From assembly GCA_937132085.1 (NCBI GenBank), contig CAKZNV010000019.1:1-56295 (forward strand): a stretch of 56,295 nt of DNA. Direction: 5' to 3'. This DNA is from an uncultured Rubritalea sp. GTDB lineage: Bacteria; Verrucomicrobiota; Verrucomicrobiia; Verrucomicrobiales; Akkermansiaceae. Both the position numbers and the translations under genes were made by a program. Of the stretch, positions 1-56,295 are shown one piece after another; position 1 is the stretch's first letter; each line of letters opens with the position of its first letter. The notes beneath the pieces were generated by a model. The model was not told the origin of the DNA and did not search any database. It was given only the letters and a program-made list of their open reading frames with translations.

Positions 1-23
1 GGGTGTTAGTTGGGGGACTTATA

Positions 24-95
24 CCTAGGGCGTTGCCCTAGGCTGGCATAGGGCACACCGTTGGTGTTGTGGGAAGGTGAAAGGTGAAAGGTGAA
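24..95. repeat. Intergenic palindrome followed by heptamer repeat
   Basis: Positions 25-43 form a perfect hairpin, CCTAGGGC-gtt-GCCCTAGG. It is followed by a GGCATAGGGC stretch and then by about three copies of the heptamer GGTGAAA at 76-95. The same heptamer recurs at 6649-6669. The palindrome resembles dispersed intergenic palindromes that I recall from Verrucomicrobia and Planctomycetes, but that link is from memory. There is no T tract, so it is not a convincing terminator. Confidence 0.5.
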
Positions 96-140
96 GCTTT
101 TTTGATTGTGATAGTTTATTTTAACTTTAGATATGTATGT

Positions 141-1592
141 ATGAACTCTTTTAGATTATCGATTGTCGCTGCTTTCAGTGTGTTTAGTGCTGGAGCCTCA
201 GCAATAGCAGCTGAACGTCCAAATATTCTAGTGTTTTTAGTCGATGATATGGGGGTAATGGATACCTCTGTTCCTTTTGTTGTTGATGCTAATGGTAAGC
301 CATCATCTCAGCCATTGAATAGGTTTTATCAAACTCCAGCCATGCAGAGGCTGGCTAATAATGGGGTGCGTTTTACTCACTTTTATGCCAATAGCGTTTG
401 CTCTCCATCTAGGGCGTCATTGCTGACTGGGCAATACTCTGCTCGACATAAGACAACACAGTGGATCAATCCTACAGGTCGCAATGCTGGTCCTAAAGGC
501 TGGAACTGGGAAGGGATGAAGGCTGATGATGTGACCTTGCAGGGGACTTTACAAAAGGCTGGCTATACAACAGTTCATCTGGGGAAGGCGCATCTAGGGC
601 CATTTAAACATGTAGGCGAAGATCCGTTGAAAGTAGGGTTCGATCTGAATATCGGGGGCTGTGCTATTGGCCGACCAACGACTTATTTTGGTGAAAAAAA
701 CTATGGTAAAGGAACTGTGAGAGCGGTTCCTCATTTGGAAAAGTATCATGGCACGAAGACTTTTCTGACAGAAGCTCTAACGCTGGAGGCGAAGAGGATA
801 TTAACAGATGTGTCTAAGAATGGAGATCCATTCTTTATGCATATGAGTCACTATGCTCTACATGGTCCATGGGATCCAGATCCACGATTTATGAAGAACT
901 ACGCGGATTCAGGGTATAGTAAAAGGGCTCAAGCATTCGCTGCGCTAGCTGAAGGCATGGATAAGTCACTTGCTGATTTGGTAGCTCACTTAGAAGAGAT
1001 CGGTGAAGCTGAAAATACGTTGATTGTGTTTCTAGGTGATAATGGCTCGGATGCTCCTATAGGTAAGGCTAAAGGGGTGGGGTCATCGGCTCCTTATCGT
1101 GGTAAAAAAGGCACCTGTTACGAGGGGGGAATGTTGGCTCCGTTGATCGTGTCTTGGGCGAAGCCTAATCCAGACTCAGCAATACAGAAGAAGTTTCCTA
1201 TCAAGACGGGAGTGGTCAGCCAGGATTTCGTAACGATATGTGATCTTATGCCGACTCTGCTTAAAGTAGCTGGGGCTGAAGTTCCTCAGAGTCATAAGAT
1301 GGATGGTGTAGAGCTAACTTCTTACCTTGCAAGTCACACAGGAAATCATAAGCAAGAATTCTTAATGCATTTCCCTCATCAACATAATAGTAGTCAGTTC
1401 ACTGTCTTCAGAGATGGTGAATGGAAAGTGATTAAGCGTTACAACCAAAAAGGTGATAAGAGGTTTGAGTTATATCACTTGGCTGATGACATTGCTGAGG
1501 CGAATAATCTAGCAAAGAAGGAGCCAGTTAAGTTGAAAGAGATTTTAGCTAAAATGCAGCAAGCGCTGGATGATTCTGGTGCTCAATATTAG
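141..1592 (+). CDS. Exported sulfatase (arylsulfatase family)
   Basis: Predicted sulfate ester hydrolase of the alkaline-phosphatase superfamily. The start at 141 (MNSFRLSIVAAF) gives a clean signal peptide ending near ASAIAAE; an upstream in-frame ATG at 84 lies inside a heptamer repeat and would bury that signal. The mature protein opens with PNILVFLVDDMG, which holds the metal-binding Asp pair. The formylglycine motif SVCSPSRASLLTGQ has its Cys at about residue 87 (C-x-P-S-R). LGDNGSDAP near residue 300 is the second metal-binding block. At 483 aa it has the usual length. It needs a formylglycine-generating enzyme, not seen here. The substrate is unknown; marine Verrucomicrobia carry many such enzymes for sulfated polysaccharides. 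It stands alone among repeats. Confidence 0.9.
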   Translation: MNSFRLSIVAAFSVFSAGASAIAAERPNILVFLVDDMGVMDTSVPFVVDANGKPSSQPLNRFYQTPAMQRLANNGVRFTHFYANSVCSPSRASLLTGQYSARHKTTQWINPTGRNAGPKGWNWEGMKADDVTLQGTLQKAGYTTVHLGKAHLGPFKHVGEDPLKVGFDLNIGGCAIGRPTTYFGEKNYGKGTVRAVPHLEKYHGTKTFLTEALTLEAKRILTDVSKNGDPFFMHMSHYALHGPWDPDPRFMKNYADSGYSKRAQAFAALAEGMDKSLADLVAHLEEIGEAENTLIVFLGDNGSDAPIGKAKGVGSSAPYRGKKGTCYEGGMLAPLIVSWAKPNPDSAIQKKFPIKTGVVSQDFVTICDLMPTLLKVAGAEVPQSHKMDGVELTSYLASHTGNHKQEFLMHFPHQHNSSQFTVFRDGEWKVIKRYNQKGDKRFELYHLADDIAEANNLAKKEPVKLKEILAKMQQALDDSGAQY

Positions 1593-1593
1593 G

Positions 1594-1735
1594 GGAGCCT
1601 TTGGCTCTGTGTTAGGTGGTTATGTTTTATGTGTTATCTCGTGGTTATGGGGCTAGCTGCGCTAGGGAGAAATGGAACTTTTCACCACGAATCTGCACTA
1701 ATTTTCAGGAATGCGGTTGGGTGCTTGGTTGATGG
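1594..1735. repeat. Degenerate intergenic repeat (family E, copy 1)
   Basis: It starts with the small hairpin GAGCC-ttt-GGCTC just after the sulfatase stop. It continues with a TTATGTTTTATGTG segment, then CGCTAGGGAGAAATGG, then ACCACGAATCTGCACTAAT. Related stretches in the same order occur at 2008-2120 and 3548-3690, and partly at 27640-27795. No coding potential was seen. The hairpin has no T run, so use as a terminator is doubtful. Confidence 0.45.
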
Positions 1736-1736
1736 A

Positions 1737-1940
1737 TTAGGATTTTGGATCTTTTTTGTCGAGCGAGATATTATAAACAACGGCTAATACGACTAGAGTG
1801 GGCATGACTAAGGATAGGACTTTTATCCATTTAGGATCTGGCTGACCAGAAAAGTTAGCGAAGGAAATTACAGCGACAATAGTTGAAAATAATGCTAGAA
1901 TTAGCACGATCCAATGGCGAGGTTTGTTACTTAGTTTCAT
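1737..1940 (-). CDS. Small two-helix membrane protein
   Basis: A 67-residue protein of unknown function. Residues about 9-31 (WIVLILALFSTIVAVISF) and 40-57 (VLSLVMPTLVVLAVVYNI) are two hydrophobic segments joined by a short polar loop. The tail is charged (DKKDPKS). No family is recognised. The ATG start has no clear Shine-Dalgarno sequence, which is common in this window. It sits alone between two repeats, so it is either a real small membrane gene or a chance frame; the regular two-helix layout favours a gene. Confidence 0.5.
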   Translation of the reverse strand: MKLSNKPRHWIVLILALFSTIVAVISFANFSGQPDPKWIKVLSLVMPTLVVLAVVYNISLDKKDPKS

Positions 1941-2007
1941 GGTTTTGTGAGTTATGATTGGTAAGTTGGATTATGATTCTAGGAGGGGCTTTGACAAGTT
2001 GTTTTTT

Positions 2008-2154
2008 TGGGAGCCTTTGGCTCTGTTTTGGGTGGTTAGGTATTATGTTTTATTTAGTGCTGCGCTTGGGGGATGGCGCTCTTGAACACTAGTATGCACT
2101 GATTTTCAGGGAGCACTCTAACAAATTAACCTAACAATCTAACAATCTAACAAT
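2008..2154. repeat. Degenerate repeat E copy 2 plus three tandem octamers
   Basis: The stretch repeats GGGAGCC-ttt-GGCTCTGTTTT and CTGATTTTCAGGGAGCAC elements seen at other gene borders here. It ends with three exact copies of CTAACAAT at 2131-2154. The transposase remnant begins directly at the last octamer. No gene was seen in this stretch. Confidence 0.5.
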
Positions 2155-2733
2155 CTTAGAGAGCTTTTAAAGCTGTTTTGTGAAGATATCTCAACTCAAA
2201 CTGCTTCAAAACTATTGGGGCTGTCAGTGAAAACTGTGCAGCGTATTTACACACTTTTACGTGAAAGAATTCTCTCTTTAGCCTCTGAAGAAAACCATCC
2301 ATTTGCTGGAGAGGTTGAAGTAGATGAGAGCTACTTTGAGGCAAAAAAGAGTTCGAGGAAAAAGAGAACGAGGAGCCTCTGGTAAAACTCCTGTCATTGG
2401 GTTACTAAAGCGAAAAGGAAAAGTATTCGTGCAAGTCGTTAATGACTGTAGTTGTGGGGAGTTGATGCCTATTATAAAGAGTCAAATGCTAGAAGAGACC
2501 ACAGTATACACTGATGGCTGGAAAGCTTATGATAATCTTGTTAGAGAAGGTTATAAGCATCACAGAGTCCACCATCACAAAGATGAATTTGCTAGAGGGA
2601 AAAAACATGTGAATGCTATTGAAAGCTTCTGGAGCTATGTTAAATTCAGAATGACAAAGCTAAGAGGAACAATCATAGACGCGTCAATTCAGACCTCCTA
2701 ATTCTCAAAGAATTAAGAGAAAAACCGCTCTAA
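2152..2733 (+). pseudogene. IS1595 (ISXO2-like) transposase remnant
   Basis: Fragments of one transposase lie in order but in different frames. From 2152 the frame reads RELLKLFCEDISTQTASK, then VEVDESYF with the first catalytic Asp. Near 2337 the frame shifts by one base: TTT-GAG-GCA appears where a Phe-Gly-Gly reading is expected. The reading continues as RVRGKRERGASGKTPVIGLL to the IESFWSYVKFR block. A stop at 2699-2701 ends that frame, and the typical C-terminus ILKELREKPL followed by TAA appears at 2701-2733 in another frame. The N-terminal residues and roughly 40-50 residues before the tail are missing. An in-frame TAA lies just upstream. It is therefore inactive. No terminal inverted repeats were recognised. 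Confidence 0.8.
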
Positions 2734-2813
2734 TCTATCTAAGACCCTGTGTTATTATTGTTAGATAAGTCATGCTAACCGTCGCCGTCATAGAGGCACG
2801 GCATCTTGGTCAA

Positions 2814-3458
2814 TTAGCTTTTTCTTCGGCGATGTGCTGTGAATCCTAATAGACCTAGTCCTAATAACAGAGTTGATGATGGTTCGGGCACTGCTGCTGT
2901 TGCCATAAATCCACTCCAACCGACGAATCCAGTAGAGTCGGTATCAACTATATTGGTGAACTCAATACTAGTTACGCCATCGAAGGAGGAACCGAAGCTA
3001 AGCTGTTCTGCATCGGCTCCTGTGGTGTTTGAGACTTCTTCAGCAAAAGATGAAAAATTGAAAGCAGTAGAACCACCGTCATGATTGACTGTCACAGTAA
3101 CTGTATCAAGACCACGAGCTCTAACACTATCACTTTGTTGTCCAACTTCGTAGTAATTCCAGAAAAGGAATCCATCGACATTATCGACAGAGCTGAAGTT
3201 GTAGGAAACTGTGGCACCAGTAGCATCACTTACCTGGAAACGAGCTATGCTATTGGTTGTGAGCCCTAAGGCTTCTGCAACAGTGGTCGTGCCAGACGTA
3301 ACTGTAGCAGAAAATCCGGATGCTGTCGCATTGAATGACTGCTGGGGAGTAGGGCTTCCTGAATTAGGAGCCGAATCTGCAAGATAAATGATAGAAGCTT
3401 GGGATGTTGCGACCAAGGTTGGTGTGGCTAGTGCTGTGAGTATCGTTGTGAATTTCAT
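2814..3458 (-). CDS. PEP-CTERM sorting-domain protein
   Basis: A 214-residue exported protein. Residues 1-22 (MKFTTILTALATPTLVATSQ) are a signal peptide. The C-terminus carries VPEPSSTLLLGLGLLGF and then HRRRKS, the standard layout of motif, hydrophobic segment and basic tail recognised by exosortase. The mature region is rich in Ser, Thr, Gly and Asp and contains SFAEEVSNTTGADAEQLSFG; it has no recognised enzymatic motif. Known biology of the family: such proteins go to the surface or matrix after exosortase processing. No exosortase lies in the window. The gene is single, with degenerate repeats on its upstream side. Confidence 0.85.
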   Translation of the reverse strand: MKFTTILTALATPTLVATSQASIIYLADSAPNSGSPTPQQSFNATASGFSATVTSGTTTVAEALGLTTNSIARFQVSDATGATVSYNFSSVDNVDGFLFWNYYEVGQQSDSVRARGLDTVTVTVNHDGGSTAFNFSSFAEEVSNTTGADAEQLSFGSSFDGVTSIEFTNIVDTDSTGFVGWSGFMATAAVPEPSSTLLLGLGLLGFTAHRRRKS

Positions 3459-3881
3459 TGTTATTGGTGTTTTTAAGTGAACAGTTGTTTAATTTACGAT
3501 GGAAAGCTATCTAGTTCTTTTATTGGCGTCAATGAGATAGTTAAAGCCTTTGACCTTGTGTTAGTTGGTTATGATTTATGTGCTATGTTTTATTCTAGCT
3601 GTCATGGGGGAAGCTGTGCTAGGGAGATGGACGATGGAGCTTTTTACCACGGATCTACACTAATTTTCACGAATGAGGTTGGGCTTTGAGATAGGACTTA
3701 TGTGGCTAATAGGACTTATGCTTTGGTGGATGAAGCCTAAAAAGATGGGTTTCATCGACCATCGCCGCAGTTGCGGGATTAGTTACTTTAGTGGAAGGCA
3801 CGGAAAAGCGCTGATTTTTAGGGTGCTCACCAACCTAACAGCCTAAGAACCTAATCACCGAGCTTCAGCTCGCTAAAACCT
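3459..3881. repeat. Gene-free stretch with degenerate repeats (family E, copies 3 and 4)
   Basis: No believable gene occurs in these 423 bases. Positions 3548-3690 resemble 1594-1735, sharing GCTAGGGAGA, ACCACGGATCTACACTAAT and a GAGGTTGGG end. Positions 3691-3722 hold two GGACTTATG units like those at 8287-8312. Positions 3750-3830 share a CCGCAGTTGCGGGATTAG segment with the stretch near 27720. The tail CCTAACAGCCTAAGAACC echoes the octamers at 2131. A 70-codon open frame from 3477 runs through the repeat and was not accepted as a gene. Confidence 0.5.
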
Positions 3882-4475
3882 TTATCTATTCTTTTGCCAC
3901 TGGGTGGTGTTGGGGCGTATTAGGGTGGTGAGGGGTTTTTGGGATAGGTCGAACTGCTGGATGATGTGCTTTAGTAGGATAATAGAGGCTGCGGCATCGT
4001 AGAGGGCGTCGTGCCAGGTTTTGTCTGGGACTAACTCTGTGATGGTTGCTGTGAGATCTAGGGACTGGCAGAGGTTTCCTAGTGAGTAGTCACCGAGCTC
4101 TGGATAGCAGGCTCTGGCTAGAGGAAGGGTATCGATCCATGGGCCGAAGCCGTGGGCGGGGAATGCTTGGAGGAAGCGTTTTTCTGTGCCGTGGCCGTGA
4201 GCGACTACGGCTACTTGGTTGAGACGCTTCTTAATCTTTGGCCAAAGTAGCATGAGCTTGGGGGCGTCTGCAAGATCATCCTTGGTGATACCGTGGACTT
4301 TTTGAGCTGCCCAGGTGATGTTCTGGTCGGTGTGGATGTAGGACATCCAGGTGTCGGTAATTCCATCAGCGAGCGACCAGGTGGTGGTGCCAATCTGGAC
4401 AGGAGCATCAGTCCTGCCAGTGGCGGTGCCAGCAGACTCAAAGTCGATGGCAGTGAATAGGGTATCTTGGATCAA
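3882..4475 (-). CDS. DEDDh-type 3'-5' exonuclease (DnaQ-like)
   Basis: A 197-residue member of the RNase T/DnaQ exonuclease superfamily. Motif I is FTAIDFESAG near residues 8-17, with the metal-binding Asp and Glu. Motif II lies around VVAHGHGTEKRFL, a variant of the usual HNaxFD: the Asp is replaced, which is unusual. The C-terminal motif WHDALYDAAASI supplies the His and Asp of motif III. KVHGITKDDLADAP is the typical KxHGI block. The first residue is encoded by TTG at 4475; the frame above has a TAG and no ATG. It may act in repair or RNA trimming, or as a polymerase epsilon-like proofreader, but it is too short and solitary to assign. Confidence 0.8.
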   Translation of the reverse strand: MIQDTLFTAIDFESAGTATGRTDAPVQIGTTTWSLADGITDTWMSYIHTDQNITWAAQKVHGITKDDLADAPKLMLLWPKIKKRLNQVAVVAHGHGTEKRFLQAFPAHGFGPWIDTLPLARACYPELGDYSLGNLCQSLDLTATITELVPDKTWHDALYDAAASIILLKHIIQQFDLSQKPLTTLIRPNTTQWQKNR

Positions 4476-4528
4476 ACTGAGATGAGTTTGCTAGATAGTA
4501 AATGTAGGGGGAGGTAGAAGGAGCTGGC

Positions 4529-5053
4529 TTATTTGATAGAGAATTTGCGTCCACGTCCTTCTCTGAGAGCTCTTTTGAGTGAGTTGTAGAGTTGGTCGAG
4601 ATCTGACTTAGTAGCTAGCTTGTATTCGATCGTTTTAGCGTGAGTGGTGGCTGGAGTTTTCTCAGTAGTGGTAGCGGGATCTACTCCTGCACGGTTACCG
4701 CCACGTTTGGCTATATCTTTGGCTCGGTCAGCTAGGTTTTTAGCGATGTTGGCCTTATTGTCAGCACCTACTAGGTCGATGGTGTAAAATCTGGCTAGAG
4801 CAGCTCCGTTGGTGTCGATATCTACTTCGTGGATTAAGAATCCACCGAGGACGTAGGTGTGCATGCTGATCGAGGATATGCGGTCAAGAGCGACCATGTA
4901 GTTACCGCCGGAGACATTGGCTTCCCAGAAACGTCTATTTTCTGAGGTGTTGTCTGTGTTCTTTTTGGTGTTGTCTTGAGCGTGACAGATGGAGCCGAGT
5001 AGTGAGAAACTAGCGAGGGCTAATAGTGTGGTTGATTTGAGGATGCGTTTCAT
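4529..5053 (-). CDS. Exported protein of unknown function
   Basis: A 174-residue protein. Residues 1-25 (MKRILKSTTLLALASFSLLG) form a signal peptide ending at CHAQ. The mature part begins with a polar Asn/Thr-rich stretch, then a compact predicted beta region (NYMVALDRISSISMHTYVLG), then a Lys/Arg-rich tail containing KSDLDQLYNSLKRALREG. I recognise no family. The ATG start at 5053 is clear. The adjoining exonuclease gene, 53 bp downstream, is on the same strand and could be co-transcribed. The gene is divergent from the Nudix gene. Confidence 0.65.
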   Translation of the reverse strand: MKRILKSTTLLALASFSLLGSICHAQDNTKKNTDNTSENRRFWEANVSGGNYMVALDRISSISMHTYVLGGFLIHEVDIDTNGAALARFYTIDLVGADNKANIAKNLADRAKDIAKRGGNRAGVDPATTTEKTPATTHAKTIEYKLATKSDLDQLYNSLKRALREGRGRKFSIK

Positions 5054-5175
5054 TGTTAATATAGATAGTTAACTTTTTACTACGTGTCAAAGTATCTGTG
5101 GTTACAAATTGTGGTGACAAATTTTTGGTTAAAACCTAGGTTGCTTTGATTGAGGAAATTTGTTTATTTGTGCTT

Positions 5176-5628
5176 ATGCCGAAATTTCGTCCTAATGTAG
5201 CTGCACTGATCGTAAATAATGCAGGAGAGTTACTAGTCTGTGAGCGAACGAACGATAAGGGGGCGTGGCAATTTCCGCAAGGAGGAGTGGATGGCGACGA
5301 AAGTGCACTGGAGGCTCTGTATCGTGAGGTCTGGGAAGAGGTTGGATTACCACCGGAGGATTATAAGGTGATCGAGTATCGTGATAAATATCTGTATCTG
5401 TATCCTGCGCATATCCGTGTGAAGAAGAAATGGGATGGGCAGGAGCAGACGTATTTTCTGTGTAAGCTGAAGAAGAAGTCTAAGGGGGTGGATCTAGGTG
5501 AGAATAATCCAGAGTTTCGTGACTTTGACTGGGTGAAGCCAGAGGATTTTGATGTAGATTGGCTACCGGGGTTTAAGGTAGAGGTGTATCGTGAGGTGAT
5601 GAGAGATTTCTTTCAATTAGAGATTTGA
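5176..5628 (+). CDS. Nudix hydrolase, RppH-like
   Basis: A 150-residue Nudix enzyme, probably an RNA 5' pyrophosphohydrolase or a diadenosine polyphosphate hydrolase. The Nudix box is complete at residues 36-58: GG-x4-E-x7-REVWEEVGL. The context residues WQFPQGGVD and the C-terminal EFRDFDWVKPEDF fit the RppH/Ap4A group better than ADP-ribose pyrophosphatases. The ATG at 5176 (MPKFRPNVAALIVNN) matches the start of the fold; a TTG 30 bases upstream is possible but adds an unrelated hydrophobic leader. The gene ends in TGA, showing that TGA is a normal stop in this genome. Confidence 0.85.
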   Translation: MPKFRPNVAALIVNNAGELLVCERTNDKGAWQFPQGGVDGDESALEALYREVWEEVGLPPEDYKVIEYRDKYLYLYPAHIRVKKKWDGQEQTYFLCKLKKKSKGVDLGENNPEFRDFDWVKPEDFDVDWLPGFKVEVYREVMRDFFQLEI

Positions 5629-5693
5629 GGTGTCAATCTAGCGGTAGAATCTATACTGAGTGATGGCTAAATAGTGATGAAAATCATGATCTT

Positions 5694-5727
5694 ATACGTT
5701 GACGTATTTGAAATTTGTGTCAAATTA
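5694..5727 (+). promoter_or_regulatory. Possible promoter/operator upstream of ompH-like gene
   Basis: ATACGT-tg-ACGTAT at 5694-5707 is a perfect palindrome, and it overlaps a possible -35 hexamer TTGACG at 5699-5704. A weak -10 (AAATTA) lies 17 bases on. The site is 62 bases before the ATG at 5769. The palindrome is seen directly; operator or promoter function is inferred. Confidence 0.3.
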
Positions 5728-5768
5728 GCTCTGGAAAGATTAACTAACCTAAACCATTTAAGTAAAAC

Positions 5769-6359
5769 ATGACTAAATTCCTAAAACCTATTCTTCTGAC
5801 TCTGAGTATTGCTATATTCTCAATGGGATCAGCGACCGCAAATGACATCAAGAAGTCTGCGACTATTGATATGAAGAAACTTTTTGATGAGTATCACCTC
5901 ACCAAGGACGCTCAAGATAAAGTAAAAGCTAACCAAAAGATCATTGCTACAGAGAACAATGCAAAGCTTGACGCTATTCGTCAGATTGCAGATCAGATCA
6001 AGGCTCTAGGTAAGAAGATCGACGATCCAGTGATCGCAGCTAACACACGTAACAAGCTTGTTCGTGACCGTCAGCTTCTTGCTAACAAAGGAAACGCTCT
6101 TGAGAACAACCGTCGTGAGTGGCTCAACCGCCGCAACAAGGCAATCAACGAGAACATCGTTACTGAGATGAGAAAAATTCTTGCTCAGATCCAGGACAAA
6201 GTAGAGGCATACGCTCGTGACAACGATATCGACATGATTTTCGATAAGTCAGCACGTGGAGTAACACAGACTCACTTCCTTATCTTCTCTAAAGACAAGT
6301 TCGACATCACAGCGACTCTCCTTGAGACACTCAATGCTGATGCTCCTAAAGGTGAGTAA
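5769..6359 (+). CDS. OmpH/Skp-like periplasmic chaperone
   Basis: A 196-residue exported protein with signal peptide (MTKFLKPILLTLSIAIFSMG to SATAN). The mature chain opens with SATIDMKKLFDEYH, the usual first strand and helix of OmpH/Skp. A long charged coiled coil follows, about residues 45-145, including REWLNRRNKAINENIVTEM. It returns to DNDIDMIFDKSA, the typical C-terminal strand. Family knowledge: Skp-like trimers hold unfolded outer-membrane proteins. Codon choice is strongly biased (many CTC, ATC, CGT, AAG), suggesting high expression. A good terminator follows. A paralogue with the same RRNKAINEN core lies at 28372. Confidence 0.85.
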   Translation: MTKFLKPILLTLSIAIFSMGSATANDIKKSATIDMKKLFDEYHLTKDAQDKVKANQKIIATENNAKLDAIRQIADQIKALGKKIDDPVIAANTRNKLVRDRQLLANKGNALENNRREWLNRRNKAINENIVTEMRKILAQIQDKVEAYARDNDIDMIFDKSARGVTQTHFLIFSKDKFDITATLLETLNADAPKGE

Positions 6360-6386
6360 TTCTCATTAACTAGTTAATTCACTTTT

Positions 6387-6428
6387 TAAAATGCTCTTTC
6401 GGCTTTGGCTGAGAGAGCATTTTTTTTT
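6387..6428 (+). terminator. Rho-independent terminator after ompH-like gene
   Basis: AAATGCTCT pairs with AGAGCATTT around a loop rich in G and T, and the stem is followed by an uninterrupted T run at 6421-6428. It lies 28 bases past the stop codon at 6359. Confidence 0.85.
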
Positions 6429-6537
6429 GCTAATTTTTTATACAGAATTTGCAGAATTTTGCATGATTAACAGAATTATTGGGGTGGTGTTTTTTTGACA
6501 GAATTTACAGGATTAACAGAATTGCTTTGAGGGGGTG

Positions 6538-6650
6538 ATGAAGCATAAGGTTCACTTTCAGCGAACGATTCTAGACGGTGCTGTTAATAGGGATGTGTCG
6601 CTGGGGCTCCTTTCCCTATTCTGGTATAAATTTCCCCGATTGGGGAAAGG
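6538..6650 (+). repeat. Structured intergenic repeat, family A, copy 1
   Basis: Three potential stems lie in order. Stem 1 pairs GTTC 6550-6553 with GAAC 6562-6565. Stem 2 pairs AATAGGG 6586-6592 with CCCTATT 6614-6620. Stem 3 pairs TTTCCCC 6631-6637 with GGGGAAA 6642-6648 around a four-base loop. GGTATAAATT sits just before stem 3. The same plan recurs in copies at 13435-13790 and 36586-36704. Confidence 0.8.
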
Positions 6651-6675
6651 TGAAAGGGGAAAGGTGAAACTGGTA

Positions 6676-6738
6676 GGGCACGGGGCACGGGGCACGGTAA
6701 CTGGTAACTGGTAACTGGTAACTGGTAACTGGTAACTG
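6676..6738. repeat. Nine tandem heptamers, (GGGCACG)3(GTAACTG)6
   Basis: Three exact copies of GGGCACG run without a gap or phase change into six exact copies of GTAACTG. The array ends 19 bases before the rpoN stop codon. It is a simple tandem repeat likely to vary by slippage. Confidence 0.9.
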
Positions 6739-6757
6739 CGCCATGGGGTGGTCGCTT

Positions 6758-8146
6758 TTAGTTGAATTTTTTGCGGAGGTGGCTGGGGAGGATATTTAGT
6801 TGGTCACGGTATTTGGCGACGGTTCTGCGGGCTACTTTGTAGCCTTGGGCTTTGAGGGTCTTTTCGATGGCTGAGTCGGAGAGCGGCTTGGTGGGAGGCT
6901 CGTTTTCGATGAGCTTTTGGATGATGTCTTTGATGCTAGAGTTGGAGACTTGGTTACCGTCGGTTGATTGGTAGCCTGAGCTGAAGAAGTTTCTGAGCTC
7001 GGTGACTCCATGTGGGGTGAGTATGAATTTTCCAGCGACTGCTCTGGAGATGGTAGCGGGGTGGACTTCTATCTTTTCCGCTATTTCATTCATGGTGAGA
7101 GGTTTCATGAATGAGGGACCGTTCTCTAGGTAAGGCTGTTGTTTCTCGATGATCTGCTGCGCTATCTTGCTGAGTGTGGCTTGGCGCTGGCTGAGGGCTT
7201 TGATGATGATTTTGCCATCGCGGATATGGTCTCTGAGGTAGCTTCTGGTCTTGCTATCAGTGGTGGAGGCCATGAGATCCTTGTAGTCATTACTGATGGT
7301 GATGGTGGGGAGATTGGCGTCTGTTAGATTGGAGGTCCATTGACCAGTATTGGATTTATAGATGATGATATCTGGCTGAATGTAGGGATTGGCCGATGGA
7401 TCGAACTCTGCTCCTGGGTCAGGGGTGAGTGTGGCTATTGCTTCAGCTGCTTCCGCTACTTTAGTGACTGTTGATGCTAGGGATTTGGCGATTTGTGGGT
7501 AGCGTTTTAGAGCTAGGTCTTGGAGGTGATGTTCTACAATCTGATATTCCAGCGTTCCTGTTAGATCTTTTTTATAGAGCTGAATGAGTAGCGATTCTTT
7601 TAGGTCGGTGGCGCCGACTCCTGCAGGTTCTAGGTGTTGCACTTTGGTGAGTGCTTTTTCTAGATGAACTAGAGAATGTGTGCTGGTGATGGCTATGTCT
7701 TCGACTGGCTGGTTAAGGAAGCCACGGTCGTCGATGTGGGCAATTATTTCATCGGCTGCTTGTCTGATCTCGGGGCTTAGAGTTTCGCTGTGAAGTTGCT
7801 CGATGAGGTGCTGCTGGAGAGTTTTTGGTGCTACGATTGAGTTATAAAGGTAGTCGATGGTTTCTTGGCTAGGGCCGGTGGTGGCGTTTTGGGTGATTTG
7901 GGAGTCACGGTAGTCGTCATCTAGATATGAGAGAGTCTCGGAATCGTGTTCAGCATCGACTGGGGTTTCATCAGGGAGGGCTTCGTCATGGGTATTGACC
8001 TCGATGACAGGGTTGGTGGTGATGGCTTGGCTGAGGATCTGGCCAAGCTCCAAGGAATTGGCCTGCAGAACCTCTAGACTGCGTCTCATCTGAGGTGAGA
8101 GAGTCTGTTGTTGGGAGAGGTTTTGTTGTAGGTCGATTCCTGCCAT
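6758..8146 (-). CDS. rpoN: RNA polymerase sigma-54 factor
   Basis: A 462-residue sigma-54. The Gln/Leu-rich activator-interaction region I is at residues 1-50 (QQNLSQQQTLSPQMRRSLEV). An acidic linker follows with VDAEHDSETLSYLDDDYRD. Next come the core-binding region, the helix-turn-helix around MNEIAEKIEVHPATISRAV, and the diagnostic RpoN box ARRTVAKYR at about 439-447, close to the C-terminus. Length and order match the family. It directs transcription at -24/-12 promoters and needs AAA+ enhancer-binding activators, none of which lie in the window. I saw no convincing -24/-12 promoter nearby. It lies alone on the minus strand with repeats on both sides. Confidence 0.95.
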   Translation of the reverse strand: MAGIDLQQNLSQQQTLSPQMRRSLEVLQANSLELGQILSQAITTNPVIEVNTHDEALPDETPVDAEHDSETLSYLDDDYRDSQITQNATTGPSQETIDYLYNSIVAPKTLQQHLIEQLHSETLSPEIRQAADEIIAHIDDRGFLNQPVEDIAITSTHSLVHLEKALTKVQHLEPAGVGATDLKESLLIQLYKKDLTGTLEYQIVEHHLQDLALKRYPQIAKSLASTVTKVAEAAEAIATLTPDPGAEFDPSANPYIQPDIIIYKSNTGQWTSNLTDANLPTITISNDYKDLMASTTDSKTRSYLRDHIRDGKIIIKALSQRQATLSKIAQQIIEKQQPYLENGPSFMKPLTMNEIAEKIEVHPATISRAVAGKFILTPHGVTELRNFFSSGYQSTDGNQVSNSSIKDIIQKLIENEPPTKPLSDSAIEKTLKAQGYKVARRTVAKYRDQLNILPSHLRKKFN

Positions 8147-8220
8147 TACTAGTGGCTATTTAAAGGGGGCTTCGGGGGATGTATAGCAGAAAGTGTGCCA
8201 AGGTGTTTTTGGGTGATCTT

Positions 8221-8312
8221 TTTTATAGAGTTTACAGAATTTTGCAGGATTAACAGAATTTTTTTTGGGGGGGAGAGTGTGTGATTGGTCTTATGGGACT
8301 TATAGGACTTAT
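8221..8312. repeat. Dispersed repeat C (copy 3) and GGACTTAT units
   Basis: Positions 8221-8266 read as the ACAGAATTTTGCAGGATTAACAGAATT element also found at 6437, 6494 and 27607. Positions 8287-8312 hold three near-tandem CTTATRGGA units that run into the stop codon of the DUF1080 gene. The units resemble 3691-3722 and 13-25. Confidence 0.6.
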
Positions 8313-9079
8313 TCGCTAACTGGCTTGCTCTTCTGAGCTCCTGATCTTGGGGTGAGGTCTTTTACCCAGAAGTTTTTGTATTCTACTGGGTCGCCGTGGA
8401 ACTGGAGGCGGATCGGGGCTTTGGCTGGGTGCTTGGCTGGGTATTTAGCGACAGTTTTGTGGACTGTTGGGCCGTGGAGCTTTTGGTGATTGTGAATGAT
8501 GACGCCGTTGTGGATGACGGTGATGTAGGCGGGGGATTTTAGTTTGTCGTCTTTGTAGGTCGGAGCTGTGAAGATGATGTCGTAGCTCTGCCATTGGCCT
8601 TTTGCTGTGGATGCGTTGACTAGTGGTGGGTATTGACCGTAGAGTGCTCCTGCTTGACCGTCTGCGTAGGTGACGTTGGTGTGGCTTTCTTGGATTTGGA
8701 CTTCGTAGCGATCCATGATGAATATTCCACTATTGCCGCCTTGTTGACCTTTGACTTTTCTATCAGCAGGGATTTTCCATTCGAGATGGATGTGGCATGA
8801 GCCGAAGTCTTTTTTAGTTCTGTTGTCTCCTAGAGCTGAGGCGACTAATGCGCCATCTTTGATTGGCCATTTTTTAGTGAGAGCGTCGGTGTTCTTACCA
8901 TCGAAGATGATATCGGCACCTGCTGGTGCTGGGGTTCCGAGCTGTGGTATGCCTTCGACCTTTTGTGGTGTAGGGCGAGATTTCTCATGCACATGATAGC
9001 CGGACCATGGCTGAACATCAGCTAGAGTGGTGGCTGCGAGTGAGGTCGAGAGAAGAGCGGTAAGCGTCGATTTTTTCAT
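8309..9079 (-). CDS. Exported DUF1080 (3-keto-disaccharide hydrolase-type) protein
   Basis: A 256-residue protein with signal peptide (MKKSTLTALLSTSLAATTLA). The concanavalin-like DUF1080 fold is evident from DIIFDGKNTDALTKKW, GSCHIHLEWKIP, GGNSGIFIMDRYEVQIQES and the end PIRLQFHGDPVEYKNFWVKD. Family knowledge: DUF1080 domains belong to a jelly-roll group including 3-keto-glycoside hydrolases and are abundant in Verrucomicrobia and Planctomycetes. The substrate is unknown. The first ~40 mature residues (HVHEKSRPTPQKV and on) precede the domain. The gene is single, 97 bases from the divergent trpE. Confidence 0.85.
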   Translation of the reverse strand: MKKSTLTALLSTSLAATTLADVQPWSGYHVHEKSRPTPQKVEGIPQLGTPAPAGADIIFDGKNTDALTKKWPIKDGALVASALGDNRTKKDFGSCHIHLEWKIPADRKVKGQQGGNSGIFIMDRYEVQIQESHTNVTYADGQAGALYGQYPPLVNASTAKGQWQSYDIIFTAPTYKDDKLKSPAYITVIHNGVIIHNHQKLHGPTVHKTVAKYPAKHPAKAPIRLQFHGDPVEYKNFWVKDLTPRSGAQKSKPVSE

Positions 9080-9206
9080 GATGGTTTAGTATACTGATTT
9101 CAAAGGAGTATTCTTTCCAATAATGACGAGCTTACAAGATAAAGATTATGAGGGATTCACTACGATTTAGTCTTGATTGTTTCTGGAAGCGTTCCAAAGT
9201 GTCGCC

Positions 9207-10718
9207 GTGAGCAGCGTGCCTGTAAAACCAAGTTTAGAGGAGTTTCGTCAAATGTCGAAGCTGGGGAATGTCGTGCCTGTGTATGCGCAGCTAGCAGCCG
9301 ACTTTGAGACGCCACTTTCTGCCTTTAGCAAGATTGCTAATAAGCAGGGTGCGTTTTTATTTGAAAGTGCTGAGAGCACGGATGCGAGTGGACGGTATTC
9401 GATCATGGGGAGTAATCCTTTGGCGATGTTTACTGCGTTTGGTAAAGAGATCACACTTGTAGAAGGTGGTGAGACGCGTCAGTGGACAGCAGAGAATGAT
9501 TTCCTGGATGATCTAGAAAAGCTGATGGCTAAGTATAAGCCAGTGGTTCACGGAGATGCTCCGCCGTTCTATGGTGGAGCTGTGGGTTACCTTTCTTATG
9601 ATGCTGTTAGACAATTTGAGCCTAGTATTGAGAGTTCACCAGAGGATGATTTAGGTCTTCCTGATTCGGTGTTTATGCTGGCTGATACGGCTCTTATTTT
9701 TGATCATAAATTGCGCCGACTATTGGTAGTGGGCAATGCATTGATCGCAGAAGGTTTAGATGCTGAGGGAGTGGATGCGGCTTATCACCAGGCTGTGCAG
9801 AAGATCGAAGGATTGATGTCTCAGCTAGATGAGTCGGTGCATATAGCTCCGCTGAATGGTCTGACTGACTATCCTATCCCTGAAGCGACTAGCAATACGA
9901 CTCAAGATGAGTATGAGGCTATGGTGCTAAAGGCGAAGGAATATATCACTGCTGGTGATGTGTTTCAGGTGGTGCCTAGTCAGAGATTTGAAACAGAATT
10001 TACTGGTGAGCCGATCGATCTTTATCGTGCATTACGCCATGTGAATCCTTCGCCATATATGTTTATCATGCAGTTCGAGGATTTCTCATTAGTGGGTAGT
10101 TCTCCTGAGGTGCATGTCAGAGCGATTGAAGGTAAACTGGATATTCGTCCGATTGCAGGGACTCGCTGGAGAGGTAAGACTGAGGCGGAAGATGATGCTT
10201 TAGCGGCTGATCTTTTAGCGGATAAGAAGGAATGTGCTGAACATCTGATGCTAGTGGATCTTGCGAGAAATGATGTGGGAAGAATCGCTAAGCATGCGAG
10301 TGTGACAGTGGATGATTTCATGATAGTGGAGCGCTATAGTCATGTGATGCATATTGTGTCGAATGTGAGTGGTCAGCTAGATCCTAACTACACGGCGTAT
10401 GATGCGCTACGTTCTACATTTCCTGCGGGGACTGTGAGTGGAGCACCGAAGATCCGTGCGATGCAAATCATCAATGAGCTAGAGAAGAATAAGCGATGCA
10501 GCTATAGTGGCGCTGTCGGTTACTTTGGCTGGGATGGTGGACATGACTCTTGTATTACCCTGAGAACCTGTCTTCTCAAAAATGGCAAAGCCTATGTGCA
10601 AGCAGGCGCAGGCGTAGTGGCTGATAGTAATCCTACCTATGAATACGAGGAATGTCGTAACAAGGCGATGGGGATGATCAGAGCAGTAGGATTAGCTAAA
10701 ACTATACAAAAACTTTAA
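9207..10718 (+). CDS. trpE: Anthranilate synthase component I
   Basis: It converts chorismate and ammonia or glutamine-derived nitrogen to anthranilate, the first step of tryptophan synthesis. The N-terminal domain contains FLFESAESTDASGRYS, near the usual tryptophan feedback pocket. The chorismate-binding domain contains FQVVPSQRFE, PSPYMFIMQF, IRPIAGTRWRGKT, ELMLVDLARND-like HLMLVDLARND, FPAGTVSGAPKIRAM and VQAGAGVVADSNP. The start is uncertain: conserved residues PSLEEF lie upstream of the RBS-preceded ATG at 9252, so GTG 9207 or 9216, or TTG 9177, must be used. About 503 aa. It forms an operon with trpG 14 bases downstream. pabB is a less likely alternative, given the partner and full length. 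Confidence 0.9.
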   Translation: MSSVPVKPSLEEFRQMSKLGNVVPVYAQLAADFETPLSAFSKIANKQGAFLFESAESTDASGRYSIMGSNPLAMFTAFGKEITLVEGGETRQWTAENDFLDDLEKLMAKYKPVVHGDAPPFYGGAVGYLSYDAVRQFEPSIESSPEDDLGLPDSVFMLADTALIFDHKLRRLLVVGNALIAEGLDAEGVDAAYHQAVQKIEGLMSQLDESVHIAPLNGLTDYPIPEATSNTTQDEYEAMVLKAKEYITAGDVFQVVPSQRFETEFTGEPIDLYRALRHVNPSPYMFIMQFEDFSLVGSSPEVHVRAIEGKLDIRPIAGTRWRGKTEAEDDALAADLLADKKECAEHLMLVDLARNDVGRIAKHASVTVDDFMIVERYSHVMHIVSNVSGQLDPNYTAYDALRSTFPAGTVSGAPKIRAMQIINELEKNKRCSYSGAVGYFGWDGGHDSCITLRTCLLKNGKAYVQAGAGVVADSNPTYEYEECRNKAMGMIRAVGLAKTIQKL

Positions 10719-10732
10719 ACGATTAAACGACG

Positions 10733-11302
10733 ATGTTACTAGTTATCGATAATTACGATTCATTCACTTACAACTTAGTTCAGTATTTTGGTGAGCTGGG
10801 TGCTGAGATGAAAGTGGTCCGCAATGATAAGATCACAGTGGAAGAAATAGCGGAGTTGGCGCCAAGCCATATCTGTATTTCGCCAGGGCCATGCACCCCG
10901 ACTGAGGCTGGGATCAGCTGCGATGTTATTCGTGAGTTTGGTGGTAAGATTCCTATTTTTGGAGTCTGTCTCGGTCATCAGAGTATTGGTCAGGTATTCG
11001 GTGGAGATGTAGTGCGAGCGGCGACGCTGATGCACGGTAAGACGTCTCCAGTGAAGCACAATGGGGAGGGGATTTTCCAAGGTCTACCTAGTCCGTTTAC
11101 TGCGACTCGGTATCATTCATTGATTGTGAAGCGTGAGACATTGCCAGACTGTCTGGAGATCACTGCTGAGACTGAAGATGGTGTGATCATGGGGCTGAGG
11201 CATAAGACGCTGGAGATCCATGGTGTGCAGTTTCACCCTGAGAGTATTCTTACCGAACATGGAAAAGAGATGTTGAAGAACTTCCTTGATGTGAAAATTT
11301 AG
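10733..11302 (+). CDS. trpG: Anthranilate synthase component II (glutamine amidotransferase)
   Basis: A class I glutamine amidotransferase of 189 aa that feeds ammonia to TrpE. The catalytic Cys79 lies in [15 protein letters not shown], and His168/Glu170 in [14 protein letters not shown]. The N-terminus [20 protein letters not shown] and [13 protein letters not shown] are characteristic of TrpG/PabA. The same subunit may also serve p-aminobenzoate synthesis, as in many bacteria with one copy. It lies directly behind trpE, and a third gene starts 10 bases after it. Confidence 0.95.
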
Positions 11303-11311
11303 AACTACCCT

Positions 11312-12595
11312 ATGACTCTCGAAGAAATCCAAGCTGCTTTACCTGAATCGAAACTGCGTCACGGTGCGCAGTGGTTGTTTTCGCCCGAGCCATTTAAGCT
11401 AACGAAGAAGGAAGCGAAGGCGGTGCAGAGTTTGGGGCATCCGTTGGCTATGTTTCAACGTGCGAGTGAGAATATCTATCAGAGATCTGCATTAGATAGA
11501 ATTCCTAGCTGGATTGCGGAGTTGTTAGATGCAGGTAAGCCTGACTGGATCGTGCAGCAACAACGTAGCACGGAGCTTAGAGATGTTTTACCGAGAGTGA
11601 TTAGGCCAGATTTGATTCTAACGGAAGATGAAAATGGTAAGGAGACTTTCGCTCTAACAGAGCTAGACAGCGTTCCTGGGGGGATGGGGATAGCGACGTG
11701 GCTGAGTAGAGTCTATGCTGAGCATGGATTTGATATTCTTGGTGGATCAGAGGGTATTATCGAAGGGTTTAAGAGCTTGTTACCTGATGGAGGCAAGGTG
11801 CTGGTGAGTGAGGAATCTGAGGATTATAAGCCTGAGATGCAGTGGCTGGTTCAGCAACTTGGCGATGCTTGGGAGCTAATCAATGCTGAGGATGACAAGG
11901 CGGATGATGATGCGGCTAGGTATAGATTTTTTGAGTGGTTTGACTGGAAGAATATTCCTGCGGCCAAGAAGCTGGCGAAGATGATTCAGCTGACTTCTCC
12001 ATGTAAACCACATCTGGAGGAGAAGCTCTGGCTTGCTCTTCTATGGAGCCCTGCTCTGAAAGGAATGTGGGAGAAGGAGATGCGTGGTAGTCATTTACAG
12101 AGAGTGCGTGAGGTTGTGCCATTTGGCTGGGTCATGGATCCTGCGAAACTTCCGCCACATGCTGCGCTTCCGAGATTGGGAGTGAATAGCTGGAAAGATG
12201 TCGGTGAATTTAGCCAGAAGGATCGTCGTTTAGTGGCGAAGGTGAGTGGCTTTAGTGAGCTGGCTTGGGGATCTAAGAGTGTGACTATCGGTCATGACAT
12301 GTCAGGTAATGATTGGTCGGAAGCGATCGATAATGCGACTGCAGAATTTGAGACTCAGCCGTGGATGATGCAGCAGTATCATGCAGGTAGAGTGGTGGAG
12401 CATCCTTACTTTGATGCAGATACTGGTGAGGTGAAGATTATGAAAGGGAGAGTGAGACTCTGTCCATATTATTTTATCGATGTGAGTGGTAAGACTAAGC
12501 TAGGTGGAGCCATGGCAACGATCGTTCCTGCTGATAAGAAGAAGATTCACGGTATGAAGGATGGTATTCTAGTGCCATGTGTGGTGGCTGAGTAA
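11312..12595 (+). CDS. Probable circularly permuted ATP-grasp-like protein
   Basis: A 427-residue protein that I cannot name. Three blocks suggest a circularly permuted ATP-grasp fold: LTELDSVPGGMGIATW near residue 117, LWLALLWSPALKGMWE near 240, and a C-terminal region with RRLVAKVSGFSELAWGSK, WMMQQYHAGRVVEHPYF and IMKGRVRLCPYYF. These resemble the nucleotide-binding and ligand blocks of glutathionylspermidine synthase-like proteins. It carries no signal peptide. It starts 10 bases after trpG, so it is probably co-transcribed with the tryptophan genes, though a role in that pathway is not implied. Family assignment is by pattern only. Confidence 0.5.
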   Translation: MTLEEIQAALPESKLRHGAQWLFSPEPFKLTKKEAKAVQSLGHPLAMFQRASENIYQRSALDRIPSWIAELLDAGKPDWIVQQQRSTELRDVLPRVIRPDLILTEDENGKETFALTELDSVPGGMGIATWLSRVYAEHGFDILGGSEGIIEGFKSLLPDGGKVLVSEESEDYKPEMQWLVQQLGDAWELINAEDDKADDDAARYRFFEWFDWKNIPAAKKLAKMIQLTSPCKPHLEEKLWLALLWSPALKGMWEKEMRGSHLQRVREVVPFGWVMDPAKLPPHAALPRLGVNSWKDVGEFSQKDRRLVAKVSGFSELAWGSKSVTIGHDMSGNDWSEAIDNATAEFETQPWMMQQYHAGRVVEHPYFDADTGEVKIMKGRVRLCPYYFIDVSGKTKLGGAMATIVPADKKKIHGMKDGILVPCVVAE

Positions 12596-12608
12596 AGGTT
12601 CGGTAGAG

Positions 12609-12629
12609 AACATCATTTTAAGTGATGTT
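12609..12629 (+). other. Small stem-loop between ATP-grasp-like and hydrolase genes
   Basis: AACATCA and TGATGTT pair around a seven-base loop, 14 bases after the stop at 12595. No T run follows. A cluster of ATCGAT-like palindromic bits follows at 12641-12668. It could be an attenuating or processing hairpin, or chance. Confidence 0.3.
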
Positions 12630-12682
12630 GTGATTGGGTAAATCGATTTCTCGATTTTCGATAATCGTGTATTCTCAGTGTA

Positions 12683-13426
12683 ATGAAGCTGAGTAATAGT
12701 CTGACGAAGATGGGGGTGTTGATTCCACCGTTACCTTGGGATAAACCTAAGGTGAGGAAATCTGTGGATGCTGATGTGGTCGTGACTCTACATGGTTTAT
12801 GGAGAAGTGTTAGTGCGATGGAGCCGGTGGCTAAAGCGATGCATGCTCAAGGGTTTGAGACAGTGGGTGTGCCTTATGGATCGTTTCGGTTAGGTTTAGA
12901 TGCTATTGTTAGCCAAGTGATTGGGTTGCTAGAGCCGTGGTTGGAGAGTGGGAGGAAGATTCATTTTGTTACGCATTCATTGGGGGGAGTGGTGGTGAAG
13001 AGGTTAGTTGAGACGTTGTTGGCTGAGGGGAGTGATATAAATTTTGGGCGTGTCGTAATGCTAGCTCCACCGCATCAAGGAAGCGAAATTGTGGACTGGC
13101 TAAGTCGCTCACTTGTTAGGCGTCTTTTGGGGCCTGCAGGTGAGTTTTTGACTAGTGAGAAAATGCAGGAACCACAAGATGCGTTGAATTTTCCGGAGGA
13201 GGTGGAAGCAGCGGTGATTATGGGGAAGAGTAGTGCGTTACCTTTGTTTAGGAAACTGTTAGAGGCATCTAATGATGGGATTGTTTCTGTGGAAAAGGGG
13301 AAGCTGTATGGGATTAAGGAGTTTAAAGTGGTGGAGGCAGATCATACGTTTATCTCTAGTGAGAAGCAGGTGATTGGGATGGTTGAGAGGTTTATAGAGT
13401 TTGGGCAGACTGATGGGAAGTCGTAA
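12683..13426 (+). CDS. Alpha/beta hydrolase, lipase/PGAP1-like
   Basis: A 247-residue serine hydrolase. VVVTLHGLWRSVSAMEPVA supplies the oxyanion loop after strand 3. THSLGGVVVKRLVE holds the nucleophile Ser99 in the elbow T-H-S-L-G-G. VMLAPPHQGSEIVDW is typical of lipase-like esterases that recognise acyl chains. NDGIVSVEKG and ADHTFISS provide the likely catalytic Asp and His. There is no signal peptide. The specific substrate is unknown; esterases of this type act on triacylglycerol-like or membrane lipids. The gene ends next to the triple structured repeat. Confidence 0.8.
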   Translation: MKLSNSLTKMGVLIPPLPWDKPKVRKSVDADVVVTLHGLWRSVSAMEPVAKAMHAQGFETVGVPYGSFRLGLDAIVSQVIGLLEPWLESGRKIHFVTHSLGGVVVKRLVETLLAEGSDINFGRVVMLAPPHQGSEIVDWLSRSLVRRLLGPAGEFLTSEKMQEPQDALNFPEEVEAAVIMGKSSALPLFRKLLEASNDGIVSVEKGKLYGIKEFKVVEADHTFISSEKQVIGMVERFIEFGQTDGKS

Positions 13427-13434
13427 GGTGGTGG

Positions 13435-13553
13435 AGACAATTACAGTATAAGGTTCCCCTACAGGGAACGCTGGGGTTGGTGAAAGAAGACCGAGGGATG
13501 CGGCGTTGCCTTTCCACCCGGTTGGTATGAATTTGGCCTTCAGCCAAAGGGGA
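13435..13553 (+). repeat. Structured intergenic repeat, family A, copy 2
   Basis: It opens with GACAATTACAGTATAAG, a 5' extension shared with copy 5. Stem 1 is GTTCCC 13453-13458 with GGGAAC 13464-13469. The middle stem is ACCGAGG with CCCGGT, allowing one bulge. Stem 3 is TTTGGC 13532-13537 with GCCAAA 13543-13548 around CTTCA. The sequence differs from copies 1 and 3 in both arms, yet pairing is kept. Confidence 0.85.
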
Positions 13554-13670
13554 GATGGAGCATAAAGTTCACTTTCAGCGAACGACTCTGTTCTTGTGTG
13601 TTTAATAGGGATGCGTCGCTTTGCTCCTTTCCCTATTCTGGTATAAATTTCCCCGATTGGGGAAAGGGGA
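13554..13670 (+). repeat. Structured intergenic repeat, family A, copy 3
   Basis: Stem 1 is GTTC 13567-13570 with GAAC 13580-13583. Stem 2 is AATAGGG 13604-13610 with CCCTATT 13631-13637. Stem 3 is TTTCCCC 13648-13654 with GGGGAAA 13659-13665. Apart from a variable segment between stems 1 and 2, it closely matches copy 1 at 6538-6650. Confidence 0.85.
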
Positions 13671-13790
13671 GATGGAGCATAAAGTTCTCTTCCAGGGAAC
13701 GCTGGGGTTGGTGGATAGGACACAGGGATGCGTTGCTGACGCTCCTTTCCACCCGGTTGGTATGAATTTGGCCTTCAGCCAAAGGGGAGA
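13671..13790 (+). repeat. Structured intergenic repeat, family A, copy 4
   Basis: Stem 1 is GTTCTC 13684-13689 with GGGAAC 13695-13700, including one T-G wobble. Stem 3 is TTTGGC 13767-13772 with GCCAAA 13778-13783. Copy-to-copy distance in this array is 114 and then 117 bases. The middle stem is poorly formed in this copy. Confidence 0.8.
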
Positions 13791-13818
13791 TGAAACCTAG
13801 TTGCTGCGGTTTCAGGTG

Positions 13819-14478
13819 TTAGACTAGTTTGCCGTTTTTTAGGTTGTAGATCTTGTTGGTTTGGGCGGCGTCTTGGTCTGAGTGTGTGACCATGATGACT
13901 GTGTTGCCTTGTTGGGCGTATTGCTTGAGGAGATCTAAGGCTATTTGTGTGTTATCGTTGTCTAGGTTGCCAGTGGGTTCGTCAGCTAGTAGTAACTTGG
14001 GCTTGTTGATGATCGCACGAGCAAAGGCGACACGTTGGCATTCACCTGCGCTGAGTTTAGCGGGGTGATGATGCATGCGCTTTGTTAGGTCGAATTTCTC
14101 TAATAGTGTTTTGGCTTCCTCTAGAGCTTGCTCATGACTAATCGTTTTGTTGATGCTTGGAATAGCAATGTTTTCGAGAACGTTGAGGTAGGGCAGGAGG
14201 TGGAAGTTCTGAAAGATCATGCCGATACTTTCTGAGCGAAATTTGGATCGTTGTTTTTCGCTGATGTCGAAGATGACTGTGCCGTCTATGTCTACTGATC
14301 CGGAGCTGGGCTTTAAAAGTCCAGAGAGTGTGTAGAGTAAGGTTGATTTACCTGAGCCGCTAGGTCCTTGGAGTGCGACAAATGAACCGTTCTCGATCTC
14401 TAGTGTGACTTCGTCAAGAGCCTTGATTTTTTGTGTGTCAGGCTCGTAGATTTTGGTGAGTTTCTGAATACTAATCAT
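13819..14478 (-). CDS. ABC transporter ATP-binding protein, LolD/MacB type
   Basis: A 219-residue ABC ATPase. Walker A is GPSGSGKST at residues 38-46, the Q-loop is GMIFQNFHLLPYL, the signature is LSAGECQRVAFARAI, Walker B is LLLADEPTGNLD, and the H-loop His is in VMVTHSDQD. The signature deviates slightly from LSGGE. The DEPTGNLD form and short length place it with the LolD/MacB/FtsE group, which drives mechanical work in the periplasm instead of pumping solutes. Its start overlaps the last 8 bases of the permease gene. It is the last gene of the five-gene operon. Confidence 0.9.
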   Translation of the reverse strand: MISIQKLTKIYEPDTQKIKALDEVTLEIENGSFVALQGPSGSGKSTLLYTLSGLLKPSSGSVDIDGTVIFDISEKQRSKFRSESIGMIFQNFHLLPYLNVLENIAIPSINKTISHEQALEEAKTLLEKFDLTKRMHHHPAKLSAGECQRVAFARAIINKPKLLLADEPTGNLDNDNTQIALDLLKQYAQQGNTVIMVTHSDQDAAQTNKIYNLKNGKLV

Positions 14479-15790
14479 GACGTAGAGCGTTTAGTGGTTG
14501 TAAATTTGTAGCGTTGAGTGCTGGTAGCCATGTGGAGGCGATTGCTATCACTGGAGGTGCGAGAGCGATTACAAAGAGGATGTTAGAGCTGGGTGCGTGA
14601 CCAGTTGTTTTGAGGTAAATGAAGTAAGCTAGACAGATAGTGATGAGTGAAGCGATGAGGCCGATCGCTAGAGCTCGAATGATGAAGAGTTTAATGATGG
14701 ATGGACTGGCGACTCCGAGCGCTCTAAGTATGCCGATTTCTTCTCGTCGTTGTCTTACATTGAGAATACAGAGGTAGCTGAGAGTGATGAAGGTGATGAG
14801 GAATAGCAGGGGGACTAGGTAACTATTTAGCTGTTCTAAACTCTGTCTGGAGTCTGCTCTGGAGGTTTTTATGGCGGATAGCTTCTCATGGCTTTGGTCG
14901 ATGATTTGCTGACGGATGGTATCGGCTCTCTTAGAAGTTTTGACTCTGGCTTCGGCTCTGACTAGTGCTTTTGATCCTACTTCGATGATTTGGATGTTGG
15001 GTAGGATTGCATCTAGTTCTTTGCGAATGACGCCGACACGATCTGCGCTGGCACAGTTGCAGCCTAGGCATTTTATTGAGGATATCTGGCCTTGCATGTT
15101 GTAGAGATTTTGCATTTCTCCGAGGTGAATCCATGCAGTGCCGTCATCACGAAAGTCTTTTGGTAGATAGGTTTTGGCTACTTTATAGACTACTCCGTTA
15201 AGGGTGACTTGGTCATCGACCTTGATACCCAGTGGGTGGTGGAGATCATAGCCTAGAAAAATACTGCCAGGTTCTAGCGGTTGCATGATCGGCTTCATTC
15301 CTTGTCTGTGTGACATCGGGACCTGTCCAGCTACTCCGATTAGCATGATTCGGCGTTTCTGTTCAGTCCACTCTACTCGCTTGGCTAGTTGTGGGAGAAG
15401 GTGATTGATGGTGACTACTTTGCTGTCGGCTAGCTTGTTAGCGTAGTCTTGGGGAAGAGTTTTGATTGAGTATCCACGCTCCTTGATCGTTTCTATCGGC
15501 TCTTCATTTGAAAAGAGGTAGACATTGAAGCCTAGGCCTTTCATCGTTTTGCGGATGTCGTTCTCTAAACTAGTGAGGGTCTTTTTAGTCTTGGCGTTAT
15601 GCTTGATGAGCAGTTGTTCAGTTTCTTGTTGCTGGGTCTCTAGGCGTTTGGTCGTTTCAGAATCGAAAGCATTGAGAAGTGAAATAGAGTAGATGCTTAT
15701 GCAGAGTGCGAGGGTGATAGCGAAGATCGAAAAGATGAAGTTAGCTTTTCGATGCTTTATTTCTCTGAGGACTAATTGGAAAATAGACAT
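14471..15790 (-). CDS. FtsX/MacB-type ABC permease
   Basis: A 439-residue permease. One TM helix lies near the N-terminus (NFIFSIFAITLALCISIYSI). A large periplasmic domain spans about residues 40-310. Three C-terminal TM helices follow, around VPLLFLITFITLSYLCIL, RALAIGLIASLITICLAYF and ILFVIALAPPVIAIAST. The QRREEIGILRALGVASPSII block is the typical coupling region of FtsX-like permeases. The periplasmic domain holds a Cys cluster, IKCLGCNCAS, which is unusual for MacB-like proteins and recalls Cys clusters in two other proteins of the operon. The partner ATPase overlaps its end. A substrate-extruding outer-membrane channel was not seen. Confidence 0.85.
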   Translation of the reverse strand: MSIFQLVLREIKHRKANFIFSIFAITLALCISIYSISLLNAFDSETTKRLETQQQETEQLLIKHNAKTKKTLTSLENDIRKTMKGLGFNVYLFSNEEPIETIKERGYSIKTLPQDYANKLADSKVVTINHLLPQLAKRVEWTEQKRRIMLIGVAGQVPMSHRQGMKPIMQPLEPGSIFLGYDLHHPLGIKVDDQVTLNGVVYKVAKTYLPKDFRDDGTAWIHLGEMQNLYNMQGQISSIKCLGCNCASADRVGVIRKELDAILPNIQIIEVGSKALVRAEARVKTSKRADTIRQQIIDQSHEKLSAIKTSRADSRQSLEQLNSYLVPLLFLITFITLSYLCILNVRQRREEIGILRALGVASPSIIKLFIIRALAIGLIASLITICLAYFIYLKTTGHAPSSNILFVIALAPPVIAIASTWLPALNATNLQPLNALRHD

Positions 15791-15830
15791 GCAGGTAGAT
15801 TTGAAATTTGAGATTGGTGATTTAAAACTG
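15791..15830. repeat. Dispersed AT-rich repeat D, copy 1
   Basis: GATTTGAAATTTGAGATTGG followed by TGATTTAAAACTG lies in the gap between the permease and the upstream gene and reaches into the latter's stop. Related stretches lie at 38807-38838 and 40960-40992. It consists of short repeated GA-TTTGAAAT units. Confidence 0.5.
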
Positions 15831-16979
15831 CTTGTTGCTGCGTTTGTAGTAGATTAAGCCAGCTAGTAAAAGAAGTGAGATCATTCCCGTCGCTATGATG
15901 AGATTTCTTTTGAGTGATGATTGAATCGTATGCGGTTCTCTAGAATGAACCATATTTTCAGACTGAGCCGATGGTTGATTTTCTTTTCTAGGCGGATCAT
16001 CACTTAAGAAATCTCCAGTGCCTGTGAGCTCGGGGAGGTCTTTATCAATGATCACAGTAGAGTCGGCTATTTGTTTGTCCCAGTTGGCTTGCATAACTAG
16101 GTCGTAGCCTGGGTTTTGAGATTTGACGCTGCATGCACAGGCGTTGCAGAGATATTGACATTGATCAATGATGATCGTTCTGCTGACTTTGCTGGCTGGG
16201 ATTAGTCCTAGGCATCGGCCTCGTCCGAAGATTGGGGCAATGAATGATGGCTCTGGTAGTTGTGCCATTGATTTTCCTTTGAGGAGAATTTTTATGAACT
16301 CTTGTTCTTCTGGAGAGTTAGGATCGAGTGACAGGACAGTGAAGGCAATCTTTAGAGGAACTGATGAACGTAGCACATCTTCAAAATCGATTTCGCCTTG
16401 AGACTGTGCTTCAGCGATTTGGTCTGGTCGGATAACTCCTTCGGGTAGCGAAATGCTTTTCTGTGCTTCAATGAGAGCCTCGTCTAATATTTTTCTAACA
16501 GCTTGATCCTTTGATTTATCACCGGATAGAATATGTAGATAAACTGTGGAGTCTCCATTCAATAAGCGTTTGATGATCTCCGATCTGGCTGGCGACTGCA
16601 TGAGTGCACCGAGTGAGGATTTAGTTGTGTTTGCCAGTAAGATAGGCTCTGTGATGTTCAGGTCATCAGGAGCTGTTAGAACATGTGACGGAAAGGTTTC
16701 GATCATTTCGAGACCTGGAATAGACCATTGTTCTGCTTCTGTTAGGGCATTAGCATCGATGGTTTCTATCTCTAAATTCAGGGTGGATGGATTAGCTTCT
16801 GACTGGCTCTTGGCTTGATCTATCAAATCCTGAGGGCCTCGAACTAAAGGTTTTTTATGAATGATCTGTAGTCTATACTTATCGGCTTGCCAGCGCTCTA
16901 GAGCGTATCTGAAAACAGGCACTTGGCATGATAGAGCGAAGCTACTGAGCAGAAGAGATAGAGTGAATGTTCGAAGCAT
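15822..16979 (-). CDS. Exported membrane-anchored CQVPVF protein, ABC-transporter associated
   Basis: A 385-residue protein of unknown function. A signal peptide runs to LSCQVPVFRYALERWQ; cleavage before the Cys would leave an N-terminal Cys, but the -3 position (Ala) is a poor lipobox. A compact Cys cluster, QCQYLCNACACSV, lies near residue 290. A C-terminal TM helix at about 360-378 (NLIIATGMISLLLLAGLIYY) is followed by basic residues. I recall proteins with the PVFRYALERW motif next to ABC permeases in Planctomycetes and Verrucomicrobia, without known function. It is separated by only 3 bases from the propeller gene upstream and is part of the same operon. Confidence 0.7.
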   Translation of the reverse strand: MLRTFTLSLLLSSFALSCQVPVFRYALERWQADKYRLQIIHKKPLVRGPQDLIDQAKSQSEANPSTLNLEIETIDANALTEAEQWSIPGLEMIETFPSHVLTAPDDLNITEPILLANTTKSSLGALMQSPARSEIIKRLLNGDSTVYLHILSGDKSKDQAVRKILDEALIEAQKSISLPEGVIRPDQIAEAQSQGEIDFEDVLRSSVPLKIAFTVLSLDPNSPEEQEFIKILLKGKSMAQLPEPSFIAPIFGRGRCLGLIPASKVSRTIIIDQCQYLCNACACSVKSQNPGYDLVMQANWDKQIADSTVIIDKDLPELTGTGDFLSDDPPRKENQPSAQSENMVHSREPHTIQSSLKRNLIIATGMISLLLLAGLIYYKRSNKQF

Positions 16980-16982
16980 AGT

Positions 16983-18365
16983 TTATTTGAATGAGATGAT
17001 TTCACCTTTATTAGTAGAGACCACGAGGTGACCATCACTAACGGATAGACCATGAGCAATACCTTCAATAGGAGCGCTCCACAATGATTTACCAGACTTG
17101 GTATCATAAATCTCTACTTTGCCATCAAACCCACAGATGAGGTGATCACCAGCAACGATGAGCTCAGCGATTGCTGCTGCTGGGGTTTCCCACATAGAGC
17201 ATGCCTTTATTTCTGTATCGAGGCCTTTCACTTCAGCCATCAGTTGGTCATACTTTGGTTTGTTAGTTTTTTTGATTTTATTAGCGGCGACTATGGTATC
17301 AGCTCTTTTGGCTGAGAGAGAAGAATAGGTTGTGTAATCAAGCCCTTTTAGCGATCCATTGATATGCATGAATGCTTGCCCTTTGTAGATGACTGCTCGG
17401 TTTGCATTATTGAAAGCAGCGATACTTCTACCTTTCTGGTCAGTCAGAGAGATTTGATCATTACGGTTTTTTTGGCTGGATGGTCCCGCTATCAATTGGC
17501 TGTCTTCTGTTAGAATACAAAACACTCCACCAGCGTGACCCATGTTACCGAGAGTGTTACCAGATTTAACGTCGAACTTCAGAGCAGCAGCTCTGCCTTG
17601 TGGAATGTAGAGATGCTTATTATCGGTAAGGATGGCTCCCTGTAGAGTGACGCCAGTGTGAGCTTGATTGTATCCTCTCACTTTCTCTTCTTTGCCATGG
17701 GCTTTTTTGACGTAGGTAGATTTACCGCTCTTCTGAGTAACCGCATGGAGATATGAGTCCTCCCATGGTAGTAGTGAGCCTGCGAAAATGGCTTGATCGC
17801 CAACGAGTGTGACGCCAGTGCGGACTGGGTGGGTGGAAATGAGTTTGCCATTATTGATAATGTTTTGGGTGGTGGGAGCTGCATTCACTTTCCAAATAAG
17901 GTTACCATTGGTGGTGTCTACAGCGTATGCGTGACCATCATCAGACCCGAAGAATGCTCGGTTATTGGCTAAGCTCGGAGGAAATCGAACAGCGCTGTTA
18001 GTGAAGAATGTCCAGAGTTCTTTGCCAGAGTTTATATCGAAACAATGAACGGCATTGTCTGATGACGATCCGTAGTAGAGCTTACCATCGGCTATGGTGG
18101 TGTAGTAGCAGGGATCGAAATTACGCATGGATTGAAGTCCTGCGTTTTTCGCATAGGTGTCCCATTTGGCTGGACCAGTCCAGGCTTGTTGAGGGATTCC
18201 TCCTTGGTGATTCCAGCTTTTAGTAAGAGGTAGTTTGATCGTCTGAGCAGTGGTTCCACTACGACGATTATCAGCTCTGTAAGTTGTCCACTGAGCTAGA
18301 CATGTATTCGTGATGGCTAGGCCAATGCAGCTAACAGAGAGTGATTTTTTGATGAAATGATTCAT
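16983..18365 (-). CDS. Exported PQQ-type beta-propeller protein
   Basis: A 460-residue protein. The ATG at 18365 gives a signal peptide (MNHFIKKSLSVSCIGLAITN to CLAQW). Longer readings run into the preceding gene and lack a signal. Repeats with the form x-DG-x-hhx-G-(S)-x-D-x-x-hhCFDxxxGKxLW are typical of BamB/PQQ-like propellers. Examples are GKLYYGSSSDNAVHCFD, HAYAVDTTNGNLIWKV and LICGFDGKVEIYDTKSGKS. About seven blades are likely. No cytochrome c motif is present, so it is probably a scaffold or sensor and not a quinoprotein dehydrogenase. It lies 19 bases after the large propeller gene and 3 bases before the CQVPVF gene. Confidence 0.85.
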   Translation of the reverse strand: MNHFIKKSLSVSCIGLAITNTCLAQWTTYRADNRRSGTTAQTIKLPLTKSWNHQGGIPQQAWTGPAKWDTYAKNAGLQSMRNFDPCYYTTIADGKLYYGSSSDNAVHCFDINSGKELWTFFTNSAVRFPPSLANNRAFFGSDDGHAYAVDTTNGNLIWKVNAAPTTQNIINNGKLISTHPVRTGVTLVGDQAIFAGSLLPWEDSYLHAVTQKSGKSTYVKKAHGKEEKVRGYNQAHTGVTLQGAILTDNKHLYIPQGRAAALKFDVKSGNTLGNMGHAGGVFCILTEDSQLIAGPSSQKNRNDQISLTDQKGRSIAAFNNANRAVIYKGQAFMHINGSLKGLDYTTYSSLSAKRADTIVAANKIKKTNKPKYDQLMAEVKGLDTEIKACSMWETPAAAIAELIVAGDHLICGFDGKVEIYDTKSGKSLWSAPIEGIAHGLSVSDGHLVVSTNKGEIISFK

Positions 18366-18384
18366 GATGATAGGGAAGTTATCT

Positions 18385-21114
18385 TTATTTTGATCGAACA
18401 GGAGCGAAGCCGAGAGAAGTTTCCATCCAACCACCACAGGAGCAGCCTGCACCACCGTCGGGGATGAGTAGCATTCCGTTAGATGGAATGTAGCTGAGCC
18501 AGCAACTCGGTCTGAGACGTTTCCAGAAGGTGACCTCTTTTTCATCGATTCCCCAGACAGAAATAGCGCCACCTAGACCACGATAGAAGAGTGTGTCTCC
18601 AGAGCCGACAGCAGCGGCACAGGCAGCTCTAGGTCCGTAGTTGTAGCCAAGAGGTTTACCTTTTTTAAGATCGATACCGGAGGGATCAGTGTAAAGGTGG
18701 TCTTGGATGATGACAGGGTGCTGAATATGAGCTCCGTGATGGCTCGCTCTCCACTGGGTTTTTGTGTCCCACTCTAGTTTTCCGGACTTAGCTGAGAAAC
18801 TGTAGTAGGTGTAATAACCAGTGTTTTTGCCTGCTATAGATTGTGAAATAACTGCGTAAAAACTATCTTTAGTCGCTAGTCCGTAGCCTGCTGGGACACC
18901 GGCTTGAGTAGCGGTGACGTATTCAAGTTTAGGGAATGGTTTCTCCCATTTCACCTTGCCGCTTTTGAGATCAAGGCAGACAGCGTAGAGCTTATCAGTC
19001 CAGAGGCTGTTATCAGATATTCTGCCGTTTTCACCGTTTTTCAGATCTGGGCTACGGTTTTCTAAGAAGTAGATATTTTCGCCTTCTATGGTGATTGTTG
19101 AGTTGATGATCAGTCCTTTTCCATAAGCCCATTTACTGGCTGAATTGTGTTTATTGTAGGCGAAGAGGTTGTAGCTGATTACTTGTGCTATAGCTCTTCT
19201 GTCAGTGGCTCCATCGAACCAGTTTTGGCTGCCCCAGAACTCAGTGAGATGAGAACCTGCGAGGACACTTGAGCCAATGAGGTAATCACCAGAGTTAGCA
19301 ATGTAACCCCAATCATATTCTCCACGAGCGCTGTCGGTTAGCTTAAACGTTTCAGTTTGTTCACCAGTGGCTGCATTTAGTTTCCAAGCTCTGTCTTTAA
19401 TAGCAATGTAGAGATGGTCTTTATCTGCACACCAGTTAGAGCAGTCACGAGGGATGTTGATACGTCTTAAATCAGGGATTTCATAGGACCAGAGGATCTG
19501 GCCGTTGTGTGAGTCGAGACAGATCATACGATTGTGGCCTTGATGGTAGAGACGACCGTTAGAGGCTAGGGGAGCAGGCATGCGGGGCTGACGGTCGATC
19601 CCGAAATCTCCGCCTGGTCTGCCAATCCACTGGACTTGTAGATCATTTGTTGCGGTTGCACCCTTTAGAGATTCACCTGCATTTGATGTGTTTGCTGCGG
19701 TTCCGTATTGGTGGTTCCAGTCAGTGGTGTTGTTGTTTTTCTTAGACTTAACAGTGAATGTTTCGCCGTCGAGGATGACTAGCTTGCTGTTCGGTGCGAG
19801 TAGTGCGTAGCCAGCTTTTAGAGAGATAGGGAGCTTAGTCTGTTCAGAAGTGATGAGGTTTGCGATGCCAGTAGTGATGGGTAACTTCTTGTAACTATAG
19901 ACCTTGAAGATTGAGATTCTAGATCCATAGAATCCAGTCTGATAAAGGTTAACTCTAACAGAATCGATTAGTTTTTGATCCTTCTCAATACAGATGACTT
20001 TGAATTTTGATTGTTTGGCGATTTCTAGAGCTAAGCTACCATCCTTGATTCCTACTACGAGACAGATACCTGCTTTCTGCTTATTTAGACCTACCAGTTT
20101 GGATGCGAGTTTAGAGTAATCAGACTTACTGCCAGCAAGCTTTAACTCTTTAGGGATAGATGAAGAGGCGTAGTTGACGCTGGTGTTGAACTCGTAGATA
20201 GGTGAGAGCTTACGTTTTCCGTCGACAGTTCCCGATAGTCTGTAGAAGTATGTTTTGCCAGTTTCTAAGTTCTTGAGGTTGATGCTGTGGAAGTTGTCTG
20301 TGGATGTTGCTGGGGTGATTGTGGTGAATTTCTTGGTGAGTCCGTAAGCGATAGAGCTGGTTCCGGAATGGGTCGATTCCCAAGTGAGTTTGGCTTCACC
20401 AGGAGCGGTGAATGCGACTTTAGGTCGGACAGCGAATTTGTAGATAGAATCATCGGCCTTCTTTTTGATGAATTCTTGATCGAGCACGTTGTTGTAGATT
20501 TTGATGTTTTGGATTCTTCCTTCGAGTGGGAAGTTCTCATCTTTATCACGATAAGCTCCAATGACTAGATTGGTAGGAATGTCTGCTAGATCGATTTTAT
20601 TACCGATTTGCTGCGATTGAGCTAACTTACCGTCAACATAGAGACTGATTTTATCGCCATCATAGATAGCAATGAGAGTTGCCCATTGGCCTGCTGAAAT
20701 TGATTTTTTACTACTGATGATCTTTAGTGAACCTTTGGCTGCCTTGAACGTGTAATTGGAATTATTGTAGCCTAGGATCCAGCCTTTTTCGTAGTTGCCA
20801 TTATCTTGCGTGAAGCCAACGAAGCCTCCCCAAGCTTGCGGTTTGTCGACCCTAACTTTAGCGACGATACTAAAGGGCTTGGATGAAAATGCTTTTGCCG
20901 TTTCCTCAGGGAAGTGAATCTGTTGGCCATCAGAAAAGATGAGTAATCCCTCTGAGTCAAATTTGGCAGGTTTTTTTAAAACACCAATTTCTTCTAGTTT
21001 ATTATCTTTGATATGTTGTTTATCGAGCGTCCAATCATGTATTATTTTGGCACTGAGGCTATTGCTCAGTAGCATGCAAAGCATTGGAAGTAGCGAGTAT
21101 CGAAGTCTAGACAT
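18385..21114 (-). CDS. Exported LamG / FN3 / methyltransferase-like / PQQ-propeller protein
   Basis: A 909-residue exported protein. The ATG at 21114 gives a signal peptide (MSRLRYSLLPMLCMLLSNSL). Four regions follow. A LamG/concanavalin-like domain spans about 22-215 (PFSIVAKVRVDKPQAWGGF, ISLYVDGKLAQSQQIG). An FN3-like domain spans about 228-310 (LETGKTYFYRLSG). A Rossmann domain resembling class I methyltransferases spans about 345-450 (AGICLVVGIKDGSLALEIA, FKVICIEKDQKLIDSVRVNL). A PQQ-type propeller spans about 515-905 (ICLDSHNGQILWSYEIP). The C-terminus holds GAGCSCGGWMETSL. A SAM-binding fold in an exported protein is odd, since SAM is cytosolic; it may be a degenerate fold that no longer binds SAM. 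It is the first gene of the five-gene operon. Confidence 0.85.
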   Translation of the reverse strand: MSRLRYSLLPMLCMLLSNSLSAKIIHDWTLDKQHIKDNKLEEIGVLKKPAKFDSEGLLIFSDGQQIHFPEETAKAFSSKPFSIVAKVRVDKPQAWGGFVGFTQDNGNYEKGWILGYNNSNYTFKAAKGSLKIISSKKSISAGQWATLIAIYDGDKISLYVDGKLAQSQQIGNKIDLADIPTNLVIGAYRDKDENFPLEGRIQNIKIYNNVLDQEFIKKKADDSIYKFAVRPKVAFTAPGEAKLTWESTHSGTSSIAYGLTKKFTTITPATSTDNFHSINLKNLETGKTYFYRLSGTVDGKRKLSPIYEFNTSVNYASSSIPKELKLAGSKSDYSKLASKLVGLNKQKAGICLVVGIKDGSLALEIAKQSKFKVICIEKDQKLIDSVRVNLYQTGFYGSRISIFKVYSYKKLPITTGIANLITSEQTKLPISLKAGYALLAPNSKLVILDGETFTVKSKKNNNTTDWNHQYGTAANTSNAGESLKGATATNDLQVQWIGRPGGDFGIDRQPRMPAPLASNGRLYHQGHNRMICLDSHNGQILWSYEIPDLRRINIPRDCSNWCADKDHLYIAIKDRAWKLNAATGEQTETFKLTDSARGEYDWGYIANSGDYLIGSSVLAGSHLTEFWGSQNWFDGATDRRAIAQVISYNLFAYNKHNSASKWAYGKGLIINSTITIEGENIYFLENRSPDLKNGENGRISDNSLWTDKLYAVCLDLKSGKVKWEKPFPKLEYVTATQAGVPAGYGLATKDSFYAVISQSIAGKNTGYYTYYSFSAKSGKLEWDTKTQWRASHHGAHIQHPVIIQDHLYTDPSGIDLKKGKPLGYNYGPRAACAAAVGSGDTLFYRGLGGAISVWGIDEKEVTFWKRLRPSCWLSYIPSNGMLLIPDGGAGCSCGGWMETSLGFAPVRSK

Positions 21115-21226
21115 GGGTAATAAAGTAGCGTTAAATTTTAAGATGGCAACAGGGTAAATAGTGCTTAAATTACATAGTTTATGTGAAATTCGACAGATAG
21201 TTCTGAAATTGTTTGCGGTGTGAGCC

Positions 21227-21241
21227 ATGTAACAGTTACAT
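21227..21241. promoter_or_regulatory. Perfect inverted repeat before the moaD-like gene
   Basis: ATGTAAC-a-GTTACAT is a perfect palindrome ending 9 bases before the ATG at 21251. It sits between the divergent propeller operon and the Mo/W-uptake cluster and could be an operator for either. It does not match the ModE consensus that I know. Function is inferred from position only. Confidence 0.35.
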
Positions 21242-21250
21242 ACTAGAGTA

Positions 21251-21520
21251 ATGAAAGTAATCTATCAGGGACAAATAGGTGTGGTGGCTGGACTACAGAG
21301 CGAGGATATCATCGCTTCTGGTGCGAGTTCTCTAGCTGAGGTTATTGCCGAAATAGCTGCGTCGAAATCTAATGATGTGCAGCAATTTTTATTAGATGAT
21401 AAAGGGAATGTTAGACAGAGTCTATTTGTAGCTGTGGATGGTGAGCATACGCGTGATTTCGACCAAGTGATTGGTGAGGCACATGAATTACTACTTATGC
21501 CTCCTATGGCTGGTGGTTAG
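21251..21520 (+). CDS. MoaD/ThiS-like ubiquitin-fold sulfur carrier
   Basis: An 89-residue protein with beta-grasp size ending in PPMAGG, the C-terminal Gly-Gly that is adenylated and thiocarboxylated in MoaD and ThiS. The LLLMPPMAGG tail resembles MoaD (hhPPVxGG) more than ThiS. The next gene, 28 bases downstream, is the matching E1-like adenylyltransferase. Together with the ModA/B/C genes this points to molybdopterin synthesis. Partner genes such as moaE are not in the window, so a role in another thiocarboxylate pathway (thiamine, cysteine, tungsten enzymes) cannot be excluded. Confidence 0.75.
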   Translation: MKVIYQGQIGVVAGLQSEDIIASGASSLAEVIAEIAASKSNDVQQFLLDDKGNVRQSLFVAVDGEHTRDFDQVIGEAHELLLMPPMAGG

Positions 21521-21548
21521 TTTGGTTAAATTTTAGAAAGAGAATAGC

Positions 21549-22280
21549 ATGTTAAGTGATATCGATAAGAAAATGTATGAATGGCAGCTCAATGTGCCAG
21601 GGTTTGGGGAACGAGGTCAGGAGATCTTGAGAAACTCCACAGCTCTGGTTTCTAGGGTGGGTGGTCTAGGTGGTCCTTTAGCGTTCTCGCTTGCTGCTGC
21701 TGGTATAGGTAAAATAATTTTAGTGCATGGTGGGGAACTGAGAGAAGATGATCTGAATCGTCAAATCGTGATGCATCATGATGGTCTGGGGGAGCCAAGG
21801 CACAGCCAAGCTGCTGATACATTGAGACGATTTAATCCTCATGTAGAGATTGAAAGTGTTGGTGAAAATATCACTGAAGAAAATGTAGCGGGGCTGGTTT
21901 CGAAGTCAGATATTGTTTTTTCTTGTGCGCCGTTATTTGAGGAGAGATTGCTGATGAACAGAGAGGCTGTTGCTCAGAAAAAGTTACTAGTGGATGGAGC
22001 GATGTTTAATATGGAGGGACAGGTTCTTGCTGTTAGAGGTGGAGAAACAACTTGCCTCGGATGTCTTGTAGACTCTCCACCTGAGGGGTGGCAGAGGAGG
22101 TTTCCAGTGATCGGCGCCTTGTCTGCAATGATCGCTCAGATCTCGGCTTTAGAGGGAATTAAGATGTTGACTGGGCTAGGCTCAGCGCAGACGGATACGC
22201 TGATTCATGTTGATAGTTTATCGATGGATATGCGTAAGATTAAGGTGAAACGAAATCCCAATTGCCGCTATTGTAAATGA
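21549..22280 (+). CDS. ThiF/MoeB/HesA-family E1-like adenylyltransferase
   Basis: A 243-residue protein expected to adenylate the Gly-Gly tail of the preceding carrier. The nucleotide-binding loop reads SRVGGLGGPLAFSLAAAGIG, a variant of GxGGLG. DLNRQIVM is the conserved Arg-containing helix. Two zinc-binding pairs are present, CLGC near residue 174 and CRYC at the C-terminus. The usual Asp pair after the second strand reads HGGELREDD, which is divergent. There is no rhodanese domain. The stop overlaps the start of the ModA-like gene (ATGA at 22277-22280), so translational coupling is likely. Confidence 0.85.
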   Translation: MLSDIDKKMYEWQLNVPGFGERGQEILRNSTALVSRVGGLGGPLAFSLAAAGIGKIILVHGGELREDDLNRQIVMHHDGLGEPRHSQAADTLRRFNPHVEIESVGENITEENVAGLVSKSDIVFSCAPLFEERLLMNREAVAQKKLLVDGAMFNMEGQVLAVRGGETTCLGCLVDSPPEGWQRRFPVIGALSAMIAQISALEGIKMLTGLGSAQTDTLIHVDSLSMDMRKIKVKRNPNCRYCK

Positions 22281-23785
22281 GTAAAAAACCAATATTAATC
22301 ATTAGTTGTCTGATTGTTCTGTTAGTTTCGCTTTCGTTTCTTCTGTTGAGTGATACTGTTCCTGAAGCTGATGTGCCGCAGGAGCTAGAAGTGCTCTGTG
22401 CAGCTGGGCTTCGTAGGCCAGTGGAAGAGGTAGCGAGGAAATATGAAGCTGAATATGGAGTGAAGATTAACCTCAATTATGGAGGTAGTGGTCAGCTCTA
22501 TGGAACGATGAAGCTTCGTGGTGGTGACCTGTATATTCCAGCAGATATTAGCTATATTGATGATGCTAAGAAAGCTGGGTTAGTGGCTGAGTCAATTCCG
22601 CTGAGTCATCTAACAGCTGGAATTATTGTGCCGAAGGGGAATCCTAAGAATATCAAAACTCTTGCTGATTTGCAGAGGGATGATGTTAGTTTAGCGATCG
22701 CTTCTGAGACTGCGGCAGTCGGAAAATTTACTCATAAGGTGCTGCGTCAGGCTAAGTTGTTAGATGGGATTTCTAGCGGTGAAGTGAACAAATTCCCTAC
22801 TGTTAATGAAGTGGCTGTGCAAGTGAAACTCCGAGCTGCAGATGCTGGTATCGTGTGGGATGCGCTGATGCCTCAGTATAAAAACTGTGAGTTTATCCGT
22901 GTGGCTGAATTTAATGTGAAGCGTAAAACTGCAAATGTGGGAGTGATTAGATCAACTAATAATCCTACTGGAGCTCTTAAATTCGCTCGATATCTGACTT
23001 CTAAGAAAGGTGCTGAAGTATTTAAGAAAAAGGGATTTGATGTTGTTAGTGAGAATTTTGCAGAGTGGAAAGAACGACCAAAAGTAGTGCTTTATGCAGG
23101 GTCTATGCTTAGACCAGCTATTCAAGACCAGCTGAAACAATTTGAGAATCGAGAGGGCTGTGAGGTTATCGTGAAGTATGATGGCTGCGGAGTATTAGTT
23201 TCAGCGATGAAATCGGGTGAAACTCCCGGGGCATTCTTCTCATGTGATGTTAGCTTTATGGAGCAAGTGCAGGAGAAATTTCATGCCAGTGTGGTTGTTG
23301 CGGCCAATGATATAGTGATTCTAGTGCCGAAAGGTAATCCAAGAAACATCCAGAGCTTGGATGACTTAGTTGGTCAGAAATTGAAACTTGGAATTGCTGA
23401 TCAGAATAAATCCGCTCTAGGTAAGTTGACTTATCAAATGTTGGCTAATCAACAGTTGTTAGAGAATCTGATAGCTAGTGGTAATATTGTAACGACAGTG
23501 GCGAAGGGGGATGATCTAGTGAATCAAATGCAGACTAATGCTCTCGATGTGGCTTTACTCTATAGAAGTAATGCGATGGCGAGTTCTGGTATTATGAAGC
23601 ACTGTGAGATCGTTGGTGTTGAGGCTGGTAAGGCTTATGCTCATCAACCATTTGCAATTGCGAAAGACTCGAAAAATTCTAGGTTGCTAGTGAGGTTAGG
23701 TGAATTTCTTACTAGTGAAGAAAGCAAAGAATCATTCCTTAAATACGGTTTTTACTGGGAGTTCGATCAGTCGGTGTCAGAATAG
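22277..23785 (+). CDS. Tandem-duplicated ModA-like molybdate/tungstate-binding protein
   Basis: A 502-residue exported or membrane-anchored binding protein (hydrophobic residues 5-25, LIISCLIVLLVSLSFLLL). Two ModA-like halves follow. The first, about 35-262, holds LCAAGLRRPVEEVARKYE, GSGQLYGTM, IVPKGNPKN, VGKFTHKVL and DAGIVWDAL. The second, about 268-498, holds LYAGSMLRPAIQDQLKQFE, CGVLVSAMK, LVPKGNPRN, LGKLTYQML and DVALLYRSN. The duplication is visible by eye in each block. Usual ModA proteins are about 250 aa with a single module. Downstream ModB and ModC genes complete an importer. The ligand could be molybdate, tungstate or a related oxyanion. Confidence 0.85.
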   Translation: MSKKPILIISCLIVLLVSLSFLLLSDTVPEADVPQELEVLCAAGLRRPVEEVARKYEAEYGVKINLNYGGSGQLYGTMKLRGGDLYIPADISYIDDAKKAGLVAESIPLSHLTAGIIVPKGNPKNIKTLADLQRDDVSLAIASETAAVGKFTHKVLRQAKLLDGISSGEVNKFPTVNEVAVQVKLRAADAGIVWDALMPQYKNCEFIRVAEFNVKRKTANVGVIRSTNNPTGALKFARYLTSKKGAEVFKKKGFDVVSENFAEWKERPKVVLYAGSMLRPAIQDQLKQFENREGCEVIVKYDGCGVLVSAMKSGETPGAFFSCDVSFMEQVQEKFHASVVVAANDIVILVPKGNPRNIQSLDDLVGQKLKLGIADQNKSALGKLTYQMLANQQLLENLIASGNIVTTVAKGDDLVNQMQTNALDVALLYRSNAMASSGIMKHCEIVGVEAGKAYAHQPFAIAKDSKNSRLLVRLGEFLTSEESKESFLKYGFYWEFDQSVSE

Positions 23786-23828
23786 GCATGTAGCGATTTA
23801 GAGCACTGTTGCTATACTGTAATTTATA

Positions 23829-24710
23829 ATGAGAAGATCTTCTAACAGACTAAAATTACCATCATGGTTCGAAGGTTGGCTTGGGCTATCGATCGGCACT
23901 TATGTGGTGTTGATTTTACTCCTTATTGCTGCTGATGTATGGTTTGTAGCTGCGGCTTGGATGGATGATCCATCTAAGACTCAGTTACTAAGTTCTGACG
24001 TGTTGTTAGACTCTGTGAAACTGACATTTTTGACCTGCACTATCAGTGCGATTTTGTCTGTGATCATTGCTGTGCCAATTGGTTATTGTTTGTCACGTTA
24101 TCGCTTCTGGGGACGCTCAGTGATTGATGCTATCCTCGATATCCCTGTGATTTTACCTCCTCTAGTGATAGGTCTTAGTTTATTGATCCTGTTTAATAAT
24201 TTTCCACCTAAGCAACTCGGTTGGGATATAGGATCGATAGAAGATATGATCTATTCTGTGACTGGACGACATGTTACTAATACTGAGTTGGCAGTGATCG
24301 TGGCTCAGTTTACGGTAGCGGCAGCCTTTGCAGTGCGGACGATGAAGGCTACATTTGATCAGATAGATCCACGGAGTGAGAAAGTGGCAATGACTTTGGG
24401 GGCAACTAGAGGGAGAGCATTTTTTGATGTGGTGTTACCTCAGTCCTATAAGGGGGTGGTCGCATCTGGAACGCTTGCTTGGGCTAGAGCGCTAGGTGAG
24501 TTTGGTCCAATATTAGTTTTCGCAGGAACGACACAGGGCAAGGTAGATGTGCTATCGACTTCGGTGTATTTAGAAATCAATACAGGAAACATCGAAGGTG
24601 CAGTGGTGATTTCTCTGCTGATGATCGTGCTAGCGATGGTGACTATTTTAACAGTGAGAATTCTAACAGATAAAGACTCTAAGGTAGATAAAGGAGGAAT
24701 GTCACGATGA
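23829..24710 (+). CDS. modB: Molybdate/tungstate ABC transporter permease (ModB-like)
   Basis: A 293-residue permease with an N-terminal TM helix (TYVVLILLLIAADVWFVAAA) and further helices typical of the MetI/ModB class. The EAA-like coupling loop reads EKVAMTLGATRGRAFFDVVLP, followed by ARALGEFGPILVFAG, the motif that characterises ModB/CysT/WtpB permeases. It lies 43 bases after the binding protein, and its TGA stop overlaps the next ATG. The oxyanion specificity is set by the binding protein and is not read from this gene. Confidence 0.9.
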   Translation: MRRSSNRLKLPSWFEGWLGLSIGTYVVLILLLIAADVWFVAAAWMDDPSKTQLLSSDVLLDSVKLTFLTCTISAILSVIIAVPIGYCLSRYRFWGRSVIDAILDIPVILPPLVIGLSLLILFNNFPPKQLGWDIGSIEDMIYSVTGRHVTNTELAVIVAQFTVAAAFAVRTMKATFDQIDPRSEKVAMTLGATRGRAFFDVVLPQSYKGVVASGTLAWARALGEFGPILVFAGTTQGKVDVLSTSVYLEINTGNIEGAVVISLLMIVLAMVTILTVRILTDKDSKVDKGGMSR

Positions 24711-25348
24711 TACGACTCGATCAACTCAAGGTGCAGGCAGGGGGGTTCTCTATAGACCAAGTGGATATGGAGATCGCTGATGGCAAGTGCACTGCTTTGT
24801 TAGGGAAAAGTGGCTCAGGTAAAACGACCATCATGGAGGCGATCTGTGGTTTGAGGATAGTCGTGTCTGGTAGCGTGTTTATTGTGGATCGAGATGTGAC
24901 TGATGAAACACCACATCTTAGAAATGTAGGTTTGGTGCCTCAGGACAATGTTTTATTCCCGACAATGACGGTGCGTGAGCAGCTAGGCTATGGACCTACG
25001 ATTAAGAAGTGGGACAAGCAGGCTATTCATGAGCGAGTAGAAGAGATAGCGAGAGCTCTGAAGATAGATCATTTGTTAGATAGAAAGCCTCTGGGCTTAT
25101 CTGGTGGCGAGGCGAAACGTGTGGCGATAGGTAGAGCAATGGCTGCAAGGCCAGATTTACTTTGTCTCGATGAGAGCTTTACGGGTCTCGATGATGAAAC
25201 TCGCTTAGAAGTAATGCAGGTTGTGAAGGCTGCCATTCAGAAAGAGGGCGCTACTACGCTAATGATCACGCATCAAATGAGTGAGGTAGAGCTCATGGCA
25301 GATGTCCGTTACCAGATTGTAGACGGACAGGTTGGGTTACTTGAATAG
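24707..25348 (+). CDS. modC: Molybdate/tungstate ABC transporter ATPase (ModC-like, short)
   Basis: A 213-residue ABC ATPase. Walker A is GKSGSGKTT at about 33-41, the signature LSGGEAKRVAIGRAMA, Walker B LLCLDESFTGLD (a Ser replaces the usual Pro), and the H-loop is TLMITHQMSE. It stops right after the nucleotide-binding domain and lacks the C-terminal molybdopterin-binding (TOBE) regulatory domain of Escherichia coli ModC, so allosteric inhibition by internal molybdate would not work in the same way. The start overlaps the end of the permease gene by four bases. Confidence 0.85.
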   Translation: MIRLDQLKVQAGGFSIDQVDMEIADGKCTALLGKSGSGKTTIMEAICGLRIVVSGSVFIVDRDVTDETPHLRNVGLVPQDNVLFPTMTVREQLGYGPTIKKWDKQAIHERVEEIARALKIDHLLDRKPLGLSGGEAKRVAIGRAMAARPDLLCLDESFTGLDDETRLEVMQVVKAAIQKEGATTLMITHQMSEVELMADVRYQIVDGQVGLLE

Positions 25349-25356
25349 CTTGGAAT

Positions 25357-25950
25357 TTAGCCTTTTAGCAGACCTCTATTGTTCCAGATGTAGTTCCATC
25401 CAGAGATCATAGTGAGAGCTACGGCACCCCAGAGGGCGACTGGCATGAGGTAGTTTTCTGGCTTAGAGAGTTCATAGAAGAATGAAGAGAAGCCGTTGTG
25501 TGATTGGATTTCGCCGAAGCTGATGTAGGTGAGGCAGGTGATGATGAAGACTAGTTGGAAGGTAGTTTTCCATTTACCGAGTCGATCAGCTGCGATGACG
25601 ACACCTTGTTCGACTGCGATTTGGCGAAGGCCAGTGACCATGAATTCTCTGCCGATGATGACACAAGTGACCCAGACTGGGCAGAGGCCTTTGGCATTTA
25701 AGTTAGAACTGAGGTAGATGAATCCTGCTGCGACTAAAATCTTGTCTGCTAGAGGATCTAGTAATTTACCGAGTGAAGTGACGAGGTTTAGCTTACGAGC
25801 TAGGTATCCATCGAGGAAGTCTGAAGCCGCTGCAACGCTGAAGGAAACAAGGGCTAGCATGTTTCCCCACGGCTTTTGAGTAGTGATGGCACCGATGAAA
25901 ATAGCGGTGAGGATGAGTCTGAAAATGGTGATTGAGTTAGGAATATTCAC
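25357..25950 (-). CDS. pgsA: CDP-diacylglycerol--glycerol-3-phosphate 3-phosphatidyltransferase
   Basis: It makes phosphatidylglycerol phosphate at the inner membrane. The CDP-alcohol phosphatidyltransferase signature is complete: DGYLARKLNLVTSLGKLLD then PLADK (DG-x2-AR-x8-G-x3-D-x3-D). Hydrophobic helices include FRLILTAIFIGAIT and a C-terminal LWGAVALTMISGW. The GTG at 25950 (VNIPNSITIFRLI) matches the usual N-terminus; a TTG 42 bases upstream would add an odd leader. About 197 aa. It is convergent with modC, 8 bases apart. Confidence 0.9.
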   Translation of the reverse strand: MNIPNSITIFRLILTAIFIGAITTQKPWGNMLALVSFSVAAASDFLDGYLARKLNLVTSLGKLLDPLADKILVAAGFIYLSSNLNAKGLCPVWVTCVIIGREFMVTGLRQIAVEQGVVIAADRLGKWKTTFQLVFIITCLTYISFGEIQSHNGFSSFFYELSKPENYLMPVALWGAVALTMISGWNYIWNNRGLLKG

Positions 25951-25999
25951 GGTGTCTGGAGGGAGTGTGCATAAAGTCTGACATTTCTGCAACTTCTCG

Positions 26000-26027
26000 T
26001 TGCGTAAAAATTCAGATTATTGATAAT
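26000..26027 (+). promoter_or_regulatory. Possible sigma-70 promoter of gnd
   Basis: TTGCGT at 26000-26005 and GATAAT at 26022-26027 are 16 bases apart and lie 41 bases before the gnd ATG. Spacing and hexamers fit a housekeeping promoter. The strong codon bias of gnd agrees with high expression. Not tested. Confidence 0.4.
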
Positions 26028-26068
26028 GCGCTCAGCGTAAGCAAAGATTTTAACCACAAAATACAATT

Positions 26069-27511
26069 ATGAGCACCGAAAAGAAAAGTGACTTTGGTCT
26101 AATAGGCCTAGCAGTAATGGGACAAAACCTTGTCCTGAACGTTGAAAGCAGAGGCTTTCAGGTATCAGTTTATAACCGCACGACTTCTGTGATGGAGGAA
26201 TTTATCGCAGAGAATCCTGGCAAAAGCCTAGTAGGCGAAGAGACTCTTGAAGGTTTCGTCAATAGCCTAGCGGTTCCACGTAAGATCCAGATTATGGTGA
26301 AAGCCGGTGGTCCAGTGGATGCAGTGATCGAATCACTCATCCCACTCCTCGATCCTAACGACATCATCATCGATGGTGGTAACACACTCTACACAGACAC
26401 AGTGCGCCGTGAGAAATATCTTGCTGACAAAGGTTTCCGTTTCATCGGAGCAGGTGTTTCTGGTGGAGAAGAAGGTGCTCTTAAAGGCCCTTCCATCATG
26501 CCTGGTGGCCCAGCTTCTACTTGGGAAGTAATGCAGCCAATCTTCGAAGCTATTTCAGCTAAGGTAGACGGTGTTCCATGTGTGACTCACATCGGAGAAG
26601 GTGGCGCAGGTCACTTTGTGAAGATGGTGCACAACGGTATCGAATACGGTGACATGCAGCTCATCTGTGAAGCATACAACATTTTCAAAGCAGCAGGCTT
26701 CAGTAATGAAGAGCAGGCTGATATCTTTGCTGAGTGGAATGCGGGTGACCTAGAGTCATTCCTCATCGAAATCACAGCGAACATCTTCAAGCAGAAGGAT
26801 GCTGAGACAGGTAAGGACATTGTTGATCTCATCGTGGACAAAGCAGGTCAAAAGGGCACTGGTCGTTGGACTGTGATGGGCTCTGTTGAACAGGCTGTTC
26901 CATTCTCAACAATCGCAGGATCTGTTGAAGCTCGTATTCTTTCTTCACTTCGCGATCAGCGTAAGGTGGCTTCAGGTATCCTTCAGGGACCTGACAACTG
27001 GAGCTTTGAGCTTAAGGGCTTGAGCAAAGAAGAGCTTGTTTCTAAAGTGCGCAATGCACTCTACGCGTCTAAGATTGTTTCTTACGCTCAGGGACTCGAC
27101 CTCATCACTAAAGTAGGTAAAGAGCAGGGCTGGGATCTTGATCTCGGTGCGATTGCTCGTATCTGGCGTGGTGGTTGCATTATCCGTGCACGTTTCCTCA
27201 ACCGTATCACAGAAGCATACGAGGCAGATGCAAATCTTACTAACCTCATGCTTGCTCCATTCTTCACAGAGATTCTTAACTCAGGTCAGCAGGACTGGAG
27301 AGAAGTGGTAGCTCTTGCTGCAGTTAACGGCATTCCTGTTCCATCATTCGGTGGTTCACTCAGTTACTACGATGCTTACCGTGCAGAGCGCCTTCCAGCG
27401 AACTTGCTACAAGCGCAGCGTGACTTCTTCGGAGCTCACACCTATGAGAGAGTAGATAAGCCAGAAGGTGAGTTCTTCCACACAGAAGACTGGCCAGAGC
27501 TTATTTCTTAA
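26069..27511 (+). CDS. gnd: 6-phosphogluconate dehydrogenase, decarboxylating
   Basis: A 480-residue enzyme of the oxidative pentose phosphate pathway (6-phosphogluconate to ribulose 5-phosphate plus CO2 with NADP+). The Rossmann motif is GLIGLAVMGQNLVLNVE. The substrate-binding helix region includes GVSGGEEGALKGPSIMPGG and HFVKMVHNGIEYGDMQLI, with the catalytic Lys in the latter. Other family blocks are KAGQKGTGRWT and RGGCIIRARFL. Length matches the long (about 470 aa) type. Codon bias is strong compared with neighbours. It is a single gene ended by a clear terminator. Confidence 0.97.
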   Translation: MSTEKKSDFGLIGLAVMGQNLVLNVESRGFQVSVYNRTTSVMEEFIAENPGKSLVGEETLEGFVNSLAVPRKIQIMVKAGGPVDAVIESLIPLLDPNDIIIDGGNTLYTDTVRREKYLADKGFRFIGAGVSGGEEGALKGPSIMPGGPASTWEVMQPIFEAISAKVDGVPCVTHIGEGGAGHFVKMVHNGIEYGDMQLICEAYNIFKAAGFSNEEQADIFAEWNAGDLESFLIEITANIFKQKDAETGKDIVDLIVDKAGQKGTGRWTVMGSVEQAVPFSTIAGSVEARILSSLRDQRKVASGILQGPDNWSFELKGLSKEELVSKVRNALYASKIVSYAQGLDLITKVGKEQGWDLDLGAIARIWRGGCIIRARFLNRITEAYEADANLTNLMLAPFFTEILNSGQQDWREVVALAAVNGIPVPSFGGSLSYYDAYRAERLPANLLQAQRDFFGAHTYERVDKPEGEFFHTEDWPELIS

Positions 27512-27530
27512 TTTGACTTAAGAACATTTT

Positions 27531-27563
27531 AACCCACTTTGGTTTATCCAGAGTGGGTTTTTT
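27531..27563 (+). terminator. Rho-independent terminator after gnd
   Basis: AACCCACT 27531-27538 pairs with AGTGGGTT 27552-27559, with possible further pairing of TGG and CCA within, followed by a T run to 27563. It lies 19 bases after the stop. Confidence 0.9.
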
Positions 27564-27828
27564 GTGCTCTTTTTTTATACAGAATTATTGTGCACGATGG
27601 GATTATTTTGACAGAATTTACATGATTAACAGAATTATTGTGGACGATGGAACTTTTGATCACGGATTTTCTAAGATGGTGGACGATGTAGGCTTGGTTA
27701 TTGGATTTTTGAACTATCACCGTAGTTGCGGGACTAGCAGAGCTAGCGGAAGAGACTGAGTAACACGGAACCAGGTTGATGGGAGCCTTTTTTCTTTATT
27801 ATGGAGTAACGCTAGATAGCTTGTAGGT
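27564..27828. repeat. Intergenic repeats (C copies 4 and 5, E copy 5)
   Basis: Partial C element at 27571-27591 and a fuller one (TTGACAGAATTTACATGATTAACAGAATT) at 27607-27640. They are followed by segments that match the E-type text near 3650-3800 (GATCACGGATTTTC, CACCGTAGTTGCGGGACTAG). The end, GGGAGCCTTTTTT at 27781-27793, is close to the YcxB-like gene start. A 68-codon open frame from 27553 is formed by the repeats and was rejected. Confidence 0.5.
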
Positions 27829-28344
27829 ATGGATAGTGATGAACAGATAAAATTTTCTTATACTTTAGATGATGAGGCCTTTAAACTGGGGGTTGCTCGT
27901 AATTATTCTTATCGCCATTCTGTGCGCAAACTTCTGATGCCATTGTTCGGCTCTATCATGATAGTTGGTGCTATTGGTTTGTTTTTTACAGATCCTAGAG
28001 CTAGAGTCTTACCTGTAGTTTTACTGATTCTAGGAGTAATCTATATTTTATCGAAAAAGATTTATGTTAGACGAATCTTTAAGAGATTCAAAGCGGGTAA
28101 AGGCGATGATTCAACGTATGTTGAAGTGTCAGCAAGTGCTAGTGGGATTACAATGGATGTAGGAAATGCAAACGGATTTACACAGTGGTCGGCATTTGTT
28201 GATCGAGTCCTAGTAAAAGAAGGTTTGCTCTTGTATCCTCAGAAATTCTTGTTTGTTTTTATTCCTCATCAATTAGAATTTGAAGTAGGAACATGGGATA
28301 AGTTTGTTGCTCTTATCCATGCAGGTGTTGAGAGAAAAGTTTAG
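27829..28344 (+). CDS. YcxB-like membrane protein
   Basis: A 171-residue protein. Two adjacent TM helices at about 37-52 (LLMPLFGSIMIVGAIGLFF) and 60-77 (VLPVVLLILGVIYIL) are followed by a basic segment (KKIYVRRIFKRFKAG) and a C-terminal beta-rich domain with GFTQWSAFVDRVLVKEGLLL and FVFIPHQLEF. This layout is that of the YcxB-like family, whose function is not known. It begins a short plus-strand group with the OmpH-like paralogue and a 72-residue membrane protein. Confidence 0.7.
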   Translation: MDSDEQIKFSYTLDDEAFKLGVARNYSYRHSVRKLLMPLFGSIMIVGAIGLFFTDPRARVLPVVLLILGVIYILSKKIYVRRIFKRFKAGKGDDSTYVEVSASASGITMDVGNANGFTQWSAFVDRVLVKEGLLLYPQKFLFVFIPHQLEFEVGTWDKFVALIHAGVERKV

Positions 28345-28371
28345 CTTTAGACGCTTACTTAGAATTGGTTT

Positions 28372-29106
28372 GTGAAACTTTCTGAAAACAGATATTGGTT
28401 GTTTATGAAAATGCTTGGGGTTGTTTTGTTGATTGGAATCGTTGCGGGGTTTTTCGTTTTGAAAAATGATGGGGAAGAGATGGTTTTGGATGATTCTGCT
28501 ACTAAGCCTGAAGTTGCGTCACTGAAGGTTGCTGTGATTGATATGGAGAAGGTGCATGAGGCGTATGAGAGTCTGCATATGGGGCTAGATGGTAGTGTGG
28601 CTCTAGTTGAGGGGACTAGAGAAGAGTTAGAGCAACTCACTGAGCGATTACGGCAGTCATATTTGGGGACTGAAAGTGGAGAAGATCAGCAACAGCATAT
28701 TAGAGACGAAATTGAAGCTATTTCACTTAAGATCAATAGACTACCTCAGTCGTTTAGAGAAGAGGATCACCTCAAACTTGTAGCATTGACCGAAAAGAAA
28801 AAAAGACTAGAGGAGCATATCCGTGATGGGGATTCAAATAGAGAAGAATGGCTTCGTAGAAGAAATAAGGCGATTAATGAGAACAGAGTTGTTGAGATAA
28901 GGAAGAGGTTATCTGTTATTGGGGAGTTGGTTTCTGACTATGGAGAGGAAGCGGGAGTGGATTACATTTTCAATAGCTCTACGAAGCGTAAAGAGTCTCC
29001 AATTCGTTCAGGAGTCCTTATCGCTAATGATAATCAAATGGATATTACTGAGGAAATTATTGAGCGACTTAAGGTAAAGCTGAGTAATAAAGAAGGTGAT
29101 GAATAA
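28372..29106 (+). CDS. Membrane-anchored OmpH/Skp-like paralogue
   Basis: A 244-residue protein starting at GTG (an ATG at 28405 is an alternative) with an N-terminal TM anchor (VVLLIGIVAGFFVL). A first strand KVAVIDMEKVHEAYESLH fits OmpH. A long coiled coil follows, including REEWLRRRNKAINENRVVEI, which closely matches the corresponding segment of the OmpH-like protein at 5769. AGVDYIFNSST is the C-terminal strand. Unlike that protein it has an uncleaved-looking anchor and 50 extra residues, and codon bias is weaker. It may be a specialised or membrane-tethered chaperone. It overlaps the next small gene. Confidence 0.75.
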   Translation: MKLSENRYWLFMKMLGVVLLIGIVAGFFVLKNDGEEMVLDDSATKPEVASLKVAVIDMEKVHEAYESLHMGLDGSVALVEGTREELEQLTERLRQSYLGTESGEDQQQHIRDEIEAISLKINRLPQSFREEDHLKLVALTEKKKRLEEHIRDGDSNREEWLRRRNKAINENRVVEIRKRLSVIGELVSDYGEEAGVDYIFNSSTKRKESPIRSGVLIANDNQMDITEEIIERLKVKLSNKEGDE

Positions 29107-29317
29107 GTTGGGATTTGTGTTCTTTTTGATTTTAGGGATCTTTTTTGGGTTTCTGTTAGTGATAGGTGTTCTCTACATGATCGATGGATCACAGGAGATG
29201 TTTCCAACTGAAGAACAGGATGAAAGTGCTCGAATTTTTGCTACTGTGATAATGATAGTTTCACTACCTTCTACGATTTTCTGTCTCTTCAAAGCGGCGA
29301 AATGTTTGAAGAAGTAG
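29099..29317 (+). CDS. Small two-helix membrane protein
   Basis: A 72-residue protein of unknown function. Two hydrophobic helices, LGFVFFLILGIFFGFLLVIG and FATVIMIVSLPSTIFCLF, flank an acidic loop (MFPTEEQDESAR). The start (ATG 29099, with GTG 29096 as alternative) overlaps the stop of the OmpH-like gene, arguing for translational coupling. No family recognised. Confidence 0.6.
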   Translation: MNKLGFVFFLILGIFFGFLLVIGVLYMIDGSQEMFPTEEQDESARIFATVIMIVSLPSTIFCLFKAAKCLKK

Positions 29318-29330
29318 GTGCGCTAATAAA

Positions 29331-29699
29331 TTATACTGGGTATTGAAGTAGAGCGATTTCTCTGCCACCGGCAATAGCTAGAAATATGCCTGCTACGCAC
29401 CCAAGGAAGAAAACGAAGCTGCGGCCTCGTTCTAGGTAATCTTCGTGATGTTTACCAAAGGCAAAATAGAATTCGACTGCATAGGCCAAGGTGTAACAAA
29501 CATTGGCGCCTACTGCAGCTGCCATGAAATGGATGATGACCCAGGTTAGGTCGAATTCAGGACGGTCACCTATGCCTACGGCTAATCCTGCACAGAATAA
29601 GTAGCTAGGAATAGAAACCACACAGAGGATCACATTCCAAATGATTCTTCTAGTTTCCCAATATTTGAATGCTGTATTTCTATACGATTGATAGTCCAT
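29331..29699 (-). CDS. Multi-helix membrane protein of unknown function
   Basis: A 122-residue protein with about four hydrophobic helices: IIWNVILCVVSIPSYLFCAG, LTWVIIHFMAAAVGANVCYT, VEFYFAF and FVFFLGCVAGIFLAIAGG. The Tyr/Arg-rich N-terminus (MDYQSYRNTAFKYWETRR) is cytosolic by charge. I do not recognise the family. It lies 8 bases downstream of the first FKBP gene on the same strand and may be co-transcribed. It is convergent with the small plus-strand gene. Confidence 0.65.
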   Translation of the reverse strand: MDYQSYRNTAFKYWETRRIIWNVILCVVSIPSYLFCAGLAVGIGDRPEFDLTWVIIHFMAAAVGANVCYTLAYAVEFYFAFGKHHEDYLERGRSFVFFLGCVAGIFLAIAGGREIALLQYPV

Positions 29700-29706
29700 T
29701 GAGGTG

Positions 29707-30291
29707 CTATGAAATCTCTAACAATTCTACTTCAAATACTAGAGTGGCGAATGGGGGGATGTCGCTGCCTACTCCGCGGTCGCCGTAGCCTAGGGCTTGT
29801 GGGATGAAGAATTGGTATTTGGAGCCGATGTTCATGAGTTTGATGCCTTCTCTCCAGCCTGTGATGACTTTACTGACGCCGAATGTGGCTGGTTCGCCTC
29901 GCTCTACGCTGCTGTCGAAGACCATGCCGTCGATGAGTTTACCTGTGTAGTTTACGGTGACCTCGTTTGAGTCTGATGGTGATTTACCTGAGCCTTGTTG
30001 GAGGACTTTGTATTGCATTCCAGATTCTGTTTGGACTACGTCGTCGTTGGTGGCGTTGTCTGTTAGAAACTGTTCGTTCTTGACGGTGAAGAGGCGGGAG
30101 CGCTCTGCGGAGACCATTTTGGTGGCGACCATGTATTGCTTGAGGTCGAATGTTTGTTCGTTGCCTGCTGCTTTGTCGAGAATGGCTTCATGGATTTTTT
30201 CATCGAGAAAGACTTCATCGCCGAGAGCTGATTCTCCGAATCTGAGGCCAATTTTGTAACTTACGATGTCGAGTGCTTGTTTTAAATCCAT
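29707..30291 (-). CDS. FKBP-type peptidyl-prolyl isomerase (copy 1)
   Basis: A 194-residue protein with an N-terminal helical dimerisation region (about 1-75) and a C-terminal FKBP domain, as in FkpA/Mip. The domain holds VTVNYTGKLIDGMVFDSS, GWREGIKLMNIGSKYQFFIP, GDRGVGSDIPPFATLVFEVE. No signal peptide is evident, which is unusual for Mip-like proteins; it may act in the cytosol. It is the downstream member of a tandem pair with 30371-30955 and is about half identical by eye. A terminator separates the two genes, so copy 1 may have its own promoter. Confidence 0.9.
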   Translation of the reverse strand: MDLKQALDIVSYKIGLRFGESALGDEVFLDEKIHEAILDKAAGNEQTFDLKQYMVATKMVSAERSRLFTVKNEQFLTDNATNDDVVQTESGMQYKVLQQGSGKSPSDSNEVTVNYTGKLIDGMVFDSSVERGEPATFGVSKVITGWREGIKLMNIGSKYQFFIPQALGYGDRGVGSDIPPFATLVFEVELLEIS

Positions 30292-30316
30292 GATGTGATG
30301 AGTGTGTTAGTTTTAT

Positions 30317-30355
30317 AAAAAAGGCTCACTACCTATGATGGGTAATGAGCCTTTT
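30317..30355 (-). terminator. Rho-independent terminator after second FKBP gene
   Basis: Read on the minus strand, AAAAGGCTCA pairs with TGAGCCTTTT around a short ATTACCCATC-type loop, with a T run. It ends the 30371-30955 gene, 16 bases past its stop. Confidence 0.85.
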
Positions 30356-30370
30356 AGAGAATGGTTTGAA

Positions 30371-30955
30371 TTATCCGATCTTGATGAGCTCAACCTCGAA
30401 GATGAGAGCTGAGAATGGAGGGATAGCTCCTTGTGAACCTTGTTCGCCGTATGCGAGCTCTTGTGGGATGAAGAACTCATACTTAGCACCTGGCTTCATT
30501 AGCTGCAGACCTTCTACCCAACCTGGGATTACCTGAGTAACACCGAACTGTGTAGGCTCGCCACGTGGGATGCTGCTGTCGAAGACTGTGCCGTCGATGA
30601 GCTTGCCTGTGTAGTGAACTGTGACTTGGTCGCTTGCTTGAGGAGCATCACCTTCACCAGCTTCGATGACTCTGTATTGGAGTCCTGATGCTGTAGTTGT
30701 AATGCCGTCTTTAGATTTGTTTTCCGCTAGGAATGTGTCACCGGCTGCACGGAGTTCTTTAGTAGCGTCTTCTTGAACGAGTTTCGCTGCTTCAGTGAAC
30801 TGCTCTTGGTCAGGTGCTTCACCGTTGCCTTCGAATACTGCTGTGATTGCTTTGAGAATGGTGTCTTTGTTGAGGCTTCCGTCTTCTGAGATCTGGCTGC
30901 CGATTCTGAAGCCAACACCTTGGCTTACGATTTCTTTTGCTTCTTGTAAATTCAT
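30371..30955 (-). CDS. FKBP-type peptidyl-prolyl isomerase (copy 2)
   Basis: A 194-residue protein with the same plan as its neighbour: a helical N-terminal part (MNLQEAKEIVSQGVGFRIGS to about 80) and an FKBP domain with VTVHYTGKLIDGTVFDSS, GWVEGLQLMKPGAKYEFFIP and IPPFSALIFEVELIKI. The active-site Tyr, Phe-Asp and Ile-Tyr-like positions are kept. Codon use is more biased than in copy 1, suggesting stronger expression. No signal peptide is seen. Family knowledge: it assists folding by cis-trans isomerisation of prolyl bonds. Confidence 0.92.
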   Translation of the reverse strand: MNLQEAKEIVSQGVGFRIGSQISEDGSLNKDTILKAITAVFEGNGEAPDQEQFTEAAKLVQEDATKELRAAGDTFLAENKSKDGITTTASGLQYRVIEAGEGDAPQASDQVTVHYTGKLIDGTVFDSSIPRGEPTQFGVTQVIPGWVEGLQLMKPGAKYEFFIPQELAYGEQGSQGAIPPFSALIFEVELIKIG

Positions 30956-31147
30956 GTCGAGGGGAAGCTAGGGATGAATCGCAGAAAGGTCAATTATGAG
31001 TTTGTGAATTATGCGGGTGATTTTTGCTTTGACGAGTATGAAGGCGTATAAAATATATGGATTGTGGATGAAAAAATAGGAATTATGAACAAATGCTCTT
31101 ATTGAGGACGTTGTTACTATCATACCAAGATCCAATCTATACATTTT

Positions 31148-31879
31148 ATGAAAGCATCACGCACAATCACCATGGGAGTAGTCAGTTTATTCGGACTCAT
31201 CGTTTTACATCAGCAGTGCTACGCTGGCGTAAATATATTAGCTGAAGCGGATGCCGGAGGGATCGACTGGATGTCTGAGATTAAGAAGGGTGGGATGACT
31301 GGCTATGCGCTGATGATTCTTGCTGTGATCGGTGTGCTTTTCATTATTGAGCGCTCTATTAACTTACGCCGAGCTAATATTATAAGTTCACCAGAGGTGG
31401 TGAAACAGGTAGCTGCTCTAGGGCATGAACATGACTACAAAGAAATGAATGCTATTTATCAGAAGAATGCTTCTAGTTTCACAAAGGTAGCTAATTATAT
31501 GGCTGAGAATGAAGATAACGAGACTTCAGATGTGATGGTGAGTGCTGCTGACATGGCTTCTCGTGAGATAGAGAGCCATCGTAGACGTAACTATGGACTA
31601 GGTGTAGTAGCAACGCTTGCTCCTTTACTAGGTCTCTTAGGAACGATGATCGGGATGATTGAGGCATTTGCTAAATTCTCTAAACTCACCGACAGTTCGG
31701 AAGCAGCATTAGTGCTGGGAGATTCTATTGGCAAGGCGTTGATTACTACAGCGGTGGGTCTCATTATTGCGATTGCTGCGTTGTCTGCCTTCCACTTCTT
31801 TAAGGTAAAGCTGGGTGGATTCTCGGATCAGCTTGAAGCAGATCTGGATTTAGTGCAGCATAAGTGGTTCAAGAAGTAA
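31148..31879 (+). CDS. ExbB/TolQ-type proton channel
   Basis: A 243-residue MotA/TolQ/ExbB-family protein. An N-terminal hydrophobic segment (ITMGVVSLFGLIVLHQQCYA) looks like a cleavable or extra signal. TM helix 1 of the core is GMTGYALMILAVIGVLFIIE. The pore region is YGLGVVATLAPLLGLLGTMIGMIEAF with the conserved Gly-Thr. The last helix is IGKALITTAVGLIIAIAALS. The next two genes encode ExbD/TolR partners. Together they would use the proton motive force to drive an outer-membrane or cell-wall process. No TonB was seen in the window. Confidence 0.92.
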   Translation: MKASRTITMGVVSLFGLIVLHQQCYAGVNILAEADAGGIDWMSEIKKGGMTGYALMILAVIGVLFIIERSINLRRANIISSPEVVKQVAALGHEHDYKEMNAIYQKNASSFTKVANYMAENEDNETSDVMVSAADMASREIESHRRRNYGLGVVATLAPLLGLLGTMIGMIEAFAKFSKLTDSSEAALVLGDSIGKALITTAVGLIIAIAALSAFHFFKVKLGGFSDQLEADLDLVQHKWFKK

Positions 31880-31900
31880 TCACGGACAATCATAAGTATT

Positions 31901-32362
31901 ATGCGTATTCGAAAACATAGCGATGAAGATGATGTGGAAGTGTCCATGTCACCTCTAATCGACTGCGTATTCCTCCTCCTTGTGTTTTTCTTGGTCACTA
32001 CCATGATGAAGAAAAAGGAGCACATTATCCCAGTAAAGCAGCCTGACTCAAGGCTAAGCTTAGCAGTGAAATCTACCTCGGATTCAAACTATATAGGGAT
32101 TACCTCTGAGTTGAAATACATGCGTCCTATCAAGGAACGTGATAAATATGGTAGAATGATTTACACGGCAGTGCCAGATCTAGATCGTTATTTAAGTGAA
32201 CTCGTAAAAACGCATAAGGATAACCCATTGGTGATTCAGGTGCAACGAGATGTAGAATTTCAAGATGTGCTTAAAGTCTTTGATCTATGCACTATACATG
32301 GGTTTACTAATGTGAAGACATATTCAGAGGCAGATAACTTCCAGTCCATCTATAAAAAGTAA
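31901..32362 (+). CDS. ExbD/TolR-family protein (first copy)
   Basis: A 153-residue protein with an acidic cytosolic N-terminus (HSDEDDVEVSMSPLIDCVF) and one TM helix holding the conserved Asp of the ExbD/TolR family (LIDCVFLLLVFFLVTTMM). A periplasmic domain follows (VPDLDRYLSELVKTHKDNPL). It pairs with the ExbB gene 21 bases upstream and with a second ExbD gene 4 bases downstream. The Cys in the TM helix is shared by both copies. Confidence 0.9.
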   Translation: MRIRKHSDEDDVEVSMSPLIDCVFLLLVFFLVTTMMKKKEHIIPVKQPDSRLSLAVKSTSDSNYIGITSELKYMRPIKERDKYGRMIYTAVPDLDRYLSELVKTHKDNPLVIQVQRDVEFQDVLKVFDLCTIHGFTNVKTYSEADNFQSIYKK

Positions 32363-32366
32363 GTAA

Positions 32367-32789
32367 ATGAGAATCAGAAAACATAATCAGAGTGATGACG
32401 ACGTAGAGGTATCTATGTCGCCGTTGATTGACTGCGTATTTCTCCTGTTGATCTTCTTTTTAGTTACCGCTATGCTGAAGAAGCCGAACAAGGATATTAA
32501 CGTTAGTTTACCGGTGTCTAATGCGGCGATAGAGATAGACCCCACGGATGGCACTGTGATTGGTGTGGATGCTAAGGGGAGATTTTATTTTGATGGAGTG
32601 GAGGTCACACGCATGGAAATGAGATCTCAGTTACACCAGATTTCACAGATAGACCCAAGTCAGAGTATTCGTCTAGATGGCGATGAGAAAGCTAAGTTTA
32701 TCGACATCGCAGAAGTATTAGACCTGTGCAATTTTTATCAAATTAACAATGTAGGAGTGAGAACATACGATGAAAGCTACAACCGATAA
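32367..32789 (+). CDS. ExbD/TolR-family protein (second copy)
   Basis: A 140-residue paralogue of the preceding protein, with nearly the same first 40 residues (DDDVEVSMSPLIDCVFLLLI) but a divergent periplasmic part (FYFDGVEVTRMEMRSQL, QSIRLDGDEKAKFIDIAEVL). Two different ExbD proteins with one ExbB suggest a mixed dimer in the channel. Its end overlaps the next gene by 20 bases, so translation is probably coupled. Confidence 0.9.
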   Translation: MRIRKHNQSDDDVEVSMSPLIDCVFLLLIFFLVTAMLKKPNKDINVSLPVSNAAIEIDPTDGTVIGVDAKGRFYFDGVEVTRMEMRSQLHQISQIDPSQSIRLDGDEKAKFIDIAEVLDLCNFYQINNVGVRTYDESYNR

Positions 32790-33831
32790 TATAGATCCCA
32801 TCCAAGTAAGGATGCTCAAGGGACGCAGAATAGCGAGAATGTTTACCATTTCCACTGTCGCTGTAGTAGGTCTCACCGCTATGGTTTATCCTGACATATT
32901 CCGTTCAGAGTTACAGGCTCCTACTGCTGAAGAGAGGGAGAAGGCAAAGCAAGAGCGTAAGAAAAACTCGATCAAAAAGAAAAAAGTCGAGCGCCTGACT
33001 AAAGAAGATGTGCGCAAGCTGGCTAAGCTACGATCAGCGAAGACTAAGGCGAAGCTACAAGCGATACTACGTAAAATTGAGCAACGTATTATCATAGCAG
33101 AGACTGCTGAGCGCAAGATTACAGAGGTCTTCAGAGAAGATCCTAGACTGATGCAAGCACTCAATCAGCTCATTCCTGAGCTACATAGAAAAGCGACTTC
33201 TTCGTTAGCTATCTATCAAAATGCGCTAGACCGTAAGTCACCTGAGTATGGAGCAAGATCTAAGCAGGCTAGAGCTATAAATAGTAAGCTCTGGGAGATA
33301 TCGAGGCATTATAGGTCAGGGTCTTTAGAAAAGGTAAAGAGTTCTGCAGAGGCGCTAATTAAAACAATTGAGGGGCTCAGTGACGATAGTAACATTCCTA
33401 CTACTGTCAGTAGAAAGCTCAAGGGAATCATTCAGAATATCAAGGCGATACAAACGAATGATAAAGACTTGGCGGTGCGAGGCTATGCCGAGCCAGAAGA
33501 CCACCCACTTAATCGCTCAGAAAGAAGTCAGTTTGATGATACAATCGCACCAATGAGTATTGCTCAGTTACATGAGCTATCCCAGCTAATGTCTGAACAC
33601 TACAGTAATTTGGCCGCAGATGTGGAGGCTGCTAAATTAGCTGAGGCAGAGAAAATCACACTTCCTGAGGCGATAGAAAAAATGTCTCATGATCCTTTCG
33701 ATAAAGATGATTTACAGGAGGAACTTAATCAAGAGACTCCCTCTGACACTGATGAACTAGCAGAACTCACAGATGCTCTCAATGAAGCTGAGCGTAGCGC
33801 TGAACGAGCACTTCGAGAGGCTGATGGATGA
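32770..33831 (+). CDS. N-terminal part of an ExbBD-linked TM/coiled-coil protein (ends at the first in-frame TGA)
   Basis: A 353-residue reading with a TM helix near residues 21-40 (RMFTISTVAVVGLTAMVYPD) and a long Lys/Glu-rich helical region (EREKAKQERKKNSIKKKKVE and on). The C-terminal segment is acidic (LNEAERSAERALREADG) and stops at TGA 33829-33831. The open frame of the next gene lies in the same phase, and the Gly/Pro/Ser-rich linker between them is broken only by four TGA codons (33829, 33847, 33862, 33898). Homologues may well be a single protein of about 640 aa; this is inferred. Function is unknown, but position suggests the effector of the ExbB/ExbD channel. Confidence 0.7.
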   Translation: MKATTDNIDPIQVRMLKGRRIARMFTISTVAVVGLTAMVYPDIFRSELQAPTAEEREKAKQERKKNSIKKKKVERLTKEDVRKLAKLRSAKTKAKLQAILRKIEQRIIIAETAERKITEVFREDPRLMQALNQLIPELHRKATSSLAIYQNALDRKSPEYGARSKQARAINSKLWEISRHYRSGSLEKVKSSAEALIKTIEGLSDDSNIPTTVSRKLKGIIQNIKAIQTNDKDLAVRGYAEPEDHPLNRSERSQFDDTIAPMSIAQLHELSQLMSEHYSNLAADVEAAKLAEAEKITLPEAIEKMSHDPFDKDDLQEELNQETPSDTDELAELTDALNEAERSAERALREADG

Positions 33832-34023
33832 GGCGCTGGAGCTGGATGACAATCCAACACCTGACAATCAGGTGAAAAGCCGCCAGGTTCTGGTGGCTGA
33901 CAAGCAGTAAAAAAACCGCCAGGTTCTGACGGTGAAAAAGAAGGTGACGGCCCATTTGGTGCCGGAGGAGGTGATGGCTCAGAGAATTCAGCAAAATCTG
34001 GTCCTAAAACATCTAGAGGTCAA
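33832..34023 (+). other. TGA-interrupted Gly/Pro/Ser-rich linker
   Basis: Read in the phase of both flanking frames, this stretch gives short peptides such as QSGEKPPGSGG and KKPPGSDGEKEGDGPFGAG separated by TGA codons at 33847, 33862 and 33898, with one more at 33829. A 36-base in-phase partial duplication repeats CCGCCAGGTTCTG at 33880 and 33916. Another frame is open from about 33782 to a TAA at 33908. It may be a split gene, an indel artefact, or recoding. Confidence 0.6.
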
Positions 34024-34701
34024 ATGTCTGATGAAGAGGTTCTGAAGTCACTAGCATTTCAGAGTGGACTTGGGGCATCTCAAGATCGGTCTCAGGTGGT
34101 AAAGATCAATAAAGAAGATGTGCTACCTAATGCAATGCCTGGTCGCCGATTCAGTGCGAACAGTAGCAGAAAGGGTTACCTTTATATTGATACTTGGCAT
34201 ATCATTGGACCTTGGGACGCTGAGGCTAGTGATAACGGGGTAATTAACTTCACAAAAATTTACCCACTAGAGCGTAGAATGGATCTAGACGCCAGATACA
34301 CTACCGGAAAGACTAAGCGACAATTTAGTGATGAACGTGAATACCAAGGAGAAGACACCCTAACAGGTAAACTCTCGTGGAAGTTCTATCAGAGTCCTAC
34401 TGTGGAAGTCCGCATACCTAGAGGACAGCTAGCAAATGATGCACTCTACTTTGCATATACTGAAGTGTTTTTTGAAGAAGCTACAACCTTGGATGTTGCC
34501 ATCGCCTCTGATGATGCCGCACGTATTAGAGTGAATGGTAAAGTCGTCTTCGAGGATAACCTGTTGTCTAAATACGAGATCGGTGAACAAGTTCGACGAG
34601 TCCATTTTAAGAAAGGTATCAACAAGATCTTAGTGAGATTAGTAAATGGCACAGGACCATGTAGGTTTTCACTATTACTCACTCCTGAGATCAAAAAATA
34701 A
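34024..34701 (+). CDS. C-terminal part of the ExbBD-linked protein, jelly-roll-like
   Basis: A 225-residue reading from ATG 34024 (preceded by AGAGG), in phase with the frame upstream. It contains GYLYIDTWHIIGPWDAEAS, LANDALYFAYTEVFFEEA and a C-terminal block LDVAIASDDAARIRVNGKVV with GINKILVRLVNGTGPCRF. This resembles PA14-like or carbohydrate-binding jelly-roll domains in which polar loops bind sugars. No signal peptide of its own is present, so it would need the TM segment of the upstream reading to reach the periplasm. This favours one gene over two. A terminator follows. Confidence 0.7.
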   Translation: MSDEEVLKSLAFQSGLGASQDRSQVVKINKEDVLPNAMPGRRFSANSSRKGYLYIDTWHIIGPWDAEASDNGVINFTKIYPLERRMDLDARYTTGKTKRQFSDEREYQGEDTLTGKLSWKFYQSPTVEVRIPRGQLANDALYFAYTEVFFEEATTLDVAIASDDAARIRVNGKVVFEDNLLSKYEIGEQVRRVHFKKGINKILVRLVNGTGPCRFSLLLTPEIKK

Positions 34702-34709
34702 GAGAACTA

Positions 34710-34733
34710 GGGCTTATGGAAGTAAGCCTTTTT
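34710..34733 (+). terminator. Rho-independent terminator after the ExbBD cluster
   Basis: GGCTTA and TAAGCC pair around TGGAAG, followed by five or more T residues. It lies 8 bases after the stop at 34701. Confidence 0.85.
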
Positions 34734-34970
34734 CTTTTTGACTTGTAGCTCTTGATAGAGGTTGTTTTTAAGTGCTTATTAAGGGGGGCATTAATCCGAT
34801 CTGTTAGGTGTCTTTATGTGTTTTCAAGCGGTAAACTCAGGTCTAAATAATGAGTGAGCAGGAAAGTGGTATACTCAATAAAGAAATGTCAATAATGGCG
34901 TATCTCAATCTTGCAAAGGTGAGACTTTTCTATTTTACTAACATCATCAGACAGGAAAAATCTAATTAAC

Positions 34971-36200
34971 ATGGCACTCATCGTTCAAAAATATGGTGGC
35001 ACATCGGTAGGATCACTCGATCGTATCCGCAATGTGGCTAACCGCATCAAAGCTCTTCGTGATGAAGGGAATCAAGTAGTAGCAGTGGTCTCAGCAATGG
35101 GCGGTGTGACTGATAAACTCATCGGTATGGCAACGGAGCTTACTAGTAGTCCTGCGGAACGTGAAATGGATGTGCTTCTCTCTACAGGTGAGCAGCAGTC
35201 GATAGCACTCGTAGTGATGGCGCTGCATGAGCTAGGTATTGATGCCGTATCCGTGACTGGCAGACAAGCTGGAATCAGAACGACTGGCTCACACACTCGT
35301 GGGCGTATCAACTCGATAGATCCTGATCTGATGAATGGTTATCTTAAGGATGGTAAAGTCATCATCTGCGCAGGATTCCAAGGTCTCAGAGAGGATGGGA
35401 TGATTCATACGCTCGGTAGAGGTGGATCAGATCTATCAGCGATAGCAGTAGCATCGGCTCTGAAGGCAGATGTTTGTCAGATACTTACTGATGTGGATGG
35501 CGTTTATACTAGCGATCCAAGAGTGGTGAAAGATGCTCGTAAGCTGCCAGAGATTTCCTATGATGAGATGCTAGAAATGGCATCGACTGGCACTAAGGTG
35601 ATGCAGTCACGCTCAGTAGAATTTGCAAAAAAATATGGAGTCGTCTTCGAGGTTCGCTCCAGCCTCAATAATAATCCCGGAACAATAGTCACAGAAGAAC
35701 ACGATCAAATGGAAGCAGTAGTAATCAGAGGAGTATCGATAGAACGCTCCCAAGCACGAGTCACTATCACAGGAATCCCAGATGAGCCAGGTATGTCAGC
35801 GACTATCCTTTGCTGTCTTGCAGAGGCGGAAATTAACATCGATATGATTGTTTCTAACATCGCTTACGATGGACTAGCCAGGCATTCATTCACGATGCAC
35901 AGTAATGATCTAGGTAGAGCGCAGGCAGCGCTTAAGCCAGTTCTAGCTACTCTTGGTGGTAATTCAGAGGTTCTCACAGAAGCTGGGATTGCTAAGCTAT
36001 CATGTGTGGGCATTGGTATGCGTTCTCACTCAGGTGTGGCAGCACAGATGTTCAAGGCTTTAGGTGAAGCTGGTGTTAACATCGGTATGATCACTACTTC
36101 AGAAATCAAGATTTCTGTGACAGTGGAGGAGCATCAGATCGAAGACGCGGCAAGAGTCGTGCACACAGCGTTTGAGCTAGACAAAGCGCCTGTGGTATAG
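34971..36200 (+). CDS. lysC: Aspartate kinase
   Basis: It phosphorylates aspartate as the first step to lysine, threonine and methionine. A 409-residue protein. The nucleotide-binding start is VQKYGGTSVGSLDRIRNVA, the catalytic region is TLGRGGSDLSAIAVASALKA, and two ACT domains (about 265-330 and 345-405) contain GIPDEPGMSATIL and CVGIGMRSHSGVAAQMFKAL, the usual lysine/threonine-binding site for feedback inhibition. The monofunctional length excludes a homoserine dehydrogenase fusion. A Shine-Dalgarno AGGAAA lies upstream. I saw no clear lysine riboswitch in the 230-base leader. A terminator follows. Confidence 0.95.
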   Translation: MALIVQKYGGTSVGSLDRIRNVANRIKALRDEGNQVVAVVSAMGGVTDKLIGMATELTSSPAEREMDVLLSTGEQQSIALVVMALHELGIDAVSVTGRQAGIRTTGSHTRGRINSIDPDLMNGYLKDGKVIICAGFQGLREDGMIHTLGRGGSDLSAIAVASALKADVCQILTDVDGVYTSDPRVVKDARKLPEISYDEMLEMASTGTKVMQSRSVEFAKKYGVVFEVRSSLNNNPGTIVTEEHDQMEAVVIRGVSIERSQARVTITGIPDEPGMSATILCCLAEAEINIDMIVSNIAYDGLARHSFTMHSNDLGRAQAALKPVLATLGGNSEVLTEAGIAKLSCVGIGMRSHSGVAAQMFKALGEAGVNIGMITTSEIKISVTVEEHQIEDAARVVHTAFELDKAPVV

Positions 36201-36224
36201 GTTTACAGACAATATTTAAAACAG

Positions 36225-36264
36225 ATAAGCTCATCCTATTTTATGTAGGGTGAGCTTATTTTTT
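36225..36264 (+). terminator. Terminator after aspartokinase gene, probably bidirectional
   Basis: ATAAGCTCATCCTA and TAGGGTGAGCTTAT pair with one mismatch region, followed by a T run on plus. The mirror A run on the other side would serve the convergent small gene, whose stop codon lies within the second arm. Confidence 0.85.
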
Positions 36265-36582
36265 CTTAAAGATTTGGTAGATGTTTTTAGGAAATATCAG
36301 GAGGATCAGTGCGATAGTTGCAAAAAGAAGGCTTGGGATAATCAGTGAGTATGATGGGATGATGTAGTAAGAGTCGTAAAGGTGTAGATTATCTGATGAT
36401 TCTTGGGGGAAAAGAGATTCTATTTCCGTATAGAGATTATTGACTTCATAGATGGCAAATCCCCATAGAGCGATTATTGCGCAGATGAGTAGGGTTCCAG
36501 TGAGGCGGATTCGTTTGATTGCTTTTGGATTGTGTGGGGTATGCATGAAGTTGGTTTTTGGTGTTATGATATTGTTATGCAT
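36256..36582 (-). CDS. Small two-helix membrane protein
   Basis: A 108-residue protein of unknown function. Helix 1 is LTGTLLICAIIALWGFAIYE and helix 2 is IIPSLLFATIALILLIFP, joined by an acidic loop (TEIESLFPQESSDNLHLYDS). The tail is basic (QIFKKK). The start is uncertain: ATG 36582 or ATG 36546 (MHTPHNPKAIKRIRL). The structured repeat copy 5 abuts the longer start. Its stop falls within the terminator region shared with lysC. Confidence 0.55.
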   Translation of the reverse strand: MHNNIITPKTNFMHTPHNPKAIKRIRLTGTLLICAIIALWGFAIYEVNNLYTEIESLFPQESSDNLHLYDSYYIIPSYSLIIPSLLFATIALILLIFPKNIYQIFKKK

Positions 36583-36585
36583 TCG

Positions 36586-36704
36586 ATGACAATTACAGGA
36601 TAAAGTTCACCTTCAGAGAACGCTGGGGTTGGTGGGGGGGGACATAGGGATGCGTCGCTTTGCTCCTTTCCCGTATGCTGGTATAAATTTGGCCTTCAGC
36701 CAAA
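36586..36704 (+). repeat. Structured intergenic repeat, family A, copy 5
   Basis: It starts with GACAATTACAGGATAAAG, shared with copy 2. Stem 1 is GTTC 36605-36608 with GAAC 36618-36621. Stem 2 is CATAGGG 36643-36649 with CCC-g-TATG 36670-36677. Stem 3 is TTTGGC 36688-36693 with GCCAAA 36699-36704. The element is followed at once by heptamer repeats. Confidence 0.85.
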
Positions 36705-36730
36705 TGGGAAATGGGAAATGGGAAATGGGG
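36702..36730. repeat. Four tandem heptamers AAATGGG
   Basis: Exact (AAATGGG)x4 plus one G, growing out of the last stem of structured repeat copy 5: the first AAA is part of the stem arm GCCAAA. The same relation of stem end to heptamer array is seen at 6642-6669. Confidence 0.9.
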
Positions 36731-36773
36731 TTTTTGTCTATTGGTTTGGTGTTTTGTGTTTGTTTCTGGGCAC

Positions 36774-36821
36774 AAAAAAGCCGCAGAGCTTAGACCTTTT
36801 GATCTTTGCTTTGCGGCTTTT
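36774..36821 (-). terminator. Rho-independent terminator after aspS
   Basis: On the minus strand, AAAAGCCGCA pairs with TGCGGCTTTTTT around a longer loop that can itself fold (AGATCAAAAGGTCT). The T run follows. It lies 46 bases past the aspS stop. Confidence 0.85.
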
Positions 36822-36867
36822 GGTTTAGAGTGTCTCAGTTACGAGTCGCTCTTCTCTTGTAAGATTA

Positions 36868-38682
36868 TTAGGCTGTTGGTGCTGCTTCTGCTGGCTTGTC
36901 CTGCTTCTTAGTGCTCTTGATGTAGAGTTCTCTGAGTTGCTTGAAGTCTACTGCTGCAGGTGATGCTGACATGAGGTCTGATCCACGGTTGTTCTTAGGG
37001 AAGGCGATGACTTCACGGATGGAGTCAGTTCCACAGACTAGCATAGCGATGCGGTCGAGTCCGAGAGCGAGTCCGCCGTGTGGTGGTGCTCCGAAGCTGA
37101 ATGCATCAAGGATGTGTCCGAACATTGTTCTCTTTTCTTCCTCTGTGACACCGAGTGCGGTGAACATTGAGTCTTGGAGGTCTGCTTCGTGGATTCGGAT
37201 AGAGCCGCCACCTAGTTCGTAGCCGTTGAGGACTACGTCGTAAGCTTGTGCTCTGAGTCCAGCGTAGTCGCCAGCTTTTAGCTTAGCTTCGTCTTCTGGG
37301 ATAGGACGAGTGAATGGGTGGTGCACTGCATGCCAGCGTTGATCTTCATCGTTGTAAGCGAGGAGTGGGAATTCTGTTACCCAGAGGAAATTTAGCTCTG
37401 TGTTGCCTTCGAGAAGGTTTTGGTATTCAGCACATCTGATACGGACTCTGCCGAGCACATCACAGACTGTGTCCCAGTCACCAGCTCCGAAGAGGATGAG
37501 GTCACCTTCTTCGATATTCATGGTTTCCTTCATTGCTGCGAGTTCTGTTTCGCTGAGGAACTTAGTGATCGGTGAACGCCAGTCTTTAGGCTCAGGTCCA
37601 CGTGCTTGGATGTAAGCGAGGCCTCTAGCTCCAGCTTCGATCGCTAGTTTTGTGAGTTTATCAATCTGTCCTGTAGAAGCACCTGCGAAGCCTTTAGCGT
37701 TGATTGCTTTGATACAACCACCAGCTTTGAGTGCTCCTGAGAATACTTTGAACTCAGACTTAGCGAATACTTCACCGAGGTCAGTGAGGTGGAGGCCGTA
37801 TCTGCGATCTGGCTTGTCTGTTCCGTAGGTGTTGAGAGCTTCGTTGTAAGTGATGCGGTCGAAGCTAGCTGGAGCTTCTGCGCTGATTGACTCTTTAAAG
37901 ACTCTGCCGAGAAGGTTCTCAACGAGGCCGATGATGTCGTTCTCATCTACGAATGATGCTTCGATATCGATCTGTGTGAATTCCGGCTGACGGTCAGCAC
38001 GAAGGTCTTCATCACGGAAACAACGAGCGATTTGGAAATACTTTTCAATTCCTCCGCACATGAGCAGCTGCTTGTATTGCTGAGGTGCTTGAGGAAGGGC
38101 GTAAAAATTACCCGGGTGCATGCGTGATGGCACTAGGAAGTCACGAGCTCCTTCAGGAGTTGACTTAGAAAGGATAGGCGTCTCGATTTCGAGGAAACCA
38201 TTTTCGTCGAGCACGTCACGAGTCGTCTTGGTGATGCGGTGACGTAGCTTCATGTTGCGAGCCATTTGCGGGCGACGCAGGTCGAGGAAACGATACTTGA
38301 GACGGAGGTCTTCGTTGTTGATGTCTTTATCAAGCTGGAATGGAAGAACGTCAGATTTGTTGACGATGGTCAATTCTGTGACTGCTACTTCGATAGATCC
38401 AGTTGCGATTTCAGCGTTGACTGTTGATTTTCCTTCTACTTCAGGGCGCTCTTCAACGAGGCCTGTGATCTGGATTACGTCTTCGTTACGGAGAGTCTTC
38501 GCTAGTTCAGCTGCGACTTCATTTCCTTCTGGGCGGAATACGCACTGAGTGACGCCTTCACGGTCACGGAGGTCGATGAATGCAACGCCACCGTGGTCAC
38601 GATTAGAATTCACCCAGCCAATAAGGGTGACGGTTTTGCCGATGTCGGAGTGGTGTAGTTCGTTGCAATGATGTGTTCTCAT
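36868..38682 (-). CDS. aspS: Aspartate--tRNA ligase
   Basis: A 604-residue bacterial-type AspRS, class II. The OB-fold anticodon domain is at 1-110 (GWVNSNRDHGGVAFIDLRDR). Motif 1 lies around IETPILSKSTPEGARDFLVP, motif 2 at QIARCFRDEDLRADRQPEFTQ, the GAD insertion domain at about 300-410, and motif 3 at GLALGLDRIAMLV. The initial MRTHHCNELHHSDIGKTVTL is typical. Whether it is discriminating or also makes Asp-tRNA(Asn) cannot be settled by eye; no gatCAB or asnS lies here. Codon bias is strong. It is a single gene with its own terminator. Confidence 0.97.
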   Translation of the reverse strand: MRTHHCNELHHSDIGKTVTLIGWVNSNRDHGGVAFIDLRDREGVTQCVFRPEGNEVAAELAKTLRNEDVIQITGLVEERPEVEGKSTVNAEIATGSIEVAVTELTIVNKSDVLPFQLDKDINNEDLRLKYRFLDLRRPQMARNMKLRHRITKTTRDVLDENGFLEIETPILSKSTPEGARDFLVPSRMHPGNFYALPQAPQQYKQLLMCGGIEKYFQIARCFRDEDLRADRQPEFTQIDIEASFVDENDIIGLVENLLGRVFKESISAEAPASFDRITYNEALNTYGTDKPDRRYGLHLTDLGEVFAKSEFKVFSGALKAGGCIKAINAKGFAGASTGQIDKLTKLAIEAGARGLAYIQARGPEPKDWRSPITKFLSETELAAMKETMNIEEGDLILFGAGDWDTVCDVLGRVRIRCAEYQNLLEGNTELNFLWVTEFPLLAYNDEDQRWHAVHHPFTRPIPEDEAKLKAGDYAGLRAQAYDVVLNGYELGGGSIRIHEADLQDSMFTALGVTEEEKRTMFGHILDAFSFGAPPHGGLALGLDRIAMLVCGTDSIREVIAFPKNNRGSDLMSASPAAVDFKQLRELYIKSTKKQDKPAEAAPTA

Positions 38683-38806
38683 GATAGTTGTTTTGGCTTA
38701 TCTTAAATTAGCGCACGAGTGTGCGGAGGTGGTGTGTCCTAGAAAATAGGGTAAATGTCGAGTCTAAGGTTGAATAAATGATGACATGGGGGCTGCGCCA
38801 TTTGAA

Positions 38807-38838
38807 ATTTGTGATTTGTGATTTGAAATTGAGTGTTT
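38807..38838. repeat. Dispersed AT-rich repeat D, copy 2
   Basis: GAAATTTGTGATTTGTGATT followed by TGAAATTGAG; the same short units as in copies at 15791-15830 and 40960-40992. It lies just before the stop codon of the 89-residue gene and is followed by GCTGCG in this copy and in copy 1. Confidence 0.5.
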
Positions 38839-38848
38839 GCTGCGCAAT

Positions 38849-39118
38849 TTACTCTGAGGTGTAGAATGTTGGTTGGTAGATTTCGTCTGGGATTTTGTAG
38901 GGGCCGTCTAGGTAGGTGGGGAGGAGGTCTGGGAATCTTTTGTAGAGCGGAGCCATGAGGTCACAATAGAGAGCACCCATGACTAGTCCTGTGGGCTTAG
39001 CTCCTCCGTGAGATTCGTATTCAGGGTCTCGGTCTTTTCTTAAGGCCACGGATTGGTCGAGCTGTGAGCTGATTTTAGCGTAGAGGTGAACGAGCTTAAT
39101 CGCGTCTTCTTTGGTCAT
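38849..39118 (-). CDS. Small soluble protein of unknown function
   Basis: An 89-residue protein with no signal or TM segment. It shows two features that suggest a folded domain: an N-terminal helix (TKEDAIKLVHLYAKISSQLD) and a Pro/Tyr-rich C-terminal half with PLYKRFPDLLPTYLDGPYKI. No family recognised. Single gene between aspS and fhs. Confidence 0.6.
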   Translation of the reverse strand: MTKEDAIKLVHLYAKISSQLDQSVALRKDRDPEYESHGGAKPTGLVMGALYCDLMAPLYKRFPDLLPTYLDGPYKIPDEIYQPTFYTSE

Positions 39119-39280
39119 GTTGGGATGTTATTGTGAATATTTAGTTTATCAAGCTGTGAGGAATCAAATTTAGATTATTTATACTTAATTATCTGCAGTT
39201 TTAGTCATCAATAAGAGCTGAAACGGTTGATTCACTGACTGCGCTTGCTGTCTCGTCATGTTTGTGATTATTATTTGATC

Positions 39281-40954
39281 ATGACTGATATCGAGATTGC
39301 ACAGAAGGCGGTGATGAAGCGAATTGTTCCTTTGGCTGAAGAAAAGCTAGGGATTTCTGATGAGCATTTGGAGCCTTATGGACACTATAAGGCTAAGCTC
39401 TCTTTGGAGTATATTGATTCACTTGCAGATCGGAAAGATGGTAAGCTAATCTTGGTGACTGCGATCAGTCCTACGCCAGCTGGTGAGGGTAAGACGACTA
39501 CTTCGGTAGGTCTAACAGATGGTCTGAATCGTATCGGTAAGAAGGCGGCAGTTTGTCTCCGTGAGCCATCGCTAGGACCTTGTTTCGGAATGAAGGGTGG
39601 AGCTGCTGGAGGTGGCTATGCGCAGGTGGTTCCTATGGAGGATATTAACCTGCACTTTACGGGTGATTTTCATGCGATCGGTTTGGCTAATAATTTGCTG
39701 TCGGCTCTGATTGATAACCACATTCATCATGGCAATGCGCTGGAGATCGATGTTCGTAGAGTGGTGTGGAAGCGTGTGGTGGATATGAATGATCGTGCTC
39801 TGCGTCAGGTCAACGTAGCTCTGGGTAGTATTGGTAATGGTTATCCTCGTGAGGATGGATTTGATATTGTGGTGGCTAGTGAGGTGATGGCTATTTTCTG
39901 TCTGTCTACGAGTGTGGTGGAGATGAAGCAGAAGCTAGGAAATATCATCGTGGCTTATACGAGAACACGTGAGCCGATTCGAGCATCAGATTTGAATGCA
40001 CATGGTGCGATGACGGTGCTGCTTAAGGATGCATTTAAGCCAAATTTAGTGCAGACTCTTGAAGGTAACATGGCATTTATTCACGGTGGGCCATTTGCGA
40101 ATATTGCACATGGCTGTAATACGGTGGTGGCTACTAAGACGGCTCTGAAACTGGCTGATTATGTAGTGACGGAAGCTGGATTCGGTGCGGATCTGGGTGC
40201 GGAGAAATTTATAGATATCAAGTGTAGGAAGTCAGGGCTGAAGCCAGATGCCTGTGTGGTGGTGGCGACGATAAAGGCGCTGAAGTTCCATGGTGGAGCT
40301 GAACTGGCTACGCTGAAGGAAGAGGATCTAACAGCTCTAGAAGCTGGGTTGAGAAACCTAGAGCGTCATGTGCATAATGTGAGAGAAAACTTTGGCCTTC
40401 CTTGCGTGGTAGCGATCAATAAGTTTGCCTTTGATACGCAGGCTGAAATTGATTTGGTGACTACTAAACTCTCACCATTGGATGTCAAAGTGGTGTTAGC
40501 AGATCACTGGGCGAATGGTGGTGCAGGTGCTGAAGATCTGGCGAAGACTGTGGTGGAGGTGATTGATAACTCGATCTGTGATTTCAAATACGTCTATGAC
40601 GATGAGGCTCCGCTGTGGGATAAGATGGAGGTAGTGGCTAAGAAGATCTACGGAGCCAGTGGGATCGATGCTGAAACGAAGGTTAGAAATCAAATTCAGA
40701 AACTCCAAGATGATGGCTTTGGTCATTATCCAATCTGTGTGGCGAAGACGCAGTATAGCTTCACGACTGATCCGAAACTTCTCGGTGCTCCAGAGGATCA
40801 CTTGGTGAAAATCCGAGAGGTGAGGCTTTCTGCAGGTGCTGAGTTCGTAGTGATGATCTGTGGTGATGTGATGACGATGCCTGGATTGCCTAAGATTCCT
40901 GCTGCTGACCGTATTGATATCGATGCTGAGGGCAAAATAGTCGGCTTATTCTAA
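39281..40954 (+). CDS. fhs: Formate--tetrahydrofolate ligase
   Basis: It makes 10-formyl-tetrahydrofolate from formate, THF and ATP. A 557-residue protein with the P-loop [40 protein letters not shown], and the family block [20 protein letters not shown]. The C-terminus includes [17 protein letters not shown]. The ATG at 39281 ([20 protein letters not shown]) is favoured over a start 36 bases upstream because family proteins begin just before that helix. It may serve purine and initiator-tRNA formylation or formate assimilation. The next gene follows after 39 bases. Confidence 0.97.
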
Positions 40955-40959
40955 GCTAT

Positions 40960-40992
40960 TTGAGATTGGGGATTTTAAATTTGAGATTGTGG
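40960..40992. repeat. Dispersed AT-rich repeat D, copy 3
   Basis: TTTGAGATTGGGGATTTTAA and then ATTTGAGATTG fill the 39-base gap between fhs and the next gene, ending two bases before its ATG. Units match the other D copies. Confidence 0.5.
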
Positions 40993-40993
40993 G

Positions 40994-43018
40994 ATGGTAG
41001 AATTGAGAGAAGTCGCTGAGCAGGTATTGTTCGCTAAGACGCTGGATGAGAAGTTACTTTTTTCGCCTAAATCGGTGTCTGATGAGGTGCGTGAATGTGG
41101 TGTGAGTCTGTCGGGTCTGCCGGGAAGGCCTAATGAACTTCAGATCTCTGAACGTGGGACGAAGCTTGAGAAAGGTGCTGAGTTTCCGGGGACTAACAAG
41201 ATGGATGATCGGGTCGAGCGTGGCAAGATGCTGCACTTTCTGGCGAATCATGAGTTGTTAGCGACTGAGTTGATGGCGTTGGTGCTGCTAAAATTTCCGA
41301 ATGCTCCTAAGGAATTCCGCATGGGAGTGTATGAGACGATGAAGGAAGAGCAGGCGCATACGCTGATGTATATGCGACGTATGAAGGAATGTGGGACTGA
41401 GTTTGGTCAGTTGCCAGTGAATGATTACTTTTGGCGCATGGTAGCGCCGATGGAGTGTCCAATGGACTTTGTCAGTCGGCTGAGTCTGGTATTTGAGCAG
41501 GCTAATTTGGATTTCTCACTGCACTATGCGAAGCTATTCCGAGAGGTGGGAGATACGGGGACTGCTGCGGTGTTAGATAAGATTTATCAAGATGAGATCG
41601 GTCACGTGGGGCATGGTTTGAAATGGTTTAGAAAGTGGAAGGAAGAAGGTCTAACAGATTGGGCTGCGTTTAAGACTCAGCTACATTTCCCGCTGACGCT
41701 AGCGAGAGCGAAGGGGATGGCTCCTTATAATGCTGCTGGCCGCTTGGAGGCTGGGCTAGATGAAGAGTGGGTGAAATCGTTAGAGGTGATTGAACAGAGC
41801 AGGGGGCGGACGCCGATTGTGCATTGGTTTAATCCTAATGAAGAGCTGGCGATGGCTGCTAATATCCCGAATTTCCATCCTAAGAAAAGACACAAGTTGT
41901 TAGAGACTGATCTCGGGTTGCTGCCTTTAGCTTGGGCTAGGCGAGATGATGTGGTGCTTACTGAGAAGATGCCGAGTAGAGAGCATCTGATCAATCTAAG
42001 AGACTGGGGATTTCCTTTGCCTGAGTTTATACAGATAGGAGGTGATAAGGATCTTTTGGAGCGGAAGCTAGGAGGCTTGAGGCCTTGGGCTTGGGGGCCA
42101 CAGGCTAGCAAGATGATGCAGAGGTATGCGGGGAGTGTGTCTAAGGTGTCAAAACTTCAGTGGAGAGAACCTGTGAAATCTGAGCTCTTTTCTAAGCGGT
42201 CAGGATTACAACTTGCAGAGATGTTAGATGAGCGAATCGGTAAGTGGTGTGAGAGTGAAGAAGAGGTGTTGGCTTCTGTTAGAGAATTTTCTAAAAATGG
42301 TGGTGATGTGCTGATGAAGTCATCATTATCGAGTGCTGGGCGTGGTCATCATAGATTAGAAGATGGTGAGGTCTCTGCAAATGATCTTGGTTGGGTGAAG
42401 AACGTGCTCAAGGAACAAGCAGGAATCGTTGTTGAGCCTTGGCTAGAGCGAGTGTTGGATTTTTCTGCTCAATATGAGGTGAGAGAAGACGGGGTGAAGT
42501 GGATGGGCATGACTAGAGTGCTCAACGATGCTGCTGGAAGATATTTAGGAACGTTGGTGCACACTAAGTGGGCAAGTGGGTTGGATGAAAAATTGTCTAA
42601 GTTTCTCTTTAACGAGATGAAGGTGATGCAGCTGTATCGGGAGAAGATGCCAGAGCTGATCCGTGAGATGGTCGATGATAGCTATCGTGGAAATTTCGGG
42701 ATCGATGCGATGGTGTATCTCGAAAATGGGGAATACAAGTTACGGACCGTCGTAGAAATTAATCCACGAGTGACGATGGGGAGAGTTGCTTTGGAGTTGT
42801 TGAGAAAAACCCAACCAGGCAAGGCTGGGCTATATCAGATCGTCAGAAAATCAGGTTTCGAGGACTGGAGGGAGTGGGTGGCTCAGCTGGAGCAGAGTAA
42901 ATCAGATCGACTCCTCTCAAATGGAAGCTATCCATTGAATGATCCAGAAATGGCTGATGAATTTATCGCTATTTGGAATGTCCGTTCAAAAGTGGCTGAT
43001 GTTCTAGGTCTTTGTTAG
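40994..43018 (+). CDS. DUF455 ferritin-like / ATP-grasp fusion protein
   Basis: A 674-residue protein. Residues about 75-250 form a DUF455 ferritin-like four-helix domain with plausible di-iron ligands: E87 or E92 in NHELLATELMAL, E119/H122 in KEEQAHTLMYM, E168 in FEQANLDF, and E201/H204 in DEIGHVGHGLKWF. Residues about 430-650 resemble an ATP-grasp ligase: DVLMKSSLSSAGRGHHRLED, VVEPWLERVLDF, NFGIDAMVY and VVEINPRVTMGRVALELL. A middle part with WFNPNEELAMAANIPNFHPK links the two. DUF455 relatives include tRNA-hydroxylase-like folds. No signal peptide. Co-directional with fhs. Pathway and substrate are unknown. Confidence 0.7.
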   Translation: MVELREVAEQVLFAKTLDEKLLFSPKSVSDEVRECGVSLSGLPGRPNELQISERGTKLEKGAEFPGTNKMDDRVERGKMLHFLANHELLATELMALVLLKFPNAPKEFRMGVYETMKEEQAHTLMYMRRMKECGTEFGQLPVNDYFWRMVAPMECPMDFVSRLSLVFEQANLDFSLHYAKLFREVGDTGTAAVLDKIYQDEIGHVGHGLKWFRKWKEEGLTDWAAFKTQLHFPLTLARAKGMAPYNAAGRLEAGLDEEWVKSLEVIEQSRGRTPIVHWFNPNEELAMAANIPNFHPKKRHKLLETDLGLLPLAWARRDDVVLTEKMPSREHLINLRDWGFPLPEFIQIGGDKDLLERKLGGLRPWAWGPQASKMMQRYAGSVSKVSKLQWREPVKSELFSKRSGLQLAEMLDERIGKWCESEEEVLASVREFSKNGGDVLMKSSLSSAGRGHHRLEDGEVSANDLGWVKNVLKEQAGIVVEPWLERVLDFSAQYEVREDGVKWMGMTRVLNDAAGRYLGTLVHTKWASGLDEKLSKFLFNEMKVMQLYREKMPELIREMVDDSYRGNFGIDAMVYLENGEYKLRTVVEINPRVTMGRVALELLRKTQPGKAGLYQIVRKSGFEDWREWVAQLEQSKSDRLLSNGSYPLNDPEMADEFIAIWNVRSKVADVLGLC

Positions 43019-43222
43019 GTTTATTTCTAAGTTTAATGAGTCAAATTATACTAAGTTGACTGGTTGGAATTACTGTTAGAAAAGCTAGTTGAGGCTAGAT
43101 TCTATATTATTTGAAAATTCTTAGATGGTAGCTTGACGTATGCAGATGAGTTGGTCAGTGTGCTAGAGTAGTATTCTACGTATTCATAAGCGTTGGACTG
43201 AAGAAGTCTAAGTCGTGAATAA

Positions 43223-44932
43223 GTGGAGCATATTATTTTAATCAACCATTCATACAAGACCGTGTATTCAAACGAAGATTATCTTTTAAGCCTGATCGCA
43301 GAATCTGGACTGATCACTCAGAACGATATTGAGATTTATCGTAATAACCTGACAGGAAATCAGAGCGTGATAGAGCGCATGATTTCTGAGAGAAAACTGT
43401 CCGAGGAGCAGGTGGCGCAAGTCTGTGCTCAAAGTTCTAGTGTGGATTACATCGATCTCGAACATACTCCAATAGCACCTGATGTCTTTGACGCTATCCC
43501 TGAGGAAGTAGTCAGAAGATTCAAGGCTGTGCCAGTAGTCGATCATGGTAGTTACCTAGTAGTGGCTGTGGCTGATCCGCTGAATTTCGAGGCTTTAGAT
43601 ACATTGCCACACTTGATAGGTAGAGAGATTTCTCCTGTCTGTGCTACACCGAGTGCAATCGAGCAGACCATCAAGCACAACTATGGAGCCGAACTGAATG
43701 ATGATGATGCTCCAGAAGGGTTAACTTGGGGTGGTGATGAAGATGAAGCGGATGCAAATGATGCGCCTATCATTAAACTTGTATCGCAGATTTTAGTAGA
43801 AGCGTTTAACTGCCGTGCGAGTGATATTCACATTGAGCCTTTAGAGAAGTCATTGCGTGTTAGATACCGTATTGATGGTAAACTCATCGAAGTTGATAAT
43901 CATCCTAAGAAGCTTTTACCGGCTATCGTGGCCAGACTCAAGGTGATGAGTGGCACAATGAGTATTGCTGAGAAGCGTCTACCTCAAGATGGTAGAATTC
44001 AGATTCAGATGGCCGGCAAAGGCGTTGACCTTCGTGTGTCTAGTGTTCCTAGTAACCATGGTGAAAGTATCGTGATGCGTATTCTTGATAAGTCTGCGCT
44101 TCTACTCGGTCTTCCTGAACTAGGCTTCCTTTCTGATGACCAAGAGACATTCAATGAAATGATTGGATTACCAGATGGTATCATTCTCGTGACTGGTCCT
44201 ACTGGTAGTGGTAAGACAACAACACTCTATGCGTGCTTGAATGTGATTAATCGTCCAGACAAGAAGATCATTACCGTGGAAGATCCGGTGGAATATGAAA
44301 TGCCAGGGATTAACCAGGTGATGGTGAAGGCTGATATTGGGATGACATTTGGAGCTGCTCTTAGAGCGATGCTTCGACAGGCTCCTAATATCATCATGAT
44401 CGGTGAGATCCGAGATGCGGAGACTGCTAACATCGCGATCAATGCGGCGCTGACTGGTCACTTAGTATTCTCGACTCTGCACACGAATGACGCACCAAGT
44501 GCGGTTGCTCGTTTAGCGGATATCGGGGTGAAGAAGTTCCTTATCGCTTCTGCTGTGCGTTCAATCATTGCGCAGCGACTAGTGAGAAAGCTCTGTCCTA
44601 CCTGTAAAACTCCGATGGCTCTCTCTGAAAGAGAAATGCGTATGCTGAACATCGATGGTAATCAAGTGCTAGATAGCGATATTCACGGCCCAGAGGGATG
44701 TGAGAAGTGTCGTAATAGTGGCTATAAAGGCCGTATGGGATTATTCGAGATTTTCAAGATAGATGATGAGGTGCGCCACATGATCAATGATGAACTATCT
44801 TCTCCACAGCTACGTAAGCGAGCTAGGGAGTTAGGAATGAGAACACTACGAGAAGATGGTATCCGTAAGGTGCTGTCAGGGATGACCTCAGCGGAAGAGG
44901 TGATATCGGTAACGATGTCAGATATGGCGTAA
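43223..44932 (+). CDS. GspE/PilB-type secretion/pilus ATPase (first copy)
   Basis: A 569-residue T2SS/T4P assembly ATPase starting at GTG. An N-terminal MshEN-like region (LLSLIAESGLITQNDIEIYR) is followed by the ATPase domain. Walker A is TGPTGSGKTTTLYA, the Asp box VEDPVEYEMPGINQ, Walker B IIMIGEIRDAETA, and the His box TGHLVFSTLHTND. A zinc site is formed by CPTC and GCEKC. A second ATPase of the same family follows after 61 bases, then the platform protein. Such tandem ATPases may be an assembly pair or serve different pilins. Confidence 0.92.
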   Translation: MEHIILINHSYKTVYSNEDYLLSLIAESGLITQNDIEIYRNNLTGNQSVIERMISERKLSEEQVAQVCAQSSSVDYIDLEHTPIAPDVFDAIPEEVVRRFKAVPVVDHGSYLVVAVADPLNFEALDTLPHLIGREISPVCATPSAIEQTIKHNYGAELNDDDAPEGLTWGGDEDEADANDAPIIKLVSQILVEAFNCRASDIHIEPLEKSLRVRYRIDGKLIEVDNHPKKLLPAIVARLKVMSGTMSIAEKRLPQDGRIQIQMAGKGVDLRVSSVPSNHGESIVMRILDKSALLLGLPELGFLSDDQETFNEMIGLPDGIILVTGPTGSGKTTTLYACLNVINRPDKKIITVEDPVEYEMPGINQVMVKADIGMTFGAALRAMLRQAPNIIMIGEIRDAETANIAINAALTGHLVFSTLHTNDAPSAVARLADIGVKKFLIASAVRSIIAQRLVRKLCPTCKTPMALSEREMRMLNIDGNQVLDSDIHGPEGCEKCRNSGYKGRMGLFEIFKIDDEVRHMINDELSSPQLRKRARELGMRTLREDGIRKVLSGMTSAEEVISVTMSDMA

Positions 44933-44993
44933 CAATACTGCGTGATACGAATAATAAATTTTAGATGAATAGCTTAGTTAGGAAAATAAATTA

Positions 44994-46664
44994 ATGGATA
45001 ATCAACAAGTAATCGATCTTTTTAAGGCACGAGGATTAGTGGATAAGTTTCTCGCTGATGACATGGTTCAGTCGATGGAGACCACAGGGAAATCTATCGG
45101 TGAAACGCTAAAGGATTTTGAGATCATTTCTCATAAGGACGACATCTGGCCAGTCATAGCGACTGAGATGGGGACTGAAATGGTGGATATCGCTAATTTC
45201 ACTCCACCTGCTGAACTGCTTGCTGTGGTTCCTGCTGGTATGGCTAGGCTTCACGGAGCGCTACCTATTAACATGAGTGCCGAGGGGCTTTCTGTAGTTT
45301 TAGTAGATCCGTTAAATCCTCAGGCAGCGGAAGACTTACGCTTTGCCTTAGGGAAAGAAATTTTCGTAATGGTGGCTCCGGATCATTTGATTGAGGAGAA
45401 GATCAGTGAGTGCTATGGTGGTTCTGGTGGAGGAATGGATGACATTCTAAATCAAATGGATCATACGTCTGGCTCTGAGGCTAGTCTACAAGATGTAGAG
45501 TCTGAAGCTAACTCAGCTCCGATCATTCGTTATGTAGATCTCGTGTTGTTCCAGGCGATTAAGGAAAAGGCTTCAGATATTCACTTTGAGCCATTTGGTG
45601 GTGAGTTTAAGATACGTTACCGTGTGGATGGAGCGCTATTCGAGATGGCACCGCCGCCACTCAACCTTGCTAGAGCAATTATTTCTCGTGTGAAGGTGAT
45701 GTCAAACATGAACATCGCTGAACATCGAGTGCCTCAGGATGGTCGTATTGTTAAAAACATCGGTGAAAATCAGGTGGACATGCGTGTGTCTTCTTTACCT
45801 ACTCAGCACGGTGAGAGTATCGTGCTGCGAATTCTTGACCGTAGTAATGTGAACTTGGAAATGGAGGCGCTTGGCCTGCCACAAAACATGTTTGATTACG
45901 TAGTGGAGACAATTCATAAGCCAAATGGAATTTTCGTAGTTACTGGACCTACTGGTGCAGGTAAAACTACGACTCTGTATGCTGCGCTAAGAAAGATTAA
46001 CACGATCGATGCGAAGCTTCTCACTGCGGAAGATCCTGTGGAATATGATATCGACGGGATTATTCAGATTCCAGTGAATGAGGCGATTGGTCTCGATTTT
46101 GCAAGAATTCTTCGAGCATTCCTTCGTCAAGATCCAGACCGAATTCTAGTAGGGGAGATTCGTGATAAGGAAACTGCTCAGATTTCTATCCAGGCAGCAC
46201 TTACTGGTCACTTGGTTCTATCAACATTGCATACCAATGATGCGCCTGGAGCGGTGACACGTTTAGTAGATATGGGAGTGGAGCCATTCCTAGTAGCTGC
46301 ATCTATGGAGGGTGTGCTAGCACAGCGACTTGTTCGAACAATTTGTAAAGAATGTCGTGCTTCTTATGAGCCGAATGAGGCGCTACTAAATCAACTCGGA
46401 GTATCTCCTCATGAGTTAGGTGATAAAGAGTTTTATACAGGTCAGGGCTGTGAAGTCTGTGGTAATGGCTACAAGGGAAGACAAGGTTTGTTTGAATTGT
46501 TAGATATTACTGATCCTATTAGAGAACTCATTACTGAGCGAGCGCCGACAGTGGTGATGAAGCAGAAGGCTATTGAGTTAGGAATGCAGACGCTCCGTGA
46601 AGATGGGCTAAGAAACATTTATAACGGAAACACAACTATCGAAGAAGTTCTCAAATACACTTAA
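44994..46664 (+). CDS. GspE/PilB-type secretion/pilus ATPase (second copy)
   Basis: A 556-residue paralogue with the same layout: N-terminal MshEN-like region (QVIDLFKARGLVDKFLADDM), Walker A GPTGAGKTTTLYAALRKIN, Asp box AEDPVEYDIDGIIQ, Walker B ILVGEIRDKETA, His box HLVLSTLHTNDAPG, and zinc pairs CKEC and GCEVC. All catalytic motifs are intact, so it is not a degenerate copy. Order within the cluster (ATPase, ATPase, platform) is kept in one plus-strand run. Confidence 0.92.
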   Translation: MDNQQVIDLFKARGLVDKFLADDMVQSMETTGKSIGETLKDFEIISHKDDIWPVIATEMGTEMVDIANFTPPAELLAVVPAGMARLHGALPINMSAEGLSVVLVDPLNPQAAEDLRFALGKEIFVMVAPDHLIEEKISECYGGSGGGMDDILNQMDHTSGSEASLQDVESEANSAPIIRYVDLVLFQAIKEKASDIHFEPFGGEFKIRYRVDGALFEMAPPPLNLARAIISRVKVMSNMNIAEHRVPQDGRIVKNIGENQVDMRVSSLPTQHGESIVLRILDRSNVNLEMEALGLPQNMFDYVVETIHKPNGIFVVTGPTGAGKTTTLYAALRKINTIDAKLLTAEDPVEYDIDGIIQIPVNEAIGLDFARILRAFLRQDPDRILVGEIRDKETAQISIQAALTGHLVLSTLHTNDAPGAVTRLVDMGVEPFLVAASMEGVLAQRLVRTICKECRASYEPNEALLNQLGVSPHELGDKEFYTGQGCEVCGNGYKGRQGLFELLDITDPIRELITERAPTVVMKQKAIELGMQTLREDGLRNIYNGNTTIEEVLKYT

Positions 46665-46739
46665 AGTCACATTTTTAATATTTGGGCTTGGAATAGCCTA
46701 ACACAATACTCTATACATAATTCTTACACACTCAAACTT

Positions 46740-48023
46740 ATGGCACACTTTCAATATATAGCACTAGATGCTAAAGGAGAACAAACGACTGGTTCTATCG
46801 AAGCTAATTCTGAGGCTGAAGCAATCACTCAAATCAGAGCTCAAGGATTCTATCCTACTCAAGTAGTGGAACAGGGTAAAGGGACTCTCTCTGCTTCGCC
46901 ATCAGGTGGAAAAAAGTCATCTTCTAAGGCACGTGGTAAAACTAAGGTGAAAAAATCTGGCGGTGGTAAAGTGAAGCCTAAAGAGATGATGATTTTCACT
47001 CGTCAGCTAGCGACTCTGATCGAAGCTGGGCTACCTCTGCTAAAGAGTCTTACTGTTCTCTCTAAGCAGGAAGAAAATCCAGCTCTGAAGAATGCTATCT
47101 CGAGTATCTCGGATTCTGTCTCTAGTGGTTCTACATTCTCAGAGAGTCTATCTCAGCATCCTAAACTTTTTAATAAGCTCTATGTGAATATGGTTCGAGC
47201 AGGTGAGTTAGGTGGTGTTCTCGAAGTCGTGTTAGATCGTCTTGCTGAATACATGGAGAAGGCAAACAAACTGAAGAACAAGATTGTCTCGGCGATGATG
47301 TATCCAATGATCGTTATGTTTATCACAGTGGCTATTCTAGTATTCTTGATGGTTGTGGTTGTTCCTAAGTTTAGAACGATGTTCGAGGGTCAAAACCTAG
47401 AAATGCCAGCGATCTCTAAAGCTGTGTTCGGCTTCTCTGATTCGATGATTGCGACTAAACTTGGTATCCCGATGATCGTATGGATCGCTATCGTGGTTGG
47501 AATTTTGGTAGTATCGTTCAAAGCATGGGTATCGACTGATAAAGGACGTTTCTCAATGGATGGCTTTAAACTTAAAATGCCATTACTAGGTGATCTACAA
47601 CGTAAGAGTGCTATTTCTCGCTTTAGTAGAACATTAGGAACTCTAGTAACATCAGGTGTTCCAATCCTCCAGGCTCTTAAAATCACTGGCGATACTTCAG
47701 GCAATGCGGTGGTTTCCGGTGCTATTGATAGAGTGCATGATGCGGTAAAAGAAGGTGAATCTATTGTGACGCCAATGCAGGCAAGCCACGTCTTCCCACC
47801 TATGGTGATCAGTATGGTCGATGTGGGTGAAGAGACAGGTAAGCTTCCTGACATGCTTCTCAAGATTGCGGATGTTTACGATGATGAAGTGGATAACTCT
47901 GTAGATGCTCTTACTTCAGTGCTTGAGCCTATTATGATTGTATTCCTCGCTCTTGTAGTGGGAACGATCGTATTCGCAATGTTCCTTCCACTCATGGAAA
48001 TGATCAACTCAATGGACGGCTAG
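46740..48023 (+). CDS. GspF/PilC-type inner-membrane platform protein
   Basis: A 427-residue protein with the T2SF repeat structure: a cytosolic N-terminal part (FQYIALDAKGEQTTGSIEAN), a basic Lys/Ser/Gly linker near residue 60, and two T2SF domains (IFTRQLATLIEAGLPLLKSL and SRFSRTLGTLVTSGVPILQA). Three TM helices are present, including MYPMIVMFITVAILVFLMVV and LEPIMIVFLALVVGTIVFAM. It anchors the ATPase to the pseudopilus. It starts 75 bases after the second ATPase. Confidence 0.93.
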   Translation: MAHFQYIALDAKGEQTTGSIEANSEAEAITQIRAQGFYPTQVVEQGKGTLSASPSGGKKSSSKARGKTKVKKSGGGKVKPKEMMIFTRQLATLIEAGLPLLKSLTVLSKQEENPALKNAISSISDSVSSGSTFSESLSQHPKLFNKLYVNMVRAGELGGVLEVVLDRLAEYMEKANKLKNKIVSAMMYPMIVMFITVAILVFLMVVVVPKFRTMFEGQNLEMPAISKAVFGFSDSMIATKLGIPMIVWIAIVVGILVVSFKAWVSTDKGRFSMDGFKLKMPLLGDLQRKSAISRFSRTLGTLVTSGVPILQALKITGDTSGNAVVSGAIDRVHDAVKEGESIVTPMQASHVFPPMVISMVDVGEETGKLPDMLLKIADVYDDEVDNSVDALTSVLEPIMIVFLALVVGTIVFAMFLPLMEMINSMDG

Positions 48024-48079
48024 TCCCTAAGGGATAGCGAATAGTCTTGATTGATTGTAAACACATGGTAAATTTATGA

Positions 48080-48112
48080 CTAAGGTGTAGGCAGAATCTA
48101 CTTATGCCTTAG
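48080..48112 (+). other. Stem-loop between platform and pseudopilin genes
   Basis: CTAAGG 48080-48085 pairs with CCTTAG 48107-48112, with an inner TAG/CTA pairing (48088 with 48098). It lies in the 114-base gap before the pseudopilin. No T run. It may stabilise the downstream transcript, or be chance. Confidence 0.35.
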
Positions 48113-48137
48113 CGAATCTTTAAAGCACAATATCACT

Positions 48138-48743
48138 ATGAAAACTTCTTATAAAAATGGCCGTAGATCGAAAAGGCTTGGTTTCACGCTCATTGAATTA
48201 CTAGTAGTGATGTTTATCATTGCGTCATTGTCAGCTATTGGCTTTTCAGTCTTTCTAAATATGCGAGAGGGTGCGAAAGAAGATGCGACGAAGGTTCTGC
48301 TGAATGAATTAGCTTCTAATATGGAAGCGAGGTCTGCTGCTGGAGTTTCTCAGGTCCAAAAAGATGAACTAAGCATCAGTGGTGGATTAGTTTACCCTGA
48401 AGGTGACGGGTCTGATGATAGCACTAAGCAATTGGCTCTCTATATCTCAGGAGATTTCAATAATGATGGTAAGTTAAGTCAGGCGGATAGACTGGATGAT
48501 GATGGTAATAGTGTGGTTGCTATCATGCCCAAATTACTCAAGAATTCTCCAACTAATAAAAAGAAATCAATCTTGGATAAAGATGGACGTATCTTAGATT
48601 CTTGGAGAAACCCGATCAGATACGTTCATAAGGTTGTGAGTGGAGTCGCTACGGGAGATTATAATAACTTCGATAATAGCTTTGATCTACTTTCAGCAGG
48701 TCCAGATGGTGAGTTTGATACTGCTGACGACATTCGAAAGTAA
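48138..48743 (+). CDS. Type II secretion/type IV pilus major pseudopilin (GspG-like)
   Basis: A 201-residue prepilin. The basic leader ends at G before FTLIELLVVMFIIASLSAIG, the standard class III signal cut by prepilin peptidase, with Glu at +5. The C-terminal part has the calcium-linked GspG ending SAGPDGEFDTADDI. A dockerin-like loop DFNNDGKLSQAD (D-x-N-x-D-G-x-L-x3-D) occurs near residue 110 and could bind calcium. No prepilin peptidase or secretin was found in the window. It follows the platform gene and precedes the OmpA-like gene. Confidence 0.88.
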   Translation: MKTSYKNGRRSKRLGFTLIELLVVMFIIASLSAIGFSVFLNMREGAKEDATKVLLNELASNMEARSAAGVSQVQKDELSISGGLVYPEGDGSDDSTKQLALYISGDFNNDGKLSQADRLDDDGNSVVAIMPKLLKNSPTNKKKSILDKDGRILDSWRNPIRYVHKVVSGVATGDYNNFDNSFDLLSAGPDGEFDTADDIRK

Positions 48744-48858
48744 AGCGTGAGATAAATATTCTGTGTATCTGTTTGAAAAATGAACAGATTAGGCTATAGA
48801 TTGCGTATAGAGGTGATGTGAGCGTCTCGGCTTGCACACTTTAATCTCAATCATATAT

Positions 48859-50145
48859 ATGGCATCTGGATACACTTGGAAAAGCTCACAATACAGTGAA
48901 CGTAGTGGTCGGAGTAACTCTGACCACCTAGGGCGATGGATTGCTGTGGCTATTCTTCTCGCTATAGTGAGTCATTTGATCGTTCTAGTAGCGATGCAGA
49001 AGATGCCGATCATTTTTGGCGATAGTGATGGTGAGATCGCGATTACTACTGGACCAGTAGTGGTAAAAAACGTAAAGGATATTACCTATTTAGAAGAGGC
49101 TACACCTGACGAAATTGAGACTCCGCCTGAGACAGCCGATGCAATGCTAGAGGAGCTAGAGATGTTAGAGGAGGCTCCTGAGGATATGGAAATCGACTTT
49201 TCACCTACTGTAGATGAGCCTGAAATGAGTGTGGAAATGATCACACCTGCTCTTATGGGTGATGAACTTTCCTCTAGTGTTGATATGACAGAAGGGATTG
49301 AGATGACTCCTGACTTAGAAGATCTAGGCAGCACGGACGAATTTATGAAACCTGAGAAAGGTCAAATCGTCATCGATCCAGGCATTCAGAATGCAGATAA
49401 GTTTGATCCAGATAAGTTTAACACAGAGCTAGCAAAAGGGGCTGGCGGTGATGATATCAACGGAGCGCTAGAGGGATACACTCCGCTCGCTGAGATGACC
49501 CGTTTGTCACAAACTGATCTTGAAAATGCTAAAGGAATGATCGGATCTGACCTGCTCTATGATTTCGGTAAAGCAACGCTTCGTGACAGTGCTAAAAACA
49601 GCTTGATGAAGGTGGTTTTGATTATCGACAAGAACCCTGAGATGAAATGCTGGATCGAAGGGCATACGGATCTGATAGGAACTGATGAAGCTAATAATAA
49701 ACTTTCACTTGCAAGAGCGCAGGCTGTAAAAGACTGGCTTGTAAACTCTATAAAAATAGAACCTGATAGACTTTTTGTCAGAGGGATGGGAAAGACTCAG
49801 CCAGTTGTTTTAACAGGTGATAGAGATGCTCAAGCGATCAACCGTAGAGTAGAGATAAAGATGCGTAGGAATGAACCTCCTGCTATTGTTGGTAATCCTC
49901 CGGTAAGGCAACCGACAGTGATTAAGCCTAAGCGTAATCCGAACACGGGAGAAGGTATAGATGATTCAACTAAGCCTGTTAAACCAATATTGCCTTCTGA
50001 GACTCCTAAAGTAATACCTAAAGCAGTGCTGGTAGATGAGCCTCGTCAGCCAGAAGCAGGAAAGGCTGTGCCAGTAGATGAACCGACTCCACCGAATCCA
50101 CCTGTAGAGCCTAAGAAGGCTCCTAAAGCAGTCCCTGTCGAATAA
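48859..50145 (+). CDS. TM-anchored OmpA-domain protein with acidic and Pro-rich regions
   Basis: A 428-residue protein from ATG 48859 (MASGYTWKSSQYSER). One TM helix (WIAVAILLAIVSHLIVLVAM) is near residue 40. A strongly acidic region follows (PPETADAMLEELEMLEEAPE, DMEIDFSPTVDEPEMSVEMI). An OmpA-like peptidoglycan-binding domain spans about 230-340 (LLYDFGKATLRDSAKNSLMK, WIEGHTDLIGTDEANNKLSL, INRRVEIKMRRN). The C-terminus is Pro/Lys-rich with KAVPVDEP-type repeats. The layout resembles TonB-like or MotB/Pal proteins tethering an inner-membrane device to the wall. Its link to the secretion genes is by position only. Confidence 0.8.
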   Translation: MASGYTWKSSQYSERSGRSNSDHLGRWIAVAILLAIVSHLIVLVAMQKMPIIFGDSDGEIAITTGPVVVKNVKDITYLEEATPDEIETPPETADAMLEELEMLEEAPEDMEIDFSPTVDEPEMSVEMITPALMGDELSSSVDMTEGIEMTPDLEDLGSTDEFMKPEKGQIVIDPGIQNADKFDPDKFNTELAKGAGGDDINGALEGYTPLAEMTRLSQTDLENAKGMIGSDLLYDFGKATLRDSAKNSLMKVVLIIDKNPEMKCWIEGHTDLIGTDEANNKLSLARAQAVKDWLVNSIKIEPDRLFVRGMGKTQPVVLTGDRDAQAINRRVEIKMRRNEPPAIVGNPPVRQPTVIKPKRNPNTGEGIDDSTKPVKPILPSETPKVIPKAVLVDEPRQPEAGKAVPVDEPTPPNPPVEPKKAPKAVPVE

Positions 50146-50225
50146 TTTTCGGTTCGCTTGAGTAGTTATTTTTATTGGTTTGTTGGTTGTTCTAACACTT
50201 TTTAGTATCTACGTTTACTTTCCTT

Positions 50226-51017
50226 ATGCAGAAGCTTGATTTACCCAAAGAGATAAAAGGAATACTGTCGTTTGACTTTGATGGGACTTTGCTGGATCCG
50301 ACTACTAATCCACAGTTAGACCCGCTTTTTTTTGAGGTTATTGATGAACTTCGTGAGCAAGGTTGGATATGGGGGATCAATACTGGACGTTCACAAATGC
50401 AGACAGTTGCAGGCTTTAATGAAGGAGTGTTTCCTGTTCTGCCAGATTTCATGGTAGCAAGAGAACGAGAGCTGTATACGCCAGGTGACTATGGGCGCTG
50501 GAAGCCAATCACAGAATGGAACAAGCGATCGGAAAAAGATCATAAGAAGATGTTCAAGAAGTCAAAGCGCTTGCTGAAAGAGATTCGTAGCTATGTGGAA
50601 GAGTCAACAAATGCTCGTTGGGTCTCTGAGGAAGGTGATCCTGCTGGAGTCGTAGCGACTTCACATGAGGAAATGGATGAGATTATTGCCCATATTGACG
50701 AACGTAAATCAAAGGTTGAGATGATGGGCTATTTAAGAAACACGATTTACATGAGGTTTAGCCATAAAGACTACCACAAAGGCTCATCATTAGCGGAAAT
50801 CACGAGGCGCTGTGATCTGGATAGTAGCCAAGTGTTTGCGATCGGTGATGGGCATAATGATATCGACATGCTGCATAAGGATTACGCTGGAATGATAGCA
50901 TGCCCAGCCAACTCTTCCCAGGAAGTGAAGCAACATGTGGAGGGGCAAGGAGGTTATCTATGTAAGCAACCAGCCAGTCTTGGGGTGGTAGAAGCCTTAC
51001 GTCATTTTTTTGATTAG
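50226..51017 (+). CDS. HAD-superfamily phosphatase, Cof-type
   Basis: A 263-residue HAD hydrolase. Motif I is LSFDFDGTLLDP with nucleophile D17 and acid D19. Motif II is likely INTGRSQMQ, motif III a Lys in the region HKGSSLAEITRRCDL, and motif IV is AIGDGHNDIDML. A cap domain of the Cof (IIB) type lies between about 75 and 185. It acts on small phosphorylated substrates, such as sugar phosphates or nucleotides, but the exact substrate is unknown. It lies 80 bases past the OmpA-like gene. Confidence 0.85.
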   Translation: MQKLDLPKEIKGILSFDFDGTLLDPTTNPQLDPLFFEVIDELREQGWIWGINTGRSQMQTVAGFNEGVFPVLPDFMVARERELYTPGDYGRWKPITEWNKRSEKDHKKMFKKSKRLLKEIRSYVEESTNARWVSEEGDPAGVVATSHEEMDEIIAHIDERKSKVEMMGYLRNTIYMRFSHKDYHKGSSLAEITRRCDLDSSQVFAIGDGHNDIDMLHKDYAGMIACPANSSQEVKQHVEGQGGYLCKQPASLGVVEALRHFFD

Positions 51018-51087
51018 CACTTGCGCAAATCATAGTGAGGGCTACGCTTCTCTAGAGTAACCAAGCGTTGCTTAAAAATTTAAAATT

Positions 51088-51804
51088 ATGACTTTAAAAC
51101 AAATATTCGTATCTATGGTTGGTCTCATTTCTCTAGCGGGAATGGCATCGGCCGGTGAGCCTCCTAAAGTATTGAGCGACTACATCGATAAAGATGTCAT
51201 CGTGAAAGGTGAAGTAGTGAAGATGGACTTCCCTAAAGAGTTTTTTAAATTTAAGGAATTGCTAGAGAAAGCAGAAGCGAAGGACCCTAAATGGTTTCAG
51301 GAACACCTAGCTAAATCTGGTCCGGATAATCCTATTCCTGCTTATGATGCTAAGCTTGGTATGACACAGGCTGAGTATGATAATTACCTGAAGCTCTGGG
51401 AAAAGCGTGGCTATAAGCGTATCGAAGATGGTCAAGTAGAGCTTATGCTACAGGAGCAAGCTCCTGGTGAATGGGTAGTCAATGTGTCCGGAAAAGGTAT
51501 GCCAGTTTCTCTGATCAAATACGTAGAGAAAACGGATACTTTCAAATCGTTCAATGGAGAGATGAAGCGCATCGCTGATATCGACATGAAACCGACTAGT
51601 GTTTATAAAGAATGGAAAGGTCATGAATGGCGATACTTTAATGAAGGGCCATTGGTGAAGACGAAAGAGAATTTTGCGATTGGTCGCACAGGTGATAAGC
51701 GATATGGAATATTGATTTATTCTCTACAAGAGGTTTCGGTTCAGGGGCAGATTCTTGCGGATGACCTTCTTATGATTCGTTTTGTGCCTAATAAAGTAAA
51801 GTAA
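51088..51804 (+). CDS. Exported protein of unknown function
   Basis: A 238-residue protein with signal peptide (MTLKQIFVSMVGLISLAGMA). The mature part includes KVLSDYIDKDVIVKGEVVKM, a possible small beta-domain, then a helical segment (FFKFKELLEKAEAKDPKWFQ), and a second beta-rich half with RIEDGQVELMLQEQAPGEW and GRTGDKRYGILIYSLQE. No family recognised. It lies 4 bases upstream of the AsmA-like gene, so it is probably co-transcribed and may work with it in the periplasm. Confidence 0.6.
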   Translation: MTLKQIFVSMVGLISLAGMASAGEPPKVLSDYIDKDVIVKGEVVKMDFPKEFFKFKELLEKAEAKDPKWFQEHLAKSGPDNPIPAYDAKLGMTQAEYDNYLKLWEKRGYKRIEDGQVELMLQEQAPGEWVVNVSGKGMPVSLIKYVEKTDTFKSFNGEMKRIADIDMKPTSVYKEWKGHEWRYFNEGPLVKTKENFAIGRTGDKRYGILIYSLQEVSVQGQILADDLLMIRFVPNKVK

Positions 51805-51808
51805 ACTG

Positions 51809-53314
51809 ATGTCTGCTGAGAGTGCTTCTGAACACAATGAGAACCCTGTGGTTCCCAAAGATAGTGTTAAGAAAAAGAAGAAGCGTTCTTGGTTTAGATT
51901 GATAGGCTACTCTCTAGTAGTCATTATGGGGCTTTATGTCTGTTCACTATTTGTCCTCAATACTAGCTGGGCTAAGTCTAAATTCACCAGCAAGCTCAAT
52001 CAGAAGAGTGGACTTGACTGGAGATGCGGCAGGATCTTGTGGGTGCCATTTTCTGACATCACTCTGCATGATTTAAAGACTGACCTTGGTAGTGGTGGTG
52101 TCGAGGTGAAAACTATTTCTGTCGAACCTGATTGGACAGAGATGCTGAAGGGGGATGTAAGTCTCAGTGATATTGCTGTTGACGGTGTGAATCTTGACAT
52201 AGATGAGCTCTGGCTAGAGGAATACCTAAAAAAACAGAAAGCAGCTAACCCTATTATCAAGCAGCCTATTGTTCAGGAAGCGAAACCTAAACAAGTAATT
52301 CCTAATCAAAAAGAGGCGCCGGTTGTTGCAAAAAAACCGATTCAAGCGAAGCCTGTGACAGAGAAGAAGCCCTTACCTCCAAAACCACTAGAGGAAAAGG
52401 CAAAATGGATAAACGTGAAGAACATTAATTTCACCTTGAGAAGAGGGGACAAGATTCTAAAAGAAACAGAGAATGCTCAGCTATCTATTCCTTTTTCCGG
52501 CCCAGAAGCAGAAGGTTTTTTGAAGTTCACAATGAATGGTGGAGATGAGGGTGATCCCTTGGTTTTTCATAGTGTGCCTATTCAATGGAAGAAAGGGAAT
52601 CTTAGCATAGATCATGAAGTCGTAGATATCCTAGGTGTCAAATTTGATGTTAACGCCACTTTAGCAATCAAGCATCGATTTAAGATGTTCGTGATACGAG
52701 TTAATGTTCAGGATCAGTCACTCGATCTTCATTCTCCTTTCCCTAACCTAGATCTGCATCTACATGCTGATAAGCTAACAGCGCAATTCACTCTAGAAGG
52801 TAGTCTAACAAACCCTCAATCATGGTTAGGTCGAGGAAAGGCATTTGCTGAAAAAGTAAATGTGAAAGAAGATCAGAAAACTCATGCAAAGTTAGAATTT
52901 GACTACACGGGCGCTGTTTTTGACTATATGGCGGGAAACCTAGTCATTAGAAGAGCAGAGGCTTCTAGCGACGACTTGGTTATCTTCATGAATGGAGTGG
53001 TTCGTAAAGACCTCTATAGCTATGGAGTAGTGCGCTTTATTGCGGCTGATCATGTGTCACGTAAACTCAACAGGATCTATAATGGGTCGGGAGCAATCCA
53101 TCTCGATCATAATGTGTATTTTGTTCTAGGATCGTTAGACAATCCTGATCGACAATATTGTGATGTAAGATTTGATGGTAAGCTGACAGACTTACAAATT
53201 AAGCATAATAGAAGTGATCACTGGGAGAGTTTGAACAGATCACTCAAAGCCTTGAAAAAATTCAAGGATAAGGAGTTGGCTGAAGATGGCCTACTAAAGC
53301 CAGAAAATAACTAG
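51809..53314 (+). CDS. AsmA-like membrane-anchored protein
   Basis: A 501-residue protein with a basic N-terminus (KDSVKKKKKRSWFRLIGYSL), one TM helix at about 30-50, and a periplasmic beta-rich part. WRCGRILWVPFSDITLHDLK and DVSLSDIAVDGVNLDIDELW show the DUF748/AsmA-like pattern of repeated strands in which each layer describes a conserved derivative. A Pro/Lys-rich linker (about 150-200) interrupts. The end reads GAIHLDHNVYFVLGSLDNPD. Family knowledge: AsmA-like proteins are thought to help transport phospholipids across the envelope. It follows the exported protein by 4 bases. Confidence 0.6.
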   Translation: MSAESASEHNENPVVPKDSVKKKKKRSWFRLIGYSLVVIMGLYVCSLFVLNTSWAKSKFTSKLNQKSGLDWRCGRILWVPFSDITLHDLKTDLGSGGVEVKTISVEPDWTEMLKGDVSLSDIAVDGVNLDIDELWLEEYLKKQKAANPIIKQPIVQEAKPKQVIPNQKEAPVVAKKPIQAKPVTEKKPLPPKPLEEKAKWINVKNINFTLRRGDKILKETENAQLSIPFSGPEAEGFLKFTMNGGDEGDPLVFHSVPIQWKKGNLSIDHEVVDILGVKFDVNATLAIKHRFKMFVIRVNVQDQSLDLHSPFPNLDLHLHADKLTAQFTLEGSLTNPQSWLGRGKAFAEKVNVKEDQKTHAKLEFDYTGAVFDYMAGNLVIRRAEASSDDLVIFMNGVVRKDLYSYGVVRFIAADHVSRKLNRIYNGSGAIHLDHNVYFVLGSLDNPDRQYCDVRFDGKLTDLQIKHNRSDHWESLNRSLKALKKFKDKELAEDGLLKPENN

Positions 53315-53368
53315 CTGAGGTCAGTGAGTAGAAGCTTATAAGCTTGACGATAGTATCAGATAGCTAGA

Positions 53369-53962
53369 ATGGATACCACTATGGCAGAAGTCCCTTCAAC
53401 ATTCACTCTAGAGCTAGGCCAACCAGCTCCACAATTTAATCTTCCAGATGGCAATGGTAATCAGTATGGTCTTAACGAGATAAAGGGCCCTAAAGGGACG
53501 TTTGTTGCGTTCGTTTGCAATCACTGTCCATTTGTGGTGCATCTCGCTAAGCAACTAGCAGATGTAGCGAATGAATATAAAGAGCTGGGGATCAATACTG
53601 TGGCAATTAGCTCAAATGATGTGGCTAATTACCCTCAGGATTCACCAGAGAAAATGTTAGAGTTTGCTGCTGAATACGGCTGGGATTTCCCATACCTCTA
53701 CGATGAGACTCAGTTGGTGGCGCATGCTTATTCGGCAGCTTGCACACCAGATTTCTTCTTGTTTGATGCAGACGGTAATCTCTACTACGCAGGCCAATTC
53801 GATGATTCACGACCTAACAATAATAAAGAAATCAACGGGGAGGATCTAACGAATGCGATGAAGAATTTAATCGCAGGTAGGTCTCCAGAATCAAACTTTA
53901 AACCCGCAACTGGCTGTAATATCAAATGGAAAGCTGGCAACGAACCTAACTATTTCGCTTAG
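53369..53962 (+). CDS. Thioredoxin-fold redoxin with CNHC motif
   Basis: A 197-residue protein of the thioredoxin superfamily, AhpC/TSA-like. The start of the fold is GQPAPQFNLPDGNGNQYGLN. The active site is FVCNHCPFVVHLAKQL with C50 and C53 (CxxC). ACTPDFFLFDADGNLYYAGQ contains the cis-Pro region, and the end is CNIKWKAGNEPNYF, a characteristic tail. No signal peptide, so it is cytosolic. It is a peroxiredoxin-like or thiol oxidoreductase; its partner is unknown. A second in-frame ATG at 53381 is a possible start. Confidence 0.88.
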   Translation: MDTTMAEVPSTFTLELGQPAPQFNLPDGNGNQYGLNEIKGPKGTFVAFVCNHCPFVVHLAKQLADVANEYKELGINTVAISSNDVANYPQDSPEKMLEFAAEYGWDFPYLYDETQLVAHAYSAACTPDFFLFDADGNLYYAGQFDDSRPNNNKEINGEDLTNAMKNLIAGRSPESNFKPATGCNIKWKAGNEPNYFA

Positions 53963-54063
53963 TCAAATTTTATTTTGAGTCATGCTATGAATTTACATTT
54001 ACGGATTAAAATTCGTCAGCTAATCTCACCACTCATCAATCTATCACACACATATATACAAAT

Positions 54064-56202
54064 ATGAATTATCAAATATTAGCAGACACTAGTTTAAACG
54101 GTCTGGATTGGGGCATTATAGCCGCATTCTTTATCGTATCGCTCCTTATCGGGGTATGGGCATCGAGAACAGCAGGTAAGAGTTCAGCTGAATTCTTCCT
54201 AGGAGGCAGATCCATGCCTTGGTGGTTACTTGGTGTTTCCATGGTTGCGACAACGTTTTCCACTGATACGCCTAACCTCGTTGCAGACTTAGTCCGAAAT
54301 AAAGGAGTCGCTGGTAACTGGGGATGGTGGGGCTTCTTGCTCTCTGGCATGCTTACAGTGTTCGTGTTTGCTAAATTATGGAGACGTTCTGAGGTTCTTA
54401 CTGACGTCGAATTCTACGAATTACGTTTCAGCGGTAAGCCCGCAGCGTTTTTGAGAGGATTCCGTTCTCTCTATCTAGGTCTAGTATTCAACGTCCTCAT
54501 CATGGGTGCAGTGAGTTTGGCCGTAGTGAAATTTGGTGAAATTGTAATGGGTGTTCCTGGATGGCAGACCCTTTTAGTTGCTGGTTTAGTTACTTTGGCT
54601 TACTCCTCTCTAGGTGGACTTAAAGGTGTTATCTGGACTGACTTTGTGCAGTTCATTCTCGCTATGGTAGGTTCTGTTTGGGCTGTGATCTTTATTGTGA
54701 ATTTAGACTCAGTCGGCGGAATAGATACTATTCTTAACTCTGCACTCGTAGAAGGTAAGACGAGCATCTTCCCTGACTTCACGGATCCTAGTAGCTGGAT
54801 TCCTATGATTCTCGTTCCGCTTGCTATCCTATGGTGGGCGACTTACTACCCAGGTGCTGAGCCTGGTGGTGGTGGTTACATCGTTCAGCGTATGCTCTCT
54901 GCTAAAGATGAGAAGAACGCTGTTGGTGCAACATTCTTCTTCAACGTAGCTCACTATGCATTGAGACCTTGGCCGTGGATTATCATTGCTCTAGCTTCTA
55001 TGATCCTGGTGCCGATGAAGATTGATAGTGACTATTCTAAAGGTCACTTGAAACCGAATGTCAAGACAGTAGAGAAAATCAACAAAGAGCTAAAGTCAGA
55101 TGCTTATGCAGCCATGTTAGTGTCGTTCGACAAGGAACTAGCTAAACTGAATGAAGATAAGACTGAGAATGCAGATGCTATCGTGGATGCCGCTAGACTA
55201 AAGGAGATCGTGGTGAATAACCCAACATCTGAAGAAGTAAAAGCTCTCACATACATCTGGCAGGAAGCGTCAATTGATAGTTCTTCTAAGAATTATCTAG
55301 CTGCTGATAAGCAAGCTAACCCTATTAAAAAGGAAGCACTCGTCCACATGTATCTAGCGAATAATGTTTCTATGGATAAGCTCGGACAAGACTTGGGTTA
55401 CCCAACAATGATCAAACTACTTCCTAATGGATTGTTAGGATTGGTTGCCGCATCATTGATCGCTGCATTCATGTCCACGATGTCCACTCAGGTGAACCTT
55501 GGTGCATCTTATCTCGTGAACGATTTCTACGCTAGATTCATCAATCCTGAAGCAAGCGGTAAGCAACTGGTTCATATTGGACGTGTCGCTACTATCGTGA
55601 TGCTCATCATGGGCTCTGGTCTAGGATTAATCCTTAAGGATGCTGGTGAAGCATTCGGTTACCTCATCATGATCGGTGCGGGAACTGGTCCAGTTTATAT
55701 CTTACGTTGGTTCTGGTGGAGAGTGACTGCAATGTCTGAAATCGCTGCAATGGCTGGTGCTCTAGTATCATCAGCATTCATCAAGTGGGCACTACCATCA
55801 ATTATCGGAAAGCAGTATATTGAAGATCATTCATGGCAGATAATGCTCTACGGAGCACTAGCTACTACAGTATTCTGGTTGATCGTAACCATGGTGACTC
55901 GTCCTACTTCTAAAGAGGTTCTTAACAAGTTCTACAAGACAGTGCAGCCAGGTGGACCAGGTTGGGCAAAAGTCGTGAGAGAAGCGAAAGCAGACAATAT
56001 CGACATCGTAACAGAAGAAGGCTGGGATGTGCCAAAAGGCATACTCTGCACGCTGTTTAGTTCGGTAGCAGTTTATACAGCATTGTTTGCTACTGGTAAC
56101 ATTATCTACGGAGACATGAAATCAGCAGGTATCAACTTAGCGATCTGCCTAGTTGCCTTCATTCTGACCTTCAGTGTCTATAAGAAGATGAAAGTCAGAT
56201 AG
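54064..56202 (+). CDS. Sodium/solute symporter (SSS family) with large cytosolic insert
   Basis: A 712-residue transporter. TM segments follow the SSS plan: IIAAFFIVSLLIGVWASRT, GGRSMPWWLLGVSMVATTFS, LRGFRSLYLGLVFNVLIMGA, TLAYSSLGGLKGVIWTDFVQ (sodium-site helix region), and later KLLPNGLLGLVAASLIAAFM with MSTMSTQVNLGASYLVNDFY. An insert at about 318-445 is helical, charged and without hydrophobic segments (KTVEKINKELKSDAYAAMLV and on), breaking the usual helix order. SSS members of this size with inserts are uncommon. The substrate is unknown; sugar and carboxylate porters are both possible. Confidence 0.85.
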   Translation: MNYQILADTSLNGLDWGIIAAFFIVSLLIGVWASRTAGKSSAEFFLGGRSMPWWLLGVSMVATTFSTDTPNLVADLVRNKGVAGNWGWWGFLLSGMLTVFVFAKLWRRSEVLTDVEFYELRFSGKPAAFLRGFRSLYLGLVFNVLIMGAVSLAVVKFGEIVMGVPGWQTLLVAGLVTLAYSSLGGLKGVIWTDFVQFILAMVGSVWAVIFIVNLDSVGGIDTILNSALVEGKTSIFPDFTDPSSWIPMILVPLAILWWATYYPGAEPGGGGYIVQRMLSAKDEKNAVGATFFFNVAHYALRPWPWIIIALASMILVPMKIDSDYSKGHLKPNVKTVEKINKELKSDAYAAMLVSFDKELAKLNEDKTENADAIVDAARLKEIVVNNPTSEEVKALTYIWQEASIDSSSKNYLAADKQANPIKKEALVHMYLANNVSMDKLGQDLGYPTMIKLLPNGLLGLVAASLIAAFMSTMSTQVNLGASYLVNDFYARFINPEASGKQLVHIGRVATIVMLIMGSGLGLILKDAGEAFGYLIMIGAGTGPVYILRWFWWRVTAMSEIAAMAGALVSSAFIKWALPSIIGKQYIEDHSWQIMLYGALATTVFWLIVTMVTRPTSKEVLNKFYKTVQPGGPGWAKVVREAKADNIDIVTEEGWDVPKGILCTLFSSVAVYTALFATGNIIYGDMKSAGINLAICLVAFILTFSVYKKMKVR

Positions 56203-56238
56203 TTCATTGAAGAGTTATTAAGCTCTATATAATTCATC

Positions 56239-56273
56239 AGCCCTGAGGTTCCTTGTGAGCCTCAGGGCTTTTT
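56239..56273 (+). terminator. Rho-independent terminator after the symporter gene
   Basis: AGCCCTGAGG 56239-56248 pairs with CCTCAGGGCT 56260-56269, followed by a T run to 56273. It lies 36 bases past the stop at 56202. Confidence 0.9.
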
Positions 56274-56295
56274 CTTTGTCTCGAAACAGCTTGTT

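Follow-up and report, generated by a model that had tools for sequence, protein, structure and literature searches.

A conserved envelope gene cluster joining exported propellers, a type VII-like ABC transporter and ModABC-like genes: possible maturation of a metal centre

Type VII ABC systems include MacAB-TolC, LolCDE, FtsEX-EnvC and YbbAP-TesA (PMC12646458), and they share with the locus reported here an FtsX-like permease and a separate LolD-type ATPase, with periplasmic partners presumed. NosL and NosDFY are a precedent for the maturation of a metal centre, with a sulfur supply proposed for NosDFY; the nitrous oxide reductase pathway and our locus have in common an ABC transporter, a membrane-anchored thiol metallochaperone and an exported target (PMC6530538). 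COX11 and SCO1 are membrane-anchored copper chaperones, and in SCO a thioredoxin fold holds two cysteines that are essential (PMC9232578). For the ModABC molybdate importer, residues of the oxyanion pocket of ModA have been named, including Ser12 and Ser39 of E. coli (PMC8895017).

The window analysed here, a stretch of 56,295 nucleotides from an uncultured Rubritalea sp., contains five ORFs on the minus strand (21114-13819) with gaps of 19, 3, 31 and -8 bases, and these coordinates agree with the single operon described in the earlier note. There is an exported protein of 909 aa (PQQ1, 18385-21114) with LamG, PAP-N/Fn3-like, degenerate methyltransferase-like and BamB-like propeller domains and a conserved His/Cys set, followed by an exported PQQ/BamB-like propeller of 460 aa that has no CxC (PQQ2, 16983-18365). 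The third gene (P3, 15822-16979) encodes 385 aa with a signal peptide, two thioredoxin-like domains, a CxC and a C-terminal helix. The last two encode an FtsX/MacB-type permease of 439 aa (14471-15790) and a LolD/MacB-type ATPase of 219 aa (13819-14478). The operon stands as proposed, but it is only half of a recurrent unit of about ten genes that includes a ModABC-type importer and MoeB/MoaD. The other half is a divergent set on the plus strand (21251-25348), located 136 bases from the operon. It encodes a MoaD/ThiS-like sulfur carrier with a Gly-Gly end (21251-21520; PF02597, 28.1 bits, cut-off 22.5), a MoeB/ThiF-like adenylyltransferase with four conserved cysteines (21549-22280), a tandem, two-domain ModA-like binding protein with conserved C41, C304 and C323 (22277-23785), a ModB-like permease (23829-24710; best match TIGR01581, 192.2 bits, cut-off 210.3) and a ModC/WtpC-like ATPase (24707-25348; profile matches). 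Promoter and terminator scans gave matches no more frequent than in shuffled sequences. No PADLOC match was found for PQQ1, PQQ2, P3 or the permease, and the LolD-type ATPase had ATPase-type matches only; phage defence was rejected.

Conservation of the five-gene order in relatives, on which the earlier note had made its reading depend, was found in L024/L042 (one genome), L061, L065 and L076. This identical order is beyond chance. The proposed tie between the transporter and the exported propellers is supported. All ten genes form a single same-strand run in L061 and L065, from other Verrucomicrobia, and nine are tightly packed on one strand in L162. PQQ1-PQQ2-P3 is found in two cultured carriers, Rhodopirellula sp. 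SM50 (L107) and Stieleria sedimenti (L106). Carriers of the cluster belong to Verrucomicrobia, Planctomycetes, Lentisphaerae and Kiritimatiellae; the distribution is patchy, and that taken from one search of relatives covers the best 80 of at least 584 confirmed relatives. From 98 P3 genes we obtained 77 unique loci, and neighbourhoods were counted in the 40 flanked on either side by 7 kb or more of DNA. A propeller gene lies at most 150 bases upstream of P3 on the same strand in 22/40. FtsX occurs within 7 kb in 18 loci, always on the strand of P3 and at most 150 bases downstream. MoaD was found within 7 kb in only 7/40, a count from which the ORF floor of 80 aa may have removed short genes.

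At the genome level, a class sample of 384 genomes was searched with E cut-offs of 1e-10 (P3), 1e-60 (PQQ1 and ModA) and 1e-50 (FtsX). P3 was present in 41 genomes and a full tandem ModA in 51, the latter counted from 57 matching genomes after half-length matches were dropped (G006, G046, G090, G252, G335 and G401). Tandem ModA, P3 and the FtsX type of the cluster co-occur strongly. Tandem ModA was found in 38/41 genomes with P3 against 13/343 without it, and by genus, with genera read off by hand, in 23/25 against 12/146; the Fisher tests ignore shared ancestry, for which the genus count is a partial remedy. Tandem ModA accompanies 29 of the 30 genomes with PQQ1 and 30 of the 31 with the FtsX type. 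The FtsX type is missing from 21 of the 51 tandem-ModA genomes and no FtsX lies within 7 kb in 22 of the 40 P3 loci, so FtsX is dispensable to the core, and the unit can occur without the FtsX/LolD pair.

By their sequences, the permease and ATPase classify as a type VII (MacB/FtsX-like) ABC transporter. The permease has an FtsX C-terminal domain (39.6 bits, Pfam cut-off 25.5), and the ATPase, whose gene overlaps that of the permease by 8 bases, scores 226 bits with the LolD model. The earlier note held that the operon does not encode a MacAB-TolC pump, and this is upheld by the separate ATPase gene, which is not fused to the permease as in MacAB-TolC, and by the permease matches. These matches, to MacB and LolC in Pfam and PDB sequence searches, cover in the PDB only the C-terminal portion within the membrane (profile positions 289-429); for the sequence ahead of the membrane core, the same kind of search yielded no PDB relative. 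Likeness to a characterised transporter, the finding that was to count against the earlier reading, thus extends to the membrane part only. An ordinary MacAB-TolC or Lol pump was rejected: the LolCDE equivalog cut-offs were missed (LolCE 39.2/362.45 and LolD 226/307.75 bits), the permease matches are partial, and no MacA adaptor or TolC-type channel was recognised by eye among neighbour clusters found in at least 5 of the 98 P3 loci, duplicate loci included. Unlike the known type VII systems, the cluster has no recognised MacA/TolC, LolE, EnvC or TesA, its permease has an invariant CxC before the membrane core, and in place of those partners it has a tandem thioredoxin-like protein and propellers. 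No paper on this gene set was found in the open-access literature searched; by their titles, the papers listed concern other subjects.

PQQ1 resembles BamB, PQQ dehydrogenases and tetrathionate hydrolase in its BamB-like propeller, but it differs from them in an identity of 8-15%, an invariant His/Cys set and a C-terminal GCSCGGWMETS. Its LamG lectin domain is clear (64.8 bits, cut-off 27.6); purple-acid-phosphatase N-terminal (28.5/30 bits) and CbiT-methyltransferase (15.9/78.3 bits) matches stay below their cut-offs, as do those to the Pfam PQQ families PF01011 (21.7/26.7 bits) and PF13360 (27.2/27.6 bits), and PQQ1 is therefore not classed as a PQQ-dependent dehydrogenase. The methyltransferase-like domain matches 3dlc, and its glycine-rich motif varies across the 31-row alignment, so we treat the domain as degenerate. 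In the predicted structure the propeller probably has eight blades. Foldseek matched PQQ1 to 6l8a (E 9.4e-15), and VIA matched the propeller to Rv3035, BamB and others at Z 23-26. The best VIA match is Rv3035 (9p3g, Z 25.9, rmsd 3.1, 336 aligned), which has also been solved in complex with FecB (9p3f); many unrelated propellers reach Z 23-25 in the same comparison and, since propellers broadly match one another, this match is weak evidence. Tetrathionate hydrolase, the top Foldseek match, was rejected as an identity for PQQ1, as the two share only the propeller at 14-15% identity. PQQ2 is a PQQ/BamB-like propeller by Pfam and NCBIfam and falls under the BamB equivalog cut-off (53.7/285.2 bits).

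An HHxxHxxH motif occupies residues 792-799 of PQQ1 (18718-18741, minus strand). Its second to fourth histidines are present in 31/31 alignment rows and its first in at least 90%, while some divergent members (L173, L174 and L177) keep the motif incompletely. Together with the conserved cysteines, it may form a metal site, a candidate that we infer from sequence conservation. Model confidence is lowest in the CSC loop (pLDDT <50 at 647-673), so that a meeting of these histidines and cysteines in space is likewise a candidate only.

P3 has no Pfam or NCBIfam family match. The earlier note described it as a membrane-anchored protein of unknown function; the C-terminal helix is likely an anchor, while the rest can now be modelled as two thioredoxin-like domains (pLDDT 88), which places P3, in predicted structure, in the thioredoxin-like superfamily as a tandem-domain member. 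Residues 127-278 match a thioredoxin fold (Z 8.7, rmsd 2.7, 100 aligned), and the other domain, at about 31-132, matches 2yoi (Z 7.7, rmsd 3.1, 84 aligned), a value under the Z 8 mark that the tool uses for a common arrangement. The copper-bound plant SCO-like 6n5u, at VIA Z 7.7, is tied with many thioredoxins and is thus uninformative, and the fold of P3 was rejected as grounds for calling it a copper chaperone. P3 lacks the catalytic CxxC, and its only invariant cysteines in a 91-row alignment are C18, C281 and C283. COX11 carries a CFCF motif. In contrast to COX11 and SCO, P3 has two thioredoxin-like domains and no Pfam match, and its CxC sits after the second of these domains, compared with the CxxxC (C169/C173) of SCO (PMC9232578).

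Three envelope proteins of the cluster have an invariant CxC, all encoded on the minus strand. In P3 it is C281-C283 (16131-16139), with both cysteines in 91/91 rows. In the permease it is C244-C246 (15053-15061), in the presumed periplasmic domain, and was found in 38/38, 8/8 divergent and 25/25 sequences. In PQQ1 it is C891-C893 (18436-18444), within GCSC, in 31/31 rows. Among clustered ORFs, duplicate loci included, CxC is present in 99/99 P3, 38/38 permeases and 34/34 PQQ1, and without duplicates in 78/78, 27/27 and 23/23. It takes the form GC[ST]C in 33/34 PQQ1, the exception being a 511-aa fragment (L097:8483-10018) with a CxC elsewhere, and 11/11 divergent PQQ1 members retain G-C-[ST]-C. 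A second, mixed propeller cluster has CxC in 32/32 ORFs of at least 700 aa and 3/42 shorter ones. Control neighbouring ORFs have CxC in 26/442 (250-600 aa) and 5/109 (600-1100 aa). These motifs could equally be redox disulfides.

The importer genes are related to ModABC: the tandem ModA passes the ModA equivalog TIGR01256 (119.5 bits, cut-off 62.5) and has ModB- and ModC-like partners. It differs from the known importer in that ModA is tandem, ModB (TIGR02141, 153.9/182.6 bits) and ModC (TIGR02142, 149.9/285.05 bits) miss their equivalog cut-offs, and cysteines lie in or near the oxyanion pocket. By eye, on phmmer alignments to 4kd5/8zj6, the position that would correspond to Ser12 of E. coli is G44 in domain 1 and M277 in domain 2, and that of Ser39 is presumably S71 and C304. 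Such cysteine substitutions would argue against plain molybdate as the ligand. The adenylyltransferase misses the MoeB equivalog TIGR02355 (133.8/376.55 bits) and contains a ThiF domain (156.7 bits, cut-off 28.1). MoaE is present in 32/41 P3 genomes and absent from 9/41. MoaC was sought in five of these nine, the other four being less complete or more contaminated, and all five, which are 93-98% complete and have tandem ModA and the FtsX type, lack it too. Two of them, G069 and G285, have no ModB, ModC or MoeB match in the stretch around ModA. The cluster genes are thus kept, unlike those of the ordinary importer, in near-complete genomes without MoaE and MoaC, so that ordinary molybdopterin synthesis does not account for them, and a molybdopterin gene cluster was rejected as a general explanation even though MoaE occurs in most P3 genomes.

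In the earlier note the transporter was proposed to move or control the propellers. This may still be so, yet thiol conservation and the ModABC/MoeB partners favour cofactor or thiol chemistry acting on the propellers. Our leading reading, held tentatively, is an ATP-driven envelope system that makes a metal centre, probably sulfur-containing, and inserts it into the exported propellers. ModABC would import, or tandem ModA hold, an oxyanion resembling molybdate or a thio form of it, and MoeB and, where present, MoaD would supply activated sulfur in the cytoplasm. Membrane-anchored P3 might use its CxC to bind the metal or cluster while its thioredoxin-like domains hold the propeller, and FtsX-LolD, where present, would use ATP for a CxC-to-CxC hand-over. 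PQQ1, with HHxxHxxH and cysteines, would serve as holo-enzyme, with PQQ2 as its partner or as a scaffold; Cu, Mo and W are candidate metals. By analogy, we infer that the cluster may work like NosDFYL or Cox11/SCO; compared with NosDFY-NosL, its permease type differs and sulfur-carrier and ModABC genes are added, and general curated-library scans gave no Nos family match for those of its proteins that were scanned. A bolder version is doubtful: PQQ1 would represent a new class among exported metalloenzymes, in which a propeller site of His and Cys carries a Mo/W- or Cu-sulfur centre of a kind so far undescribed. It would be matured by a further kind of type VII ABC machine, with the centre handed along a CxC chain from P3 through the permease to PQQ1, and the machine would have an oxyanion importer and a sulfur-carrier pathway of its own, wholly apart from molybdopterin. 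If maturation of a metal centre is correct, this cluster of four bacterial groups specifies a metal-cofactor pathway not described before and puts type VII ABC transporters to a new use, P3 gains a testable role, and the persistence of ModABC- and MoeB-like genes in genomes without MoaE/MoaC has a reason. Even without the metal, the three invariant CxC motifs are a concrete experimental handle.

Thiol/disulfide quality control is an unlikely alternative, in which P3 would be a PDI b-b'-like chaperone, the CxC of P3 and the permease would rearrange or reduce propeller disulfides, and ATP use by FtsX-LolD would drive substrate release. The closest Foldseek match of P3 is indeed the bb' fragment of ERp57 (E 1.1e-4, prob 0.99), and CxC in three proteins and the conserved PQQ1 cysteines fit; however, P3 has no CxxC, and the tie to tandem ModA or MoeB and the HHxxHxxH of PQQ1 are left unexplained. 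Propeller sorting is quite improbable: FtsX-LolD would extract P3-bound propellers from the inner membrane and pass them on to the outer membrane or the surface, in the way that LolCDE handles lipoproteins. LolC/MacB/LolD are the nearest counterparts of the FtsX core and the ATPase, and the LamG domain suits a surface role, but there is a single permease instead of LolC plus LolE, the equivalog cut-offs given above are missed, no LolA-like gene was recognised by eye among recurrent neighbour clusters, and ModABC/MoeB find no place. Ranking just below it, and hence also quite improbable, is oxyanion sensing or capture, with propellers and P3 passing a molybdate- or tungstate-like ion to tandem ModA for import, the FtsX pair as a gate, and MoeB/MoaD serving ordinary cofactor synthesis. 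It draws on the modA score, on MoaE in most P3 genomes and on Rv3035, solved with FecB; against it, the Rv3035 match is weak, and the five carriers without MoaE and MoaC mean that molybdopterin import is not the general purpose. A chance neighbourhood of unrelated housekeeping genes, for which the presence of P3 in only 1/11 same-genus relatives and 5/40 loci without any partner gene within 7 kb might speak, is hardly credible, being largely refuted by the co-occurrence tables and by an order conserved in distant families and several phyla.

The 13 genomes that have tandem ModA and lack P3 were all inspected. At the chosen cut-offs, both P3 and PQQ1 are missing from six genomes with tandem ModA. 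No P3-like gene was seen in L166-L170 and L172, with L169-L170 judged on labelled ORFs only. L164 has FtsX, MoeB and PQQ1, with P3' absent among the picked ORFs, and in L171 a different lipoprotein, of 372 aa, occupies the P3 slot. Five carry a divergent P3' by motif (L160, L161, L162, L163 and L165). The P3' in the P3 slot is homologous to P3 (hhalign probability 97.8, E 8.6e-13), and C-E-C is kept in 6/6.

The window corresponds to contig C19 from a genome of 4.46 Mb and 98.7% completeness. An ORF check of the window recovered exactly the five minus-strand genes of the earlier note, with the starts and gaps claimed there. In the product of the first, PQQ1 (P0001, 909 aa), a LamG lectin domain scores above cut-off, and there are weaker matches to the purple-acid-phosphatase N-terminal domain, a methyltransferase-like domain and the PQQ propeller. 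The second, PQQ2 (P0002), encodes a BamB/PQQ-like propeller. P3 (P0003) gave no match in Pfam, NCBIfam and PDB sequence searches, and the last two genes encode an FtsX-type permease and a LolD-type ATPase. These genes, described before as a five-gene operon, are real, but the unit is larger, since a divergent group belongs to it. This group starts 136 bases beyond the operon on the opposite strand and encodes a MoaD/ThiS-like protein with a Gly-Gly C-terminus (21251-21520), MoeB/ThiF (21549-22280), a tandem, two-domain ModA (22277-23785), ModB (23829-24710) and ModC (24707-25348). Downstream of the operon, the intergenic stretch 13420-13830 harbors interspersed direct repeats (56 nt, three copies; 38 nt, four copies); the 154-aa ORF called inside it is probably spurious.

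The five-gene order, whose conservation the earlier note had proposed to check, recurs in two loci (L061 and L065) as part of a longer run, in which all ten genes lie on a single strand in the order PQQ1-PQQ2-P3-FtsX-LolD-MoaD-MoeB-ModA-ModB-ModC. Genes flanking P3 homologues at 98 loci, duplicate loci counted, were clustered label-free, which placed the MoaD, MoeB, ModA, ModB, FtsX and propeller families among the commonest. Propellers formed two clusters (64 and 33 loci), followed by pooled ABC ATPases (46), tandem ModA (39), FtsX (38), ModB (32), MoeB (29) and MoaD (15). Sulfatase-like genes, which are common in these bacteria, lie near P3 in 29 of the 98 loci, again with duplicates, a frequency that may reflect their general abundance. 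When near-duplicates and loci with short flanks were dropped, 40 of 77 unique P3 loci were retained, and within 7 kb of P3 these had a propeller (29/40), tandem ModA (22/40), MoeB (19/40), FtsX (18/40), LolD (17/40), ModB (17/40), ModC (16/40) and MoaD (7/40). None of these eight was present within that radius in 5 of the 40. By eye, P3 adjoins M1-peptidase-like and sulfatase-like genes in six loci of Roseibacillus and relatives (L071-L073 and L077-L079), with FtsX, ModA and propeller absent among its labelled neighbours. Two P3 genes occur, along with several giant propellers, MoeB and a gene of ModA type, on one contig that bears the label Candidatus Kuenenia stuttgartiensis. In two other loci, a small lipoprotein-like ORF directly follows P3-ModA (L039, 12287-12748; L040, 6460-6951); it is rhodanese-like by eye, which would fit a sulfur role.

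In one sample of 384 genomes from the class, P3 was found in 41, full tandem ModA in 51, PQQ1 in 30 and operon-type FtsX in 31. Tandem ModA was present in 38 of the 41 genomes with P3 versus 13 of the 343 without it, in 29/30 with PQQ1 and in 30/31 with the operon-type FtsX; the single exception for both (G090) has a half-length ModA match, located on the contig that also holds its FtsX. At least five of the 13 keep the operon with a divergent protein, P3', in the P3 slot. One such locus (L162) reads ModA-ModB-ModC-MoeB-P3'-FtsX-LolD-PQQ2-PQQ1, nine tightly packed genes on one strand, and profile comparison linked P3 and P3' (probability 97.8, E 8.6e-13). A tight genome-level link is nevertheless argued against by three results: P3 is patchy in the genus of the window (1/11 relatives; 13/58 genomes overall in the search concerned, the genome of the window counted), FtsX was not found in 21 of the 51 tandem-ModA genomes, and six of these have neither P3 nor PQQ1. 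Named P3 carriers among the best 80 of at least 584 confirmed relatives include Verrucomicrobiota, Kiritimatiellota, Lentisphaerota and Planctomycetota. In L171, a 372-aa CQC lipoprotein-like ORF (6291-7406) with a GH26 glycoside-hydrolase match above cut-off takes the place of P3 among genes ordered MoeB-ModC-ModB-ModA-LolD-FtsX. In L167 (1516-12539), tandem ModA-ModB-ModC, with no P3 seen, adjoins by eye cytochrome c oxidase subunit-like and Cox15-like genes, a possible copper link.

Three cluster proteins share an invariant CxC motif: P3, the permease (in its presumed periplasmic domain) and PQQ1. It was conserved in 38/38 permeases, in 25/25 of a set with divergent members and, within the C-terminal GCSCGGWMETS, in 31/31 PQQ1 proteins; divergent permeases (8/8) and propellers (11/11) retain it. 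Counted as any CxC per ORF, the motif occurs in FtsX (38/38), P3 (99/99) and PQQ1 (34/34), or 27/27, 78/78 and 23/23 without near-duplicates, against 26/442 (250-600 aa) and 5/109 (600-1100 aa) control neighbouring ORFs. The ModA, ModB and MoeB ORFs of the loci have none. In the second propeller cluster, it is present in 32/32 proteins of at least 700 aa and in 3/42 of the small PQQ2-like ones, and is thus a mark of the large propeller.

P3 was modelled with AlphaFold2 from a 91-sequence alignment (pLDDT 88.3, pTM 0.78). Foldseek ranked a bb' fragment from ERp57 first (E 1.1e-4, prob 0.99; query-based TM-score 0.20). VIA-align matched residues 127-278 to thioredoxins (Z 8.7, rmsd 2.7, 100 aligned) and approximately 31-132 as a second thioredoxin-like domain (Z 7.7, rmsd 3.1, 84 aligned), both Z values being modest; the strand and helix order of the model fits two such domains. 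Disulfide chaperoning by the cluster is a rival explanation; CxxC is absent from P3, in which three cysteines are invariant (91/91): C281, C283 and, where the presumed signal sequence ends, C18. The C-terminal helix 355-384 is likely a membrane anchor. PQQ1 also conserves HHxxHxxH, incomplete in some divergent members, H299, C607 and C646 (modelled-fragment numbering; add 225 for P0001). Its model (pLDDT 80.5, pTM 0.86) contains a methyltransferase-like domain and a propeller resembling Rv3035, BamB and others (VIA Z 23-26). Since confidence is lowest in the CxC loop, a composite metal site can only be proposed. The methyltransferase-like fold (3dlc), at approximately residues 330-460 of P0001 (18388-21114), lies within an exported protein and has a variable SAM motif.

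We infer that the cluster serves to mature a metal centre, probably one containing sulfur, within PQQ1 as exported propeller. Its parallel with Nos and cytochrome oxidase assembly is one of function. According to PMC6530538, maturation of nitrous oxide reductase, an exported enzyme, involves the membrane-anchored Cu(I) chaperone NosL, whose Cys belongs to a CXM motif, together with an ABC transporter proposed as sulfide supplier. In cytochrome oxidase assembly, copper is handed on by membrane-anchored COX11 and thioredoxin-fold SCO proteins (PMC9232578). PMC12646458 lists by name the four type VII ABC systems of E. coli. As described in these papers, neither Nos maturation, COX11/SCO nor the four E. 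coli systems have the cluster's set of parts. Lol-like sorting by the cluster is a second rival. Searches of the open-access literature by gene set, by motif and by theme listed no paper that, judged by title, is about this cluster. We place the cluster with known type VII ABC and metallocentre maturation systems, as a variant; a bold reading would predict PQQ1 to be a categorically new metalloenzyme.

Oxyanion capture is a further rival. Tandem ModA scores above the modA equivalog cut-off. In alignments judged by eye, Ser12 of E. coli ModA is presumably replaced by Gly or Met and Ser39 by C304 of the second domain. Conserved cysteines are C41 (39/40), C304 (38/40) and C323 (38/40). PMC8895017 names the residues that form the ModA pocket. 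MoaE was not found in 9 of the 41 P3 genomes (background, present in 232/384). Five of these nine, 93-98% complete, also lack MoaC, which three controls have; all five carry the FtsX type, and these system-bearing genomes rule out molybdopterin synthesis as a general explanation. Three (G059, G067 and G068) keep P3, with ModA, ModB, an ATPase and MoeB together, and in the other two (G069 and G285) the DNA flanking ModA showed no ModB, ModC or MoeB. The genome of the window itself encodes MoaE and MoaC elsewhere, and has matches to the molybdopterin oxidoreductase family and two more ThiF-family genes.
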